This document shows, one piece after another, positions 1-64,000 of a stretch of 64,000 nt of DNA. Made by a program: the position numbers and the translations under genes. Where the stretch lies: the IMG/VR virus record IMGVR_UViG_3300023184_000045, positions 1-64,000 of that record; one strand, given 5' to 3'. The notes under the pieces are model-generated. The model saw only the letters and a program-made list of their open reading frames with translations, had not been told where the DNA came from and ran no database searches. The DNA comes from a virus. How positions within the stretch are numbered: the stretch's first letter is position 1; each line of letters opens with the position of its first letter.

Positions 1-3000
1 CCTTATACTATTTACAGAGCTTAATGGTGCAATTGCCGGTGCTGCCACGTTGGCAGTTGGCAAACCCGTTGTTGTAATTAGAAAACTATTAACACTAGCA
101 TCCAGAGCCGGATACTGCGTAGTCAGTGCTGTTGAGTTAGTGTACTGCAATATGGTTGCACCATTGAAGTAGACACTGGCATATCCATCTGTTACAGGTG
201 TGGTCTGTGAGAATATGCTGGTGCTTACACTGCCATAATTCCTGTTAATAACAAATGAGTAAGGCCCATTGTCTTTGATCGTTAAATTTTGCAGTGCTAA
301 AAATGTTGTATTAGTTACGCTGGTTAAGTTGGTAGTCTGCGGAGTAAAATTAGCTGTGTAAACAGCAGTACCGTTGACCACACGCAAATTTGAAACGTAG
401 GCATTAATTGAATTAGTATTCTGTCCAGTGGCTGCGCCGTCCCTGATATTACCAATCCAGACAGTGCTGCTGGTTTGATTTAATGCACCTGTAAAAGTTC
501 CTGCAGTGGGATCTTGATAACCGTTGACCCAAAAATTGATGGTGCCACTCAGACGAGTAACAGCAACATGAGTCCATTGCCCAGTGGGAATTTTTATACT
601 ACCAGTGATTCTGCTGCCGTAATAAAAATCAAGACTGCTGGTAGGAGAAGTGTATACACCAAAGGCCCAGGTGCCCGCACCAACACCAGCTCTGGTGTCC
701 ACTATGCCGCCATAGTTAGAAGAATATGCATTAAGATAAATCCAGCACTCTACTGTAAAATCTCCCGTACCAAAACTAAACGGTGATCTAGTAGCAGCAG
801 CAGACACCGCAGTTGATGCTGGTGCCAGACTGGCGTAAGCAACATTACCAAAGTTGGTAACTGGAAAGTTATTTGTACTAGAATCAAGCAGTTTGTTTGT
901 ACTAGTAGAAACGGTCATCAGCACCGTGGTGTTAGCAGTTACAACCAATGGGGCAGCTGGATTAAATGCACTGGTATACAATGCCTGCCCTTTGGTTATA
1001 CGCACATTGGTGATATAACCAGTCCAGCGATAGGATGGTCCCAGACCTGACTGCCCAATGTATAATGCCGAAGATGCAGAGACGTTGGCAGGTGTTAGAT
1101 CACTGCTGCCAATGTTATCTGCCGTGGTTACGTCCACACCATTTACCCATATTTTTCCAGTGGTGCCAGATCTGGTCGCTGCTATATGGTTCCAAGAATT
1201 GCCCAGTGTTGCAGCAGCAGCATTGCCTGCGCCAGTGCAATACCAAAACGGTATATTAGTGCCGCCAAACAAGCTGCCATAACCTGATAATCGCCAATGA
1301 TTACTATAGTATTGCAGTTCCCAAAAACGATTTTCAGCGCCCGTCATATTACCTAAAATTGCATATTGACCGGCGTCGGTGGGCATGGTGCCTGGCCAGT
1401 ACACCCAGGCTTCTACGGTAAAATCACCAGAGAATGACCATGCCGATTGATAGGTAGCGGCAATGGTTAGGTATTGGCCGCTGGTGGCAAAATTTAAACT
1501 TCCATATGGTGTAGACGGAGCACTGCTATTAAAACCAACCGAACCCACTCTGGTTATGTTGCTGGTAAAATTATTAATACTAGAATCAGTTAAGTAGGTA
1601 CTAGAACTAGAAACAGATAGCAACAATTGGGTATTGGTAATATTGCCCAATGGCACAACAGGTGCAAAATTAGCTGTATAAACTGCGGTACCTTTAACTA
1701 TCCTGAAATTAGTAATGTAGCCATTCCATGATCTAACGGCGCCATTATAAGAACCCATATTACCAATACCAAAAATACTATTATTGGTATTGAATGATGC
1801 GTATGCTGTACTTGCTCCTCCTCCGTATCCTTGTCCATTTACCCATACAGTAGCAACTGTGCCTGTTCTTGTAACTGCCACATGATTCCATGTATTAGCA
1901 GCTATCACAGCGCCTGTTACTGTTATATTAGAAGTGCTAGTGGTTCCGGGCCCAGGGCCTATGCCTGCAAAAGTTATTGCGCCGCCTGCTTCCATCCACA
2001 GTACCCAGTCAATGGTGTTATTACCACTGGTAGTGGTAGCGGATGCTCCGCTTATATCCAAACGAGCCGCAGTTGAAGTTACATAAATCCAAGCTTCTAT
2101 AGTGAATGTGGCAGTACTAAGATCCAGTATTTGACCAGTTCCGCCAATTGGTAAGGTCAGATACTGACTAGTACCGCTGAAGCTCAAACTACCAGCAGCC
2201 GCTGGTGTTGGATAAGCAGCATTAAAGACAGCGCCGTTGTTTGTTACTGCATATTGATTAATACTGGAATCTACTGCTCTGTTAGTATTGTTGTTGACTA
2301 GTAATAATAGTTGAGTTGATGCAAAGTTAGCCAGTGGTACAGCCGTATTAAATGTTGAGGTATATAAAATAGCTTTGGATATACGCATGTTGGTCATATA
2401 TCCAGGAAAATAGAAATATGCGGTGCCGCCAACGTTAGATCGACCAATGGTTAAAGTATTTGAAGGAGCACCACTGCTGTATGCCAACGAGGCCTGTGCA
2501 GAAGTTACAACACTAGCACCATTTAAATATATACTTGCTGTTTTTGTACTTGATACAAATGTAACCGCAATGTGATACCATGTGTTTGTTGTAACTAGTC
2601 CACCTGCAGATCTCCAAGCAACATTACTGCCGACACCATTGTTTATGACAAAAAGTATCTCACCGGTGGTGGTATTACTAATTGAAATAAAAAATCCAAT
2701 ATTGCCAGGAGTAATAGACGTAGCATAAATCATTTTTTCACCAGACACCGAGGTTAAATAAACCCAGGCTTCAATGGTAAAATCTTGCAGGCCGTTGTGT
2801 AAGTAAGTCCAATTGGCAGCAGTGCCAACGGATAAGTATTGAGTTGATCCGTCAAATGACAAACTGCCTGGTGCAGAATACGCACTGGTATCCACTGTAA
2901 GATAATCGTAAGTGGCATACCCATTGAACCAATAACTGTACGTAGGTGAATATGGTATGATTGCACTTTCCATACCGCGGGTGCCTTGTTGTCCACCAGT

Positions 3001-3177
3001 GCCAACTATGACGTTGGCTGTTGACCCAGCTGGTATTTGCAAATTGCCAACGTAGATCAAGCCACCTGCGCCACCACCTGCCCCACGTAGATTATAATTA
3101 TTCCCACCACCGCCGCCGCCGGCTACTACCAGTGCTTCGACTTGAACGTTTGATGAAAATGAACTACTTATTGCCAT
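1..3177 (-). CDS. LamG/Gly-rich adhesin, 3' end cut by window edge
   Basis: The frame starts at an ATG at 3177 (N-terminus MAISSSFSSNVQVEALVVAG) and stays open to position 1, so at least 1,059 residues are present and the C-terminus is missing. Residues about 14-60 are a Gly-rich domain opening with the usual LVVAGGGGGGG. Four concanavalin-like LamG (Laminin_G_3-type) domains follow, with core strands near residues 132 (FTIEAWVYLT), 359 (FTIEAWIYVT), 587 (FTVEAWVYWP) and 808 (FTVECWIYLN). The first LamG begins inside the Gly-rich domain. Known phage LamG domains occur in tail fibres and decoration proteins, so a glycan- or surface-binding virion adhesin is inferred. It lies 40 bases after the 1,757-aa adhesin and is preceded by a 19-base motif shared with the 3,047-aa gene. 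Confidence 0.85.
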   Translation of the reverse strand, partial: MAISSSFSSNVQVEALVVAGGGGGGNNYNLRGAGGGAGGLIYVGNLQIPAGSTANVIVGTGGQQGTRGMESAIIPYSPTYSYWFNGYATYDYLTVDTSAYSAPGSLSFDGSTQYLSVGTAANWTYLHNGLQDFTIEAWVYLTSVSGEKMIYATSITPGNIGFFISISNTTTGEILFVINNGVGSNVAWRSAGGLVTTNTWYHIAVTFVSSTKTASIYLNGASVVTSAQASLAYSSGAPSNTLTIGRSNVGGTAYFYFPGYMTNMRISKAILYTSTFNTAVPLANFASTQLLLLVNNNTNRAVDSSINQYAVTNNGAVFNAAYPTPAAAGSLSFSGTSQYLTLPIGGTGQILDLSTATFTIEAWIYVTSTAARLDISGASATTTSGNNTIDWVLWMEAGGAITFAGIGPGPGTTSTSNITVTGAVIAANTWNHVAVTRTGTVATVWVNGQGYGGGASTAYASFNTNNSIFGIGNMGSYNGAVRSWNGYITNFRIVKGTAVYTANFAPVVPLGNITNTQLLLSVSSSSTYLTDSSINNFTSNITRVGSVGFNSSAPSTPYGSLNFATSGQYLTIAATYQSAWSFSGDFTVEAWVYWPGTMPTDAGQYAILGNMTGAENRFWELQYYSNHWRLSGYGSLFGGTNIPFWYCTGAGNAAAATLGNSWNHIAATRSGTTGKIWVNGVDVTTADNIGSSDLTPANVSASSALYIGQSGLGPSYRWTGYITNVRITKGQALYTSAFNPAAPLVVTANTTVLMTVSTSTNKLLDSSTNNFPVTNFGNVAYASLAPASTAVSAAATRSPFSFGTGDFTVECWIYLNAYSSNYGGIVDTRAGVGAGTWAFGVYTSPTSSLDFYYGSRITGSIKIPTGQWTHVAVTRLSGTINFWVNGYQDPTAGTFTGALNQTSSTVWIGNIRDGAATGQNTNSINAYVSNLRVVNGTAVYTANFTPQTTNLTSVTNTTFLALQNLTIKDNGPYSFVINRNYGSVSTSIFSQTTPVTDGYASVYFNGATILQYTNSTALTTQYPALDASVNSFLITTTGLPTANVAAPAIAPLSSVNSIR

Positions 3178-3196
3178 ACTAGTTATTTAACTAAAA
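3178..3196 (-). promoter_or_regulatory. 19-base repeated intergenic motif with dyad symmetry
   Basis: On the plus strand this reads ACTAGTTATTTAACTAAAA, directly abutting the start codon at 3177. The same 19 bases occur upstream of the 3,047-aa gene at 26970-26988. The core TAGTTA-TT-TAACTA is a hyphenated palindrome with 6-base arms. On the minus strand it contains GTTAAATA, a 6/8 match to the late-promoter core. It could be an operator, a divergent promoter or a recombination relic; the sequence alone does not decide. Confidence 0.45.
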
Positions 3197-3214
3197 CTGA
3201 ACTCTGGTATTTCA

Positions 3215-3222
3215 TATTTAGA
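3215..3222 (-). promoter_or_regulatory. possible weak T4-type late promoter (TCTAAATA)
   Basis: The minus strand reads TCTAAATA, 7 of 8 matches to the T4 late core TATAAATA, about 38 bases upstream of the ATG at 3177. It overlaps the stop codon of the preceding gene. The mismatch is at position 2 rather than the tolerated position 1 seen at the other sites, so this is a weaker candidate. Confidence 0.3.
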
Positions 3223-6200
3223 AAGTAATGGTACCAGAAGTAATCCATTTGTATATTCTATAGCCACCCGATACCACTGGGTACCCGGCTGCTAGATTAG
3301 TTGTGCCGGCTGCTGCGTTATAGGTATCTGAATAACGAATAATAACAACACCGGATCCGCCGGTGCCGCCATGAGCCGGATTGTAGCCTGCGCCGCCGCC
3401 ACCACCGCCAGTGTTAGGTGTGCCATCGCCACCGTTAGTACCAGTAGCAGCACCTGTGCCGCCCTGTCCACCACCGCCTGTACCTCCTGCTCCGTTACCT
3501 ATCCAGCCACCACCACCACCACCTCCTGCATAATACATTGACGCACCAGTAATAGAACTTGATAGACCAACTCCGCCAACAGTACAATTAAATGCTCCGG
3601 CTGCATTACCGTTACCGCCTAACCCACCCGCGCCGCCGCCGCCGCCTGAATAGTCAGTATTGCCTGTACCGCCGCCTGCGCCGTCATATCCTTGACGAGG
3701 CGCACTTATATAAGGTGATCCGGGATATACTCCATATCCGCCATTATTGGCAACAGATCCATTTGGTGCGCCGCCGCCGCCCGAGCCACCGCTGTTTGCA
3801 AGACCGACATAAGTATTTTTTTGCCCGGCTCCCCCGCCATAAGCCACAATAGTAGTATTAAACGATGAATTGAGTCCATTTGTAGCTAGTGTATAGGTTG
3901 GTGTTCCGACACCATACGTGCCGCCAGCACCTACTACAACTGGAATCGCTGTGCCCAAATTTACACTGTAACCAGTTGCCGTTAAGAATCCACCTGCACC
4001 ACCCCCTCCACCGTACCAGGCTCCACCGCCACCGCCTGCTACTACCAAGTACTCAACTTGAATCACTATTGAATTAACAACAAATGTACCGTTGGAGGTA
4101 AATGTATGTATGGTATATCCACCAGAAGTTGTAACTGTTCCGCCAGTGCCTAATTGCAATAGACCGGCATAACGTATTATTGCAATACCAGGATTGCCAT
4201 TGTATGTTGATGCATTCGGAACGCCAGTACCATTGGCACCATATCCGTAATAACCTTGCAAGGTATTTGACCCATCATATCCAGTGGCATACACGGCACC
4301 AGCATCGCTATTCCCATACCCACCGCCGGCATATTTTGCACTAGATCCGCTAAATGACGATATCAATGGGGCGCCGCCGGCCACTAGCCCACCGGTACCT
4401 GTAGATCCTGCGCCGCCTGCGCCACCACCAGATCCACCGCCCCATGTACTGTTCCATGATGCGCCGCCTGCATAACCATACCCAACACCGCCAAATAACG
4501 GATAACTGGACTGAGTGCTTGCACCGCCTGCCGCGCTGTATTGACCACCTCCACCACCGCCCGACCCACCAGGGTGGCCAATAGTTGGTGGAGTATCGAA
4601 TCCAGTGTGAGAGCCACCGCCACCGCCGCCCTGCGCGGTAACTGTGCCAGTTATATCAATTGACAGCGAGGTAGGCTGTCCATCTGCGCCACCGGTAGTA
4701 GCAGTCTGGTCAGACGCACCACCTGTACCAATTGTAACAGTTACAACAGTGGCCAACTGTAATGCATATGCAGTACCAATTACCACGCCACCACCACCGC
4801 CACCACCGCCTACGTCGTAGCCGGCACCGCCGCCACCACCTACAATAAAGTAATCTACAGACAACGAACCGCCTAATGTCGTTAAATCAAAATAACCAGA
4901 TGAAGTAAATTTGTGCAACCAATAGTTAGTTCCACCATAGCTTACAGATTGCACTAGGGAGCCGCCATTTGCGCGTTGTGTGCCAGCATACCAAAAATAA
5001 GCTACACCGGCATTACCAGCAGTACCGTAACTGACACGGCTACCGCCCCCGCCATAGTTAACACTGGAATTAGACGTTAAACCGCCATCTGAGTAACTGG
5101 CAATGACATTGCCAAGTATGTTAACGGATATAGGACCATTGGTACCTGCGGCTGTTGGAACAACAGATGCATTGTAGGTAGCGTTGACACTGGTTACAGT
5201 AAGATTGTTTGTGCTAGAGTCTGTTAGGTAAGTTAGACTAGAATTAACTAACATTAACAGTGTAGTATTTGGCACTACAGATAACAATGTTGGGGTAAAT
5301 GCACTATTATATACAGCTCTACCATTAACAACTCTCATATTAGTCATGTAGCCTTTAAAATAAGTTGCGCCTGTTGTTTCGTTTACTGGATACCCAATTG
5401 CAAATGATCCAACAAAATTTACAGCACCAGACATTGTGCCAGCACCGCCTGCCGCACCATTTATATAAAATGTATATGCTGTTCCGCTCCTAACCAAGGC
5501 CACGTGGCACCATGCATTAAAAGTAACTGCCACAGTAGCAGTATAAGAACCACCAGACACTACAGTACCATTTCCAGATATAGACCAATCTAATCCCATG
5601 CGGCCATCAGTGTATAATACCCACATCCAACCTCGAGTTGGGCTTGCCCCGCCTTGATTATTCATAATTACACAAGGACTACTAGACCCCTGGTAATATA
5701 ACCAAGTTTCAAGTGTAAAATCAGCTGTTAAATTAAATGCTGCATTACTGGGTATAGTTAGTGTAGCACTAGTACCGTTAAAATAGATACTGCCGCCTGC
5801 TGTTGTAACTGACCCGCTTGCATTAGGAATCACTGTACTACTAAATGTGGCGCCACTGATAGTAGGAGTAAAATTGTTGGTACTGCTGTCGACTGCTCTA
5901 TTGGTGTTGTTACTAACTAACATCAACAATGAGGTGTTAGGAACAAGGCTTAATGGCACAGTTGGACTAAAACCGCTACTGTACATTGCCGATTTTACTA
6001 TTCTAACATTGGTTATGTATCCATTGAAGAACCAAGTTGGACTTGCTGAATCATTATTGGCACCAATAAATAACGGATCACTGCTACCTGTAATTGTCAC
6101 TGCTGTTGTAGTAGCAACTTGCTGCCCATTGAGATAAAGGTAAAAGTTGGCACTATTTCTAACAAAGGCTGCATGATACCAAGTATTTAAACTGGTGGTG

Positions 6201-8491
6201 CCACCACTCATGCTGCCGGACGTATTCCAACTTGCACTAATGCCGCCCGCTCCGTTATAACCAGCAGTCAATGTAAATGACCTTCCGCTGGATATATGCC
6301 ATAGGTCAATTAAACTGCCGCCTTGGCCAGATGGTGGATAAGCTGTTTGATAGAACCAACATTCGACAGTAAAGTCGCTTGACCCAAGCGCCCAGGCCGA
6401 ACTAGTTGGGTAACTCACGTAACTACTGCCATTGAATAGTAAACTACCTGCTGCGGCAGTGGCAGTAGCAGCAACCGATGGTACTATAGAAGAACTGTAC
6501 GTAATACCACCATTGTTAGTTACTGTAAAGTTATTTAAACTAGAATCTACTATTTTATTAGCGTCGCTGTTAACTAATAATAGTAAAGAAGTGTTAGTAA
6601 TAACAGTTAAAGGCAAGGGCAACGAAAAGGCAGCGGTATATACCGCTGTTCCTTTTACAATTCTAAAATTAGTCATGTAGCCCCCAAAGTAGGCCGTGGC
6701 GCCTGACCCGCTATACTTACCTATAACCGGACCATTTAGAACATAAGTATTTGAATCAGAGTAAGTGGAACCTTCTTGAATACCGTTTAGATACATTTTT
6801 GTAGAGCCGCTGGATTTAACTACAGCCACATGGTACCAAATACCAGTTGAAAGTGTAGTAGTCCCTGTTATTGTATTTGTGTTTGCTACGTTATACACTA
6901 AATTAGTTGATACCAGTATCATTGGACCTGCATTAAGAGTAATACCATTCCTCATATCAATGATAACACTACCTGAGGTAGAATTTAAATAAAACCAAGT
7001 TTCTATGGTCCAGTCGCCTGTGTCAAATTGAAATGCTGCATTACTAGGAATACTAAGATATTGGCTAGTACCATCAAATAACAAACTGCCAGCAGCAAAT
7101 GTGCTTACTGCATTTCCACCACTGCTGCCGCCAAGGCCGCCGGCAGATCCGGCTGCTCCGGCAGTTCCATAGCCGCCCCAAACACTACTAGGTTGTAAAC
7201 CAGTGCCGCCAATACCACTAACTGCACTAGATGTAAATCCACCACCCCCGCCCGACCCGCCAGCTGTACCCGAGGATCCAGTTAATGCGCTACCGCCTGC
7301 GCCACCGCCAATGGCAACCAAGTCATTAACACCAAACAAAGTAAAACTAACAACTGACGTGTTGCCGCCATTGGATCCAATACTGCCGCCGGTACCAACA
7401 GTGACTGCACAATTTGCTGCTGTATACGATAACAGTGAAGCGGATCCTAGTATAACCCCGCCGCCGCCTCCAGTTCCAGGTTGTGGTGCTGAACTGGACC
7501 CGCCGCTGCCTGCGCCACCGCCGCCAGCCACTACCAAATAATATAGATAAGCATCTGGTTTAAAAGTTAATGTATAAAATTTACTAATACTAATACCCAT
7601 TGACGAGGATGCTGTAACAGTAATAGTATATGCACCGGAATTTGACGCAAATTGTTGTTGGGTATATGAAAGGACACCAGTTGATGCATCTATTGCTAAT
7701 CCGCTGGGTCCAGTGTCAATAAAATAAGTTACAGTACCGCCATTGGAATCTTGGGCAGCAAACGTTTCAATTGTGGTGTAAGTACTATTAATAATAGTAT
7801 CGCTATCGCCGCCTGCTATCCAGTTCATATTAGCGCCACCTACACCGCCTGCAGCATACAATATGGTTGGCGTTGATGCCGATGAATCAAGGAAATAAGT
7901 TGCGCTGCCATTGTTACCAGCTATGTTACCCGGACTACCGCCTGCGCCAACAACAATAGTATAGTCACTTCCTGGCGTTACAAGATATAAATTATAGTAG
8001 TCAAGTAGGCCGCCATTGCCACCAGACCCGCCAGTGGCTTTTTGTTGCCCACCTCCACCTCCGCCAATGCCCGCCATGCTAACGGATGTTACTCCAGCTG
8101 GGCAAGTCCAGGTATAGGTGCCAGGTGAGGTATATGCTACGGTTGCATACGAGCTAACATTTGCAACAATATTACCATATGCAACGTTTAGTCCACTATC
8201 AAATAATGTAGTTGCACTCAAACTAGTAGTATTAGCCGACGATGTTGTAACAGTGGCAGATGCAACAGCAAATATTTGACCAATTTGATCAGGTGCGTAG
8301 CCGGTGGTTTTAATTGTATTAACCAGCGCTGGTGTAGTTTGCAATCCCACATTGCTAGTTGTGTTAACAACAGTTTCTCCGGGTGTTACGGTACCTACTG
8401 TAGTTTTAACCAGCGAAGAATCTTCTTCAACAGTAACTATCGTCGTTAGACGATTAACAACTAGATCAAGACTGGGTAGTATAGCAGACAC
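3218..8491 (-). CDS. 1,757-aa LamG/Gly-rich/Ig-like adhesin
   Basis: Large virion adhesin candidate. Residues 1-115 have no recognised domain. Residues ~115-215 form a Gly-rich domain of the CPAGVTSVS type. Residues ~235-312 resemble a putative Ig fold (GLAIDASTGVLSYT). Residues ~316-460 are Gly-rich (YYLVVAGGGGAG). Three tandem LamG domains follow at ~465-680, ~683-890 and ~898-1115 (WTIETWFYLN, FTVECWFYQT, FTLETWLYYQ). More Gly-rich modules occupy ~1145-1205, ~1213-1425 and ~1440-1757, ending in VVIIRYSDTY and GGYRIYKW. The three LamGs appear inserted within a Gly-rich domain. The start is GTG, chosen because GAGGA lies 7-8 bases upstream, overlapping the stop of the preceding gene. No peptidase S74 chaperone or signal peptide is seen. 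Host-surface binding is inferred from LamG family knowledge. Confidence 0.9.
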   Translation of the reverse strand: MSAILPSLDLVVNRLTTIVTVEEDSSLVKTTVGTVTPGETVVNTTSNVGLQTTPALVNTIKTTGYAPDQIGQIFAVASATVTTSSANTTSLSATTLFDSGLNVAYGNIVANVSSYATVAYTSPGTYTWTCPAGVTSVSMAGIGGGGGGQQKATGGSGGNGGLLDYYNLYLVTPGSDYTIVVGAGGSPGNIAGNNGSATYFLDSSASTPTILYAAGGVGGANMNWIAGGDSDTIINSTYTTIETFAAQDSNGGTVTYFIDTGPSGLAIDASTGVLSYTQQQFASNSGAYTITVTASSSMGISISKFYTLTFKPDAYLYYLVVAGGGGAGSGGSSSAPQPGTGGGGGVILGSASLLSYTAANCAVTVGTGGSIGSNGGNTSVVSFTLFGVNDLVAIGGGAGGSALTGSSGTAGGSGGGGGFTSSAVSGIGGTGLQPSSVWGGYGTAGAAGSAGGLGGSSGGNAVSTFAAGSLLFDGTSQYLSIPSNAAFQFDTGDWTIETWFYLNSTSGSVIIDMRNGITLNAGPMILVSTNLVYNVANTNTITGTTTLSTGIWYHVAVVKSSGSTKMYLNGIQEGSTYSDSNTYVLNGPVIGKYSGSGATAYFGGYMTNFRIVKGTAVYTAAFSLPLPLTVITNTSLLLLVNSDANKIVDSSLNNFTVTNNGGITYSSSIVPSVAATATAAAGSLLFNGSSYVSYPTSSAWALGSSDFTVECWFYQTAYPPSGQGGSLIDLWHISSGRSFTLTAGYNGAGGISASWNTSGSMSGGTTSLNTWYHAAFVRNSANFYLYLNGQQVATTTAVTITGSSDPLFIGANNDSASPTWFFNGYITNVRIVKSAMYSSGFSPTVPLSLVPNTSLLMLVSNNTNRAVDSSTNNFTPTISGATFSSTVIPNASGSVTTAGGSIYFNGTSATLTIPSNAAFNLTADFTLETWLYYQGSSSPCVIMNNQGGASPTRGWMWVLYTDGRMGLDWSISGNGTVVSGGSYTATVAVTFNAWCHVALVRSGTAYTFYINGAAGGAGTMSGAVNFVGSFAIGYPVNETTGATYFKGYMTNMRVVNGRAVYNSAFTPTLLSVVPNTTLLMLVNSSLTYLTDSSTNNLTVTSVNATYNASVVPTAAGTNGPISVNILGNVIASYSDGGLTSNSSVNYGGGGSRVSYGTAGNAGVAYFWYAGTQRANGGSLVQSVSYGGTNYWLHKFTSSGYFDLTTLGGSLSVDYFIVGGGGGAGYDVGGGGGGGGVVIGTAYALQLATVVTVTIGTGGASDQTATTGGADGQPTSLSIDITGTVTAQGGGGGGSHTGFDTPPTIGHPGGSGGGGGGQYSAAGGASTQSSYPLFGGVGYGYAGGASWNSTWGGGSGGGAGGAGSTGTGGLVAGGAPLISSFSGSSAKYAGGGYGNSDAGAVYATGYDGSNTLQGYYGYGANGTGVPNASTYNGNPGIAIIRYAGLLQLGTGGTVTTSGGYTIHTFTSNGTFVVNSIVIQVEYLVVAGGGGGAWYGGGGGAGGFLTATGYSVNLGTAIPVVVGAGGTYGVGTPTYTLATNGLNSSFNTTIVAYGGGAGQKNTYVGLANSGGSGGGGAPNGSVANNGGYGVYPGSPYISAPRQGYDGAGGGTGNTDYSGGGGGAGGLGGNGNAAGAFNCTVGGVGLSSSITGASMYYAGGGGGGGWIGNGAGGTGGGGQGGTGAATGTNGGDGTPNTGGGGGGAGYNPAHGGTGGSGVVIIRYSDTYNAAAGTTNLAAGYPVVSGGYRIYKWITSGTITF

Positions 8492-8500
8492 AGGCCGTCC

Positions 8501-10405
8501 TCATACCGACACGCTGGCAATAATATTGCTGACGCCTCCGCCGGATATGGTGACTGCTGCATTGACATCTGCACTGGCACTTGTGGTAACAGTGGTAGTG
8601 TAATTACTGCCACCAAATAACATACTGCCACCATCAATAACCAGTTTGACTGTGGTGCTGATCCTATTACCACTTGCATCGAGTGCTTTAACTGCCAAGT
8701 TGCCTGTAATTGGTGTACCAGTATATGTGTATGTAGTAGCATCGGGAGTAACTACAATAGTTACCGGTACTGTCAAACTGATCAAATGTATACGACCCCA
8801 TCTATATGGGCCAGGCTCTACTGCCCATATACGTCCAGTATTGTCTCTACCAACTGCACTAAACTGGTATGGTAAACTAGCAGTACGTGTCCACCCACTT
8901 GCTTCAGTAAAAGTATAGATATAGAAATTGCTGTGGCAAAATACACCCAATATAGTCAGGCTGTCATTTAACCAAACAATATTTTTTGGTGTACTAGGAA
9001 CAGGAATATTACTGTGATATGTTAGTACTCTTGGATCTCCTGCATTTACGCTGTAGCAAACAAATGTACATGCTTTTGGAGTGGCGTCGGCAAGAGCTCC
9101 AGTACCGTTCAGTTGCATAAACAACAAATAACGATTTGATCCTACTGTAAATGTTTCGTTAGACCAAATTGATTGCATACCATGTGGTTGAGATATAGTA
9201 GCCGGGGCACTGGCGTCAGGAGTCCAATATGTACTTAAACTATTACCACCATAGCTAACAGTACAGTAGGCACTACGAGTAAATGCATCAGTTGTAGTAT
9301 TCCATTGGTAATACAAAGGTGCATAGTTGCCTGCACTATCTACGAACGGAACATAGAATCCGCGACTGTTTGCTGTTAGTGGATCTGTAAACCAACGACT
9401 GGCAAATTTAGATTTGTAGCTACCTTGTGTTGTTGTACGATCGGTGCCGTTGCTGCTGCCGCCGGCTGCAAGAATTGTACTGAATGTATTTAATGTAGTA
9501 TAGGTATTTGCACTGTCATTAAACTTTTGAAACACTTGGTTAAAATCATTTGTTGTGCCAATGCTTAATGTTAGCATATAGCCATCAACCAGGCTAACTC
9601 CAAGAAACTGGCAAGTGTAATTATTAGCAAGTTGGCCAGATGCTGGCGCTGTAATACCAGTTGCGCTAGACACAGCAAATGCTTGACCTAGATGAAACCC
9701 GGCTGCCGAGCATGGATAAATTCCAGTGGTAACAGACTGTTGATATAGTCCGTGATAAACCATATTGCCAGTACTAGGGTTTCTATACATAGGGTATGCA
9801 TGAGGGAAAAGTCCATTGATCTGAGTAGACGGCGCTATACTAGCAGTAGGAATTCCACCGGCAGCAATATCTGCACTAGTCCCATTTACTTTTGTAACAA
9901 TACGCATGTATTCGTTAATGCCTGTGATACTGCCAGCATTAACCCACTGTGTCCATATGGCTACACTGTTTGTTCCGTCGGTGAAATGCGACGCTGGCGT
10001 AGGTCTACGTGCAGGGTCCATTGACATAAAAGGGGCATGATCTAAGTTTACTCTATAATCGCCGGCGGTGGTAATAAAATGCCTACAGTGAGTAACTTCA
10101 CCATTTAATACCAATACACCAGTAAAAAATATTTGACTTATATTATATTGCGCACTTGTGGACCCACTCAAAATTGGTTGGCCAAAATTTGATTGACTGG
10201 ACAAAAAACCCATGTCAACGTTGATGCCGGGCGCTGTTGGTAAATTACCCGTTGGACTAAAATTATATTCTACATCAAATTGCGGTGCTAAACTGGTTTT
10301 ATTAACGCCGTCAGTTTGGAAATACATGTAGGTACTGCCAGGAATTGGATCTTCCAATATAGCTGCCGCCTGCATTGGTTTTTTAAATGTTCTTATAATT
10401 GCCAC
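8501..10405 (-). CDS. MAIIRT-family virion protein with Ig-like C-terminus (copy 2)
   Basis: 634 aa, paralogue of the 615-aa protein at 10698-12545. Both share the N-terminus MAIIRT with (E/L)EDPxPGS nearby, a long central region (residues ~25-515) rich in short beta-strand motifs, the signature GRDNTGRIWA..GRIHL (~518-545), and a C-terminal Ig-like domain (~548-634, LDASGNRISTTVKLV) resembling bacterial Big_1-type folds. The GRIWA motif is reminiscent of beta-propeller blades (tentative). The start is GTG with AAGGA about 9 bases upstream; an 86-aa gene sits between the two paralogues. Molecular function is unknown; a tail-fibre or decoration role is inferred only from the neighbours. Confidence 0.85.
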   Translation of the reverse strand: MAIIRTFKKPMQAAAILEDPIPGSTYMYFQTDGVNKTSLAPQFDVEYNFSPTGNLPTAPGINVDMGFLSSQSNFGQPILSGSTSAQYNISQIFFTGVLVLNGEVTHCRHFITTAGDYRVNLDHAPFMSMDPARRPTPASHFTDGTNSVAIWTQWVNAGSITGINEYMRIVTKVNGTSADIAAGGIPTASIAPSTQINGLFPHAYPMYRNPSTGNMVYHGLYQQSVTTGIYPCSAAGFHLGQAFAVSSATGITAPASGQLANNYTCQFLGVSLVDGYMLTLSIGTTNDFNQVFQKFNDSANTYTTLNTFSTILAAGGSSNGTDRTTTQGSYKSKFASRWFTDPLTANSRGFYVPFVDSAGNYAPLYYQWNTTTDAFTRSAYCTVSYGGNSLSTYWTPDASAPATISQPHGMQSIWSNETFTVGSNRYLLFMQLNGTGALADATPKACTFVCYSVNAGDPRVLTYHSNIPVPSTPKNIVWLNDSLTILGVFCHSNFYIYTFTEASGWTRTASLPYQFSAVGRDNTGRIWAVEPGPYRWGRIHLISLTVPVTIVVTPDATTYTYTGTPITGNLAVKALDASGNRISTTVKLVIDGGSMLFGGSNYTTTVTTSASADVNAAVTISGGGVSNIIASVSV

Positions 10406-10426
10406 AATATTTTCCTTAATGTATTA

Positions 10427-10687
10427 TTATGCACCAGTTACTGAATCTGCCCAGGCAAAAGCATCTGCTGCATCTGCAAACGGTTCTCTGCCGCCGTCTG
10501 GTGTGCATTTCCACTGTTGATATACGCCAGATTCAACTATTTCATTTCCGTCTGCATCAACAGTCAGTAACCCAATTGTCAACTCGCCGCCTATGCCACC
10601 AGAATACACATACCTGAAAGTTTTAGTAGCAACGACTTGAGCTGTTTCATCACGCTGTTCTATTAGTCGATCATATATATCACTCAT
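10427..10687 (-). CDS. 86-aa hypothetical protein
   Basis: Short soluble-looking protein (MSDIYDRLIEQRDETAQV) with a central beta-type segment (FRYVYSGGIGGELTIGL) and an acidic, Ala/Trp-containing C-terminus. I do not recognise the family. The ATG at 10687 has AAGGAT about 8 bases upstream. It lies between the two MAIIRT paralogues, 10 bases after one and 21 before the other, so co-expression is likely. It might be a small partner or chaperone of either paralogue, but nothing in the sequence shows this. Confidence 0.75.
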   Translation of the reverse strand: MSDIYDRLIEQRDETAQVVATKTFRYVYSGGIGGELTIGLLTVDADGNEIVESGVYQQWKCTPDGGREPFADAADAFAWADSVTGA

Positions 10688-10697
10688 TTACAAATCC

Positions 10698-12545
10698 TTA
10701 TAAGGTTACAGTAGTACTAATTGTACTAACACCAGCACTGACTACAGCAGCATTAACTGTGGTAGTAGCACTTGCACTGGTAGTTACAGTAATTGTGCTA
10801 GTGGTAACTAGTATATTACTAGTATAAAATACAATACTAGTTCCAGTTGAAGTTAGTGTTACATTAGCAGCAATTCTAGCACCAGTTATATCATATGTAT
10901 CAATTGCATATGTAGTACCAATTGTAGCTCCTGAATAGTTATAGCTGTTAGCTGCCGGTGTTACGTTAATGGTAGCCGGCATACTGCCAGATAATAAGTG
11001 TATACGCCCGTAACCAAACTGCCCAGAGTCTTGGGCCCATATACGCCCTAAGCTATCTCTGCCTATGCTGTTAAATTGGTAATTGTAACTTGCTGTCAAG
11101 TTCCAACCAGATACAGCACTGTTGAAACTGTAGATATAGGTATAGTTATGTGCAACGACTGCCATCAAAGTTCTGGCATCATTCAACCAGCAGATGTTTT
11201 TTGGTGTGCTAGGTATCACAGTAGCACTGTGGAAAGTAGTCTGAGTATAATCAGTACTACTCACGCTATAGGTCAGAAAAGTACGAATAAATGTGTTACC
11301 ATCAAAAATACCGCCTGCGCCATGTAGCTGCATCATAGTCAGATATCTAGTGCCACTAAACACAAAACTTTCGTTGTAGACGACACGATTCATTCCAGAT
11401 ACCGAGTTAACACTGGTAGTAGTAGTTTGGTCAGGCCACCAGTAGGTATTCTGAGTACCCGCACCGTATACTGTAGTAACATTGGCAAATCTTTGGAATG
11501 AGTCAGCAGTTCTATTCCACAAAATATAATGCGGATGGTAGGCGCCAGCTGTGTCAAAATAAGGAACATAAAATCCAGTCTGTCCGGCCGGACCGGCCGG
11601 ACTAGTGTTTGGATCTGTAAATGTTCTACTGGCAAATTTAGGTTGGAATGTTCCGCCTACTGGTGTAGTTCTCGCACCGCCTGCACTGCCACCTGTTCTA
11701 ATATCAGCACTAGGGGTAGCTGTAAACGTACCCGGATTGGTAGCAGTAGTATTAATATCGTTGTACTTGTAGATGTTTTGTGTATAGTCATTACCGATGC
11801 TGTTATTAAAGAACATGGCCAGGCCATCAACACTAGACACACCTAAGAATTGTACAGTATTAGTGCCAGATGTTGCGCCTGCTGCCACTAAAGTTGGGGC
11901 GGCAGCACTAAACATACTGGGCATATGTGCCCCATTGGTTGCACCCGGAACATAGTTAGTAGCATGGTTGTTTGCAACTACTATCAAATTATTAGTGCCT
12001 GGATTTCTATACACTGGAAAACCAGTGTAGCTGGCTGTGTTGGTAGTATTTTGTAATGGAAATCCAGTACTGCTATCTGTTCCTACGTTAACTCGACGAT
12101 AATAAGTTATATATCCGGTGGTACTTGGCGTACTACTTTGCTGATTGTAAGTTATTAATACCTGATTATTAACACCGTCGGTTTCATATCTACTATGATT
12201 AATAGGACGAGCAGGGTCCATGCTGGCCCAAGCCGCTTGGTCTAGGTTATTTCTATAGTCGTTGTTGGTGTTGAATATCTGATGGCGAACAAAAGTCACT
12301 TCACCTTTGAGTAATAGCATGCCGCCTAATGCTTCCGGACCGGTCCCCGACACTGTATTACTATATCCAAATGTAGAATAAGCAGTACCAGTGGTACTCC
12401 AACTAATGGTTTTATCAAAGAAATGATTTAAGGTATTGGTATTGTATGCTTCGTTTTGAAAATAAATTTTTCCAGAGCCAGGATACGGATCCTCTGTGAT
12501 GGTAGGAACCTGTATACCGTATTTTGCTGTTCTAATTATTGCCAT
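10698..12545 (-). CDS. MAIIRT-family virion protein with Ig-like C-terminus (copy 1)
   Basis: 615 aa, paralogue of the 634-aa protein at 8501-10405. Shared landmarks are MAIIRTAKYGIQVPTITEDP at the N-terminus, STPKNICWLND in the second half, GRDSLGRIWA..GRIHL near residues 492-515 and an Ig-like C-terminal domain (~520-615, DITGARIAANVTLTSTG). An ATG at 12545 follows AGGAG by about 9 bases. Two late-promoter matches lie 30 and 55 bases upstream, one of them perfect, so this gene probably heads a late transcript covering at least the next two genes. Function is unknown; structural role inferred from location. Confidence 0.87.
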   Translation of the reverse strand: MAIIRTAKYGIQVPTITEDPYPGSGKIYFQNEAYNTNTLNHFFDKTISWSTTGTAYSTFGYSNTVSGTGPEALGGMLLLKGEVTFVRHQIFNTNNDYRNNLDQAAWASMDPARPINHSRYETDGVNNQVLITYNQQSSTPSTTGYITYYRRVNVGTDSSTGFPLQNTTNTASYTGFPVYRNPGTNNLIVVANNHATNYVPGATNGAHMPSMFSAAAPTLVAAGATSGTNTVQFLGVSSVDGLAMFFNNSIGNDYTQNIYKYNDINTTATNPGTFTATPSADIRTGGSAGGARTTPVGGTFQPKFASRTFTDPNTSPAGPAGQTGFYVPYFDTAGAYHPHYILWNRTADSFQRFANVTTVYGAGTQNTYWWPDQTTTTSVNSVSGMNRVVYNESFVFSGTRYLTMMQLHGAGGIFDGNTFIRTFLTYSVSSTDYTQTTFHSATVIPSTPKNICWLNDARTLMAVVAHNYTYIYSFNSAVSGWNLTASYNYQFNSIGRDSLGRIWAQDSGQFGYGRIHLLSGSMPATINVTPAANSYNYSGATIGTTYAIDTYDITGARIAANVTLTSTGTSIVFYTSNILVTTSTITVTTSASATTTVNAAVVSAGVSTISTTVTL

Positions 12546-12574
12546 ATTTTATAAAACTCCTAGACCTATTACTA

Positions 12575-12582
12575 TATTTATG
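12575..12582 (-). promoter_or_regulatory. T4-type late promoter core CATAAATA
   Basis: The minus strand reads CATAAATA, 7/8 to TATAAATA with the variable first base, 30 bases upstream of the ATG at 12545. It is one of two candidates in the same 69-base gap. Confidence 0.5.
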
Positions 12583-12599
12583 CTCAGGCACGATCTAAG

Positions 12600-12607
12600 T
12601 ATTTATA
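12600..12607 (-). promoter_or_regulatory. T4-type late promoter core TATAAATA (perfect)
   Basis: The minus strand carries an exact TATAAATA in the gap between the 173-aa and 615-aa genes, 55 bases upstream of the ATG at 12545. T4-type late promoters consist essentially of this -10 octamer, read by the phage late sigma gp55 with the gp33 co-activator and the gp45 clamp. This is the best promoter in the window. Confidence 0.7.
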
Positions 12608-12614
12608 ACGAAAA

Positions 12615-13136
12615 CTAACTAGTTTGATTGTATTTAAGCTGAACGTAAAGATCGTTTCCTGGATTATTAGAGGAACCCACTTGAAGTATACTTATGGTTA
12701 TGTATTCTCCACTGTTCATTGAGAATGTCAACAGCGATGTAGCTGTGTATTGTGTGGCTAAAATTGTAACAGTTGACACAGTAGTACCGTTCTTTTTAAT
12801 AGCAAATATTAAATTAGTGTCTGGATATCCCACTAGGTTAGCTACTACCGATGTAACTGTTAAGTCATAGGGTGCATACCAACGCCTAGATCCATCAAAT
12901 ACATACAGAGAACCTGATGTGTAAATGTTAATAAAGCTAGGACCAGAACTGCCAGTGTAGCCCAGGCCGCCGCTGCCTGTATATCCAGTGCCAGAACTGC
13001 CAGTATAGCCCACACTACCTGTATAGCCAGACAATTGCCCTGACGCTACCCAGGCGCGGCCGTTGTAAACCCAGGTGCGACCACCGTATGTGTAGGGATC
13101 ACCCGTGCCAGGACCGTCGGGGAAATTTAATGCCAT
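12615..13136 (-). CDS. 173-aa short fibre-like virion protein
   Basis: Starts MALNFPDGPGTGDPYTYGGR followed by a WVYNGRAWV segment, a compact N-terminal module common in phage fibre proteins in which a set of slots with the pattern 'label, then picture of the object' precedes a shaft. Residues ~36-67 hold a short collagen-like tract of GYTGSx hexads. Residues ~70-173 form a beta-rich C-terminal domain (ADLT.. type not recognised; INIYTSGSLYVFDG at its start). The size suggests a small accessory fibre or decoration protein. ATG start; 14 bases separate it from the upstream MSHFAK gene, so the two are probably co-transcribed from the promoter near 13560. Confidence 0.85.
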   Translation of the reverse strand: MALNFPDGPGTGDPYTYGGRTWVYNGRAWVASGQLSGYTGSVGYTGSSGTGYTGSGGLGYTGSSGPSFINIYTSGSLYVFDGSRRWYAPYDLTVTSVVANLVGYPDTNLIFAIKKNGTTVSTVTILATQYTATSLLTFSMNSGEYITISILQVGSSNNPGNDLYVQLKYNQTS

Positions 13137-13150
13137 AGCTTAATTGTTTA

Positions 13151-13531
13151 TTATTCAGGTATCTGCGGTGGTGCAAATTCGTCCCAACTCAGAGTATCTT
13201 CGTTCCATCTGTACAGTTTATCGCCTGCTGGTGCTGCATCTGCTGGCATAGGCGCCGGTGCTTCCCAGTTACATGTATCATTGTTTAATGTCCAACTTGG
13301 AAACGGCGAGGGTGCATAAAATGCATCTCTTTCGGCATCGTATGTATACCCGAGTCCTGCATAGTTCTTACGCATTGGAGTTCCACCTAAACGGTGTACC
13401 CCACCATAGGTATTATAACTAGTCTGAACCCAAAGAGTAGGGTCACCAACTAGTCCTGTATCGATAAAATCTTGTTCGGCTACAATAACTTGTGTTACTA
13501 TACCGTTTTCTACTTTGGCAAAATGGCTCAT
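13151..13531 (-). CDS. MSHFAK-family conserved phage protein
   Basis: 126 aa. The sequence MSHFAKVENGIVTQVIVAEQ, then VQTSYNTYGGVH and RKNYAGLGYTYD, matches from memory a small conserved protein found among structural genes of many T4-like cyanophages and pelagiphages. The C-terminus (LYRWNEDTLSWDEF) repeats the tryptophan-turn pattern of short beta modules. Length is about normal for the family. Its molecular role is not known to me. AAAGGAAA precedes the ATG by about 7 bases, and two late-promoter-like octamers lie 18-35 bases upstream. Confidence 0.88.
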   Translation of the reverse strand: MSHFAKVENGIVTQVIVAEQDFIDTGLVGDPTLWVQTSYNTYGGVHRLGGTPMRKNYAGLGYTYDAERDAFYAPSPFPSWTLNNDTCNWEAPAPMPADAAPAGDKLYRWNEDTLSWDEFAPPQIPE

Positions 13532-13548
13532 AAAATTTCCTTTAGATA

Positions 13549-13566
13549 AATTTATATATATTTATT
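13549..13566 (-). promoter_or_regulatory. paired late-promoter cores AATAAATA and TATAAATT
   Basis: The minus strand carries AATAAATA (13559-13566) and TATAAATT (13549-13556), each 7/8 to TATAAATA, in the 58-base gap upstream of the MSHFAK gene. The first keeps the invariant ATAAATA. The spacer between them is AT-only, so one may be incidental. Confidence 0.5.
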
Positions 13567-13589
13567 TGTTTTCCGATGACAAAATTTTG

Positions 13590-14300
13590 TTATCCCCAGG
13601 CGCCGGCGCTCATTGAGCCCGAGGCGGATACTGGGTATATACTGATAAAACTGCCAGGTTGTGTAACATAAGGCCCCAGTGGATCTGCACTTAGTGTATA
13701 TTGCGGAATAAACGTGCCGCCCACAGCTATGTTCACTGTTCCTTCAATAAAACAAACTATGTAACCGCCCGCCGATGCTACTGTAGTAATTACAGTACTA
13801 GCAGCAGTTGTAAGATATAGCTGTCCTACTTCTGCACTATTGATATTAGTAAAACTGGTACCACTCACTTTGTAATTTAAATTATAACCAATAGTGTTTA
13901 CTGTTGCTGTTCCACCAAAACTTAACGATACTGTATGCGACGTTGCACCAACATTTTTACCCAAAGCATATAGCGCGGTAAATCTGTAAACAGTCTGTCC
14001 AGCTAGTGTTATTCCTAGCCCGCGCCCGTCAACGCCTACACCAAATACACCTTGGGCCGTTGTAATTTGTCTGCCTCCAAAAGTTGTTTGTAATTGATAA
14101 TGATACTGTGGTAAGTACCCTGGATAACCGTACGTTGTAGCGCCAGTGAACACTTCGATCCAAGCAGGGCTAGTACCATTTTGTACCATAAACTTGTAGA
14201 GACGATTGGTAGTGGGGTTGAACCACTCGTCACCGATTTGCAACCCGGTTTGGGGTTGCGTAGTCAATGTCCAGTGTTTGGTATAATTTCTTGTGCTCAC
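13590..14300 (-). CDS. 236-aa virion protein with tryptophan-turn N-terminus
   Basis: N-terminus MSTRNYTKHWTLTTQPQTG, then QIGDEWFNPTTNRLYKFM, a short beta module common in aquatic phage fibres that ends in xxWIEV. The rest (~55-236) is predicted beta-rich with VTLSFGG-like and VGGTFIPQY strands and no recognised catalytic residues. The start is GTG with GGAGA about 6-7 bases upstream. The 11 bases spanning the start codon and spacer are identical to those at the 8491 start. It lies 15 bases downstream of the C-terminal half of the split virion gene. A structural role is inferred. Confidence 0.83.
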   Translation of the reverse strand: MSTRNYTKHWTLTTQPQTGLQIGDEWFNPTTNRLYKFMVQNGTSPAWIEVFTGATTYGYPGYLPQYHYQLQTTFGGRQITTAQGVFGVGVDGRGLGITLAGQTVYRFTALYALGKNVGATSHTVSLSFGGTATVNTIGYNLNYKVSGTSFTNINSAEVGQLYLTTAASTVITTVASAGGYIVCFIEGTVNIAVGGTFIPQYTLSADPLGPYVTQPGSFISIYPVSASGSMSAGAWG

Positions 14301-14315
14301 AGGCCGTCTCCAGGA

Positions 14316-16550
14316 TTAGGCCTGAGCTTCCGTCCAGGATAAACGTGCAAAAATGTTACCCGATGTGGCACCAATGTTCTGGGCCATGACTGTAACCACG
14401 TCTGGCCCGTCGGGGTAAACACCCACGTTGGCTGCTGCAACACCGCCACCTAGGATACTGGTACCCATGTCGCGAACCAAGGTCAAGTCCTGCTGTGTAG
14501 TGGTATAGCCCGAACCTGTGGTGTTCAAGAAGAAGCCGAACACAGTCTCGCCGCCTGCAATAGTAGTTGCCGAAGTATGGAAAATGTACTGTGCCAAACT
14601 AGATCCGCCTACGCTAGCCCAGTTTGGTGTTGCGCTGCTGACTGTACCGTTAAGCACCAAGGTCATAAGGAACTGACCATTGGAGAAAACGTCCAGCTGT
14701 CGCAAAATCATCTGCATGCGGTTTACCAGTTCACGTATGCCCAACGTTGATCCAGCAACACCGCTACTGACACTAGGTGCAATACGGAAACTCATAACTG
14801 CATTGTTAACACCGTTGTTAACTGCCAGGGTTGTGGTCATACCTCTTGTAAACACGTATGATTTATCATCATCAAATCTACCGTCCATGATAACTGACGT
14901 ACCCCAGTGACTGATGGTACTGGCAAACAAGGGAGCATGTAAGTCGACTGCAATTGGAGCAGTGGCACTATATGTAAATGATTGCGCAGCACCGGCCATG
15001 GGCGAAAATACCAATGACTGCGATCCGGCTGCCATAGGTGCCTGGCTTAATGTCACGCTGGTATTTGGCACAAAGCTGACAACAAATGTGTTGGCAGGGA
15101 CTGCATTAGTAGTTGAAAATACATACTGTCCAATTTGTACACCGGTGGTGCTTACACCGGTTATAACCGGAGTTGCAGTGTTAGTAGTAAATGTTAATGT
15201 GGCACCAGCTTGTGCTCTAGTAACACCAGTTAATGTACTAACTGTGTATTGTCCTGCAATATTTGCAGTACCAACACCAGCAAAATTAACGTATTCATAT
15301 GCTGTTGCATTGCGTATTACTGCAATACCTGCACCACTAGTAGGCCATCCAGCTGGTAATGTGTTTACATAGATTGTTACATCACTGCTACCTAGTGTAG
15401 TACCACCATTGGCCTGTATATTAGCCAGCTGTGTGCTCTTACTAAATGTATTTGATTCGTATCTCGCCGGCAAGTTACCCGAACGCATGTAAGCCTGATA
15501 GTTTACGTTGTTGTTGGGACTCTTGTGACAGTACATAACGTCACCGTTGAGTCCACGGAATCCCCAGCGTATAAAGCCCGCACCGTACCACGAGTAATCC
15601 AAATAGAACATTTGCATTCTGCTAAGATCAAGAGTAAATCCGCTAACACCAGTACCGTCTGCACGATCAATGTTCCATGAACTTTGTGGTACACGATAGT
15701 CAATGGTTTTACTAATAACCGCCGCCGACAAGTTAACAGTACCACGATATGCTGGCTGAATTGTTAGTGCTGCATCACTGGTAATTGTTTCCACTTTATA
15801 GCTCATACCTTTAATAACTACAAAATCCCCAGGTACCAGCTGTTTGCTAAAAATAGGGCTTACACCATTGAGGGTAATACCAGTAACTGTGTTACTACCA
15901 GCATTGATACTGGCCCAACCGTTAATTTGATATGTACTGCTACGGCGTACTGCGTATATGGTCTGTCCGTCATATTCAAAAAACACACCGTTTTGATTAT
16001 CGAACATGCCTACGCGAGTATTGGCTCCATACCAATTGCTAACACTCAAATACGGCAAACCAGTAGGTGTTGCAATCGTCGGAATCGATCCAGTGGTATC
16101 TAATCTGTTGGTACTGATGTAGGTAAACTTGTAAGGATCAATTACGCTTGCAACCGTGTATGTACCATTATAAGCTGTTTGATCCAGTCCACTTATTATA
16201 ATAGTGATACCAGGATTGATATTGTGTTGCACCTTGGTAACTACTGTAATCACAGCACCAACTGCTGTGATTGAATCCAAATTCAAATTGGGTTTGAGCA
16301 AAGTACCAGTTGACATCTGGATACCTTTGCCTGATTGGTAGCGGAAATAACGTCGTGTTTGACGTATCAACTGTTGATTATGACTTGATGCATTGGTACT
16401 AAACGTAACACCGCCGTCAAAGGCGCGATGTAAAAAGTTACCCTGTGGGCGAACATATAGTGTGGCACTACCATATGCAATTGTACCGGTTGGCGTGCTA
16501 ATCACGTTGTAGGTAAACACCGTCGGGCTAGTAACTGTGGCACTGTCCAC
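14316..16550 (-). CDS. virion structural protein, C-terminal part of a frameshifted gene
   Basis: 744 aa from a GTG at 16550 that lacks a convincing Shine-Dalgarno sequence. Motifs LYVRPQGNF and FDGGVTF (~32-51), QTRRYFRYQSGKG (~64-76), GVFFEYDGQTIYAVRRSS (~187-204), IDRADGTG (~297) and SWYGAGFIRWGFRG (~320) match a long structural protein of T4-like cyanophages and pelagiphages as I remember it, where they continue one polypeptide begun by the MAKHITPEYY.. protein next door. Repeated ribbon motifs VxTxVQHNINPG, GTYTVASV and similar suggest beta-rich modules. The frame overlaps that neighbour by 49 bases in the -1 frame. I read the pair as one gene broken by an indel, or less likely as a programmed frameshift. 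Confidence 0.85.
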   Translation of the reverse strand: MDSATVTSPTVFTYNVISTPTGTIAYGSATLYVRPQGNFLHRAFDGGVTFSTNASSHNQQLIRQTRRYFRYQSGKGIQMSTGTLLKPNLNLDSITAVGAVITVVTKVQHNINPGITIIISGLDQTAYNGTYTVASVIDPYKFTYISTNRLDTTGSIPTIATPTGLPYLSVSNWYGANTRVGMFDNQNGVFFEYDGQTIYAVRRSSTYQINGWASINAGSNTVTGITLNGVSPIFSKQLVPGDFVVIKGMSYKVETITSDAALTIQPAYRGTVNLSAAVISKTIDYRVPQSSWNIDRADGTGVSGFTLDLSRMQMFYLDYSWYGAGFIRWGFRGLNGDVMYCHKSPNNNVNYQAYMRSGNLPARYESNTFSKSTQLANIQANGGTTLGSSDVTIYVNTLPAGWPTSGAGIAVIRNATAYEYVNFAGVGTANIAGQYTVSTLTGVTRAQAGATLTFTTNTATPVITGVSTTGVQIGQYVFSTTNAVPANTFVVSFVPNTSVTLSQAPMAAGSQSLVFSPMAGAAQSFTYSATAPIAVDLHAPLFASTISHWGTSVIMDGRFDDDKSYVFTRGMTTTLAVNNGVNNAVMSFRIAPSVSSGVAGSTLGIRELVNRMQMILRQLDVFSNGQFLMTLVLNGTVSSATPNWASVGGSSLAQYIFHTSATTIAGGETVFGFFLNTTGSGYTTTQQDLTLVRDMGTSILGGGVAAANVGVYPDGPDVVTVMAQNIGATSGNIFARLSWTEAQA

Positions 16551-17386
16551 GATCCGTTTGGAGCATTGGTGCTGGCTGTTAAACCAATGATACCAATTTC
16601 ATTGCCCAGTAACAGTCCGTGCGGTACGCTACATGTAACAGTAACCACTGTACCACTGTAGGTCACTGTGCTAAGACTGATGCTGGCGCCAGTAAATACA
16701 TATCCTTGATAGATGTTGGTGGTATTGGCGTTGTTAATTGATCCAGTAGTGCCCGGATAGGCAATTCTGGCCGTATAGGTAAAGTTACTACCGCTGCTGG
16801 TTTCAATCATGAACAAGCCATCTGCACCGGCCCAGGTAGTATCTTGTATGAATACTGGAGTACCAACACCGGGGTTAGCGGTTGAGGTTACTGTAACAGT
16901 ACGACTCAAGTTGACAGCACTGACGTCACTGTATACCAGTGGGTTGTAGGTGTTGTAGTAGGCAAATGGACGATTGTTAATCAGTGCTATACTTTCCCAT
17001 TTGGTAGTCTGTGTACTATATTCAAAGTCAGTATCAATAAGTGCCTGTGGGCTACTGGTACGCAATTTATTAACCGGATCCATTAAAATTTCCATTGGTT
17101 GGAAAGTTTCGTTGGATTCCTCAACCAAGATAGCAATCTTATCAGTACTTTGCATAACACTGGTGGTGTCATACTTCAATACAATACTGGTAGTCGGTAC
17201 GTTATTAGTTATTATGCTAACAAAACTTACCAATGTATAAGTAGGGTCACTGAAGTTGAACAACACAGTATTTCTGGTGGTGTTAGTGATCAAAAGCAGT
17301 TGCTCTTGACGCAGGTAACGGTTGATCACGATAGTCTTGGTAGACGGGGTGAACGTGTAATATTCTGGTGTTATATGTTTTGCCAT
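16502..17386 (-). CDS. virion structural protein, N-terminal part of a frameshifted gene
   Basis: 294 aa. The N-terminus (MAKHITPEYYTFTPSTKTIV, then QEQLLLITNTTRNTVLFNF) and the segment DPVNKLRTSSPQALIDTDFE followed by TTKWESIAL are hallmarks of a large T4-like cyanophage/pelagiphage virion protein. The last 12 residues (PQLLARRCLPTT) are unlike anything expected; the preceding APNGSWTV would naturally continue with the TVTSPTVFTYNV of the overlapping frame. One extra base after the GTG codon near 16541 would join the frames into about 1,020 aa. The ATG at 17386 follows GGAGATTAA, where the stop of the upstream gene overlaps the ribosome-binding site, indicating translational coupling. Confidence 0.85.
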   Translation of the reverse strand: MAKHITPEYYTFTPSTKTIVINRYLRQEQLLLITNTTRNTVLFNFSDPTYTLVSFVSIITNNVPTTSIVLKYDTTSVMQSTDKIAILVEESNETFQPMEILMDPVNKLRTSSPQALIDTDFEYSTQTTKWESIALINNRPFAYYNTYNPLVYSDVSAVNLSRTVTVTSTANPGVGTPVFIQDTTWAGADGLFMIETSSGSNFTYTARIAYPGTTGSINNANTTNIYQGYVFTGASISLSTVTYSGTVVTVTCSVPHGLLLGNEIGIIGLTASTNAPNGSWTVPQLLARRCLPTT

Positions 17387-17392
17387 TTTTGT

Positions 17393-17779
17393 TTAATCTC
17401 CAAATGCTATCGGGTTAACTGAGTAACTTGCAGTTCTGCGCTGTACGTATGTGCCAAGGGTGACTATAGTAACCATGGCGCGGTCGCCCAATTCTGGCGG
17501 GTTGTAAATAATAAGGTTGCCATTTGTTACTCGGTAATCTCCGTTTATATCGTATTCTACGCTCCAAGGCAGTGTGCGCTCTGCTATATAAGGACGTAAA
17601 ATTTGTCCATTTATGCTCACTTGTACTTGTCTTGAATCTGTTACTGTATTTATGGACACTTCATCGACGCTCAAGGGAAAGATTTGAGTGCTGCTATTAA
17701 AATAAACGCTAATGTCATCGCATACCGCTGGTAGCGTATACGTCGCTTGTAAATCAGTCAGTACCCTGGTTAGTGCCAT
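17393..17779 (-). CDS. 128-aa phage structural protein
   Basis: Small beta-rich protein (MALTRVLTDLQATYTLPAV). The central VQVSINGQILRP..VEYDINGDYRVTNGNL..PP.LGDRAMV has the 'VxVNGxxxxPxxDY' pattern of repeated phage fibre modules, also seen near the C-terminus of the 3,035-aa protein. It is encoded between the 3,047-aa adhesin and the split virion protein, with its stop inside the ribosome-binding site of the latter. A GATAAATA late-promoter match lies 20 bases upstream. Function beyond virion structure is unknown. Confidence 0.8.
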   Translation of the reverse strand: MALTRVLTDLQATYTLPAVCDDISVYFNSSTQIFPLSVDEVSINTVTDSRQVQVSINGQILRPYIAERTLPWSVEYDINGDYRVTNGNLIIYNPPELGDRAMVTIVTLGTYVQRRTASYSVNPIAFGD

Positions 17780-17798
17780 TTTTGTTCCAATGTTAGTG

Positions 17799-17806
17799 TA
17801 TTTATC
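17799..17806 (-). promoter_or_regulatory. T4-type late promoter core GATAAATA
   Basis: The minus strand reads GATAAATA (7/8 to the T4 core, invariant ATAAATA kept), overlapping the TGA stop of the 3,047-aa gene and 20 bases upstream of the ATG at 17779. It would start a transcript for the cyanophage-like block. Confidence 0.5.
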
Positions 17807-20800
17807 AAGAAACTATCTTGCTAGGAGGAGTAAATGCACTGGTGTATCTGGCCACACTCTTGGTCACACGTAAATCATCAATGTAACCGTTAAAATAGTT
17901 GGATATTGTTGCACCGCCGCTGTAGCCGGCTCCGATATTCACTATGCTTGCACTTATATATGCGGTAGTATCAGCCCATGGGGTTCCGGCTACTACACCA
18001 TTTATATACATGGTAGTGGTATTAACATAACGAACTAGAGCAATATGATACCATGTATTAATAGCAATTGCGCTGGCTGCACTGGTAATCCTGTCTGCTG
18101 TACTGACATAATATCTAACAGTTCCGTCACTGCTTAAATAGATAAGATGATACGCCCCGTTAGTTGATGCCGGTCTGGTGTCAAATAACTGTGCAGTTGT
18201 ACCCGGTAGTGCTGCGGCACGCATCCAAAATTCGATAGTAAAATCGGCTGAAGCACCAAAAATAAACTTGATGTCTGAATATGGAGAAAACACCGTTAGA
18301 TAATTAGTAGTTCCATTAAAATAAACAGATCCTGTGCCATACTTGTAAACGGAATTAACTACCTGCACTGCACCTGCTACACTCCTAATCAGACTTCTTG
18401 ATGTTGAATCATTGATAGCAGAATTTATTGTACTACCAAGTAATAAAGAAGTACCTTTTATTGCAGTTAACAGCCCAGTTGGCGGCGTAAATGCACTAGT
18501 GTACAGTGCAATTCCGTTAACTAGTCGAATATTGCTAATTGTGCCACTAAGGAATAGTGTATTACTGCCAGTTTGACGACCAATGCTGCCACCAGTGGTA
18601 GTTCCGGCAACGCCAAGACCGTCGGCTATTGTGCCCTGAGCATAGACTGCTCCGTTAACATATATTGTTGTCTGGTTTGTACCGGTTCCAGCTCTAACCA
18701 CTGCAACGTGATAAAGTTGACTTGGTAGCAATGCCGTGGTCCCAGTTATATAAAAAGTAGTACTAACGCCAGTGGCATAACCAAATTGTAAAAGTCCGGT
18801 TGCACTAAATCCCAGCTGCCATTGCCCAGTCTGGAACGCTGCCGCGATACCAATAAAGTTGTCAACTAACTTGGGTTGTGCTGTTAATGCACCAAGAGAG
18901 TTAAACCAGCATTCTAATGTAAAATTGGCTGTCCCTATTATCAATGAGTTAGCTGGTAAGGTCAAGTAATCTGTAGTACCATTAAATGCCAGGGCTCCAC
19001 CATACGTTGAATTTGACCAACTGCCAGCAGGAGGATATGGTGAAAAGTTTTCAAGACTAGGAAGGCCAGTTCTGGTTAATGTTCTAGCGTAAACTGATCT
19101 GTCAACTGCATAGCTATCTTTAAATAGTAACAAACTAGTACCAGCCGCAAACGGACTTGCTGTTGATACAGTAGCTGCGTTATTAGTTATAGTGTAGGCA
19201 TTGATGCTGGCATCTGCAATATTGGCAGACTGAGCGGCCAACAAATTAGTAATGCCAGTGCCAAACGGATTAACCAGTGGTGTAACAACCGGTAGTCCGT
19301 TGCCAGGCGATAAAGTAAAAGCATAAGGCCCAGCGTCAATTGGAGTACTAGATCTTGCTACAAACAAATTAGTATAACCAAACGGAACGGTAATACCACC
19401 ACTGGTGTACACAGGATTACCAGTGGTGGTTATTTCAACAGCATTAGTACTATTATCAATTGCTGCGTCCGATTGTGCGGTTAAAAATACAGTATTAGCA
19501 ACAGCAGTCAAGGATGTTGTTGACGGTAGGAAATTAACGGTTGTATATAATGCAGTACCACTTAGAATTCTAAGATTGCTTATATAACCAACAAACGGCC
19601 ACGGATTAGAATCTGCGTATCTACTACCCAATCGAACAGTATCAGACAAGTTAGAAAATGTAGCTGCCAATGAGCTGATAAACGTACCATTGACAAAGGC
19701 AAATAGTCTATTAGATCGCATTGTTAGTGCAATATGAGCCCAGGTGCTAGTTGGCAATGTCCATGGTATAAAATTCAGGCCTGCGCTGTTTGCATTAGCA
19801 ATCCCAGCGCCGTCGCGTGCCAGTATAAACCCTGGTGTGGTTTGAGTTGTGCTAGTTACAATACCTGCCAGACTGTTGGATGTAGGGCCAATCCATACCC
19901 AACACTCAATGGTAAAATCGCCAGTACCTATTATGAAGTTATTACTAGTAGCAGTTAGGTAACTGCTATCATTCAAGTATACGCTGTAAGGAGTAGTAGA
20001 TTGAGTTATAGCCGTTAGTCCGCTAGTAGGAACCACAAAACTAATCGATCGATATAGTGCTGCACTTTTTGTTATTCGAAGATTTGTCAAATAACCTACC
20101 CACGACGATGTAGTTGTTGCACTCCGTGATCCAATTACAGTTGACCCAGCGGAATAGTCAGCAGTGTCAGTGGCACTTGCACCAGCTTGACCATTGATGT
20201 ATACGGTTGTTGCACTGCTAGATCTTACCACAGCCACATGCGCCCATGTATTAATTGCTATAGTAGTAGGAGTGGTAATTAATAGTGTGTTGTTAACCGA
20301 GTAAAATATCACGGTGCCAGTGCTGTTATTAACACCAATTTGATATGTGCCAGCACCTACTCCAGTTCCAACAAAATAAGTTGGCCCAGTGGTTGTAGTA
20401 TAATATACCCATGCTTCAATGGTGAAATCGCCTGTTCCTAAACGCAATGCTACATTGTCAGGTGTAGTCAGATACGATCCTGCCGACGAAAGGACCGACA
20501 CTGGATATTCTGCGTTGTATGCAACAGGGCCGCCGTCATTGGTTAAAGTTAAATTGTAGCCGCCCGAGTCGGTTATATATCCTGCAGACCCTGTTACATT
20601 TAATAACAACGATGTATAACTTGCGGCCGGTATTGCCCGAGTATTGATCCCTCCAATGGGATTTGCTATTTGCGTTGATCTTAGTATATAATTTGGTGTA
20701 GTAAAACTAGCACCGGAGTATACGGCAAGCCCCTTGACTACCCTTAAATTAAACACATAGCCAGTGAATGCAGAATTTGCATTGCCTGATTGATCATCAC

Positions 20801-23800
20801 CAATGGTAATAAAAAGATTATTGCCAATGGTACCCAATTGATTAGCAGTTCCTGTGTTATTTAAAACACCGTTATAATACCATCTTGGTATAGTTGATTC
20901 TACTACCACAGCAACGTGTGTCCATTGATTCAGTGATATTGCCGACCCTGCATAAAATTGAACACCACCATTGGTACCATAGAATCCCATGTAATTGGGT
21001 GTTGCTGGATAAGTGGCGCTACCAAACAATCCAAATATCCAGTCTGCACTAGAGCCTGAGAAATGCCCGCCAATTATTTGTCCAAGGTTACTAGGACTTA
21101 CAGTTGGATATATCCAACATTCTACCGTGAAATCCCCTGTTCCAAATGCAAATATTGCATTTGGAGAGGTTGAAAGTTTAGTTCCAGCTGCGCCATTAAA
21201 ATATAAACTACCTGTGTCTGGGAAGACATCTACAATTTTAATAAAGTTAAGACTATAATTAGTTGGAACAGTAGAAATTGCTGCGGTTGCAGGAGTAAAG
21301 TTTGCTGTGTACAAGGCCTGACCATTTGTCACACGCAAATTAGATATATGCCCAGTGAATTTGCCAGCGCCCTGACCACCAATAACAGCAGTAGTAGCAA
21401 TGGTTCCCCATGTTCCAGTTTGTGCTATGCTACCAACTCTATTACCTGCTAAGTATATAGTTACTGTGTTTGAACTATTTACAAATGCCAGGTGTGTCCA
21501 AGTGCTCAAACTTGGTGTTGTTGCTATTACAGTTTGATAACTAAGTCCATTCCTTGCTGCTACAATATAACCAGTACTGGTAATACCCCAAGTTTGATAG
21601 CTGGTAACACCTGCATTACCAGTAATAATATTTCTAGAAGTTGCATACGTGATACCAGTAGCAGCAGTAGTCAGATACACCCAAGCTTCAACCGTATAAT
21701 CACTAGTCAATGTTGGTATCGCTGTTGACGAATAAACAAGTAAATTTGCTGTAGTACCATTGAACAATACGCTATATGTACCAGTACCTGCTACGGTGGT
21801 TAACTGTGTAATTGGTTGAACAGTTGTTTGTATACCTTTATCAATTTGCAAGTTAGATATGTATCCCGAGAAGTATGCAGTACCAGCCGGGTTTCTACCA
21901 ATGTTTAATGTATTAGTCGGTGCTGCGGTTGTATAGGCAAACGATGTATTGCTACTTGATCCTGAGCTGACATTATTAATATAAAAACCAATAGTTTTTG
22001 TACTGGCAGTAAAAGTAATTGCTATATAATTCCATTGGTTCAATTGCACCACTGGGTTAGAATTAAATGCTGGGTTAGTAAGCGTGCTGCCAGTGGCATT
22101 AAAAAATACCACAGATACACTGCTAGTCAAACCGCCATAGGTTGTATTGTTAAGTTCGATGCTCATTCCAGTTTGCCCAGCCACATTGGTAGTGGCCAGC
22201 GGAACCATTAGTGATGAGCTTCTTGGATACACCCAAAATCTCACAGTCCAATCTTCAATGCCGTTATGTAAAAATGCCCACTCAACGGCTGTACTGACTG
22301 TGTAGTAGTCTGCGGATCCATTGAATTGATAACTCCAACCAGTTAAGAATGAGTTGGTTGACCCTTGTGTTGTAGTACTTGCTCTGGTGACTAAAAAGTT
22401 ATTGAAACTAGTGTCTGAGAAGAAATTGTTGTTGTTTGATACATTGTATTGGCTAGTCAATAGGCTAGTACCAGCGTAGGAACCAAATGGGTTGTTTACA
22501 CTAACACCAGTTACACCATTGTTGGTAATAACAATACTATTCCCGCTGGTGTCCACAATGGTTCTGGACTGAGCTATCAATAAACCAGAACCGCCGACAA
22601 TAGCCCACGACGGAACACCATTTTGATCAGCTGTCTGCGACGATGTCAGTGCTGTGGTAGAGGGCGTAAAGTTAGCGGTGTAAACGGCTACACCTTTGAC
22701 CAATCGCATGTTGCTAATATAACCAGGAAAGTAATAAGTAACACCGCCGCCGTCGAGTGCAAAACCCACTGACAACAATGCAGTCGAAGCTGTAATGCTA
22801 GCAGGAGCCGCAACAGAACTAACCAGCGATCCATTAATATAAACATTGGCATTTGCAGTTGATTTGACCCAGGCCACATGATACCAAGTATTAGAACTAA
22901 TTGCACCGGCTGGCGACGATTGAGATAAATTACCATTCCAATCTACACGCAAGTTGCCATTCATTGTGCGCATCAAGAATGCTCTACCACCTGCTGCGGT
23001 CCACATGCTGACCACAGTGGCATTAGGACGAAAAGTAGTATCTGTTACATACATCCATGTTTCAACAGTAAAGTCGGCTGCGCCAAATGCATAATTAGCA
23101 CTATTTGGTGCAGTTAAGTATTGATTAACACCATTTAAGTATACACTATAATTCTTTACTGTTGGTTGTGTAACAGCTGAGATATTAGTACCAGATTCTT
23201 GCGTTGATGTTAAAGCTGTTGTAGCTGGAGTAAAATTACCAGTGTAGACCGCAGTGCCTAATACCTTACGGAAGTTACTGATATAACCAGTCCAATACAG
23301 GCCTGGTGTAGTGCCTGCTCCGCTGCCAATGGATAGTGGTGCCACATTAGTATGTACATTCCCTGTAACTGTTGTAGTACCTCCTAAATTACCGTTAACC
23401 CAGACCGACCACACATTACCTACTCTAGTAGCAGCTACATGATTCCATGCGCTGGCTTGAATAGATATAACCGAAGTAATACTAACTCCCCAAACAAGAC
23501 CATTCACACTTGCATTAAATACCGGTGCCAGTGTGCTTGAAAATCCCAGCTGGTAACCAGAAAATACTGCTGTTGTTCCACGTTTGGCAACTACTGTTCC
23601 AGTAGGAGCAGTGAGTGCAGTCCATATCCATGCTTCTACGGTAAAATCTAATACACCAACATTAAACTCTGGTGCATCTGCAATGGTAAAATAATCTGTA
23701 GTACCATTGAAATAAGTTGAACCTAACAATGCATCGGTGCCAGACAACGTGCTAGGGCTAGGAAATGCCACTGCGGCTTGAGTAGGTCTAATACTGGCAT

Positions 23801-26800
23801 AGGTATTTGTTAATGCAAAATTGTTCGGAGAGTTGTCAACAAATGTACTATTCTGTAATGTTAATATACTAGTTTGTCCAGCTTCAATTGCTGCTGACGG
23901 TATTCCATTTACGTTAATATCTTGTGTAACTGTTAACGGAACTGTTGATGGTGTAAAGTTGCCAGTGGTAATCACCAGTGTACCTTTTACCATGCGAATA
24001 TTTGTAATGGATCCAACAAATTGCCTACTAGGCCCATTGATCCACGCACCTATATAAGTTTGAAAACTTGAAGACCAATTAACGGATACCGTTGACACTG
24101 CCACTGATCCTATTAGGCCGGCATTTCTATACAGATACATAGTTGTACCTGTACGTATAAGTCGATAATAATACCAATTATTTGCCGCTATGACGCCCGC
24201 AGATTCTGTGATAGTGTACGCAGTAACTCCAGAGTATACAGTTGCAGTCATTGCAGCATTGTTCATTTCCAATACAATACCTTCATCTGCATTGGTAGTA
24301 ATTGTACTGTTTGAAATAGAAAACACACGTTGCAATCCGGTTACGCCGCCAGGATATATCCATAAATCTACTGCAAAGTTGCCGCTGCCAACTTGGAATG
24401 CTGCATTGTTTGCTACCTGTAGATACTGTATAACTTGACTTTGGTCAGTGGTTAATGTGTTAGGAAAACTTCTACCCGGGCCCCATATTATACGAACGGC
24501 GCCGCGGCCACCTTGTCCTGCCAACAGTGTTGGATGGTCACCCGGCTTATAGCCGAAGTTATATCCGCCTCCACCGCCGCCAAAATCCCCGCCAGGTGTT
24601 AATCCTATAGGCGAAGCTCGCAATCCTGTAAGTTCTATACCTGTATAAGGCCAACTATCGCTACCACCACTGTCACCGGTGCCAAATGGTGTTGCCAACC
24701 TATAGATGGCGCCATTGTTGGTTATTGTGTTTGGTGTTGTACTTGAATCGGTTATGTATGCTGCACTGTTTGCAGACAACAATAATAACGATGTTGCACT
24801 TGAACTTGCAATTGGCTGAATGTTAAGTATTGGGTTACCAGTCTGTGTTACAGTCAGTGGTGCAGTAGGTGGTGTGAAGTTACCTGTGTAGACTGCAACA
24901 CCTTTGACTATACGTAAATTAGTTACATAACCATTTTGATATATACTATTATATACACCCATATTGAGAGGGAGTGCAGCACTAGACTGCGGGGTTCCAC
25001 TAATTGCTGTTAGAGTTTGTGCTACTCCGTTTACAAATATTCTAATTCCGCCCGAGGTCTTGGTCATTGCAATGTGAGACCATGCACTAAGAGCTACTGT
25101 ATTTGTAGAAAGCACAGAATTTTGCGTACCATTAAAATAATAAAAACGAATTTGCCCAGTGGCACTACCAATGCCAAATGACCAATAATTAGTCGAAACA
25201 TTATAACCCATATTACCAACAACAGTTGGTCCATTTACGCTGGCGCTAGAATACCAATTGGCATACGACAATGGATATATCCAACATTCTAAAGTATAGT
25301 CAGTGGTCCACCAATCAAATAATGCTGTTGAATATGGTGTTGTTAGATAATTAGAATTATTAAAAAACAGTGCGCCACCCGGTGCGTATTCTGCTGACCC
25401 GCCGGCAGTAAATCCACCTGGATTACTTGAGGCAATTCCACTTGTTCCTTGCCCTAGTACTCCGGTGCCGCCGCCGCCCGATCCTACTATAGTACCATTA
25501 CCAATGCCACCGGCACCGGCGCCGCCAGACCCGGCACTAGCAGGGTCGATTGAGTACGACGAAACACCAAGGCCGCCAGCACCAACATATCCGCCTGCGC
25601 CTCCGCCCCCACCGCTATTAAAGGTAGGGTATATTGTGGCACCTGCGCCGCCTACTCCGCCACCGTCGCCAGCATAAGCACCACCTGCACCACCTGCATT
25701 ATTAATGGCGCCGCCGCCGCCGCCCCCGAACACGGTTGATGAATTTATAAAATAACTAGAGCCGCCAGCGGATGCAGGCACGTTGGTACCTAAATCTTGG
25801 CCACCAACTCCAGCTACAACTGTATAACTTTGTCCGGGCGTTACAGAAATGTTGTTTTTCCATCCCAGGCCACCTCCACCGCCGCCAGTGGCGCCCAGAT
25901 AGGCACTCCCCGACCACCCCTGATTTCCGCCACCACCTGCGCCAATGGCTACAACTGATACACTAGTAACACCAGGTGGGCATACCCAATTGGCATTACT
26001 TGTAAATAACTGTTGATAAACCAAATTAGCAGTTACTAAACTACCACCAGTGTCCAATGGTGTTAATGCGCTATAGGCAATTGGATAAGTTGCAGAGTTT
26101 AATACTGTAAATGCATTTGCACTAGAGTCTGTAATGTAAGTTGTGTCTGATGCTACATTTAACAATAAGGATGTACCAGCAACGTTTGCAGTTAGTGTAG
26201 TTGGCACCGATCCTCCATATAGTACAACGCCGTTGACAAATCTAAAGTTGTGTATATATCCAGTAAAATATTGGCCAATACTACTATTTCCGATAGTTAA
26301 CACGTTATCTGTAAAGTTATTTGTATTGGTTGTACTATTTGTTAGTGTTCCATTTAGCCAACAAGCGTGTACATTTGCGCGGCGGGTATATGCAACGTGC
26401 ATCCATGTATTGGTTGGAATGGTTCCCGCAAAGCCTCCATTTATAGCAGAACCATTATAATTTCGTACGCCTATACCATTGGTGTTGCTAATATACCAAT
26501 GCCATCCAGCATTACTATTACCAATTGTAGTACTAGCAATTGTTTCTGTTGCCCCACCGGGTACCGTAATATATACCCAACATTCTGCTGTAAAATCTCC
26601 TACTCCTGTAGCAAAAGCAGCAGAGTTTGCGGTAGTTACTATTTGGGCAGCACCATTAAAATAGACTGGGTAGTTAAGGCCAGATGTTGGAAAGAATGGA
26701 TTGTTTAAATCTGGACGGGCAGATCCAGCCGTAACAACTGCTAATGCATTTGAACTAGCATCTGCATTATATGGGGGTGCCAAAGTGTCGGCTTGTATTT

Positions 26801-26948
26801 CTAATATAACACTTTTTCTATAAGGATCATTTGTGGTCCATACATCAGTCCCAGTGTATTTGGCAGTGTCGGCCGTAGACCAAACTCCGCCATCTGCTGG
26901 ATATATTGTAGTTGATGTTATTAACCCACCTGGGAATTTTTTTGCCAT
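17805..26948 (-). CDS. 3,047-aa giant adhesin with twelve LamG domains
   Basis: N-terminus MAKKFPGGLITSTT matches the start of the 329-aa neighbour (RYPGGIIS), suggesting a common anchoring module. Twelve LamG domains are recognisable by their core strand, near residues 119, 552, 856, 1103, 1293, 1569, 1753, 1941, 2176, 2348, 2678 and 2904 (for example FTVEAWIW, FTVECWIYP, FTIEFWM), each followed by xxYxxGYIxNLRxxxGxAxYT. A Gly-rich domain (~310-520, opening CPPGVTSVSVVAIG) is interrupted by LamG 2 and resumes at ~783-825, ending GGRGAVRIIWGPG. LamG domains are calcium-dependent ligand-binding jelly rolls; in phages they occur in fibres and decoration proteins. ATG start with only a weak GGA upstream. 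No membrane segment. Host-surface or glycan binding is inferred. Confidence 0.92.
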   Translation of the reverse strand: MAKKFPGGLITSTTIYPADGGVWSTADTAKYTGTDVWTTNDPYRKSVILEIQADTLAPPYNADASSNALAVVTAGSARPDLNNPFFPTSGLNYPVYFNGAAQIVTTANSAAFATGVGDFTAECWVYITVPGGATETIASTTIGNSNAGWHWYISNTNGIGVRNYNGSAINGGFAGTIPTNTWMHVAYTRRANVHACWLNGTLTNSTTNTNNFTDNVLTIGNSSIGQYFTGYIHNFRFVNGVVLYGGSVPTTLTANVAGTSLLLNVASDTTYITDSSANAFTVLNSATYPIAYSALTPLDTGGSLVTANLVYQQLFTSNANWVCPPGVTSVSVVAIGAGGGGNQGWSGSAYLGATGGGGGGLGWKNNISVTPGQSYTVVAGVGGQDLGTNVPASAGGSSYFINSSTVFGGGGGGAINNAGGAGGAYAGDGGGVGGAGATIYPTFNSGGGGGAGGYVGAGGLGVSSYSIDPASAGSGGAGAGGIGNGTIVGSGGGGTGVLGQGTSGIASSNPGGFTAGGSAEYAPGGALFFNNSNYLTTPYSTALFDWWTTDYTLECWIYPLSYANWYSSASVNGPTVVGNMGYNVSTNYWSFGIGSATGQIRFYYFNGTQNSVLSTNTVALSAWSHIAMTKTSGGIRIFVNGVAQTLTAISGTPQSSAALPLNMGVYNSIYQNGYVTNLRIVKGVAVYTGNFTPPTAPLTVTQTGNPILNIQPIASSSATSLLLLSANSAAYITDSSTTPNTITNNGAIYRLATPFGTGDSGGSDSWPYTGIELTGLRASPIGLTPGGDFGGGGGGYNFGYKPGDHPTLLAGQGGRGAVRIIWGPGRSFPNTLTTDQSQVIQYLQVANNAAFQVGSGNFAVDLWIYPGGVTGLQRVFSISNSTITTNADEGIVLEMNNAAMTATVYSGVTAYTITESAGVIAANNWYYYRLIRTGTTMYLYRNAGLIGSVAVSTVSVNWSSSFQTYIGAWINGPSRQFVGSITNIRMVKGTLVITTGNFTPSTVPLTVTQDINVNGIPSAAIEAGQTSILTLQNSTFVDNSPNNFALTNTYASIRPTQAAVAFPSPSTLSGTDALLGSTYFNGTTDYFTIADAPEFNVGVLDFTVEAWIWTALTAPTGTVVAKRGTTAVFSGYQLGFSSTLAPVFNASVNGLVWGVSITSVISIQASAWNHVAATRVGNVWSVWVNGNLGGTTTVTGNVHTNVAPLSIGSGAGTTPGLYWTGYISNFRKVLGTAVYTGNFTPATTALTSTQESGTNISAVTQPTVKNYSVYLNGVNQYLTAPNSANYAFGAADFTVETWMYVTDTTFRPNATVVSMWTAAGGRAFLMRTMNGNLRVDWNGNLSQSSPAGAISSNTWYHVAWVKSTANANVYINGSLVSSVAAPASITASTALLSVGFALDGGGVTYYFPGYISNMRLVKGVAVYTANFTPSTTALTSSQTADQNGVPSWAIVGGSGLLIAQSRTIVDTSGNSIVITNNGVTGVSVNNPFGSYAGTSLLTSQYNVSNNNNFFSDTSFNNFLVTRASTTTQGSTNSFLTGWSYQFNGSADYYTVSTAVEWAFLHNGIEDWTVRFWVYPRSSSLMVPLATTNVAGQTGMSIELNNTTYGGLTSSVSVVFFNATGSTLTNPAFNSNPVVQLNQWNYIAITFTASTKTIGFYINNVSSGSSSNTSFAYTTAAPTNTLNIGRNPAGTAYFSGYISNLQIDKGIQTTVQPITQLTTVAGTGTYSVLFNGTTANLLVYSSTAIPTLTSDYTVEAWVYLTTAATGITYATSRNIITGNAGVTSYQTWGITSTGYIVAARNGLSYQTVIATTPSLSTWTHLAFVNSSNTVTIYLAGNRVGSIAQTGTWGTIATTAVIGGQGAGKFTGHISNLRVTNGQALYTANFTPATAAISTVPTNYSLNFIKIVDVFPDTGSLYFNGAAGTKLSTSPNAIFAFGTGDFTVECWIYPTVSPSNLGQIIGGHFSGSSADWIFGLFGSATYPATPNYMGFYGTNGGVQFYAGSAISLNQWTHVAVVVESTIPRWYYNGVLNNTGTANQLGTIGNNLFITIGDDQSGNANSAFTGYVFNLRVVKGLAVYSGASFTTPNYILRSTQIANPIGGINTRAIPAASYTSLLLNVTGSAGYITDSGGYNLTLTNDGGPVAYNAEYPVSVLSSAGSYLTTPDNVALRLGTGDFTIEAWVYYTTTTGPTYFVGTGVGAGTYQIGVNNSTGTVIFYSVNNTLLITTPTTIAINTWAHVAVVRSSSATTVYINGQAGASATDTADYSAGSTVIGSRSATTTSSWVGYLTNLRITKSAALYRSISFVVPTSGLTAITQSTTPYSVYLNDSSYLTATSNNFIIGTGDFTIECWVWIGPTSNSLAGIVTSTTQTTPGFILARDGAGIANANSAGLNFIPWTLPTSTWAHIALTMRSNRLFAFVNGTFISSLAATFSNLSDTVRLGSRYADSNPWPFVGYISNLRILSGTALYTTVNFLPSTTSLTAVANTVFLTAQSDAAIDNSTNAVEITTTGNPVYTSGGITVPFGYTNLFVARSSTPIDAGPYAFTLSPGNGLPVVTPLVNPFGTGITNLLAAQSANIADASINAYTITNNAATVSTASPFAAGTSLLLFKDSYAVDRSVYARTLTRTGLPSLENFSPYPPAGSWSNSTYGGALAFNGTTDYLTLPANSLIIGTANFTLECWFNSLGALTAQPKLVDNFIGIAAAFQTGQWQLGFSATGLLQFGYATGVSTTFYITGTTALLPSQLYHVAVVRAGTGTNQTTIYVNGAVYAQGTIADGLGVAGTTTGGSIGRQTGSNTLFLSGTISNIRLVNGIALYTSAFTPPTGLLTAIKGTSLLLGSTINSAINDSTSRSLIRSVAGAVQVVNSVYKYGTGSVYFNGTTNYLTVFSPYSDIKFIFGASADFTIEFWMRAAALPGTTAQLFDTRPASTNGAYHLIYLSSDGTVRYYVSTADRITSAASAIAINTWYHIALVRYVNTTTMYINGVVAGTPWADTTAYISASIVNIGAGYSGGATISNYFNGYIDDLRVTKSVARYTSAFTPPSKIVS

Positions 26949-26969
26949 TATTGATCCGTTTTACCCGAC

Positions 26970-27004
26970 ACTAGTTATTTAACTAAAAACAAATGTTAAC
27001 ATTT
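26970..27004 (-). promoter_or_regulatory. shared 19-base motif plus 14-base palindrome
   Basis: Positions 26970-26988 are identical to 3178-3196 (ACTAGTTATTTAACTAAAA), again just upstream of a LamG adhesin start. Immediately beyond it, 26991-27004 is a perfect palindrome (AAATGTTAACATTT). Together they fill the 74-base gap between the 329-aa and 3,047-aa genes, where no NATAAATA is present. Regulatory function is a guess. Confidence 0.4.
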
Positions 27005-27022
27005 TTCATACAAACAATACCA

Positions 27023-28012
27023 CTACCAGACTATTGACCCAGATTGAGTAAATATGTAACTAATATTTACACCAGAAACGATTAAGGTAGGATTACCTGT
27101 AGTTGCGGTTGCATAACCATATGTAGCCGAATAACGCAGAACAACTGCGCCCGATCCACCAGTACCACCAATGCCACCGGCACCACTTACATTTCCTGCT
27201 CTACTTGTACCACCACCGCCACCACCGCCGGTATTTGCAGTTCCAGGATTTCCTGCGCTTAAGAATGTTGCTCCACCAGCGCCGCCGCCACCTATTCCTC
27301 CAGCACCAGGAATTCCGATAGAGGTATCCCCACCACCGCCACCACCGCCGGCATAGTAAGCAAAATAGCCGGCTATCGAGGAACCTAGGCCAGCGCCGCC
27401 AACCCCGCCGCTGACTGCTGGAGTTCCGGTGCCACCTACTGCATTTTTTCCACCTCCGCCTCCTCCAGCGCCGTTGCCTCCTCCAGTTGTAACGGCGCCA
27501 CCATCATTTCCTTGTCCTGCGGTTCCTGTACCAGCAGTTGATACAAAGTTAGCGCCACCACCAGACCCACCGTTCCTGACAACGTTTGTGCCAGAGTTTT
27601 GAATGCCGGAACCGCCACCACCACCAATGGCTGTTATTGTAGAGGTTCCGGCAATAATTGAATTTCCGCCAGCGCCGCCATTTCCTGTATTAAAATTAGG
27701 ACCAGCCGTGCCACCACCACCTACACTTATTATTATACTGGCGCCAGAAATAACAGAAAACCCTGTAGCAGTTAATAAGCCGCCGGCGCCGCCACCGCCA
27801 CCGCCTGTAGTATTGCCGTCTCCGCCACCACCGCCGCCGCCGGCTACTACTAAATATTCAACTGTTGGTGGAGCTCCTGATCCCAGAGACGGCCAGCGAT
27901 TTGCTTGTTTATTTTGCAACTGCTGAGATAAAGTCCAAATTCCACTGGTACTGGAAGAGGTAGGATTATAAATTGATCCTGAGATTATCCCTCCAGGATA
28001 TCGCTTGCTCAT
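27023..28012 (-). CDS. 329-aa Gly-rich domain protein
   Basis: N-terminal module MSKRYPGGIISGSIYNP followed by SGIWTLSQQLQNKQANRWP is a known-looking aquatic phage fibre N-terminus. Residues ~50-329 are one uninterrupted Gly-rich domain: VEYLVVAGGGGGGGD, alternating GG(A)GG blocks with short hydrophobic strands, then GAVVLRYSATYG and IFTQSGSIVW at the end. Gly-rich domains of some T4-like adhesins (for example the S16 gp38 type) fold as polyglycine-II sandwiches that carry receptor-binding loops; the same is possible here. This copy is the best template for seeing where LamG domains have been inserted in the longer neighbours. One base separates its start from the stop of the upstream gene. 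Confidence 0.88.
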   Translation of the reverse strand: MSKRYPGGIISGSIYNPTSSSTSGIWTLSQQLQNKQANRWPSLGSGAPPTVEYLVVAGGGGGGGDGNTTGGGGGGAGGLLTATGFSVISGASIIISVGGGGTAGPNFNTGNGGAGGNSIIAGTSTITAIGGGGGSGIQNSGTNVVRNGGSGGGANFVSTAGTGTAGQGNDGGAVTTGGGNGAGGGGGGKNAVGGTGTPAVSGGVGGAGLGSSIAGYFAYYAGGGGGGGDTSIGIPGAGGIGGGGAGGATFLSAGNPGTANTGGGGGGGTSRAGNVSGAGGIGGTGGSGAVVLRYSATYGYATATTGNPTLIVSGVNISYIFTQSGSIVW

Positions 28013-28013
28013 A

Positions 28014-28376
28014 TTAGCTTATCTCTTCGTAGCTGACTGTAACTACTAGTGCGCTGGCCACTACTGCTATTGCAGTGATGCTGGTATTTTCTTCCAAGTA
28101 GTATTGACTAGTTTTATCAATAACGTTTAGTGTACTTTTAGACGGTACACTCACGTTTGCCACAATAGGGTACGCTGTTGCTCCATTGAAATAACTTACC
28201 GTAACCTCTACTGCTGCCGAAGTATTAGTATTAGCCACGTTGAGTACATTTACTTTAAAAACTTTACCCGAACTGGCACCATTGGTTAATACTGTTGTTG
28301 AAGTTGTACTGGTAAGTGATGTTCCAGTTGTTTTTCCTGTGATTGTTGCTACATTAATTATATTTGGCGCTGCCAT
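28014..28376 (-). CDS. MAAPNI-family small virion protein (copy 2)
   Basis: 120 aa, N-terminus MAAPNIINVATITGKTTG, predicted single beta-sandwich (VFKVNVLNVAN, VEVTVSYFNG, YYLEENTSI, VVTVSYEEI). Paralogue of the 118-aa protein at 42651-43007, with the same order of strands and (S/Q)xYLEE(N/G)xS near the C-terminus. From memory, close relatives accompany fibre genes in T4-like cyanophages and pelagiphages, where they are annotated only as structural or hypothetical. It begins 4 bases after the 3,035-aa gene ends and abuts the 329-aa gene, so it is co-translated with both. Confidence 0.87.
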   Translation of the reverse strand: MAAPNIINVATITGKTTGTSLTSTTSTTVLTNGASSGKVFKVNVLNVANTNTSAAVEVTVSYFNGATAYPIVANVSVPSKSTLNVIDKTSQYYLEENTSITAIAVVASALVVTVSYEEIS

Positions 28377-28380
28377 ATTT

Positions 28381-31300
28381 TTATCCTCCGAATACTATTG
28401 TCATTGCAATAGATTTTCCTGCTGAAATTCCGCCCGAGCTGCCAGTGTATCCTGCACCAACGCTGCCTGCATATCCTATGCTGCCAGAGTAACCAGTTTG
28501 ACCTAGATCAAATATTTGGAATACTCCTACCATACTGCCATATGTATAAGACACATAGTACAGTGTAGCAGGTGCATCATATGGTACTGTAAATGTTACT
28601 GTAGCATTTGAACCACCGTTATTAGTTATCCCAGATGAGTAGTAATTGCTGGCTCCAGTAGTGCCAACAGTTTTAATAATAAACCCTTCGGATCCAACAT
28701 TAAAATAGTATGTGTATCCACGGGCTAGTGTTATTGTAGGATTGTTTACTCCGTTGATTACAAAAGCTGATGTAGTTGGTGATGTTACTGTGTAGTTAAC
28801 GCCGCCTGCAATACCTTGACTGCCAGTGTAGCCAATTGCCGTGCTGGCCGATCCGGTGTATCCTGTACCTGTACTACCTGTATAGCCCAAACTTCCAGTG
28901 CTACCTGTATATCCAGTGTCACCCTGGATTGCACCTGGCAATTCTCTAATTTGTATGATTACACCAGAACTAATGGTTCCTACCATGGTCAGTGTTGTGC
29001 CAGTGATTGAGTAGTCAACTGTTGGGCGCTGTACTACACCATTAGCCATTACCAAGGCGCTGTCATTGGTTATGCCATTGCTGACTGTAAATGTATTACC
29101 ACCAGTGGTAGTATACAATCTGGTCAAGAATGGTGTATAAGCTGGCCCAAATACCTGTGTAGTAATTTCAATTTGTGCTGCCAATGGAGGTGCTTCGCTA
29201 AATGTAATAACACTACCTAACAATGAATATGAACTCTTTAGCTGTATAACACCATTTAAGTTTATAGTTGTATTGTTTATGTTTCGAGGAGTAACACTAA
29301 GAGTAAATGCCAGTGTAGATCCATCACCAGTAAAAGTATCAACTATACCAGTGTAACTAAGTTGTCCAACTGACCCAGTATATCCTGCACCGATACTACC
29401 TGTATAACCAGGAGCAGTACTAACCGATCCAACATATCCTATGCTGCCACTGTAGCCAATTGAACCCGAATATCCAAGTGGTCCTATAAATCCAATTGAC
29501 GCGGCTTCAACCCATTGTGTGCTAGATCCGTCGTCTGTATAAGTGAGCAGTACGCCAATTGTTGTGTCAAACCATCTATCACCAGCTGCTGGACTTGTTG
29601 GCGCGGTGTCAGAGAAATAGTAAGCGCCTGCACCTGCTCCACCGCCGCCACCACCAGAGCTGTACGGAGAACCATTGGCCCAAAACACGCCGCCAGTGGT
29701 AACCAGTCGTCCACCAATGTATACGTTACCGGCAACACCGGCACCACCCCCAACTACCAGGGCGCCAGTTGTGCTACTTGTGCTGTCAGTTGGTAATATC
29801 GTTCCACTGGCTAAACCAGTCCAAGAAATTGACCCTGATGTAGTCCATATGTATGTTCTATATCCGCCCGCAACAGTAACAATAGGTGATCCTGTTGTTC
29901 CCGTTGCTGCGTCAAAGCTGTCTGGATATCGTATAACAACAATACCCGATCCACCGTTGTCAACATAGCCAACATATGGAGCCCAGGGATACTGGCCACC
30001 ACCGCCACCACCAGTATTTTGTCCACCACCGCTAATTGTAGCAGCATTATATCCACTGCCCATGGCTCCAGCCGCACCACCAGTTGCGCCACCTTGTCCG
30101 CCGCCTGCGCCGCCTGCGCCAGGTGTTGCGCCCGAACCACCGCCACCGCCTGCCCAATAGTAACTGGTTCCAGTAATTGAATTTGCCGCACCTATACCGC
30201 CGTTGCCACCTGTGGTACCAGATTGATTTCCGCCCGGACCGCCTGCACCACCGCCGCCGCCAGCTGCGCCTACAGCGCCGTCGCTTGAACCGCCTGCGTA
30301 CCCTTGCCCACTGGTTCCTGCACCAGGCGTGCCAACTGCAAGACCAGTGGAATAAGTGCTGCCCGCGCCACCACCTGACCCTCCACTAAGGCCATTCATG
30401 TTTTGATAATAGCCACCACCGCCACCACCACCAATTGCATTTATACCAAATGGTGATGTTGCGTTATATGTTGATATTGCACCATTGTTAACAATGGTAA
30501 ATGCATTGGTAGAATTGTCTACGATAGTAGCATCTTGCAGTGTTAACAAACTGGTTTGTGTACCAGTAATGGCACTGATGTTTGCTCCGCTGCTCTGTGT
30601 AGTAGATAGTTTGCTCGAAGGCGGTGTAAATGCTCCTGTATAGACTGCTACACCTTTGACTACACGGAAATTATTTATGTTTCCAGTCACGTATCCGCTT
30701 GCTAAAACGTCCCCAGTATCACCAATGTACCAATTTGAGCCTACTCCATTTAAATTTATGCCACTTGCATTGTATGGAGTACCAACAATTGTGCCATTCA
30801 CATATAAACTAAGTGTTCCACTATATCGTACCAGTGCTAAATGTACCCAAGTATTGTATACAATTGTACCCCCTTGTATTACTGGGAAAGTACCATTCAT
30901 TGCAACTTGATATGCTGTAATAGTTCCACTAGCGTGTCCTGCAATAAGACTTAGTGCGCCGCTTGTAAAACTATTATAGTTACTAAAAATAACTGGATAC
31001 GATGAAGTTCTGGCAGTTAAGTAACTCCAACACTCTACTGTGAAATCTCCTGTACCAAATTGAAGTGGCGAAGCTGAAGCTATGGTTAGATACTGACTAG
31101 TGCCATTGAAACTGCCTGAATAATTAAGTCTGTCGCTGATGTAGGAAGTACTACCACTGCCGCCTGCTGTGTATGCTGCTGTTGCGCCGATACCGCCAGC
31201 ACCAACGATTACAGCAACATTAGCATCAGTACTTACGCTGTAGCCAGATGCAGCCAAGTATCCGCCACCTCCGCCGCCTGCCTGAGTACCACCTCCGCTG

Positions 31301-34300
31301 CCGCCAGCAACAACCAAATATTCAATGGTAGACGGTGCTAGCCCAGTATAGGTCATTAGTCCACCAACATACAAGTTACCTTTAATGCCAGCACCGCCAC
31401 GTACTTGCAATGCACCTGTTAAGGATGTAGTTGCTACTGTGGTATTCGATATTACAATTTGATTGTTACCATCAAAACTGCTGCTGCCTCCGCCGGTGCC
31501 AGCACTACCTGTGTATCCTATACCAATCGACCCCGCGTAGCCGATTGATCCAGCATAGCCGATTGATCCAGCATAGCCAACTCCGATTGATCCAGTATAG
31601 CCAACTCCAATTGATCCAGTATAACCAACTGACCCGTTGTATCCGTTGCCGCTGCCCCCAGAACTAAATGGTGTTCCGTTGGCCCAGAATATACCATCGG
31701 TAGTAATTAATCTTCCACCAACATATACATTACCAGCAATACCAGCACCACCACTTACTACTAGTGCGCCACTAGTTGTACTTGTGCTTAAACTTAAATC
31801 TGGAGGAGTTGTACCTAAAGTTATTGTCCCGGCACCAGTGAATTTATATATTCTATATCCGCCGGTTGTTGTGTATGTAACTGTTCCAGTGGTCGCCGAT
31901 GCTGCATCATAGGTGTCAGCATATCGAATGATAACAACACCAGATCCGCCGCGGCCTTCAGCACCGTTATTTGTGCCTACGCTACCGCCGCCACCAGTAT
32001 TTGCTACGCCGTTTTGACCAGTGTTATTACCAACTTGAAGAGATCCGTTGCCACCGCCGCCAGTACCACCCATTGCGTAGTAGCTGGCGCCACCACCTGC
32101 ATAATATGTTCCAGAACCAGCTGGCCATTCTTTACCGGCGCCGCCTGCGCCAGGATACCCTGATCCAGCAGCGCCTGCACCGCCGCCGCCAGTGACATAG
32201 TATCCGCTGCTAGAAGCACCACCATCGTTACCATAACCGCCACTGGCGCTAGCTGGTTGTAATCCATAACCGCCACGGTCAGCAACCCTGGATGTTCCAG
32301 CACCCGATCCACCACTATTACCAATGCCATATTGTTGGCCGCCGCCGCCACCTAACGCAGTAATAGTTGATGATCCAGATAATTGTAAAGTTGAATCAAT
32401 ACCGTTAGTGGCAACAGCGCCGCCAGCGCCCACTGAAATGGTCAATGTATAGCCAGGGGAAACAGATGATGTTCCCATTACAAAACCGCCTGCACCACCT
32501 CCGCCGCCGTTACCGTCATTGCCTGTTCCGCCACCACCACCGCCGCCTGCAATCACTAAGTAATCAAATGCCGATGGCGCATTTCCTAAATCGGGTGAGT
32601 ATCCAACACGTAACCCTCTGCCAATGCCGGCACCGCCTGCTACTATTAATGCGCCAGTAGTAGTTGATGTCGACGGCGTAGTGTTGCTGGTTATGATCTG
32701 TTGTGTAGTTGTGCCGCTGAATGTACCAGCTGATCCTGCATAGCCAATTGATCCCGAGTAGCCAATTGATCCTGCATATCCTAATCCTGCCGAACCAGTG
32801 TAACCAGCTGGACCCGAACTGGTAAACGATGCACCATTGGCCCAAAATATACCACCACTGGTAATTAAACTGCCGGTAGTGGTAATATTTCCACTGGCAA
32901 CAATACTGTTGGCATATTCTGTATTGGTTATCGTTTCATAGTTTAATGTAGTAATGTTACCAGTTACTACTAAATTGCCACCAATGTATAAGTCGCCGGA
33001 TACGCCTACTCCGCCAGTGACTACTAATGCGCCTGTGTTAGCACTAGTACTTGGAATTGCACTATAGGATAGTGTGTTGTAGTATTGGCCAGCAGTATCT
33101 GTCAGTACCGTACCGGTGGTTGTTGCATCGTATGTATCTTTATGGTAATAAAGATTAATCTTATAATTAACGCTGCCAGATAAACTTACTGTTTCGGTGT
33201 ATACAACACTATCATTTGTATATAGGTAATTAAATGTTAGTGTTGATCCAGTTTTTCGTACTCGGAATCTAAATGCAATATTACCAACATTGGTGAATGC
33301 ATAATGTATCAAAGGTCGAGCCAGGCCAGCGGATGGATATGCCGTATAGCTGGCCATATCAAGTGCCGCAGTATAAGTGCTTGTGTCGACGTTTAAATAA
33401 CCTATCCCAATTTCGCCTGTGTACATACCAATTCCAGGGAATTCAATTTTAAAATCAAAGTCTGGGCTTGCTGTTGTAAATGTATAGTTAGCAGGATGAT
33501 TGTAACCCGTAGTAGCATTAGTTAACGATATTGAACTTATATACCCAGATGTTACTGCTGTTGCCGATCCAATGTATACATTGCCGTTAATTCCGGCACC
33601 GCCTGCGACTACTAATGCACCTGTTGTAGTGCTAGTTGACGCAGTGGTGTTGCTGGTTATAATCTGCTGTGTAGTTGTCCCACTAAAAGTACCTACTGAT
33701 CCAGCATAGCCAATTGATCCAGTATAACCAATTCCACCAACACTTCCGCTGTAACCGGTTGATCCACTATATCCAACACTTCCGCTGTAACCTGCTGATC
33801 CACTATATCCAATTGGGCCGCTACTAGTAAACGATGTACCATTTGACCAAAATATACCCTGCGTAGTAGGAATTACTAAATTACCGCCAATATATAAATT
33901 GCCTGCTATACCAGCGCCACCACTGACTACTAATGCGCCAGATGTGGTGCTTGTGCTAGTGCTAGTAGCATTGGCTGTACCCGAAGCATTAAAACTAATT
34001 GTCCCGCTGGTTAAGAACGTGTATATTACATAGCTGCCACTTGTAGTTACTGTTGCGTTTGTTGTTGTTGCGGTTGCATAGGTATTAGGATGACGAATAA
34101 TTACAATACCTGAGCCACCAGCACTACCATTACCGCCACCACCTCCGCCGGTATTTGCAGCACCATTTCTTCCCGGACTAGCGCCAGATCCGTTGCCACC
34201 TCCGCCCAGTCCACCAACAGTTGCACCAGTTGAGCCAGCACCGCCGCCTGCATAATACGTAGGAGTTCCAGAAATATTTGTTTGTACGCCGACACCACCA

Positions 34301-37300
34301 TCGGTTGGAGTATTGCTCAACGATGTGTTTAATGCAGCAGCGCCAGCACCGCCTCCACCGCCGCCTGCATAGTGTGTGGATCCGGTACCACCTGCATAAC
34401 CTTGTCCTGTTGTGCCAGAACCGGCTGGTACTGTAGGTTCTGCAGATCCACCGCCGGATCCACCATTGGCACCACCAGCACTCATTGATACACCGCCACC
34501 AGCATTGCCACCGCCACTGTTAGGTCCACCGCCACCACCACCTAGAGATACGATAGATACTGCACCGCCTATGATAGAAGAATTTCCACCTTTAAATCCG
34601 GTTACTTCTTCGCCACTAACAGCAGTTCCACCGTTACCAATTGTTACGGTATACGTTACACTAGCTGATACTGCTGCAGGAGATTCTGCGCTGGCTCCAC
34701 CGCCTGACATTTCTCCAACTACACTAGATCTATAACCACCTGCACCACCACCACCAGACCAATAATATCCACCACCAGACCCGCCGCCTGCAACTACAAC
34801 ATACTCAATAGTAGCAGGGGCGCCGGATGGGGTAGTGTACACTCCACCAACAAATAAATTACCAGCAATGCCGCCGCCGCCGGCAACCTGCAATGCGCCT
34901 GTTATGGCACTAGTAGATGGTGTTGTATTTGATGTTATTATCTGTTGTGTAGTTGTGCCGCTGAACGTACCCGTTGATCCAGTATATCCTGCATTACCAA
35001 TGCTTCCACTATAACCAGCCGAACCAGCATAACCGCTTGATCCGGCATATCCAGCAGATCCTGCATAGCCAACTCCGATTGATCCTGCATAGCCGCTTGA
35101 TCCGGCATAGCCAACACTGCCTGCATATCCGGCAGATCCTGCATAGCCAACACTGCCTGCATAGCCAACCGAACCAACGTATCCTAAATCACCGCGGTCA
35201 CCAGTCCTGGCAAATGTAACAATCAGCGATGTGCCATTAGTAAATGATCCCGGACCCGACAAGTAGGAGATGGGCACATGGAAATGGTTGTGTACCGGCG
35301 CGCCTTCTTCGGTATGATTACCAATAATTGCAAACATTGCATAGTTTGCATTGTTTCCATTTTCTACTACAGTAAAATGTCCCTTGATGCTGGATGTTGA
35401 GTCGTCAATAGTTTGTAAGAAACTGTAGGCCGATACTCCCAACTTATCATAAAAGTTGATGTACATTACCGTAGCAGACGATAGTGTAGTTGAATCAAAT
35501 TCAACGTTGCCTGATGTAGGATCGGTTATGGTAGTATCACTGCTGTAAGTGTAAGAAAAAGCCTCGCCACCAAAATTACCATCGTTACCTTTAGAACCCG
35601 TATAACCAACGCTGCCAGCGTATCCAGCACTACCTGCATAACCTTTACTGCCAGCATATCCCAACGCACCGCTGGCACCCTTAGGACCCTGACCGCCCTG
35701 AATACTATCTTCAATAGCTACATAATCAATTTGAGTTTGATGTGCTACATTGCCGGTGTTACTATGGTATAGTCTAATTGTGGCTGCTCCACTATTAACA
35801 TAATTAGTAGAATCTATTACTTCTAATGCAAACTGATAAAAGCCGCCTAATCCTGTATAAGATCCAATATTATCCCATACTGTTGTTAAATTATTATATA
35901 CTTGAACATAAATTATGTGGCCAGAATTCTGTGTATAATTAATATTTAATGCAACACGATTGAACTTAACGACACCAGTAAATCCAACAGTTACTATCCA
36001 AGCAGGTCCTGCATGCGTGCCGTCAGTAATGGTATAATAATTGCCATCGTTAAAAGTTTGTATGTCAGTCAACCCGCCAGACACATAAACACCATCAGTT
36101 AGCGATATTGATTGCGCTGTATAAGTCAACGATTCTGGTGTAATACCGCTAGCACCAACAGGGCCTGTTGCTCCTGTTGCACCAAATGATCCTGTATAGC
36201 CAATTGGACCTGTTGCGCCTTGGTTACCTTGTGGTCCAGTTACATTACCTACGTCTGCAAATGCAGTTCCTGACCAAACAGCCAAGTGACCATTTGCAGC
36301 TATAATGTAGCCATCACCAAAGTTGCCCACTACAGTATCGTCTGGCCCATTTAACCATGTTAAACTAGGAACTGATCCAAGTATGGTAATACTAGTTCCA
36401 TCAATACCTTTGCTACCTGTGTAACCAAGCGAGCCTGCATAACCAACGCTGCCGACATAGCCTTCGCTGCCTGTATAGCCGACGCCGATCGAGCCAGTAT
36501 AACCAAATGCGCCAGTTGATCCGCTGGCACCCATAACGCCTGTTGCACCAGATGATCCTACTGGGCCAACAATTTTTCCAATATCATTCCATTGTCCGGT
36601 TGACACGTTCCAGAACCATAATGCGCCATCTAAGTGGGCAGCACCGTCGCCGGTGGTAACTATCCAGCCGTAGCCAGCAAACGTATTCCAATCCATTGGC
36701 GCTGCGGGCAAGTCGGCAATAGTTGCTTTGGTACCTTGTAAGGTAACACTAACACCCTGCGCACCGGTTGGACCTGTTGCTCCAGTGGCTCCCGAAGCAC
36801 CAGCGCCTGTTGCACCACGACTGCCTATGTATCCAGCACTGCCGGTATAGCCGTTACTGCCAGAGTAACCCGAAGCCCCAGTGGCTCCAAATCCTGTAGC
36901 ACCCGTTGGACCAGTTGCGCCTTGTGTACCCGGTGTACCTCTGCTGCCAACATAACCATTTGACCCTGCATACCCAGAACTACCTGTGTAGCCAATTGGG
37001 CCAGTGGCACCAGTGTTGTAATACGGAACACCATTTGCGTAGAAATAATGGTCTGAGTATATATTACCAGTTATTGTAACATTGCCTGTGGCTGTTAAAT
37101 CTACTGTAGATATTAAATCGGCACCAGTGATAGCAGCATATGTACCAGTTGTTATAAAACTTTCTGCGTATACATTTCCAGTTACAACAATTGTATTAGC
37201 ATATTCTGTATTGGTTATTATTTCGTAGTTTAGTGTAGTAATGTTACCAGTTACTACTAAATTGCCGCCAACATATAAATTACCTGTGATACCTGCACCA

Positions 37301-37488
37301 CCTGCTACAGTTAATGCCCCTGTTGAATAGTCAGTGCTAGCTGTGGTATTTGCTACAAAAAATGTATTATCTGTGCCGTGAACTCCCTGTGCAACCCGCG
37401 ACCAGGCATTGTTTGTAGCAGAATAGATGTAGGTAATCCCATCTATCACTGTTACTGTATTGCCCGCTGGTGTTGTTGGAAATGTCAT
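28381..37488 (-). CDS. 3,035-aa giant modular tail-fibre protein
   Basis: Starts MTFPTTPAGNTVTVIDGITY. Nine copies of a fibre module with consensus TTGALVVAGGAGIAGNVYIG recur between residues ~45 and ~2,570, each linking to collagen-like hexads GYxGSx. Gly-rich domains lie at ~896-1136, ~1643-1850 and ~2056-2520; the third contains one LamG domain (~2120-2340, FTVECWSYLT) in its middle. Residues ~2716-2796 carry two VxxNGVxQ-type fibre modules. Residues ~2893-2993 form a cupredoxin-like domain that lacks the usual Cys and His. The Gly-X-Y hexads suggest a trimeric fibre. No S74 autoproteolytic chaperone is seen at the C-terminus, which ends IAMTIVFGG. ATG start with no strong Shine-Dalgarno sequence. 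A tail-fibre role is inferred from module content. Confidence 0.92.
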   Translation of the reverse strand: MTFPTTPAGNTVTVIDGITYIYSATNNAWSRVAQGVHGTDNTFFVANTTASTDYSTGALTVAGGAGITGNLYVGGNLVVTGNITTLNYEIITNTEYANTIVVTGNVYAESFITTGTYAAITGADLISTVDLTATGNVTITGNIYSDHYFYANGVPYYNTGATGPIGYTGSSGYAGSNGYVGSRGTPGTQGATGPTGATGFGATGASGYSGSNGYTGSAGYIGSRGATGAGASGATGATGPTGAQGVSVTLQGTKATIADLPAAPMDWNTFAGYGWIVTTGDGAAHLDGALWFWNVSTGQWNDIGKIVGPVGSSGATGVMGASGSTGAFGYTGSIGVGYTGSEGYVGSVGYAGSLGYTGSKGIDGTSITILGSVPSLTWLNGPDDTVVGNFGDGYIIAANGHLAVWSGTAFADVGNVTGPQGNQGATGPIGYTGSFGATGATGPVGASGITPESLTYTAQSISLTDGVYVSGGLTDIQTFNDGNYYTITDGTHAGPAWIVTVGFTGVVKFNRVALNINYTQNSGHIIYVQVYNNLTTVWDNIGSYTGLGGFYQFALEVIDSTNYVNSGAATIRLYHSNTGNVAHQTQIDYVAIEDSIQGGQGPKGASGALGYAGSKGYAGSAGYAGSVGYTGSKGNDGNFGGEAFSYTYSSDTTITDPTSGNVEFDSTTLSSATVMYINFYDKLGVSAYSFLQTIDDSTSSIKGHFTVVENGNNANYAMFAIIGNHTEEGAPVHNHFHVPISYLSGPGSFTNGTSLIVTFARTGDRGDLGYVGSVGYAGSVGYAGSAGYAGSVGYAGSSGYAGSIGVGYAGSAGYAGSSGYAGSAGYSGSIGNAGYTGSTGTFSGTTTQQIITSNTTPSTSAITGALQVAGGGGIAGNLFVGGVYTTPSGAPATIEYVVVAGGGSGGGYYWSGGGGAGGYRSSVVGEMSGGGASAESPAAVSASVTYTVTIGNGGTAVSGEEVTGFKGGNSSIIGGAVSIVSLGGGGGGPNSGGGNAGGGVSMSAGGANGGSGGGSAEPTVPAGSGTTGQGYAGGTGSTHYAGGGGGGAGAAALNTSLSNTPTDGGVGVQTNISGTPTYYAGGGAGSTGATVGGLGGGGNGSGASPGRNGAANTGGGGGGNGSAGGSGIVIIRHPNTYATATTTNATVTTSGSYVIYTFLTSGTISFNASGTANATSTSTSTTSGALVVSGGAGIAGNLYIGGNLVIPTTQGIFWSNGTSFTSSGPIGYSGSAGYSGSVGYSGSTGYSGSVGGIGYTGSIGYAGSVGTFSGTTTQQIITSNTTASTSTTTGALVVAGGAGINGNVYIGSATAVTSGYISSISLTNATTGYNHPANYTFTTASPDFDFKIEFPGIGMYTGEIGIGYLNVDTSTYTAALDMASYTAYPSAGLARPLIHYAFTNVGNIAFRFRVRKTGSTLTFNYLYTNDSVVYTETVSLSGSVNYKINLYYHKDTYDATTTGTVLTDTAGQYYNTLSYSAIPSTSANTGALVVTGGVGVSGDLYIGGNLVVTGNITTLNYETITNTEYANSIVASGNITTTGSLITSGGIFWANGASFTSSGPAGYTGSAGLGYAGSIGYSGSIGYAGSAGTFSGTTTQQIITSNTTPSTSTTTGALIVAGGAGIGRGLRVGYSPDLGNAPSAFDYLVIAGGGGGGGTGNDGNGGGGGAGGFVMGTSSVSPGYTLTISVGAGGAVATNGIDSTLQLSGSSTITALGGGGGQQYGIGNSGGSGAGTSRVADRGGYGLQPASASGGYGNDGGASSSGYYVTGGGGAGAAGSGYPGAGGAGKEWPAGSGTYYAGGGASYYAMGGTGGGGNGSLQVGNNTGQNGVANTGGGGSVGTNNGAEGRGGSGVVIIRYADTYDAASATTGTVTYTTTGGYRIYKFTGAGTITLGTTPPDLSLSTSTTSGALVVSGGAGIAGNVYVGGRLITTDGIFWANGTPFSSGGSGNGYNGSVGYTGSIGVGYTGSIGVGYAGSIGYAGSIGYAGSIGIGYTGSAGTGGGSSSFDGNNQIVISNTTVATTSLTGALQVRGGAGIKGNLYVGGLMTYTGLAPSTIEYLVVAGGSGGGTQAGGGGGGYLAASGYSVSTDANVAVIVGAGGIGATAAYTAGGSGSTSYISDRLNYSGSFNGTSQYLTIASASPLQFGTGDFTVECWSYLTARTSSYPVIFSNYNSFTSGALSLIAGHASGTITAYQVAMNGTFPVIQGGTIVYNTWVHLALVRYSGTLSLYVNGTIVGTPYNASGINLNGVGSNWYIGDTGDVLASGYVTGNINNFRVVKGVAVYTGAFTPPSSKLSTTQSSGANISAITGTQTSLLTLQDATIVDNSTNAFTIVNNGAISTYNATSPFGINAIGGGGGGGYYQNMNGLSGGSGGGAGSTYSTGLAVGTPGAGTSGQGYAGGSSDGAVGAAGGGGGAGGPGGNQSGTTGGNGGIGAANSITGTSYYWAGGGGGSGATPGAGGAGGGQGGATGGAAGAMGSGYNAATISGGGQNTGGGGGGQYPWAPYVGYVDNGGSGIVVIRYPDSFDAATGTTGSPIVTVAGGYRTYIWTTSGSISWTGLASGTILPTDSTSSTTGALVVGGGAGVAGNVYIGGRLVTTGGVFWANGSPYSSGGGGGGAGAGAYYFSDTAPTSPAAGDRWFDTTIGVLLTYTDDGSSTQWVEAASIGFIGPLGYSGSIGYSGSIGYVGSVSTAPGYTGSIGAGYTGSVGQLSYTGIVDTFTGDGSTLAFTLSVTPRNINNTTINLNGVIQLKSSYSLLGSVITFSEAPPLAAQIEITTQVFGPAYTPFLTRLYTTTGGNTFTVSNGITNDSALVMANGVVQRPTVDYSITGTTLTMVGTISSGVIIQIRELPGAIQGDTGYTGSTGSLGYTGSTGTGYTGSASTAIGYTGSQGIAGGVNYTVTSPTTSAFVINGVNNPTITLARGYTYYFNVGSEGFIIKTVGTTGASNYYSSGITNNGGSNATVTFTVPYDAPATLYYVSYTYGSMVGVFQIFDLGQTGYSGSIGYAGSVGAGYTGSSGGISAGKSIAMTIVFGG
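34965..35195 (-). repeat. densest GYxGSx collagen-like hexad tract
   Basis: Within the 3,035-aa gene, about twelve consecutive hexads of the form GYAGSx (Gly every third residue) encode a short collagen-like shaft. Plus-strand units are near-repeats such as GATCCTGCATAGCC. Similar shorter tracts lie near 28440, 28850, 29390, 31510-31640, 32730, 33690-33810, 35590, 36420 and 36830. Confidence 0.85.
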
Positions 37489-37510
37489 ATTAGTATTTAC
37501 CCATTAATAA

Positions 37511-38062
37511 TCATGCGTTGCCTGCTGGAACTGCGCCTGCTGGCAAAGAATATACAAAAGGGCCGGTGCCCCAATTTATACTGCCAGACCCTGTACTAGA
37601 ACTTGTTCCGTCGTAAACAGCAAAATATAGCTGCCCCGATCCAAAAATTACCTGCGGTGCTGCTCCATCAAATGATACAGTTTGCGCATCTAAATCAACC
37701 AAAATCCTATAGGTAGTCCCGGTAATCATTGGTGCTAAAGATCTGCCCTGGCCGCCATTGCCGTTATAGCCTGATCCATCATGATAATTTCCTGCCCTGG
37801 TAGGCACACGTTGAACTCCTATGTAGCATCCGTAGCCGTCACTGCCTGCTTGTATTGATGTGAATTCAAAGTATATTTTACCCAAAGTTTGACGTAAAGC
37901 ATAAAGAACTGATGCAAATTGTCCTGTTGTAGTAACTGTATTTCCTGTAACCGTAAAACTGCCGCCGCTCCAAGTTGGGTCGTAAGTTAAATCATTTGCA
38001 ATTGTCTGACTAATAATTTTAATACCACCTGACAATGTTATCCCAGTTACAGTTAGTGCCAT
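37511..38062 (-). CDS. SPRY-like domain virion protein
   Basis: 183 aa. After a short N-terminus (MALTVTGITLSGGIKIISQT), residues ~25-165 read as a SPRY/concanavalin-like fold: GKIYFEFTSIQ, YGCYIGVQRVP, GTTYRILVDLDAQTVSF and QLYFAVYDG occur in the order expected for SPRY strands (a GKxYFEF strand, a xxxIGV strand, a G(T)xxxVxxDxxxxxVxF strand). SPRY domains bind proteins or ligands; in phages they occur among fibre genes. ATG start, 22 bases upstream of the 3,035-aa gene's region and 13 bases after the 110-aa gene. A binding role on the virion is inferred. Confidence 0.78.
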   Translation of the reverse strand: MALTVTGITLSGGIKIISQTIANDLTYDPTWSGGSFTVTGNTVTTTGQFASVLYALRQTLGKIYFEFTSIQAGSDGYGCYIGVQRVPTRAGNYHDGSGYNGNGGQGRSLAPMITGTTYRILVDLDAQTVSFDGAAPQVIFGSGQLYFAVYDGTSSSTGSGSINWGTGPFVYSLPAGAVPAGNA

Positions 38063-38075
38063 TTACTCAATTCCG

Positions 38076-38408
38076 TTAAAGTGTAGGCGATGTGCTTAAA
38101 TATTTTACTGTGGGCCCAGTAAAATCTAGCCAGAATGAGTAAGCGCCATTACTAACAAATTCGTACATTCTATCATTAGTTGTATTGTACCAGAAATCCC
38201 CCACTGTTGCTCCAGTGGGGCTAGTATTGCCTACTCGGGTTGTTGACGAACTAAATGCTTTTCCATTGGCCCAGAACATACCCTTGGTAGTGATAACCGA
38301 AGAAGTAGTAGAAATATTACCAGTGGTGATTATGCTGCCAGAATTGGCGTCAATGGTTAAATTGCCTACCGTGAGGCCGTTTTTTGCTACAAAATTTTTA
38401 GTTGCCAC
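38076..38408 (-). CDS. MATKNF-family small fibre protein
   Basis: 110 aa. MATKNFVAKNGLTVGNLTID is a fibre N-terminus that I recognise from T4-like aquatic phages, usually at the start of long fibres; here it is followed by the short repeat ITTGNISTTSSVITTKGMFW and a tryptophan-turn module (VGDFWYNTTNDRMYEFV). It appears to be a shortened fibre or an adaptor that carries only the attachment end. GATAAATA 29 bases upstream is a likely late promoter. Confidence 0.83.
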   Translation of the reverse strand: MATKNFVAKNGLTVGNLTIDANSGSIITTGNISTTSSVITTKGMFWANGKAFSSSTTRVGNTSPTGATVGDFWYNTTNDRMYEFVSNGAYSFWLDFTGPTVKYLSTSPTL

Positions 38409-38436
38409 AGTTCATTTTCCCTATAGGCTTGTATGT

Positions 38437-38444
38437 TATTTATC
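38437..38444 (-). promoter_or_regulatory. T4-type late promoter core GATAAATA
   Basis: The minus strand reads GATAAATA in the 65-base gap upstream of the 110-aa gene, 29 bases before its ATG. The invariant ATAAATA is intact; only the first base differs from the T4 core. Confidence 0.5.
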
Positions 38445-38473
38445 TAGAATAACTCAAGCTATGGGTGGCACTA

Positions 38474-39331
38474 TTATCCCTTACGTATTACATACCCGGT
38501 TGCAGTACTAGACCCTAGTGTAGTGCGCTGATAGGTAATTGTAACACTGCTGCTGTCACCAATTGCGTACAGATCAATGTTACCATCAGTTACGTCTGAT
38601 GCGTAGTTAGCTACTTCATAGTCGTTGTCACTTAACAATACTGCATATTCAGTGAAAAATGTCATGATTCCGTTGTTAATGCAATCAATTGTGCTAAATT
38701 TATATCTATTATTGATGTTGTCAACTGCACTTAGTAACCATCTCACAGTAGTGGTGCCAGACAACGGAGTATGATCAGCAACCACCAATTCATCTGCAAT
38801 AGTAACATGCCCATTGTAGATGTTGCTGTCAACTACATAAGGACTACCATCGGCATTTGATATACTGTCAGAATACACTTTTCCAGCAGTGATATTATCA
38901 GTAGTAATATTGCCAGTGGTAATACCAAAAGTATTAATAATGTTGCCAGAATAAACATTACCAGTGGTAATGTTGCTAGTAGTAATACCAAAAGTATTAA
39001 TAATGTTGCCAGAATACACTTTTCCAGCATTGATATTGCCAGTGGTAATGTTGCTAGTAGTAATACTAAAAGTATTAATAACGTTGCCAGAATAAATATT
39101 GCCAGCAGTAACGCTGGTGTTGCTAACAATATTACCGGCAGTAACACTAACAGCACTAATGTTGCCGCTTGTGCCACCAGATCCACTGATTGCTTTAATA
39201 TTACCGTCGGTGTGTTTAATATAAAGTATGGCATCGGCTGTGTTAACAGCAATTTCGCCCACTTCGAGGTCTCCAGCCACTGGAACTTTTCCAGGAACCG
39301 CAGATCGTTTTAATTTAATTGTGCTTGCCAT
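38474..39331 (-). CDS. 285-aa fibre protein with ITTGN beta-repeats
   Basis: Residues 1-50 form a widespread phage fibre N-terminal module: IKLKRSAVPGKVP, GDLEVGEIAVNTAD and LYIKHTDG. Residues ~55-155 are Asn/Thr-rich short repeats (SGNIINTFGITTSNITTGN), typical of beta-helical or trimeric beta-prism shafts. Residues ~160-285 form a compact C-terminal domain (TTVRWLLSAVDN, VTITYQRTTLG, TGYVIRKG) also seen in cyanophage fibres. ATG start. A terminator-like hairpin and an AATAAATA lie upstream. Confidence 0.85.
   Translation of the reverse strand: MASTIKLKRSAVPGKVPVAGDLEVGEIAVNTADAILYIKHTDGNIKAISGSGGTSGNISAVSVTAGNIVSNTSVTAGNIYSGNVINTFSITTSNITTGNINAGKVYSGNIINTFGITTSNITTGNVYSGNIINTFGITTGNITTDNITAGKVYSDSISNADGSPYVVDSNIYNGHVTIADELVVADHTPLSGTTTVRWLLSAVDNINNRYKFSTIDCINNGIMTFFTEYAVLLSDNDYEVANYASDVTDGNIDLYAIGDSSSVTITYQRTTLGSSTATGYVIRKG
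38867..39085 (-). repeat. three-unit internal repeat, 26/21/26 residues
   Basis: Residues 83-155 of the 285-aa fibre protein are three units beginning N(V/I)INTF(S/G)ITTxNITT(G/D)N. Units 1 and 3 have 26 residues; unit 2 lacks the five-residue block before VYSG. On the plus strand the repeats share the string CCAAAAGTATTAATAATG in near-identical context, indicating recent duplication. Confidence 0.85.
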
Positions 39332-39370
39332 AATTTATGGACCATCCTAAGTGCTATATAGCCAATGCAT

Positions 39371-39401
39371 AAAATAAAACCAGGATTTTGAAGCCCTGGT
39401 T
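39371..39401 (-). terminator. Rho-independent terminator
   Basis: On the minus strand AACCAGG and CCTGGTT form a 7-bp stem (39395-39401 with 39378-39384) around a 10-base loop, followed by TTTATTTT. It lies in the largest gap of the window (105 bases), downstream of the 1,068-aa collagen-like fibre gene. It is the only convincing intrinsic terminator I see here. Confidence 0.75.
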
Positions 39402-39426
39402 ACCTGCATTATAAACTTCAATAAAG

Positions 39427-39434
39427 TATTTATT
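39427..39434 (-). promoter_or_regulatory. T4-type late promoter core AATAAATA
   Basis: The minus strand reads AATAAATA three bases after the stop of the 1,068-aa gene and about 96 bases upstream of the ATG at 39331. It is upstream of the terminator hairpin, so a transcript from it would meet the hairpin within about 50 bases. Confidence 0.4.
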
Positions 39435-39436
39435 CT

Positions 39437-42400
39437 CTAATAGAATCCGCCATCAATTGTTGCAGAAACATTGCCAACTGTTAGTGTTTTAGTAGTAGAA
39501 GCGTAAGTCATGTATTGATTGTCAGTTATAAACCCAGATGCGCCGGCAATTAGTACACGACCTTCAATTAAATGCGGATCCTTAAATTCATCTGCGGTAA
39601 CTGTACCAGTAAAATTACCAATGCCTTCCACTCTGATTGGCTTGCTAAATTCCCATGCATCGGTTGTATGAACGTAATTCATTGTTGCCGATCCATCGGT
39701 ACCTAAATTTAGAGTTATGCCGCCGCCACTGGATTGCTCGGCGTTTAGGGAGTCATTGCCTAATTCTATATTTAAATCTTTGATGCTAACTGTAGTTGCA
39801 TTTACTGTGGTTGTAGTACCTTGTACTGTTAAATTACCACCTATTAGCACATCACTTGTAGTTGTTATCGAATATGCACTAATATTGCCGTTGGCAACAA
39901 TGTCCTCCCCAACATAAACATTACCACCAATGCCAGCACCACCTACTACTTGTAAAGCACCAGACGTTGTACTAGTTGACGGATCTGTATTAGCTGTTAC
40001 TAGTTGCTCTGACCCCAAGAAAGTGCCAGCTGGTCCAACACTGCCTGTGTATCCAACACCTCGAGAACCGGCAAACCCAATTCCTGTAGGGCCAGTGGCG
40101 CCAGGTGGCCCTGACGCACCAATACTACCTGCATATCCTCTTAATCCAGTTGAGCCAGGAATTCCTTGTAATCCTTGTCCAGTTGCACCAGTTGGGCCGG
40201 TAGCGCCAGGTGTACCAGTAGGGCCAGTAGGGCCTACTGTTCCGGTATCTCCTTTAATACCGGCTGCACCCGAAAGATCAGTTGTGTAAACATAGCTGTT
40301 GCCAGTCCACAAGTATAGTCTAGAATCCTCTGCGTCATCAACGTTTCCAGTATCAATTATAGCAAATTGCCCAGGCACAATATCAATTGGGGTAGTATCT
40401 GCATCTAAATTAGATACTGAACTATAAGTTTTTGCAATTGAGAATCCTAATCCTGTTAAACCAGTGGCACCAGTTGGGCCGGTATCGCCAGTCTGGCCTG
40501 TTATACCCGTTGATCCCCTAGATCCTTGTGGTCCAGTTGCTCCTTGTAATCCAACTCCGGTTGCACCGCGTGGGCCAGTAAACCCAGTAGCACCAATTGG
40601 ACCAGTTGCGCCCCCTGGGTCTCCAGGAGAGCCGGTATTGCCTTGGCTGCCAGTGTAACCTATGCCGGTTGCACCAGTCGGTCCAGTTGCTCCTGTAGAC
40701 CCATAAAATCCAGTTGGACCAGTTGGACCAGTTGCTCCAGTTAAGCCAGTTGCTCCCAATATTCCTTGCAGTCCAGTTGCACCGGTTATACCCGAGATTC
40801 CAGTTGCACCTTGGGTACCATTTAACCCGTCGTTTCCTGAAATTCCAGTGGCGCCCCGGGGTCCAGCTACGCCAGTTGCTCCCTTTGGCCCAACTATACC
40901 AGTTGCTCCTTCCAATCCAGTGGCCCCATCTGGACCAATCGGCCCGGTTGCTCCAGGCGGGCCAGTGTCGCCAGTGACACCATCTGTTCCACTAATACCA
41001 GTTGCTCCAGTTAAGCCAGTTGACCCTATAATACCTTGTACACCGGTTGCGCCAACCGGGCCAATTTGGCCAGTGGCACCGGTGTTTCCAACTAATCCAG
41101 TAGCACCAATCAATCCTTGTGGCCCGATTACACCAGTTGCGCCTGGGATACCAGTAGCACCAAGCGGGCCAGCAACACCAGTTGCTCCTATACCAGTTGC
41201 CCCACGTGGACCAGTTAATCCTTGTGGCCCAGTTGCCCCGTCGGCGCCTGTTGCGCCTGCTACCCCTATAGCGCCAGTATCACCAATTGGACCAATTAGT
41301 CCTGTTGCACCAATTAGTCCAGTGTCTCCAGTGGCACCCTGGATACCAGTAGAACCTCTTGGCCCTGTTGCTCCTGGTGGGCCCGATGGGCCGACTAGTC
41401 CGGTTGCCCCTGGGATACCCGGGTCGCCGGTTAAGCCAGTTGCACCTAAAGAGCCAGTTGCACCTAAAGAGCCAGTTGCTCCAGTGGCTCCTATTCCTGT
41501 TGCACCGCGTAATCCTATTAATCCCTGTGGGCCAGTAGCACCGTCAACTCCGGTTGCTCCTGCCAATCCTTGTGGACCTGTTGCCCCTGTGATGCCAAGA
41601 GAACCAGTTGCACCGAGTAAACCAGTGGCACCTGTTTCGCCAGCACCGGTTGCCCCAATTGGTCCCGCTGGGCCTATTAGCCCGGTAGCACCGGCAACGC
41701 CGGTTGCACCTAAAATACCTTGTAGACCAGTGGCACCAGCCGGTCCAGTAATTCCAGTAGCACCACGAATACCAGTGGCACCAGTGGGACCCGGTGTACC
41801 AGCTGATCCTACTACTCCTGTTGCCCCCGGTGCACCGGTTGCGCCAATTGGTCCCATAACACCTGCGCCAGTTGCTCCATTTGCTCCAGTTGCACCTGTT
41901 AATCCTTGCAGTCCAGTTGCACCAATTTCTCCGTATAAAGTCCCATCTACGTGGCGTAATTGATCTGTATATATAGACCCTGCATATACATTGCCGCCAA
42001 TGCCTGCGCCTCCTGCAACAATCAGAGCACCTGTAATTGTACTAGTACTGTCTGTGCTATTGGATAATGTTAATGATCCAACATCAAATGTTCCTGCATT
42101 GCCTGTTATAACGCCACCTGCCGATGCTGTTCCATCAGAAATAAATTTCAAATGCCCAGTTGTATTGTCCCAGGCCAAAAATGCATATTTTTCTATTCCA
42201 TTGACTGATTTGTAATAATTAAACTCAATTCCGATATCTTTACCGTCGTCAACAGTTAGGGATGTACCATCAGTGTGTAAAATTATTAATGCATCATTTA
42301 TTGTTGTGTTTGTAGATTCAATAGTAGTCACATTGCCAGCTAATACTAGATTACCTGTTATTGTTAAATCCACAGTGGTTAGTGATGTTTGTACACCAAC

Positions 42401-42643
42401 TTGCGTAATATAAGGCTGCGATGCTGTTACTACTGTACCAGTTAATTGATCAGCAAATATATTATTTGCATATACATTGCCCGCAATGCCAACTCCCCCG
42501 GCTACTTTAACAGCACCAGTAGTGGTGCTGGTGCTTTCTGTAGTATTGGATACTCTGAATGTGGTTCCAAGTACCGTTGAAGTTACATTACTTGCTGTTC
42601 CAAGATTTTTTAATGGAGCAGGCTGTCGTAGATATCTAAACAT
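39437..42643 (-). CDS. 1,068-aa collagen-like tail fibre
   Basis: N-terminus [20 protein letters not shown], then three copies of the TTGAxxVxGGxGIxGNVY module (residues ~40, ~200 and ~890). Residues ~240-733 are almost continuous Gly-X-Y triplets dominated by GATGxx(GPx), a collagen-like shaft of roughly 160 triplets with a few breaks. Residues ~733-793 are a globular interruption ([20 protein letters not shown]), followed by more triplets to ~875. The C-terminal ~180 residues ([35 protein letters not shown]) resemble the tip of long fibres in T4-like phages. Collagen-like phage proteins form stable trimers. ATG start, 7 bases after the MAAPN gene. Strong candidate for a long fibre shaft. 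Confidence 0.9.
40445..41925 (-). repeat. collagen-like Gly-X-Y coding tract
   Basis: About 1.5 kb coding for Gly-X-Y triplets, most often GAT, GLx, GPx and GIx, in the 1,068-aa fibre. At DNA level it is a diffuse 9-base periodicity (GGxGCxACx) rather than exact tandem copies. On the plus strand it creates a long false Pro-Val-Ala reading frame. Confidence 0.92.
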
Positions 42644-42650
42644 TTATGTT

Positions 42651-43007
42651 TTAACTCATTATTTCGTATGACATAACATACTGCAACACGCCAGCTGTTG
42701 TGGCAGAAACCCTTAACGAATCGCCTTCTTCAAGATATATGCTAGTATCTTTAGCAATAGCAACTAAAGAATCCCCCACTGGCACCGGAATAGCATTGCC
42801 AATTTTATAGCTTACCGAACTTCTGAATATATCAATGGTAACTTTGCTGTCAGACGCACTTAAATTAGTAACGTACATCACATTTATACGATATGATTGC
42901 GAACTATTAACCGAATTTGTTAATATCGCTGTGAGAGTATTAGGCACCCAATCGGCTTTGGTTTTACCAATAATAGATGTTGTAGTAATTAAATTAGGAG
43001 CTGCCAT
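42651..43007 (-). CDS. MAAPNL-family small virion protein (copy 1)
   Basis: 118 aa, N-terminus MAAPNLITTTSIIGKTKADW, paralogue of the 120-aa protein at 28014-28376. Shared features are the MAAPN(L/I) start, the IxGKT motif, a central strand set with V(K/E)VT(I/V) and the SIYLEEGDSL turn. As with its paralogue, close relatives sit among fibre genes of T4-like aquatic phages and have no assigned molecular function. It precedes the collagen-like fibre by 7 bases. CATAAATA lies 51 bases upstream of its ATG. Confidence 0.87.
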   Translation of the reverse strand: MAAPNLITTTSIIGKTKADWVPNTLTAILTNSVNSSQSYRINVMYVTNLSASDSKVTIDIFRSSVSYKIGNAIPVPVGDSLVAIAKDTSIYLEEGDSLRVSATTAGVLQYVMSYEIMS

Positions 43008-43057
43008 TTAAAATCCAATTCAGTAGCAAGGAATAACATAAATCTTGTTCGATTATG

Positions 43058-43065
43058 TATTTATG
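43058..43065 (-). promoter_or_regulatory. T4-type late promoter core CATAAATA
   Basis: The minus strand reads CATAAATA in the 85-base gap before the 118-aa MAAPN gene, 51 bases before its ATG. The invariant ATAAATA is intact. It would drive the MAAPN and collagen-fibre genes as one late transcript ending at the hairpin near 39390. Confidence 0.55.
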
Positions 43066-43092
43066 TCCGTTGCCAACTACGCTGATCAAGTT

Positions 43093-46000
43093 TTAAGCTA
43101 ATCTAATATAAAAACCGCACCATTTATCCAGATATCTGAGTGTAGTAACATCATTGGCGGTACTAGCAGCATAATTGGAATAATACCCTTCGTTGTACAT
43201 TTCAATGGTAACTTGCTGCCCAGGAGCAGCCAATCCAGCATGCACTACTGCAACAGACATGTCAGAATCTGCTGTGTAAGGCTGGCTACCCCAAACAAGA
43301 TTGCCAGTTAAACTGCCTGTTACTGTAACATTAGGATACGGCCCGCAAATAGTTTCTTCTGTGCCAGGCGGTGGCGGGGGAGGAGCAGGTGGCTGTGGGG
43401 GCGGTGGCGGGGGGGGAGCAGGTGGCGGGGGAGGAGCAGGTGGTTCATATTTTGTAATTTTTATATCAGTTACATACAAACTTGCACCTAGCGCAGTTCC
43501 ACCAGAGAAGTCAAAACTTCCACTTACAAAAACAAATTTATAACGCCCAGTTTGTCCAGATCCTACAGTGTAGGTTATTTGTGCCCAAGCTGTGGTTGCA
43601 CCACCACTGTCACCTGTTTGATTGAGCAATTCAATTGTAGCACCTGTATCAACGTTAAGTAAATAGGCAAAAATATCGTAAGCATCATTGCCGCCTTGCG
43701 CTTTCCACCAGAAATATATAACATCGTCGGTAACTAAATCTACAGCAGTTTTTGTAACCAAATATGGGCCATGTATAATACCATAGCCAACTGTAGTGCC
43801 TGTGCTAAACAAGTGTATTGACTTGGCGGGTGCAGTGATACTAGACGGTAAATCAGTATCTAAAGTTGCACTAAATGTAAAGCCGCTAGGCACTTGATCG
43901 TCGCCAACACCAAATCCGCCCGATCCCTGAGGATGTTGAGTTGAATCAGTTGGTGTTGGATATCCTTCAATTGTAGATAGTCCGTCTAATTTTATCTGGC
44001 TATTAAAAACTTTCCATCCTGGGGTTGATAGTGTATTGTCTCCATTGTCTAATAGCGATCCTTGACTAAAATTACCATTATAAAAAGTAAATAGTACTTT
44101 AGCAATAAACCCGCCGGACCAGCTTAGTGTTACTTTTTTAGACATTGCAGGCGATGTCCAATGTGCCCAAATTGTAATTCGAGCGCCGACACCGCCTATG
44201 CCAGTGATAATGCCTTCACCATTTACAGTAGTAATAGTTAAATTTGTAGGTCCGTACGTAACCCCGTTAACAATCATTGTTGTGCCCGGGTCGTCAACAA
44301 ATAATTCATAAGAAGTGGCCGTGCCTCCGCCAGTCTGAGTATCATTTGCAACTACTTTAAAGTTTAGAACTTCATTAAATCCACCACCACCTACTAGGTA
44401 ACCATTAGTGTCAACTGTAATATTTAATCCGCTAACATGTGAATTTTGTTCACCGTCGGTATAATACGCAGACCATGGTCCTCTACCCGGCGGTGGTGGT
44501 GCGGGAGGGCTCCCCGACGTGTCATTGACCCTGACAGCAGTTGAACTTGCAACTATTGGCCCATTGGTTGACCCAGTTCTTAAATTAATAGTTATTGTTT
44601 CAGGGCCTTCAGTTGTGAAATCATTCACCAACCGCCGTTTTAAGTAGCCTGTGTTATCTTTAATGTATATTGACCCAGAATTTGCTTGATCATCAAAGTC
44701 TGCACTATTAGTAGTTCCTTCGTTAGTCCAATAAACTATCGAGTCATCTGGAACATTTATTGTTTTGATAACGTAATTAACACTTCTATTTTCATCCAAT
44801 GTACTAATTGCACTAAATGAATTGGTTTGTTCAAATAGATTTAAAATTAATCCATGATTTTGAGAAAACAAATTAACTGGAATTGAAATAATTTCGCCTG
44901 TTTCTTGAACTTGTACAATGTCCCCTGAATGATATGTCACTGTAGTATCACACCCGGCATTATTTAAATCAATGTAATAGCCACCATCTTTAAAATTCTG
45001 CCCATACCCCCCTCGGATGCTCGGTAACACACTTATTTTAGTTTCGTCGGCAAATATATCATTGGCCGCCCCTTCACCTAAGAATATGCTCATGTTTCCA
45101 GCTGGAACATCATATTTGTATTTTTGAGCATTGGTTACTGTGCCTGTATTTGATTTAGGAGCATATATAACATTGCCGTTTACTCTCCACTGTCCCGGCA
45201 CTGCTATGCTTACAGCAACCATACTTAAATTGTTTAATTTGGTTGTGTCCCAGTTAGCCCACTCCCATTTTGCATAAACGTCTGGTGGACCTACAGCTAA
45301 TGTACCTGGCACTTGGTTGATTGCTACTACATGCCCGGGGGAACTATAAGTTGCTGCATAGATTTGATTATCAAATACAGGTGCGTCTAACCAAATTGGT
45401 AAATCAAATGCATTGTGCGAAGTAACCCATGTTATTATAGTCCAGTAAGCAGCAGAAATAGATGTAGTATCAGCAGGTGGGGAAAATTTAAATGTAGTAG
45501 CATGACTAACTGGATTATTTTTACTAAATCTACTGTAAGTTCTAACGCGGTAGTTGTCGCCAGGATACACATCTGCCATATCATGGCCATCATCATCGTC
45601 TTGCTCCCAGAGCTTGGTAGTACTCGTACTTCTAACCAAACTTGTTTTATTCTTATACCACCAAGTCAATAAGTTTGAACTGTTATCAATTGTGCCACCT
45701 GTGTAAATTGAATAATATTGTTCTGCAGGTATTAGATTTGTTATAGTAACCGGTGTTGCTGTTGCAACAATTATCCCAGACTCTGACTCTGTTCGTAATA
45801 CTAAAATCAGTCTCTGGTCGGACTCTGGCACGTTAGCAGCTATTTTTCTAGTAATTGCACCAGCATTGTTGGTGATTGTAACCGACCCGCTGCTGGCAGA
45901 ATCTGCAAAATAAGAACTTGCTACATTTCCAAAATTACTCCAATATAATACAGTATTATTTTCTACATTAGTAGTATAAACGTTAAATGTAACTGTTCCA

Positions 46001-47676
46001 TTTTCATTGACTATCTGTGTATCGGGTCTGACAAAATATGTTCTTTGAGTCTTAGAAGTATCGTATACCACTACCGTATCTGCTAGTGCAACAACCGGGC
46101 CGGCTAACGATTTTGTTCTAAGTTCCATTATTATTGTTTCGGGACCTTCGTCTAAATGGTCTGCTACTGCCGTTTTAGAAAATGTAGCAGAATTATTTTG
46201 TATTACAACACTTCCATGCCCTGTGCCGGTTGTTAATGCCCAGCTAATGGCAGCATATCCGCTATCACCATCTGCCGACAAAAAATCTGAATATGTTCCG
46301 CCGTTGTCAGCATAAGTTTGTGAAAATTCCAATGGAACTTCAGGAATCAGATCTCTACCGTCTGACCCACTGTATGCCCCATTATCGCCAGCGGTGCTAT
46401 ATAAAGTTCCGCTATCTCCGCCTAACCACCCGCCACCACCGCCACCACTTCCTGGACCATCGGTTGGTGTAGCCACTCCGTTGTTACCACTGGTTGTTTC
46501 GCTTGAAACATAAAGCTGTTGAGGTTTGCCGCTGCCATTAACACTAGATCCTGCACCGCCGCCACCGCCGCCACCAGCAGCTACAATTTTAAGTGAGTTA
46601 TTAACCAACAGCAGTGATGCGCCACCGCCGCCGCCGCCGGATCCAGAACTCCCCCAAGGGCCACTTTTACCCCCAGTGCCCCCATTGTATCCAATGGTTG
46701 TTACAAATAAATTAAATGCAGCAATATTGCCAGACAAGGTTGACACCGAACCAACATAACTTCCCGGTTTATATACTGTGCTAGTAGGAAGTATAGAACT
46801 ATTGTAAACAACTTGTCCGTGTACTATTACCCAATATTGTTGTGCTGTAGTAGCATCTTGAGTTACTTCATCATTCAGAGTGTACCATCCATTGCCAATT
46901 GTTATTGCAGCAGGATCATTGGTTAGATTGGCAACTAAACTAGAATAATATGTTGCATCTGTTCCCTGGCCGCCTGCGCCGCCATTGGCGCTGGCATTAA
47001 AATACCCGCCTCCTCCACCACCACCTATGTAAAATCTAAGTGTGTCCCCAGGAGTCACCGGTAACGTACCAGTAACTCTATGTCCAGGATAACCTGAATA
47101 ACCAGGATAGCGATCGTTGCCCCCTGCGCCGCCACCTGCACCAGCAATGTCAATTTCAACACTGTCAACATCTGCAGGTACAACCCAGGCATACATCCCA
47201 GGAGTATCGTATGTTGCCGTTGATTGAATTCCAAAATCAGCTGCCGATGTAGTACCTATATTGTTCCAATATAAAACTGTATCATTTTTAACATTAGTTG
47301 TAGTAATTGTATACGTCAAAGTTTCAGATTCTTTTATATACAATTTGTCTGGTGCAATAGTATAAGTTGGCGGATCTAATACATATACAATTTTAGACAC
47401 TGTTGGTGTTATACCAACTAATGTTACAGTCAATGGCTCGTTGTCGTCTGGCAAATAATCGTTTTTAAGATTTAAAACTAATTGCAAGAATCCCGGTTCA
47501 ACAGGTCCAACTACAAACTCGCCTGATAAGCTAGTAGGCGGCTTTCCGTTAATTTGATCAAAATCATCTAATGTTATCCCAGCACCAGAAATTACGTAAG
47601 GTATTCTGGTGCCGTCGGGCTTATTGGTTTTTAATGTAAATATAACATTTTTTCCATTTTCAAAAATTTGGTTCAT
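43093..47676 (-). CDS. 1,527-aa Calx-beta/Gly-rich protein with LCCL-like C-terminus
   Basis: Four Calx-beta-like modules: residues ~1-97, ~103-155 continuing at ~490-550 (split), ~555-660 and ~980-1080, each with the pattern (V/I)xENxxxxYxIxTxNVxxDxxxYWxNxG and a DxxxEGPETIxxxLRT strand. The second is interrupted by a Gly-rich domain (~160-485, VEIDIAGAGGGAGG). Residues ~660-975 and ~1095-1405 are beta-rich regions without a recognised family. A Pro-rich hinge (~1411-1440, runs of P with A/Q) leads to an LCCL-like domain (~1449-1527: VWGSQPYTADSD, AVVHAGLAAPGQQVTIEM, RYLDKWCGFYIRL). ATG start. Binding or scaffold role on the virion inferred; no enzyme motif seen. Confidence 0.88.
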   Translation of the reverse strand: MNQIFENGKNVIFTLKTNKPDGTRIPYVISGAGITLDDFDQINGKPPTSLSGEFVVGPVEPGFLQLVLNLKNDYLPDDNEPLTVTLVGITPTVSKIVYVLDPPTYTIAPDKLYIKESETLTYTITTTNVKNDTVLYWNNIGTTSAADFGIQSTATYDTPGMYAWVVPADVDSVEIDIAGAGGGAGGNDRYPGYSGYPGHRVTGTLPVTPGDTLRFYIGGGGGGGYFNASANGGAGGQGTDATYYSSLVANLTNDPAAITIGNGWYTLNDEVTQDATTAQQYWVIVHGQVVYNSSILPTSTVYKPGSYVGSVSTLSGNIAAFNLFVTTIGYNGGTGGKSGPWGSSGSGGGGGGASLLLVNNSLKIVAAGGGGGGGAGSSVNGSGKPQQLYVSSETTSGNNGVATPTDGPGSGGGGGGWLGGDSGTLYSTAGDNGAYSGSDGRDLIPEVPLEFSQTYADNGGTYSDFLSADGDSGYAAISWALTTGTGHGSVVIQNNSATFSKTAVADHLDEGPETIIMELRTKSLAGPVVALADTVVVYDTSKTQRTYFVRPDTQIVNENGTVTFNVYTTNVENNTVLYWSNFGNVASSYFADSASSGSVTITNNAGAITRKIAANVPESDQRLILVLRTESESGIIVATATPVTITNLIPAEQYYSIYTGGTIDNSSNLLTWWYKNKTSLVRSTSTTKLWEQDDDDGHDMADVYPGDNYRVRTYSRFSKNNPVSHATTFKFSPPADTTSISAAYWTIITWVTSHNAFDLPIWLDAPVFDNQIYAATYSSPGHVVAINQVPGTLAVGPPDVYAKWEWANWDTTKLNNLSMVAVSIAVPGQWRVNGNVIYAPKSNTGTVTNAQKYKYDVPAGNMSIFLGEGAANDIFADETKISVLPSIRGGYGQNFKDGGYYIDLNNAGCDTTVTYHSGDIVQVQETGEIISIPVNLFSQNHGLILNLFEQTNSFSAISTLDENRSVNYVIKTINVPDDSIVYWTNEGTTNSADFDDQANSGSIYIKDNTGYLKRRLVNDFTTEGPETITINLRTGSTNGPIVASSTAVRVNDTSGSPPAPPPPGRGPWSAYYTDGEQNSHVSGLNITVDTNGYLVGGGGFNEVLNFKVVANDTQTGGGTATSYELFVDDPGTTMIVNGVTYGPTNLTITTVNGEGIITGIGGVGARITIWAHWTSPAMSKKVTLSWSGGFIAKVLFTFYNGNFSQGSLLDNGDNTLSTPGWKVFNSQIKLDGLSTIEGYPTPTDSTQHPQGSGGFGVGDDQVPSGFTFSATLDTDLPSSITAPAKSIHLFSTGTTVGYGIIHGPYLVTKTAVDLVTDDVIYFWWKAQGGNDAYDIFAYLLNVDTGATIELLNQTGDSGGATTAWAQITYTVGSGQTGRYKFVFVSGSFDFSGGTALGASLYVTDIKITKYEPPAPPPPPAPPPPPPPQPPAPPPPPPGTEETICGPYPNVTVTGSLTGNLVWGSQPYTADSDMSVAVVHAGLAAPGQQVTIEMYNEGYYSNYAASTANDVTTLRYLDKWCGFYIRLA

Positions 47677-47719
47677 ATTATATCACCATCAAAAATATTA
47701 ACGTCTAGATCGTATGTGT

Positions 47720-47740
47720 ATGTAATCGCACCAATTACAT
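47720..47740 (-). other. short inverted repeat at gene junction
   Basis: A perfect 7-bp dyad (ATGTAAT .. ATTACAT) with a 7-base loop overlaps the TAA stop of the SGNH-domain gene. It lacks a U-tract on the minus-strand RNA, so it is not a standard terminator; it may stabilise or process the transcript. No late-promoter octamer is present in this 58-base gap. Confidence 0.35.
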
Positions 47741-50700
47741 TATATAAACGCATTTAGGTGGACCTATTTGCCCAGTCTGAGTCATTAAAGTATATGTAAA
47801 ACTATCAAGCCCTTCATAATCGGGAAACGGCACATAGGCAAACTTTTTTCTATCACTTGTTATACGCACATATCCGTGTTGTGGTTGAGATATTACTATT
47901 GGCTCTGAATACTTACCAACACCAACTCTAACATTTAAAAAACTGTTATACAAGTTAATAGCTTTTGTATCAGTTGCATCTACGACCACTGGATTGTTAG
48001 TAACTTTAGCATATGTAGGTGCATCGGGACTACCAGGGGCCCATCTGCCACGAGTGAATCGTTGCGTAAAAGTATCATAGTTTTGTATATTATCAATATC
48101 AATTACAGTAGCATTAACCGACACGTCCGGAGATGTATCGCATATAACTGTTACTATTCCGTATACTTCTTTTTTAAAAATTATTTTATTATCAAATGTA
48201 ATATTAAAAGTTTCAAACGGCATAGCCGACGTTTTTTCAGTTGCATAATGATAATTCAGTATTCTGGTTCCGTTAACTGGCGGAACATTACCTACTATAT
48301 TATAAAACGTAGGATTTATCAGTGGCACTAAATTTCCTGTTATATCCAATGCCTTAGGTATTGGCGGAAATATATCTACAGCAAATGGTGTTCCGTCTGC
48401 TGCAATTTCAAAATTAATTTCGCAATACGAATTATACGAACTGCACACATCCATTTGTGCAAAATCGTCTATCATTTTAAGATTATTAACACCTCTAGTA
48501 TTCCATATTATGGCGCCTGCCGGATTTGTCACTGTTGCTGCTACACCATTAATTTTATATTCAATTTCTTTTACACTCGACGTTGCCCATATTCTATTTC
48601 CGCTAGCATCTTTAATCACAGCACCTATGCCTGCTTGCGCAATTATATTCGATGCTGTTATTTTAATTATCCATATGCTAGCTTCCATAAAACTAGAACT
48701 AATAAACGCATTTTGATAGTTGTCACTGATCTCGGTTTGATTAGTTTCAACTATTAGTTCAAAATCAGAACTTAAATTGTTTTTATTTTTTATATATAAA
48801 CTTCCTATGCCGTCGGCTGAAAACTCAAATGTATATGTTTCGCTGCGAGGGATTATAACTTCCCAAATATAATCACCGTTGCCGTCCCAAACTCCGTATT
48901 CAGTTATTAAAGTATTCCAATTGCTATTTGACACCTTAGTTGCAGGATAATATTCTTTTGATTTAATCAATCTATTATAATCTGCTGCAAATATTTTAAT
49001 TTTATACCAACCACAATTATCAATATAATATGCAGTTGAATTAACAGTACTGTACTGGTCGTTAGGGGATCCAACTGTTTTAATAATTTCTATATTTCTT
49101 GCCTGCCCCGAAATTCCAGAACTTGACTGTAATTGTAAATTTGCTGTGCTATCTGCAGATATTGAAAAAACATATGTATCTGCTTTGGGTATAAACAAGT
49201 CCCATTCATAATATTTGTAATTCCATTTTAAACTAGATGTAATATTCTCAATTGTAAAATTAACCGAATCCATACCTGTTAATTGATCGCCTACCGCAAA
49301 TACTAAAATAGAAGTGCTAGTAAAAGTGTCAGGAACAACTAAAGTACCAACTTGAGAATCGCTATTTCTGCCAGATGTTGAATATATATGATGATATAGT
49401 GTTTCTGTCAGTGGCAACGTTACTCCTAGGGCAACATCCCATATCCAATATCCAATCCTAAAATAGTATTCAGCGTTAAACTCACATGCCCAAGGAATGT
49501 AATCACCAGATTCAACTATTCGCATTTGATTAATTGGTGTTGTAATTCCAAACTTCAATAAGTCAGCCGCAGTAACATTGTATCCAACTAATACTATATC
49601 TTCTGTAGAAGCAGCTCCTGTTACAGGAGTTAAATTTTTAATTAATGGAATAATTCCATTGTTAAATTCTATGTTAGTCCAAATACTTTCAGCGGGCGTT
49701 GTGATCATATCATTTGTAATGTCGCCGGACGTTTTGGCTACATTCCAAATACTAAAATGTGTAAGGTAGCCAGAGAATTGTGTTGTTGCATCTAGTTTTT
49801 TATTTCCTATTATTAAAGGGTTTGCACTAGCTTCGGATGTACGCACAATGTCGGATATTGTATCAATCAGGACTCCGTCAATATAAACTCTCAGGGTAGT
49901 GCCATTTTCTATTACCACTGATAAAAATGTGTTAACATTTGGGTAAATAGTTGCAGTACTATAATACCAAAATTCATCAATAGCATTGATTCCCCAATCT
50001 ATAGCAACTGAAATTTTTCCATTTGCCTCAATATAAATTTCGTATTCGTTATTTTTACTTGCAATTACTCCGCCTTTTGTTGATGTTCTATGCACCCAAG
50101 TTTGTATAGTGTAAGAACCAGTAGGATTAAAAGACAAATTAATCTTAGGCGAACTATCAACTGTAACAAAACCAACAGTGTTATTTGTACCAAATTTTAT
50201 TGCCATCTCGGATCTGTTAGGTGGTACAGCAAATGTAACATTATTTGATATAGTAACAGTTGCAGTAGGCTCGATTAAATCTATTAGATTATCGGCTGCA
50301 CTATTTACTTCTAACTGTAATAGTGGACCCAAAGTTGTTATTGTTAGTGTCCCCGATGCTACGCCACTTGTACTGCCACCATCTAATATTCCAGTTTTAA
50401 TTGTATACGTATTTTCAAAAATTCCTGATATGTTGCTTTCCCACACACTATACGTATTCAATAAAGTAGACCAATTTGGTGTTGTGGTTGTTACTATCTG
50501 GTATTGGTTGGCTCGTTCTCTATGGTTTGTTCCTACAATACCAACATTATTGTTATGCAAAATTGTGTTTTGATCAGTCGCATCATTGCATCCGCCGTAT
50601 GCTTCAATTCCGTTACCTTTTCCACACCCTGGAATTCCTACCAGGATATACGATGATCTAATTTTAAACAACGTAGATTCAAAAATTTCTTCGCTTGCAC

Positions 50701-51841
50701 CACATCGATACATAGCTTGAATTAATAACGGATCCAATCTATTAATCTTAGGATCGTTAAACGTGGTAATTATTACAATGTATTGGTCTGACGTTGCATT
50801 AAGTGTTGCGGCTAATTTTTTAGCTTCGTTGGGGTCAACTGACAAATTAAAATTTTTGTTGTATACTAATTTTCCAGTTTCTCTGAATATTTTTGATAAG
50901 TTATATGTGTCAGTTGTGGCTACTAATTTAGTATCTGTTTTACTATTATACACGCCAGCTTGTAAAATTCCGTTAGTGTCTCTAAGGCCGCGCGAAACAG
51001 CACGATAAGAAACATTATCACGCAAGTATAGCTCTAACCATCTATAAGAAAGAGGAGTAAAAGATAATTTTATTTCTTTTTCTCCATCTAAATAAAATTT
51101 TTCTTGATGATCTTTTCTATACCATTTATAAGGTGCTGGTGTTGTGCCAATATGTTTTAATATTGCTGCATTTACTTTTGGTGACAAACAAATGTCTACT
51201 ATATTTAAATATCCTAGTTGTCGAGGGTGAATACCGTCGGGCATGCTTCCTACCCACACACTGTTTAACTCGTACGCGTCGGCTATTAAATCTCCATAGA
51301 TAGCAGCGACTTGCCGCATTGCTATTGCATAAGGTTCTGTATTCCAATAGTAATTAAAGATAGGAGTCTGCCATATCATTTTCTGATCAGCTCGTAGTCC
51401 TTGTCTCAATGCAATTAAGTTATTTTTATATTCAAGGACCGGAATACCAAATTTAGCATCATTTAATCCGTGATTTATTACTACAATATTAGCTTCAATA
51501 GCGTCAGGCCAGGCTTCATTTACGCCGTCGGTGCCATTTAACAAATCGCCACTGGTACTATTGCCTTGCGATCGTGTAGTAATAATAAGTTTATATTGTG
51601 GTAGCAATCGAGTCAATAGCTGGGCAGGTGGCTCGGGGACTCTGGCAGTTATTGTATCTTCATTATTACAGACTCCGCATCTTGGTGCTAAAGAATCGGG
51701 ATCGCGCCCGCACATAATACTATCACCAAACAACTCAATGTGTATAAAGTCGTCAATTGAGGATGAAATTGACGCAACATTCATCCCTATATCGACGGTT
51801 TTAGGTACAATTACCTGGTGATTTGGTACAAGTAAAGCCAA
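47735..51841 (-). CDS. SGNH/GDSL-hydrolase tail protein with LamG domain
   Basis: 1,368 aa. Residues ~30-220 are an SGNH/GDSL hydrolase: block I FGDSIMCG (nucleophile Ser41), block II Gly93 in SQGNS, block III HGLND (Gly125, Asn127), block V DGIHP (Asp202, His205), so all four consensus residues and the catalytic Asp are present. Such enzymes deacetylate or de-esterify polysaccharides, which suits a tail depolymerase acting on host capsule or LPS. A LamG domain (~540-730, YTIQTWVHRT) and PA14-like segments (~453, ~873, ~973, WNTLITEYGVWDG) follow; the last ~50 residues (HGYVRITSDRK, YEGLDSFTYTL) resemble a cadherin/Big-type domain. The start is TTG, chosen because AAGGAGG lies 7 bases upstream and overlaps the previous stop. 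Confidence 0.88.
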   Translation of the reverse strand: MALLVPNHQVIVPKTVDIGMNVASISSSIDDFIHIELFGDSIMCGRDPDSLAPRCGVCNNEDTITARVPEPPAQLLTRLLPQYKLIITTRSQGNSTSGDLLNGTDGVNEAWPDAIEANIVVINHGLNDAKFGIPVLEYKNNLIALRQGLRADQKMIWQTPIFNYYWNTEPYAIAMRQVAAIYGDLIADAYELNSVWVGSMPDGIHPRQLGYLNIVDICLSPKVNAAILKHIGTTPAPYKWYRKDHQEKFYLDGEKEIKLSFTPLSYRWLELYLRDNVSYRAVSRGLRDTNGILQAGVYNSKTDTKLVATTDTYNLSKIFRETGKLVYNKNFNLSVDPNEAKKLAATLNATSDQYIVIITTFNDPKINRLDPLLIQAMYRCGASEEIFESTLFKIRSSYILVGIPGCGKGNGIEAYGGCNDATDQNTILHNNNVGIVGTNHRERANQYQIVTTTTPNWSTLLNTYSVWESNISGIFENTYTIKTGILDGGSTSGVASGTLTITTLGPLLQLEVNSAADNLIDLIEPTATVTISNNVTFAVPPNRSEMAIKFGTNNTVGFVTVDSSPKINLSFNPTGSYTIQTWVHRTSTKGGVIASKNNEYEIYIEANGKISVAIDWGINAIDEFWYYSTATIYPNVNTFLSVVIENGTTLRVYIDGVLIDTISDIVRTSEASANPLIIGNKKLDATTQFSGYLTHFSIWNVAKTSGDITNDMITTPAESIWTNIEFNNGIIPLIKNLTPVTGAASTEDIVLVGYNVTAADLLKFGITTPINQMRIVESGDYIPWACEFNAEYYFRIGYWIWDVALGVTLPLTETLYHHIYSTSGRNSDSQVGTLVVPDTFTSTSILVFAVGDQLTGMDSVNFTIENITSSLKWNYKYYEWDLFIPKADTYVFSISADSTANLQLQSSSGISGQARNIEIIKTVGSPNDQYSTVNSTAYYIDNCGWYKIKIFAADYNRLIKSKEYYPATKVSNSNWNTLITEYGVWDGNGDYIWEVIIPRSETYTFEFSADGIGSLYIKNKNNLSSDFELIVETNQTEISDNYQNAFISSSFMEASIWIIKITASNIIAQAGIGAVIKDASGNRIWATSSVKEIEYKINGVAATVTNPAGAIIWNTRGVNNLKMIDDFAQMDVCSSYNSYCEINFEIAADGTPFAVDIFPPIPKALDITGNLVPLINPTFYNIVGNVPPVNGTRILNYHYATEKTSAMPFETFNITFDNKIIFKKEVYGIVTVICDTSPDVSVNATVIDIDNIQNYDTFTQRFTRGRWAPGSPDAPTYAKVTNNPVVVDATDTKAINLYNSFLNVRVGVGKYSEPIVISQPQHGYVRITSDRKKFAYVPFPDYEGLDSFTYTLMTQTGQIGPPKCVYIM

Positions 51842-51844
51842 CGG

Positions 51845-54800
51845 TTATCCTCCTTGAATATACCAGGTTACTGGGAATATTCTTCCTTTTTTAGGTACAC
51901 AGAAATGATGTTCGTTAAAGTAAATACGATAATTCCAGTAATCGGTTGTTGCAATTTTTATTGCATCTGCTGAATAGTATTTACTCGCTTTATCCATTGC
52001 ATCCTCGTAGGTTAGATATGCTTTGTCACCAATATATGTATATTCTTTTGTATATTCCATCATTGGCAATGTAGCCGATGAATTAATCAGACCAATTCCT
52101 TGACTTTGATTAGCAAATATACTTATGTATGTATTAAACACGCCGCCAATGTCAATCTGATCAGTGCCCCAGAATACTTCTTGATCTAATTCAAATGTCA
52201 CACGGTAATTTATTAATCTTTCAGCGTCAAGTTCAGGAACAATTTGGTCTGACACTAAATGTTCGTCTTCAACTACCAATTGGAAATTAGTATTGTCTAC
52301 TAGATGTTCGTCTTCGACTATCAGTGGGAATTTGTTAATTGTTAATAAATTTTCAGCATCAAGTTCCGGCGGCAATTCTGGTAGTACCAGATGTTCAGCA
52401 TCAAGTTCCGGCGGCAATTCTGGTAGTACCAGATGTTCAATTTCCATTTCTAGTGGAAAAGATTTAAATGTTGTAATTGATTCAATTTCCAATTCTGCCA
52501 ATGGTCTATTTGTTACTCCGTGTTCAAATTCTAATACTGGTGGCAGGTCTTGGAATACTAAATGTTCATTGTCTAAATTCATTGATGGCATGTTACCTGC
52601 TAATACCGTTTCAAATTCTAATACTGGTGGCAGGTCTTGGAATACTAAATGTTCATTGTCTAAATTCATTGATGGCATGTTACCTGCTAATACCGTTTCA
52701 AATTCTAATTCTATATTAGGTGCTAGTGTATCAATGATTGTTTCAATGTCTAATACCGGCGGTAAGGCCTTTGTTATTAAATGTTCAACGTCTATTTCTA
52801 CTGTAGAGGACGCAAATAGTTCGCTAAAAGTAGCTGCCCCTGTTGATAAAGGTGCATTAAACATCTCTGTTATTTGAGGTATTAATACTATATCCATTTG
52901 TGTTAGCGATTCAGATTGATGCAAATCTGGATTAGATTCAATTTTATCGCTTACGTTAATGGTATAGTTTGATTCGCTGATAACATCCCCAGTCTGGTGT
53001 GTGTTTAACGTCATTGGTACTGTTATTGATGTCTCAAACATCTTAATGTTTCTTTCAGTAACAAAAGTATACTCCACTGGGAACGCAGCCGGGCTAGCAT
53101 AACTATATGGGAAATTTAATACATTTTTAAGTGGCGCAATTTTTAGATACGAATACTTCATACCAATTGCAGCAACAAACTTAAACGGTTTAACATACGA
53201 GTAATTTTTGTCCAAAATAGACATATACTTGTCTGACTTTAAGTACGAGTAATTTTTAGTTAAAGCAGATTTATATGTATCCGACTCAATATACGAATAT
53301 AAAGCATACGGTATTGATGCGTAAGGAATTGATTTAAGTAACGAATATGTTGATCCGGGCGCTGCCGTATATGCGTTAGATTTTAAGTAGGCATAGGTTG
53401 CACCCAGTGCTGCCGTATATGCATTGGATTTTAAGTAGGCATAGGTTGCACCCAGTGCTGCCGTATATGCATTGGATTTAAACAAAGAATAATTTGCGCT
53501 TGGTACCGCTGTATATGCATTGGATTTAAACAAAGAATAATTTGAACCCAATGCTGCTGTATATGAATTAGATTTTAAGTAGGCATAGGTTGCACTCAGT
53601 GCTGCTGTATATGCTTTGGATTTTAAGTAGGCATAGGTTGAACCCAATGCTGCTGTATATGAATTAGATTTTAAGTAGGCATAGGTTGAACCCAATGCTG
53701 CTGTATATGAATTAGATTTTAAGTAGGCATAGGTTACACTTGGTGCCGCTGTATATGCTTTGGATTTTAAGTAGGCATAATTTGAACTCAATACTGCTTT
53801 GTATGCTTTGTATTTTAAGTAGGCATGATTTGCACTTAACAATGCTGCGGTGTACGTAATTGATTTAGCAAGTGAAGCTACAGAAAAAAGATTAGATACT
53901 AAAGGATTTTTAAAAACTGATGTTGCTGATAGCACTAATTTTGTGTTTAACTTGATACCAAATAAATTTACAGTTGATAATACAATATTCTTTTTAGGCG
54001 CAAAGCCTGTAGTCCAATTTGAAATAGCAGGCATCCGTGGTATATTTTTTATAGAAGTATTGTTGTCAATTAAATTAGTGGTTAACTTTTTTAATGCCAG
54101 TAATTGGTCTTGATCAACTACTGGCATAAGGGTAGATAGATTGTTAATGTTTTTTAACTCTGGTATTTCTGGGGTTAATAAAGTGTTGACTAAATTTGTT
54201 TGTGGTAACATTGATTGTGGTGCGCTAATAACTTTATTTTGCATGTTCCAAATACCAATTGGTATATAGACATTGCTTGATATAGCTGAATCAAATTTAA
54301 CTTGATAAATTGTAACTGGCGGCTCAGAATAATTAGCAATCAAGCGCGATATTGATATTTTGTTGCCATTGGTAACATTTGTTACATAACTACCTTTATC
54401 TACTCCGTCAATTAATATATTGGCATAAAGCGTATCAATATATAAATTACCAATGACTGTAGTACTTGCGGCCAATGTTATTTGGCTTGTAACAATGACT
54501 TCATTGGTAACTGTTACTGCATAATCAACTGTAGTATAAGTTTGTTGTCTAGCATAAGGATCAATTAAAGTTCCAAAATTTAAATAATCAAATACAGGAT
54601 TTTTTCTTGTTCTAACAGATATACGCAATGCTTGCGACGAACTGGTAATTATTATATCTCGCGAATCGTAAATAGCAAACGAAGTTATGATATTATCAAC
54701 ATCAATTTGGTCGCCGGCATTAAAATAATAATACTGCCCAGGAACAAGCCGTTGTCTGAATACATCTAAATTTGTCAGATAAAATTGAAGATCGTTGCCC

Positions 54801-57800
54801 GCATTGCTAACTTTTCTGTAATATTCTGGTATATAATACAAATCATCTATTGGTACAATTGCTGTTGCACTCATGTAAATGCCAAGGTCCTGGTCATCGT
54901 ACAAAAATAAAGTTTCAAAAATTGGATTTATTGCAGCATCTGACACCATTGGCAATACAATTTGTAATTCTGCAATACTAAGCATAGGTGCAACAACACT
55001 CAACGATAAATTATACGGAATAGTTAAAGAAATTACATCATTTTTTTGCAAGTATCTTGTACCAGTATAATCTGCACCGTTGACCGTAAGTTGCCCAAAA
55101 CTTGAAGCAATTAGAACATTGGCCCCAATTGGAAAATCTTGTGCTACAAAAAGTTCAACTTTGGATTCATTAGAGAATAATGGGGTCGATTTAAAAATTT
55201 CAAGTTGACCGTACGGAACATACCCTGAAGAATTTTCTGTAAAACCGCCTGCACCTAATAGGCTCCATTTTCCGTCGGCTATATCACTAGTGAATAACAC
55301 ACTAGTTTGAGTAGATGCGTGAGTTGAAATTGATGCACGTACCGAATCGTCTGATGAAATACCAATAATTCTAGACTGTGTATGATTATCGTTGTTATAA
55401 AAAAATTCTGCATATTGATAAGACAAACCACTATAAAATCCCACTTCGTAAGTACGTTCAATTAATGGAATTTTTGTTTTAAATAACAACGATGTGCCAG
55501 ATGATAATGTTTGAGGAGTATCAATGATTACAACTTGTTGTTGTATATTCAGTGGGCCTGTTATCAAATTGGCAACGCTATTAAGTGTTAATTCATCAAT
55601 TGAAAATCGAACAGTATCATTTGTAGAAATATATTGAGCAGTTATAGCACTTGCAAAATTTATTGCAGTAGTTGTAGTATTGAATTGATCGTTGACGCTA
55701 ACTGTTAAATTAGTATCAAATACTAATGCATAGTCAGTTGATACTATTTTCTTTTGTAAGATATAAACGTCATACAAAGGTACGTATTGATTTTCGTAAA
55801 CTTTATCGTAATCGGTTTGACTAACATATACCGTATTAGTTTCAGCAGGCACTCCGGTTATAGTTATAGTGTTTGTTGTAGAATTTATGCTTGTTACATT
55901 GGTTATATCAGTGGTTGTTGCCGGATGCGACAATAAAAGCATTGTAGCTGTTGCTGCAACAGCAGCCGACGGTATTCCATTTAAATCACTTAATTGTGCC
56001 TTTTTAAACGACTGAGTGGGTACAGCAAAGTCTGCTGTATACACTGCAACTCCTGCTACCAATCTAAGATTTGATATATACCCTTGAAAGTATTTTGCCG
56101 GTGCTGAATTATTATAACCAATGGATGCAGCAGTCATTGAGTTGTTCCATGTTCCTGCTAACGTCACACTGCCAACATTGACACCATCAAGATACACATT
56201 CATTGTATCATCTACATTAACAAAAGCAATATGAGCCCAATTATTTTTATTAGGTATTGTAGCAGATAAAAATGTATAGGTACTAACGGATCTATTACTA
56301 AACAAATACCCAGTGCTTGTTATAGACCAAATCATATTACCAGATGGTCCCATTGCAGACACTATCGGAATTGCAGTACTAATAGAATTTCCTGCACCTG
56401 GGTCGCTAGTTCTATATATCCAACATTCAATGGTGTAATTACTTTCAGTGCTAGTCCCCAAATTGTTTACTATCCAAGCCGGAAAACTTAAATATTGGTT
56501 AGTGCCATTGAATGTATATCTCCCAATTATACCAATTGGGCCTGCCGTTGTTAATCCAACACCGCCATAATTTATTATTTCTGCAGCATTGTCCGATCTA
56601 TCTATTATAATCCCAATGTTATCCACAGTTGTGGCTAGCATTTCAGTGCCGGTTAGTGCCCCTTCCTGAATAATTCTAGCACTAGGAGTTCCGTTAATGT
56701 TAGGTTCTTGCACAGCAGTCAATGGTATTGTTGACGGAGTAAAATCTGCTGTATAAACTTTTACATTATTGACTAAACGAAAATTACTTATATATCCATT
56801 GAAATATAGAGCATTTCTAACTATATCTAATCCAAATGTATAAGTAGCTTGAGTTGCATATGTGCTTCGATTAATCAACGTAAATTCAGATGTTCCAATA
56901 CCATCAACATACATTTTAGATGTTTCTGTAGTCAACGAATCATTGATATTATTTCTACCACCAACTATGGCAATATGAACCCATGTATTAATTGGAATAA
57001 TAGATGTAGTGAATAATTGGCTAGTGACGCCAATTGGACAATCTATTAGAATTTGTCCTGTACCAGGTGCCCTAAAAAGTGCCCACTTTTGGAGAGTGAC
57101 CATTCCAGGGTCAACAGACAATATACATTGAATAGTAGTATCATTAGTTACATAACACCAAAATTCTATAGTCCAACAGAACACTCCTGCGGCTACTGTA
57201 CCACCGAGACTTGCATCAAAGCGATTTGCACCATTAAACAACATACTACCAGTATTTGCAAACGGACCAAACGATGTTGGAATACAAGAATAAGTAGAAC
57301 TAGATATTGTTGGGCCTGTCCGACCTTTGTTAATAAAACCAGATAATGTTTTAGTAGGTAAATTTGGAAGACCAATTACATAATCAGCAGTAATAGAGTT
57401 ATCAATTGCGCCATCAACATATAAAGTAGTTGCAGCCGGGTTTACATATAATAATCTATCTGCGGTTGGTATTCCTGTTCTATAGTACCGTGAAGAAGTT
57501 GTTGCAGTTAGTGTATGATTTACTGTAGCCAATACATTTGATACCGTTGATGCTGTTTGTAGTGTTGTTATATCAAAGTCTGGAGTTGCCAATATAATTT
57601 TATTATTACCAGCATCAATTTTTCTTGCTACAACATGATATAATATACCCAGCTCGTATGCTGAAACACGAGTTGAAACTGTAATTCCTGTCCCACTGAC
57701 ATAGTCGCCGACATTTGTACTTGATGTGTTAGATACTATTAATCTAGTTGATGATGTTATACTTGACAATAACGAAACTAGGTTACCAGCTGGGTATGGC

Positions 57801-60532
57801 TGTGTTTCAATTCCCACCCAACGAAGTCTAAAATAGTTAAAATCATTCAAGCTGCCCGACGCATAGTACAAGCCGGGCGCAAGTATTGTTCTATTAAAAG
57901 GTACTTGAGTACTTTCAACACAATTTCCATTATTAATAATTGTTTGCCTATAACTACTAGTATCTACAAAATTATTTGTTAACAATAAACTTGTTTGTGA
58001 TACTAATGGTATAGCTGCACTTGGATATCCATCAACATTTGATTGCTGGGTGATAGCCAATCTTTCTGTCGCAGGAGTAAAATTTGCGGTATAAACTGCC
58101 ACACCATTAACAATGCGAATATTAAATAGATATCCATTTAAATATCCACTCCCTGAAACATTTGCCCCTATAACAATTCTAGTAGATACGTAATTATTAT
58201 TATCTGTGTACGTTGATCCTTCGCGGTCACCATTTAAAAACATGTTTGTGTCATTGCTATTTTTGGTAACAGCCACGTGGTACCAAATACCAGTTGAAAG
58301 TATGGTAGTCCCTGTTATTCTATCAATTCCGTTTACATAATATCGAAGACGGCTAGAAGTTATATATATTGTCGGTACAACTTCTGTAGGGTACGTAGCT
58401 CGATGATCTACAATTGTCTGAGTTCCAGAAACGCTATTAAATTTAACCCAAAATTCTATAGTAAAGTTATTATTTCCGTATGTAAATTGTGGGGCTGGTG
58501 CAGACACTTGAGTATATAAGTACTGGGCGGTTCCATTGAATTCCATGCTAACATCTTTACCTCCAATTGGCAACGGTCCAATATTTGCAGGATCAGAGTT
58601 GTCTATTACTGTGCCCATATACATATTAGTTAATTCTTCTATGTAAAAACAGTCAACATTTAAGTTGCCAAATTCAACCGGGCCATTGGCTCTGACAAAA
58701 TTATCAAACGTAATATACCCATCAGTTGACACATTTATGTCAGAGTATATATTTCCGTACATAACCCAATCAAATCCCAGTGGCAGGTGAGTTACTACTC
58801 CAGTATCCACTGTACCAAAATTTACAGTTGATGCTACTGTAATGTTTGTTAAGGTGCTAAATTGATTTAGCCTATTAGGTGCTACAGTATTTTTTAAAAA
58901 ATAGTCAGCGGACTTTGTTGACGATACTACAGTAAAATCGCAATCAAATGCTGTGTCACCTAAAATAACAGATCTTCTGAAGATACCGTTGGTGTACCCC
59001 CTAAAACTAATTCCAAAATAATCGTTACTGTTTAGACCAAATACATTATTTGTACCCGACAGGCCATTAACCCAATAAGTTAAATCACGGCTGGTAACAG
59101 GGGTTATATTTTCTTCGCCTAGCATTTTTATCTGCACAGGGGTAGTACCAATATTTGTTCTAGGACCCGGTTTACTGGATAATTGCACAGGTATTACTTT
59201 TCTAATTCCAGTTAGATCTAACGTCACAAACTCTTGTAAATAATGAACTGCCAAGTAGCTGCTGTTTACTACAGAAATTACAGTAACTTTATTATTAAAT
59301 TCTAATACCTCAATTCGTTTAGTACTACCAGCTGTTATATTATTATTTGGACTAGTAATTCGATATACTTGATTATTGTCGTGTCCAGTAACCCATAAAT
59401 TTTTTCCAAACTCTCTGACATACGCGGGTGCCATGTCTGGCGTTGCAAAATATGATATGGCTAGTGTACCTGCCTCAATTAATATCAACCGTTGATTGTT
59501 AGGGTCGGGTATTGCCACTAAACTATCATTATTAACATTTCCTGCTATGCCTAAAGCCTCAACAGTCATTAATAAAGTAAAATCACCCAATTCAGATATA
59601 TGATATACTTCGCCTAATTTAGTTACTCCAATAGCATCTGCACCAAGGCATGCAATACTAATAAATTTTGCAAACTGTTTTGAAAATTTTCCCACTACGT
59701 TAAACTGATTATCAGTGACAAACACTGTATCAAGCCCTGCTATCCATATACGTGTATTACTTGAATTCACCGACATTGTTTTTATTGGTGGATTTATTTT
59801 TGATTGATAATAACTGCGACGAGCATCAAGATAACTTTGCCCGCTGGGAGTGTCAGAATCAAACCATAATGCTTCTAATGAATTAACAGGAAGAACTGTT
59901 GGAGTATATGTGCCGCTATAGTAATATCGATGGTTAAATATTATGCGATACATTTTTCTGTTTCCGCAGAGTATCAACGCCTCAACTGTTTCTTTTCCGG
60001 TAAGTGGGTCAGTAACACGTAGTTTACTATATTCAATTGGACCAGCAGGAAGGCCAACTCTAGTGAATAATACTTGTTTGTCAGAATAAAAATAAACTGC
60101 ATCATTTATATGATCAAGTACAATATGAGTACGCTCCATATCAATTTGATTATAATTAAAACCAAATTCGCGCTGTTTATCTTCGCCATAAAATGTAATT
60201 AAAAATTTTCCTGGTACATAGTTATACCAAGATTTTCCTGCGTCGCCAGGTTTAACTGTAGGAGTATAACTATTTTTATTAACTACAGCAAAAGAATGAG
60301 TTTTAAAATCAAGTTGATACTCGTAAAATGTGTAGTCTAAGTATCCCGGAGGAGAGGTAACAGTAGCTTCGACATAATCAGTGATATTTAATTTAATTGG
60401 TCTAGTATTTGTTACCGTACCATTTATTGATACTGTGACATTTGACCATATATTAAACGTTTGATATTTGTCTGAATAAAAATTTACTGTAATAGGGCTA
60501 TTGGGGGCGCATGCCGAAACGCTGCTGAACAT
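51845..60532 (-). CDS. 2.9-kaa propeller/LamG adhesin with 16-residue repeats
   Basis: I place the start at the ATG at 60532, 5 bases after GGAGGG; the frame extends four codons further to a TTG. Residues ~120-430 look like an irregular beta-propeller (MYRIIFNHRYYY, NNTRIWIAGLDTVFV, NLWVTGHDNNQVYRI). Three LamG domains follow with cores near residues 691 (FTIEFWVKF), 1124 (WTIEFWCYV) and 1367 (YTIECWIYR). Residues ~1500-2200 are beta-rich and unassigned. Residues ~2230-2480 contain about fifteen 16-residue YAYLKSNxYTAALGxx repeats; residues ~2560-2780 contain ExEHLVxxxLPPxLD-type acidic repeats. The C-terminus (YLTYEDAMDKASKYYSADAI) is compact. It directly precedes the SGNH gene; both probably belong to one receptor-binding assembly. 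Confidence 0.88.
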   Translation of the reverse strand: MFSSVSACAPNSPITVNFYSDKYQTFNIWSNVTVSINGTVTNTRPIKLNITDYVEATVTSPPGYLDYTFYEYQLDFKTHSFAVVNKNSYTPTVKPGDAGKSWYNYVPGKFLITFYGEDKQREFGFNYNQIDMERTHIVLDHINDAVYFYSDKQVLFTRVGLPAGPIEYSKLRVTDPLTGKETVEALILCGNRKMYRIIFNHRYYYSGTYTPTVLPVNSLEALWFDSDTPSGQSYLDARRSYYQSKINPPIKTMSVNSSNTRIWIAGLDTVFVTDNQFNVVGKFSKQFAKFISIACLGADAIGVTKLGEVYHISELGDFTLLMTVEALGIAGNVNNDSLVAIPDPNNQRLILIEAGTLAISYFATPDMAPAYVREFGKNLWVTGHDNNQVYRITSPNNNITAGSTKRIEVLEFNNKVTVISVVNSSYLAVHYLQEFVTLDLTGIRKVIPVQLSSKPGPRTNIGTTPVQIKMLGEENITPVTSRDLTYWVNGLSGTNNVFGLNSNDYFGISFRGYTNGIFRRSVILGDTAFDCDFTVVSSTKSADYFLKNTVAPNRLNQFSTLTNITVASTVNFGTVDTGVVTHLPLGFDWVMYGNIYSDINVSTDGYITFDNFVRANGPVEFGNLNVDCFYIEELTNMYMGTVIDNSDPANIGPLPIGGKDVSMEFNGTAQYLYTQVSAPAPQFTYGNNNFTIEFWVKFNSVSGTQTIVDHRATYPTEVVPTIYITSSRLRYYVNGIDRITGTTILSTGIWYHVAVTKNSNDTNMFLNGDREGSTYTDNNNYVSTRIVIGANVSGSGYLNGYLFNIRIVNGVAVYTANFTPATERLAITQQSNVDGYPSAAIPLVSQTSLLLTNNFVDTSSYRQTIINNGNCVESTQVPFNRTILAPGLYYASGSLNDFNYFRLRWVGIETQPYPAGNLVSLLSSITSSTRLIVSNTSSTNVGDYVSGTGITVSTRVSAYELGILYHVVARKIDAGNNKIILATPDFDITTLQTASTVSNVLATVNHTLTATTSSRYYRTGIPTADRLLYVNPAATTLYVDGAIDNSITADYVIGLPNLPTKTLSGFINKGRTGPTISSSTYSCIPTSFGPFANTGSMLFNGANRFDASLGGTVAAGVFCWTIEFWCYVTNDTTIQCILSVDPGMVTLQKWALFRAPGTGQILIDCPIGVTSQLFTTSIIPINTWVHIAIVGGRNNINDSLTTETSKMYVDGIGTSEFTLINRSTYATQATYTFGLDIVRNALYFNGYISNFRLVNNVKVYTADFTPSTIPLTAVQEPNINGTPSARIIQEGALTGTEMLATTVDNIGIIIDRSDNAAEIINYGGVGLTTAGPIGIIGRYTFNGTNQYLSFPAWIVNNLGTSTESNYTIECWIYRTSDPGAGNSISTAIPIVSAMGPSGNMIWSITSTGYLFSNRSVSTYTFLSATIPNKNNWAHIAFVNVDDTMNVYLDGVNVGSVTLAGTWNNSMTAASIGYNNSAPAKYFQGYISNLRLVAGVAVYTADFAVPTQSFKKAQLSDLNGIPSAAVAATATMLLLSHPATTTDITNVTSINSTTNTITITGVPAETNTVYVSQTDYDKVYENQYVPLYDVYILQKKIVSTDYALVFDTNLTVSVNDQFNTTTTAINFASAITAQYISTNDTVRFSIDELTLNSVANLITGPLNIQQQVVIIDTPQTLSSGTSLLFKTKIPLIERTYEVGFYSGLSYQYAEFFYNNDNHTQSRIIGISSDDSVRASISTHASTQTSVLFTSDIADGKWSLLGAGGFTENSSGYVPYGQLEIFKSTPLFSNESKVELFVAQDFPIGANVLIASSFGQLTVNGADYTGTRYLQKNDVISLTIPYNLSLSVVAPMLSIAELQIVLPMVSDAAINPIFETLFLYDDQDLGIYMSATAIVPIDDLYYIPEYYRKVSNAGNDLQFYLTNLDVFRQRLVPGQYYYFNAGDQIDVDNIITSFAIYDSRDIIITSSSQALRISVRTRKNPVFDYLNFGTLIDPYARQQTYTTVDYAVTVTNEVIVTSQITLAASTTVIGNLYIDTLYANILIDGVDKGSYVTNVTNGNKISISRLIANYSEPPVTIYQVKFDSAISSNVYIPIGIWNMQNKVISAPQSMLPQTNLVNTLLTPEIPELKNINNLSTLMPVVDQDQLLALKKLTTNLIDNNTSIKNIPRMPAISNWTTGFAPKKNIVLSTVNLFGIKLNTKLVLSATSVFKNPLVSNLFSVASLAKSITYTAALLSANHAYLKYKAYKAVLSSNYAYLKSKAYTAAPSVTYAYLKSNSYTAALGSTYAYLKSNSYTAALGSTYAYLKSKAYTAALSATYAYLKSNSYTAALGSNYSLFKSNAYTAVPSANYSLFKSNAYTAALGATYAYLKSNAYTAALGATYAYLKSNAYTAAPGSTYSLLKSIPYASIPYALYSYIESDTYKSALTKNYSYLKSDKYMSILDKNYSYVKPFKFVAAIGMKYSYLKIAPLKNVLNFPYSYASPAAFPVEYTFVTERNIKMFETSITVPMTLNTHQTGDVISESNYTINVSDKIESNPDLHQSESLTQMDIVLIPQITEMFNAPLSTGAATFSELFASSTVEIDVEHLITKALPPVLDIETIIDTLAPNIELEFETVLAGNMPSMNLDNEHLVFQDLPPVLEFETVLAGNMPSMNLDNEHLVFQDLPPVLEFEHGVTNRPLAELEIESITTFKSFPLEMEIEHLVLPELPPELDAEHLVLPELPPELDAENLLTINKFPLIVEDEHLVDNTNFQLVVEDEHLVSDQIVPELDAERLINYRVTFELDQEVFWGTDQIDIGGVFNTYISIFANQSQGIGLINSSATLPMMEYTKEYTYIGDKAYLTYEDAMDKASKYYSADAIKIATTDYWNYRIYFNEHHFCVPKKGRIFPVTWYIQGG
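51849..51855 (-). promoter_or_regulatory. strong ribosome-binding site deciding a TTG start
   Basis: The minus strand reads AAGGAGG with 7 bases before TTG at 51841. The sequence also encodes the last Gly-Gly of the 2.9-kaa protein, so the two genes are likely translationally coupled. The next in-frame ATG is 19 codons further in and would leave a less well-placed ribosome-binding site. Confidence 0.7.
52352..52435 (-). repeat. two exact 42-bp tandem copies
   Basis: Copies 52352-52393 and 52394-52435 are identical by eye and encode 14 residues each (EHLVLPELPPELDA). They lie in the acidic EHLV repeat region of the 2.9-kaa protein. Exact identity indicates very recent duplication. Confidence 0.9.
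52523..52696 (-). repeat. two exact 87-bp tandem copies
   Basis: Copies 52523-52609 and 52610-52696 are identical by eye and encode 29 residues each (unit FETVLAGNMPSMNLDNEHLV plus nine more). A partial third copy starts at 52697. In-frame, within the acidic repeat region of the 2.9-kaa protein. Confidence 0.9.
53090..53840 (-). repeat. about fifteen 48-bp (16-residue) tandem repeats
   Basis: Consensus residue unit TYAYLKSNxYTAALGx, 16 residues. The middle units are nearly identical at DNA level (shared plus-strand string TTTTAAGTAGGCATAGGTTG), while outer units diverge (YSYIESDTYKSALTKN, YSYLKSDKYMSILDKN), which is typical of an array growing and homogenising from the centre. I do not recognise this repeat. 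Confidence 0.9.
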
Positions 60533-60536
60533 CATG

Positions 60537-60542
60537 CCCTCC
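60537..60542 (-). promoter_or_regulatory. ribosome-binding site deciding the start of the 2.9-kaa gene
   Basis: GGAGGG on the minus strand ends 4 bases before the ATG at 60532 (1 base before the ATG at 60535). The TTG at 60544 overlaps the motif itself, so it cannot be the start served by this site. Confidence 0.6.
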
Positions 60543-60587
60543 AATATATTGTATCATTTCCACTATGTAATGTTTTGTAAATTTAGA

Positions 60588-62024
60588 TTAAGGTGCAGGA
60601 TTACCAACTGTATGACTATCTTCAGACTCGGTATTATACGTGTCCACTGATCCATCTTCGTCCCAACCTGCGGCAGTTAAAACCATTAACCTCATACCAG
60701 TGCCGTAACGTTCTGTGCCGTATAATGCGGTATATTTGCGTTTGCCTAACGTAGGGCCACCAACAATAATATCACCATTGTTATCATACCCGCCGTCGTT
60801 TTCGTTATAAACATCAACAGTAATAGTTGTGCCTGCGCCAACAACAGCAGCAGACACTGTTCCTAGCATGTCTAGCTCGTCTGCATATCTGAATCTAGGT
60901 GAACTTAAATTATTCAAGAAAGTAACAACAAATTCACCACTCTCAGTCAATGACTGCTGTGGATACGGATTTAATATTGCTGGATTATCTTCTGACTGTA
61001 TAGTAGCCGGTCTTTTCCTACTAGGAACCGGAACATCGACTTCTCTTCCAATAAATTTTACAAACTGCTGCGGAGACGATGACCCGCTAACTACAAACAA
61101 CGGGCATCGACTTGTTTCTTGCGTAATATTGTTATTTGCTGGATTTCCGTTTACAATTCCGCGGAAAACTGCACCGCCGCGCACATGCCCTGTAATTCTA
61201 TCTACTGCTCGTTGAATTAAAACCCAACGCAAGGGGCTATTTCCATACGGCTTACTTGGGTTAGGGTTATTAACTGGATCCCAGGTACCTTCGGGAGTTT
61301 CTTCTTGACTACCTTCCCAAACTGCTAAAAACATCCCTCTATTAGTCATTGTTAGTGTATAACTCATTGGATAAGCTGCTTCAGACCCAGTAATGCTTGC
61401 AGTACGATCTAACCAAATTTTGTTAAATGCAGTGGGCATCGCGCCCGGTGTTGCAGCAGTCCAATCGAGAGGCGAGACATTGCCAACTGGCTCTGTTATT
61501 GTTCCACCTGTTAATGCTCTGGTACTATACTGTGCAATGATACCAGTGTTTGACAATTGCATTTCTGTTGCAATATGTATTGCTAGTTGTGAGTCAGACA
61601 ATTGATTAAAACAAATTCTCCAATTTGACGAATTTCCAGCAGCTGAGTAATAACTGCCAACTTGGTCTTTATAAGCCAATGGATCTACTGCTACATTTGA
61701 CGATAATATCACTATACGAGAACTTCCAGTGCCAGCGCCACTTGCAGGTGGCGTTTGAGTTCCTGTTCCAAACGAATCGTATACTAGGTCAAAATACATC
61801 GATCCAGGGTCAGTATAAGTATTAACAGTCGCTAGCCCCCGAGCGGGTCTTGTAGTCCATGACGACCCGGTATTATAAGGAGAAGCTACTCTATTATCGC
61901 CCCCTAATGTTTTTGGACCCCATGGTTGAATTATGCCAACATTGCCGGTCATTTCACTTACTATGTCATTAAGTATGGTTTCTACACTTGTAAACCCGTA
62001 CTTTGTAATATTAAAACATGCCAT
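60588..62024 (-). CDS. 478-aa virion protein, paralogue of the next upstream gene
   Basis: N-terminus MACFNITKYGFTSVETILND. Shares with the partial protein at 62044-64000 a central motif YPMSYTLTMTNRGMFLAVWE (residues ~216-235), the following LIQRxVxRxTG segment, a RCPxFxV strand and the C-terminal LxxFLxNLSSPRFRYADELD stretch. The family is not one I can name; the tail-cluster location and beta-rich composition suggest a virion component, perhaps of the baseplate. ATG with AGGAG about 9 bases upstream. The two genes are 19 bases apart and look like a tandem duplication that has diverged, with the second copy shorter by about 170 residues or more. Confidence 0.83.
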   Translation of the reverse strand: MACFNITKYGFTSVETILNDIVSEMTGNVGIIQPWGPKTLGGDNRVASPYNTGSSWTTRPARGLATVNTYTDPGSMYFDLVYDSFGTGTQTPPASGAGTGSSRIVILSSNVAVDPLAYKDQVGSYYSAAGNSSNWRICFNQLSDSQLAIHIATEMQLSNTGIIAQYSTRALTGGTITEPVGNVSPLDWTAATPGAMPTAFNKIWLDRTASITGSEAAYPMSYTLTMTNRGMFLAVWEGSQEETPEGTWDPVNNPNPSKPYGNSPLRWVLIQRAVDRITGHVRGGAVFRGIVNGNPANNNITQETSRCPLFVVSGSSSPQQFVKFIGREVDVPVPSRKRPATIQSEDNPAILNPYPQQSLTESGEFVVTFLNNLSSPRFRYADELDMLGTVSAAVVGAGTTITVDVYNENDGGYDNNGDIIVGGPTLGKRKYTALYGTERYGTGMRLMVLTAAGWDEDGSVDTYNTESEDSHTVGNPAP

Positions 62025-62043
62025 TATTATTAAACTCCTGATG

Positions 62044-64000
62044 TTAGTGTGGTATATCTTTGAGTGCGCAGATTCTTAGGCCTGTGTTGTATGGTAAGTT
62101 AGAAGGCATTGCTCTGTAAACACGCGGCGTGCTTTCGTTATATACCCCAGATCCATTTGGTTTTTGTAATACTACATCATTACCACCTGCGCAAACATCT
62201 GCCGAAGTTTGCCCAACCATATCCAATTCTTCAGAATACCTAAATCTAGGTGTTGTTAAATTATGTAAGAATGATATTAGATATGTATTTGTCTCAGTTA
62301 GTGCAATTTGATTTGTTGTATTTAATATTGCATAACTATTAATAGTATGTGAATCTGCTGGTATTCTATACGCTGACAACATATTACTTTGCATCCATGC
62401 AGTACCAGCAGTAGCATCGCTTGCAGCACCTAGGGCGGCAAGTTGTTGATAACCTGGCAGGGATGCTGAACCCGACCCAATATATGCTATCATCGACCTA
62501 GGGTCAATTGTATCTCTGTAAGCGTCAGGGTCGCCTTGTTGCGGGTGTAAGATATCTTCTTCACGTACAACAAATTTCCAATATTTATATCCAACACTAT
62601 TAACGCAAAATACCGGGCATCTTCCTTTAGTTAAAGTTTTTCCAGTGTATCGGTTAACCGGCCGTTGTACTAAAAACCAATTAAAGAAATTATCTTTATC
62701 GGTAACACTTCTAACTGAAGTTTTTTGTATTACGCTCCAATTGCCTTCCCATACACCAAAAAATAGTCCTCTATTTGTTACAGTCATTGTGTAATTTAAC
62801 GGATATATTTCAGGGGATCCAGCAACACGAGCTTCTCTATTTAAAAATCCTTCGGCTGTTTTGTCTTTGTCAGGTGCAATCATACTACCACTATAACCCG
62901 GCGTCTGATGTGGAACATTGTTTGATCCATTTGAACCACCAAAGAATACATACTTTGTTGGTTGGGAGCCCATCATCCCAGCGCGGTCAATAGGATATTG
63001 GCCTGCAGAATTAAATATATTACTAATACCACCGTCATCTTGCAATTGCAACGGTGTACCAGCATAACAGTTTAAAGTCTGCGCTCCTACACCTACTTTG
63101 TTGTACACGCTTGTGTTGCTTACAACTTCAAATGCCAGGCGCCATGGTTGTCTATACGATTCGGGAAAACTAAATTCCAATAGGTCGTGCATCGTTAATG
63201 ATGCTTGACTATCTAATCGCACGTTGGCTTTGAGATTGTTTAAATTACTTAGATTGTCGTTTACGCTAACAACAGTGCCAATTAGCACCGGGTCACCGGC
63301 GCCTAGTAGCGTTACATTTTGCCCTTCGTAGATGATTCCTCGTTTGGTAGTGGCACTATTAGATAACTGATCTACTTCAATGTACACATTACTAGAAGTA
63401 CTTGCAGTTATGTTACCAGTAACTACGCGGCTGCTATTCAATGGATCGGTTCCACCATTAGCCTCTATAATTATTAAAAACCCAGCTGCTGTTATATCGT
63501 CGGTATCTTTTGCTTTTGCTCCGGCACCTCTAACTACAATTTTGTCATCTTGGTTAATAGTAATCTCATTACTGACTCCAAACCAAGTATAAGTTGACGA
63601 ATGTTGTTTCCAATTCTTTGCGCCGGGGCCGCTCCATTCTACAATTCCGTCAACCACCAGAATAGGATTAATACTAGTAATAGTAGTGCCAGGAGGAATA
63701 ATACTTGATGGATTAGATTCCGTTGGTTCAAGTAAAATTTCTTGACCAATAAAAAATCCTGTACCGGGTACACCACTAGTAGCATCGGTATACAGCACAT
63801 TTGCCCAAAAACCATCTCTAGGCCATAAATCAATTGATCCGTTGGCTCCGTGGGCATTTTGCCAGGTCAGGCCTGCGCCTTCAGGCTGCGCCACCGGGTC
63901 CAGGCCTGTTACTCCAATTGACAAGTATGCTGCTTCGGTATAGGGGTTTATAGTGGGGTTTATAGTAGTAGACAGTTTCCCGCCATGCTGAGAATAACTT
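62044..64000 (-). CDS. virion protein, 5' end cut by window edge
   Basis: The frame is open to the right edge. A TTG at 63924 is possible but has no Shine-Dalgarno sequence, and the codons beyond it read as ordinary protein (SQHGGKLSTTINPTINPYTE), so I treat the gene as partial, at least 651 residues. Conserved with the 478-aa paralogue: YPLNYTMTVTNRGLFFGVWE, FLVQRPVNRYTG, GRCPVFCV, FVVREEDI and LHNLTTPRFRYSEELDMVG. The N-terminal part contains TNEITINQDDKIVVRGAG-like beta segments. No catalytic motif or membrane segment. Family unknown to me; virion structural role inferred from location. Confidence 0.83.
   Translation of the reverse strand, partial: SYSQHGGKLSTTINPTINPYTEAAYLSIGVTGLDPVAQPEGAGLTWQNAHGANGSIDLWPRDGFWANVLYTDATSGVPGTGFFIGQEILLEPTESNPSSIIPPGTTITSINPILVVDGIVEWSGPGAKNWKQHSSTYTWFGVSNEITINQDDKIVVRGAGAKAKDTDDITAAGFLIIIEANGGTDPLNSSRVVTGNITASTSSNVYIEVDQLSNSATTKRGIIYEGQNVTLLGAGDPVLIGTVVSVNDNLSNLNNLKANVRLDSQASLTMHDLLEFSFPESYRQPWRLAFEVVSNTSVYNKVGVGAQTLNCYAGTPLQLQDDGGISNIFNSAGQYPIDRAGMMGSQPTKYVFFGGSNGSNNVPHQTPGYSGSMIAPDKDKTAEGFLNREARVAGSPEIYPLNYTMTVTNRGLFFGVWEGNWSVIQKTSVRSVTDKDNFFNWFLVQRPVNRYTGKTLTKGRCPVFCVNSVGYKYWKFVVREEDILHPQQGDPDAYRDTIDPRSMIAYIGSGSASLPGYQQLAALGAASDATAGTAWMQSNMLSAYRIPADSHTINSYAILNTTNQIALTETNTYLISFLHNLTTPRFRYSEELDMVGQTSADVCAGGNDVVLQKPNGSGVYNESTPRVYRAMPSNLPYNTGLRICALKDIPH

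Follow-up and report, generated by a model that had tools for sequence, protein, structure and literature searches.

A LamG domain nested inside a glycine-rich phage fibre domain, and its recurrence in other viral contigs

A complete LamG domain interrupts a single glycine-rich (Gly-rich) domain of a 3,035-residue fibre protein encoded in the window, the whole stretch of 64,000 nucleotides that we analysed. This nesting is a real and recurrent architecture made from two known domain families: other phages have it at this very turn, and the two halves of the host domain pack together in a predicted structure.

The interrupted domain of the 3,035-residue fibre

The fibre, its interrupted domain and three uninterrupted Gly-rich domains are located as follows.

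28381-37488, minus strand: 3,035-residue fibre, in which collagen-like repeats accompany three Gly-rich domains; one of these holds the nested LamG
31129-31338, minus strand: first part of the Gly-rich host domain, residues 2051-2120, ending ...GSGSTSYISDR
30445-31128, minus strand: nested LamG (PF13385), residues 2121-2348 (228 residues), in the site-1 hairpin turn
29821-30444, minus strand: second part of the Gly-rich host domain, residues 2349-2556, INAIGGGG...VVIRYPDSF...SGSISW
33988-34821, minus strand: first of the fibre's two uninterrupted Gly-rich domains, residues 890-1167
31813-32580, minus strand: second of these two, residues 1637-1892
27026-27874, minus strand: uninterrupted comparator domain within the 329-residue protein 27023-28012, used for an AlphaFold2 model and strand table

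The host domain spans 31338 to 29821, with the LamG in between. An earlier note on this DNA had placed the LamG at 30440-31130, within a few bases of the extent measured here, and all the strings it quoted were found in the sequence. Those of the fibre lie at residues 2051 to 2525: APSTIEYLVV starts at 2051, GSGSTSYISDR occupies 2110-2120, INAIGGGGGGG starts at 2349 and VVIRYPDSF occupies 2517-2525. When excised, the LamG matched PF13385 (Laminin_G_3; E 6e-18, 65.8 bits vs. a curated cut-off of 27.6). Profile searches identified both flanks as Gly-rich, the excised first part by Gly_rich_2, PF21722 (E 1.7e-7, 31.9 bits vs. a curated cut-off of 24.3), and the second, which alone had no Pfam match, by a custom Gly-rich HMM (positions 70-268, 124 bits). 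As a whole, the interrupted domain scored just 21.9 bits against PF21722, below the cut-off of 24.3; the uninterrupted comparator protein scored 65.2 bits (E 1.1e-17).

After removal of the LamG by script, the flanks were collinear with five Gly-rich domains of the window that have no insertion. When 58 such uninterrupted domains from other viral contigs were aligned with the interrupted one, every one of them had its break at the LamG, with only 2-12 of its residues placed inside it. One close uninterrupted relative of the host domain (L129) has the site empty. A further alignment, which mixed isolated LamGs with Gly-rich rows, lost register and was discarded.

The nested segment was modelled with AlphaFold2 (mean pLDDT 77.5). 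Confidence was mostly about 87-96 in the first Gly-rich part, falling to about 75 near the junction, and mostly 85-97 in the second, apart from one Gly excursion where it dropped to 57-84; the LamG was lower than both halves, at about 41-86. When the nested model was compared with predicted viral proteins, it matched single Gly-rich proteins 280-290 residues long, in alignments of approximately 520 columns (target TM 0.76-0.77, ranks 8, 16, and 24). As both halves match single uninterrupted proteins, they form one domain, and the claim that one continuous Gly-rich domain holds a complete LamG in one of its loops was borne out by the model and by this alignment. In the model the halves were neither independent nor unpacked, although the AlphaFold2 input alignment held uninterrupted relatives that could help bring them together, which makes this test supportive rather than independent. 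The nesting of the LamG inside one Gly-rich domain of the fibre is thus confirmed.

Recurrence in other contigs and in the same phage

IMG/VR loci were scanned with purpose-built Gly-rich and LamG profiles, LamG matches being masked before the Gly-rich search and near-duplicates removed before counting. The scan yielded 16 non-redundant insertions into Gly-rich domains, the fibre case included; these counts are not frequencies, because the loci were picked by similarity. The inserted module was a LamG in 15 of them and another module in the remaining one (L012). Ten of the 16 lie at the same place, here called site 1, so that chance does not explain the nesting; the others are distributed over three further sites. 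In the site-1 cases the first parts end at profile positions 69-80 and the second parts restart at positions 63-72 of 270. These cases come from six contigs: the window, L009, L021, L050 (two proteins, one of them with two tandem LamGs) together with L054, which is the same contig as L050, L102 (three times), and L216. A second site is occupied in L025, L034, L216, and L012, and L240 and L009_6682 each have one insertion at other positions. One domain of L216 (8131-12540, minus strand) is occupied at both places, by a single LamG at site 1 and by three in tandem at site 2. The fibre case is therefore not unique, and since different loops are used, several insertion events are required. The module at site 2 in L012 (9415-11055, plus strand) is not a LamG and has roughly 75-100 residues (VNALLTVVRDGATGSYTSITTASGGINYVVGDIVLW...).

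Phage LamG proteins of the same family (PF13385), for example in Synechococcus phages and Phage DSL-LC04, share the guest domain; in the cultured-phage regions scanned, however, LamGs were single or tandem and none lay inside a Gly-rich domain. Bacterial genome matches contained LamGs and no nesting. A tblastn search of phages with a Gly-rich query gave no matches, for which the low-complexity filter is the probable reason.

The LamGs nearest to the fibre guest are 60-63% identical to it over about 160-170 residues and occur in non-nested contexts. In quick trees the window host domain paired with the nested L021 domain and the window LamG with tandem LamGs. The support for guest exchange that these trees would give did not hold: in AU tests, a sister relationship of the window and L021 LamGs was not rejected (p = 0.538), nor was a single clade of all site-1 host domains (p = 0.986), and a single clade of all site-1 LamGs was disfavoured and not rejected (p = 0.07). 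At the junctions of the fibre LamG we found no target-site duplication and no direct or shared repeat (longest shared word ≤7 bases).

Three other proteins of the window were examined as further nested cases.

24474-26021, minus strand: second nested case, in a 3,047-residue protein; PAGVTSV-type Gly-rich part 25389-26021, LamG 24678-25388, Gly-rich end 24474-24677 (...GAVRIIWG)
5183-7546, minus strand: probable third case, in a 1,757-residue protein; Gly-rich start 7103-7546, tandem LamGs 6506-7078, 5849-6436, and 5183-5782
235-3147, minus strand: possible fourth case, in a 1,059-residue protein; Gly-rich first part about 2953-3147, with four LamGs following it

The second case is clear. Its LamG lies within the last Gly-rich stretch of a different Gly-rich subtype, not in a hairpin turn, and L052 provides the corresponding empty site. 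The third is probable, its far Gly-rich half being degenerate. The fourth is possible: the open reading frame leaves the record end, so any resumption of the Gly-rich domain would lie beyond the sequence. The whole 1,757-residue protein (3218-8491) has a broken Gly-rich start and a cadherin/Ig-like stretch, after which come another Gly-rich start, three LamGs, and two intact Gly-rich domains, a layout that is possibly nesting within nesting.

Other genes of the window were recorded alongside these cases. The Gly-rich domain of the protein at 43093-47676 matches PF21722 at positions 2-89 only (residues 158-247), and about 80 non-Gly residues apparently break it before GGGGGGASLLLVNN...AAGGGGGGG resumes. 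Matches to a GDSL lipase/acylhydrolase, to ILEI, and to LamG are combined in the protein at 47735-51841, which from these matches is a possible fibre-borne esterase. The source record, a virus contig of 123,497 bases, has portal and major capsid genes of T4 type as well as tail-sheath genes; the adjacent genes 60588-62024 and 62044-63924 both match the tail-sheath family phrog_12249.

Fold of the host domain and placement of the LamG

The uninterrupted comparator was modelled as a monomer with high confidence (AlphaFold2; pLDDT 93.9, pTM 0.92). The model is a beta-sandwich with several Gly excursions, and its best PDB matches were the Bxb1 tail tip and the Pam3 fibre, with ALK/LTK matching weakly; all TM values were below 0.5, so the fold match is distant. 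Chains Qa and Qb of the mycobacteriophage Bxb1 tail tip (9D93) were the top fold match (E 4.7e-5, prob 1.00), but with a TM of just 0.38-0.47; PPII bundles have been reported for Bxb1 gp33 and gp29 (PMC13243192). The Pam3 gp24 tail fibre (7YPX, 7YFW) shares a TNF-like beta-sandwich with Gly loops in a lattice (Foldseek prob 1.00, E 6.9e-3, TM 0.41-0.46) and differs in that no nested domain is described for it (PMC9608196). Its sequence similarity to the Gly-rich domain is only suggestive (E 0.1). The glycine-rich domain of ALK/LTK (7NX0, 7LS0, 7LIR) is likewise of the TNF-like plus Gly-lattice type, and Pam3 gp24 is reported to resemble ALK (PMC9608196); it belongs, however, to an animal receptor kinase, and the matches were of low probability (TM about 0.2). 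The polyglycine sandwich of S16 gp38 (6F45) has similar Gly-rich motifs and variable tip loops, but its base is a beta-helix and not TNF-like, and it was absent from the 30 PDB matches listed for the comparator model (E up to 10). The earlier guess of a polyglycine-type fold is therefore plausible as regards the TNF-like plus glycine-lattice domains of the Pam3 fibre, Bxb1 tail tip, and ALK/LTK, with which the predicted host fold probably belongs, whereas the comparison with S16 gp38 gave no match.

In the comparator model, site 1 is a 3-residue turn (76-78) joining strands 72-75 and 79-82, and site 2 is the turn 166-171. According to the strand table, Gly-rich excursions (11-32, 51-71, 83-162, and 175-242) alternate with tight turns (41-45, 76-78, 166-171, and 250-256). 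If each strand crosses the sandwich once, the Gly excursions all lie at one end and sites 1 and 2 and the N terminus at the other. Both strands flanking site 1 run into Gly excursions at their far ends, and the turn joining them would thus be at the opposite end. In Pam3 gp24 the Gly loops and lattice are distal (PMC9608196). From strand order and this family topology, the fibre LamG should sit on the base side, opposite the Gly lattice, and not at the tip.

Possible roles of the nested LamG

We consider it reasonably probable that the base-side hairpin slot of a TNF-like Gly-lattice domain carries the lectin cassette as a lateral adhesin. The Gly-rich domain would be one TNF-like beta-sandwich whose Gly-rich loops make a lattice at one end, and the LamG cassette would occupy the site-1 hairpin turn at the other, beside the chain terminus. 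The ends of the LamG fold are close together, which is why it can enter a hairpin turn and leave the host sandwich intact. Folding by itself on flexible linkers, the LamG would hang alongside the fibre shaft and the Gly tip would stay free. Its putative role is that of a lateral, lectin-like adhesin acting through glycan binding. The Gly-rich domain may then act as a chassis for lectin cassettes, since the slot takes a single LamG or several and one domain can use two hairpin turns.

A structural role is the main rival to the lateral adhesin. In a fibre that is long and repetitive, from a phage in which LamGs are numerous, the nested LamG could be a ligand-free spacer or a side contact that stiffens or trimerises the fibre. 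We regard this as unlikely, because LG-type folds, of which those of agrin, pentraxin, and neurexin matched the LamG, commonly bind ligands, and because an insert held on flexible linkers in a turn would presumably make a poor spacer.

The earlier note had proposed display of the LamG at the distal, Gly-rich tip, in the manner of a receptor-binding loop. The receptor sites proposed in Pam3 gp24 and S16 gp38 are indeed Gly-loop tips, and the nested cases at 24474-26021, in L009_6682, and in L240 do fall inside Gly excursions and may be tip-side. For the fibre, tip display is not supported and looks quite improbable: its LamG occupies a tight beta-hairpin turn which, judging by strand order, would lie opposite the Gly lattice.

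Given that low-complexity Gly sequence can produce misleading alignments and that the second part had no Pfam match by itself, one might suspect a string of beads, with two separate Gly-rich half-domains flanking the LamG. This reading is highly improbable and already contradicted, as profile coordinates run continuously across the gap in the ten site-1 cases and both halves align jointly to single domains. An assembly chimera or non-functional recombination scar, for which no support was found, can be practically dismissed, being contradicted by the open frame of 3,035 codons, by the same nest in independent contigs (L009, L021, L050/L054, L102, and L216), and by junctions that share no word longer than 7 bases.

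Returning to the lateral adhesin, we tentatively extend it to the TNF-like glycine-lattice fibre domains of environmental phages in general. These could form a chassis with fixed base-side slots, in which lectin cassettes are inserted and replaced separately from a hypervariable Gly tip, so that one domain would offer two independent adhesive surfaces; we hold this wider proposal possible rather than probable.

Our literature search, with most subscription journals outside its reach, found no earlier description of a LamG inside a Gly-rich domain. The modularity of phage fibres is usually described as end to end; here a module is inserted into a defined turn of another adhesive domain, an arrangement that recurs across phages and is doubled within one domain of L216. 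It points to turns with a natural tolerance for about 200 to 700 inserted residues, and it suggests a way for phages to carry or change lectins while leaving the Gly tip and the trimer undisturbed.

Follow-up and report, generated by a model that had tools for sequence, protein, structure and literature searches.

Bacterial RTX adhesins such as FrhA, AhLap, and MpIBP have split Ig-like domains that bud ligand-binding domains (PMC10865825, PMC12077191). The guests, which bind sugars or other ligands, have termini that lie side by side and project off axis, and nesting can be recursive, running from beta-roll to vWFA to a further insert. FrhA is split after its single first strand, of 12 aa (PMC10865825, PMC12077191). 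These split Ig-like domains are the closest known arrangement to the one described here. Phage surface proteins are usually pictured as beads on a string, and we found no report of nested or split Calx-beta-like modules in phages in open-licence papers.

The window, which is the whole stretch of DNA analyzed here, consists of bases 1–64,000 of a 123,497-base virus record. A 1,527-aa ORF (43093..47676, minus strand), with one open frame throughout, encodes four Calx-beta-like modules according to module HMM hits, and its gene context suggests a virion-surface-type protein. The record carries T4-like structural genes, with a tail sheath within the window; a portal, a major head protein, an SbcC-like nuclease subunit, and baseplate proteins are encoded beyond the window. 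The gene adjoins tail-sheath, tail-fiber-like, and other large modular genes, a location that points to a tail fiber or virion-surface stalk. PHROGs assigned no family to the protein, and neither a tblastn search with the protein nor a megablast search with 43000–64000 yielded matches in the phage collection. Two neighboring genes (60588–62024 and 62044–63924, both minus strand) each match tail sheath phrog_12249, and the latter runs on to 64950 in the record. A 3,047-aa ORF (17805–26948, minus strand) has 12 LamG domains according to a custom HMM. Long collagen-like GXY arrays, with repeats of the GYTGS/GATG type, are present in a 3,035-aa ORF (28381–37488, minus strand) and also in a 1,068-aa ORF (39437–42643, minus strand).

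Module 2 of the 1,527-aa protein is discontinuous in sequence. An HMM built from ∼300 distinct phage modules of viral contigs matches it in two complementary parts, with residues ∼103–152 corresponding to model positions 1–51 (45 bits) and residues ∼481–542 to positions 47–108 (51 bits), and 328 residues between the partial matches. Separate half-models score 54 and 62 bits and give a net gap of 334–335 aa. The N-half (residues 102–148; 47233..47373, minus strand) comprises strands A, A', B, and C and breaks after SAADF at residue 148, and the C-half (residues 487–543; 46048..46218, minus strand) comprises strands D, E, F, and G, resumes with GHGSVVI at residue ∼487, and ends in VVYDTS, for a net insertion of ∼335 residues. 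The original prediction, that the module starts normally and its remaining strands follow some 330 residues later, is thus supported. Modules 3 (residues 546–650; 45727..46041, minus strand; 79.8 bits) and 4 (residues 954–1056; 44509..44817, minus strand; 94.0 bits) are uninterrupted, each a single full-length HMM hit, and are continuous at the split point, as had also been claimed. In a MAFFT alignment, uninterrupted modules that are 28–54% identical span both halves of module 2 and leave the guest opposite a single long gap, in line with the alignment the original prediction had proposed. The family's best-conserved residues, including the acidic E14, D46, D72, E76, and D105, are kept in module 2 and are spread over both halves. 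Because the half-hits are complementary and are joined by the alignment, the kept acidic residues, recurrence at the same loop, and AlphaFold2 models, it is nearly certain that a complete Gly-rich domain is nested in one module 2 beta-sandwich.

The family to which the modules were originally assigned needs qualification. The array of four stands, with module 1 being weak (21 bits), but the Pfam Calx-beta label does not. Even at a threshold of E ≤ 10, PF03160 (Calx-beta) matches nothing in the window's record; of 38 phage modules, three match it at E ≤ 0.01 and 11 match Ig_3. We use the name Calx-beta-like because the PF03160 cut-off is passed only in a relative, L130 (33.9 vs. 27 bits). Relative to Calx-beta (PF03160; CBD1 of the Na/Ca exchanger), phage modules share the signature E-G ... 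xDF ... GSVTI ... D..TEG.E ... I.DTS and have a weak similarity in fold, with Calx CBD1 (3e9t) as a weak local match in a Foldseek search of the PDB (probability 0.80, E 0.16). That search gave no match below E 0.02, and when the module profile was searched against PDB sequences, the sole match was a weak one to a cadherin. The modules of the window differ from Calx-beta in falling below the Pfam model and, for module 2, in having a whole domain in the C–D loop. The five acidic residues named above are conserved at ≥91% in the ∼300 modules; equivalent acidic positions bind calcium in Calx-beta domains.

The guest (residues 153–481; 46234..47220, minus strand) is a complete Gly_rich_2 domain. 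It scores above the cut-off of Pfam PF21722 (E 1.4e-6; 28.9 bits vs. 24.3), covers profile positions 2–210 of 226, and can be aligned from end to end with an un-nested, free-standing C-terminal Gly-rich domain, the one that follows the module array in L020 (phmmer with this one target, E 8.6e-21). A full Gly-rich domain hence fills the gap as originally proposed, and the interval claimed for it, 46210–47200, was close to that measured. Like other Gly_rich_2 domains of phage structural proteins, the guest passes the curated cut-off and matches the terminal domain of L020, but it is located inside another domain, rather than terminally or in line, and carries an insert of its own. The insert, 92 aa in length (residues 238–329; 46690..46965, minus strand), is absent from the L020 counterpart, has a glycine content of ∼6% compared with ∼28% around it, and has a GC3 of 0.185, whereas that of the remaining guest sequence is 0.36. 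Because it is extra relative to L020, glycine-poor, and lower in GC3, the insert is likely a third level of nesting, though it may instead be a lineage-specific loop expansion; a search for homologues of the 92 aa found none that were convincing. No further nested Gly-rich case emerged when viral contigs were scanned with module 2, a DUF4214-like nested module, and the L020 Gly-rich domain.

Gly-rich domains also act as hosts. In the 3,035-aa ORF, a LamG domain (residues 2124–2320; 30529..31119, minus strand; LamG HMM i-Evalue 1.7e-43) is nested in a Gly-rich domain, whose N part lies ahead of it (residues 2054–2119; 31132–31332; i-Evalue 2.3e-7) and whose sequence, as read directly, resumes past it. 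PF21722 matches at 31084–31353 in this ORF. The claim that the Gly-rich unit is both host and guest agrees with these observations and, judged from sequence, the recursive architecture holds, with LamG in a Gly-rich domain and a Gly-rich domain in a Calx-beta-like module of the same window. At 7100–8140 (minus strand), in a 1,757-aa ORF, a Gly-rich domain is seemingly broken by an Ig-like stretch and is likely another nest, followed by three LamG domains set among Gly-rich parts.

Recurrent use of the C–D loop is an addition to what the original prediction had claimed. We surveyed 195 sources with ∼375 non-identical module pairs; the sources were the window's record and 194 viral loci, several of which share a contig. 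Thirteen of the ∼375 modules are split by >40 aa, a proportion that is not an unbiased frequency because the survey was seeded by contigs matching module patterns and by later nested queries. The split is in the C–D loop in 12 of the 13 and probably in the next loop (D–E) in L208; when the model was cut at other positions, large gaps appeared only in the same split modules. Guests include LamG, DUF4214-like repeats, He_PIG, Gly-rich domains, and short pieces, and split modules have kept their acidic residues (E14 in 13/13, D46 in 12/13, D72 in 13/13, E76 in 13/13, and D105 in 11/11).

In the rest of the record, a 2,302-aa ORF has two modules that are split after DF by guests of about 297 and 497 aa, the larger being DUF4214-like, and a 1,254-aa ORF has a possible split module in which the pairing of halves is ambiguous. 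LamG guests, all confirmed by Pfam, are found singly in L024, in tandem in L087, where a second split module runs off the contig, and in four modules of one protein in L130; L053 and L055 each carry 58–66 aa in a split module. Comparison of sequences therefore places other types of guests in the same loop of related modules, in this virus and in others. Preference for the C–D loop is strong but not absolute, with L208 and module 3 of L130 as exceptions. In L208 (10651–14139), the guest is ∼200 aa long, matches no recognised type, and apparently occupies the D–E loop of its module, and module 3 of L130 (residues ∼1944–2170 of a 2,508-aa ORF) has a LamG in the C–D loop and an apparent second LamG in the F–G loop.

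Some halves are located in separate ORFs. In L053 (1485–4830) and L055 (1557–4932), an N-half ends one ORF (911 and 912 aa, respectively) and a C-half opens a later ORF (from 4797 and 4884, respectively), with an ORF of ∼210 aa in overlapping frames between them; the halves are possibly one module split across genes. The 2,302-aa ORF of the window's record (L015, record positions 108638–119330) opens with a module C-half (MPITQSDFTPSTLTGTV...) directly after the 1,254-aa ORF, which has an N-half near residues 80–115 followed by He_PIG repeats, and these could be a second module split across genes. In the named phages P-SSM2, Sf-FP1, S-SKS1, and S-CAM22, either all modules are uninterrupted or LamG is present with no split module. 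Genome contigs scanned with the module consensus yielded no confirmed relative, and the alignment of C-halves is too variable to serve as a scan query.

Predicted structures are consistent with a single sandwich. In an AlphaFold2 model of residues 100–547, a prediction of the kind originally proposed, both halves of module 2 are confident (pLDDT ∼90–98; 96–98 over strands A–C and 90–98 over strands D–G), with strands A, A', B, and C and strands D, E, F, and G present as those of one sandwich, and the order of strands and the confidence suggest that strands pair across the halves. The alignment used for this model included uninterrupted modules, so the model is not independent of them, as well as three misaligned Gly-rich rows. 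The guest is poorly modeled (pLDDT mostly <50; pTM 0.39). A LamG-nested module of L130, modeled from an alignment without uninterrupted modules, has the same order of strands (mean pLDDT 81.5; pTM 0.66). In BFVD, the best match to both AlphaFold2 models, with 699 and 355 aligned columns, is A0A6J5T0N4 of an uncultured phage, an indication that this protein is a relative with a comparable nest.

We propose that the sandwich of module 2 closes around the insertion, with strands A–C before it and strands D–G after it. The insertion point is the C–D loop, directly past the conserved aspartate of xDF. Because both termini of the guest would be anchored at this one point, the guest is predicted to jut sideways from a stiff tandem array, and the split module could be a joint in the stalk that displays a receptor-binding guest to the side. 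The guest itself would be the receptor- or glycan-contacting part, held as in the split domains of RTX adhesins. Gly-rich tips are the receptor-binding parts of T4-like phage adhesins. By analogy with the RTX adhesins, split module 2 probably displays a binding domain on the stalk. The C–D loop may also be a permissive site of exchange, where recombination adds or swaps binding domains and leaves the stalk intact. It is conceivable, though we would not call it probable, that the loop is a general and reusable cargo port through which unrelated phages acquire and exchange binding domains on constant stalks and in which cargo carries cargo, to three levels in this window.

The main rival accepts the same architecture but considers the insertion neutral, such that the C–D loop tolerates passengers, recombination is frequent, and the guest plays no part in binding. 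The heterogeneity of guests, which range from Gly-rich, LamG, DUF4214-like, and He_PIG to short pieces, is compatible with neutrality, as is the occurrence of LamG and Gly-rich domains at many other sites of the same genome. We nonetheless regard neutral insertion as rather unlikely: guests are complete domains, several of them lectin-like (LamG), and the LamG nest has persisted, as the LamG-nested modules of L024 and L130 share 42% identity across the entire nest.

Other alternatives dispute the nest itself. Two unrelated broken half-modules could flank the Gly-rich domain by chance and form no single sandwich. But the halves are exactly complementary, the same cut is found in several viruses, the acidic residues of a whole module are kept, and both halves are modeled with high confidence, making a chance pairing very improbable despite the existence of orphan halves (those of L053 and L055 are in different ORFs, and the 2,302-aa ORF starts with a C-half) and despite pairing across module 2 being deduced from strand order and confidence. 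An assembly chimera or an intein-like mobile intervening element in the gene is hardly credible. The GC3 of the guest does deviate from that of the module halves (0.36 vs. 0.20; 0.29 vs. 0.20 without glycine codons), but the gene is a single continuous frame of 1,527 codons and the same loop is used in other contigs. We found no repeats common to the two guest junctions. The intein reading was rejected because the guest matches a known type of domain, Gly-rich, and the open frame, lack of junction repeats, and reuse of the loop elsewhere disfavor the chimera and mobile-element readings.

A recurrent loop that accepts complete domains would explain how the binding parts of phages diversify while the stalk remains unbroken. 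It would imply that domain annotation overlooks split modules and would indicate which parts of very large phage proteins likely contact the host. It would also extend to phages a principle until now described in bacterial adhesins.

Like the split Ig-like domains of RTX adhesins, module 2 is a beta-sandwich of a tandem array that is discontinuous in sequence and has a complete guest inside. Unlike FrhA, it is split in the middle of the module, at the C–D loop, into ∼48 and ∼57 residues. The hosts are Calx-beta-like, and the guests, judged from sequence, are Gly-rich, LamG, or DUF4214-like. Pfam detects no RTX repeats in the 1,527-aa protein and, in a further difference from RTX adhesins, its gene sits in a structural cluster of a tailed phage. 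Because of the phage structural cluster, the lack of RTX repeats, the split in mid-domain, and the other hosts and guests, the phage arrangement is similar to the RTX-adhesin split domains without belonging to their family.
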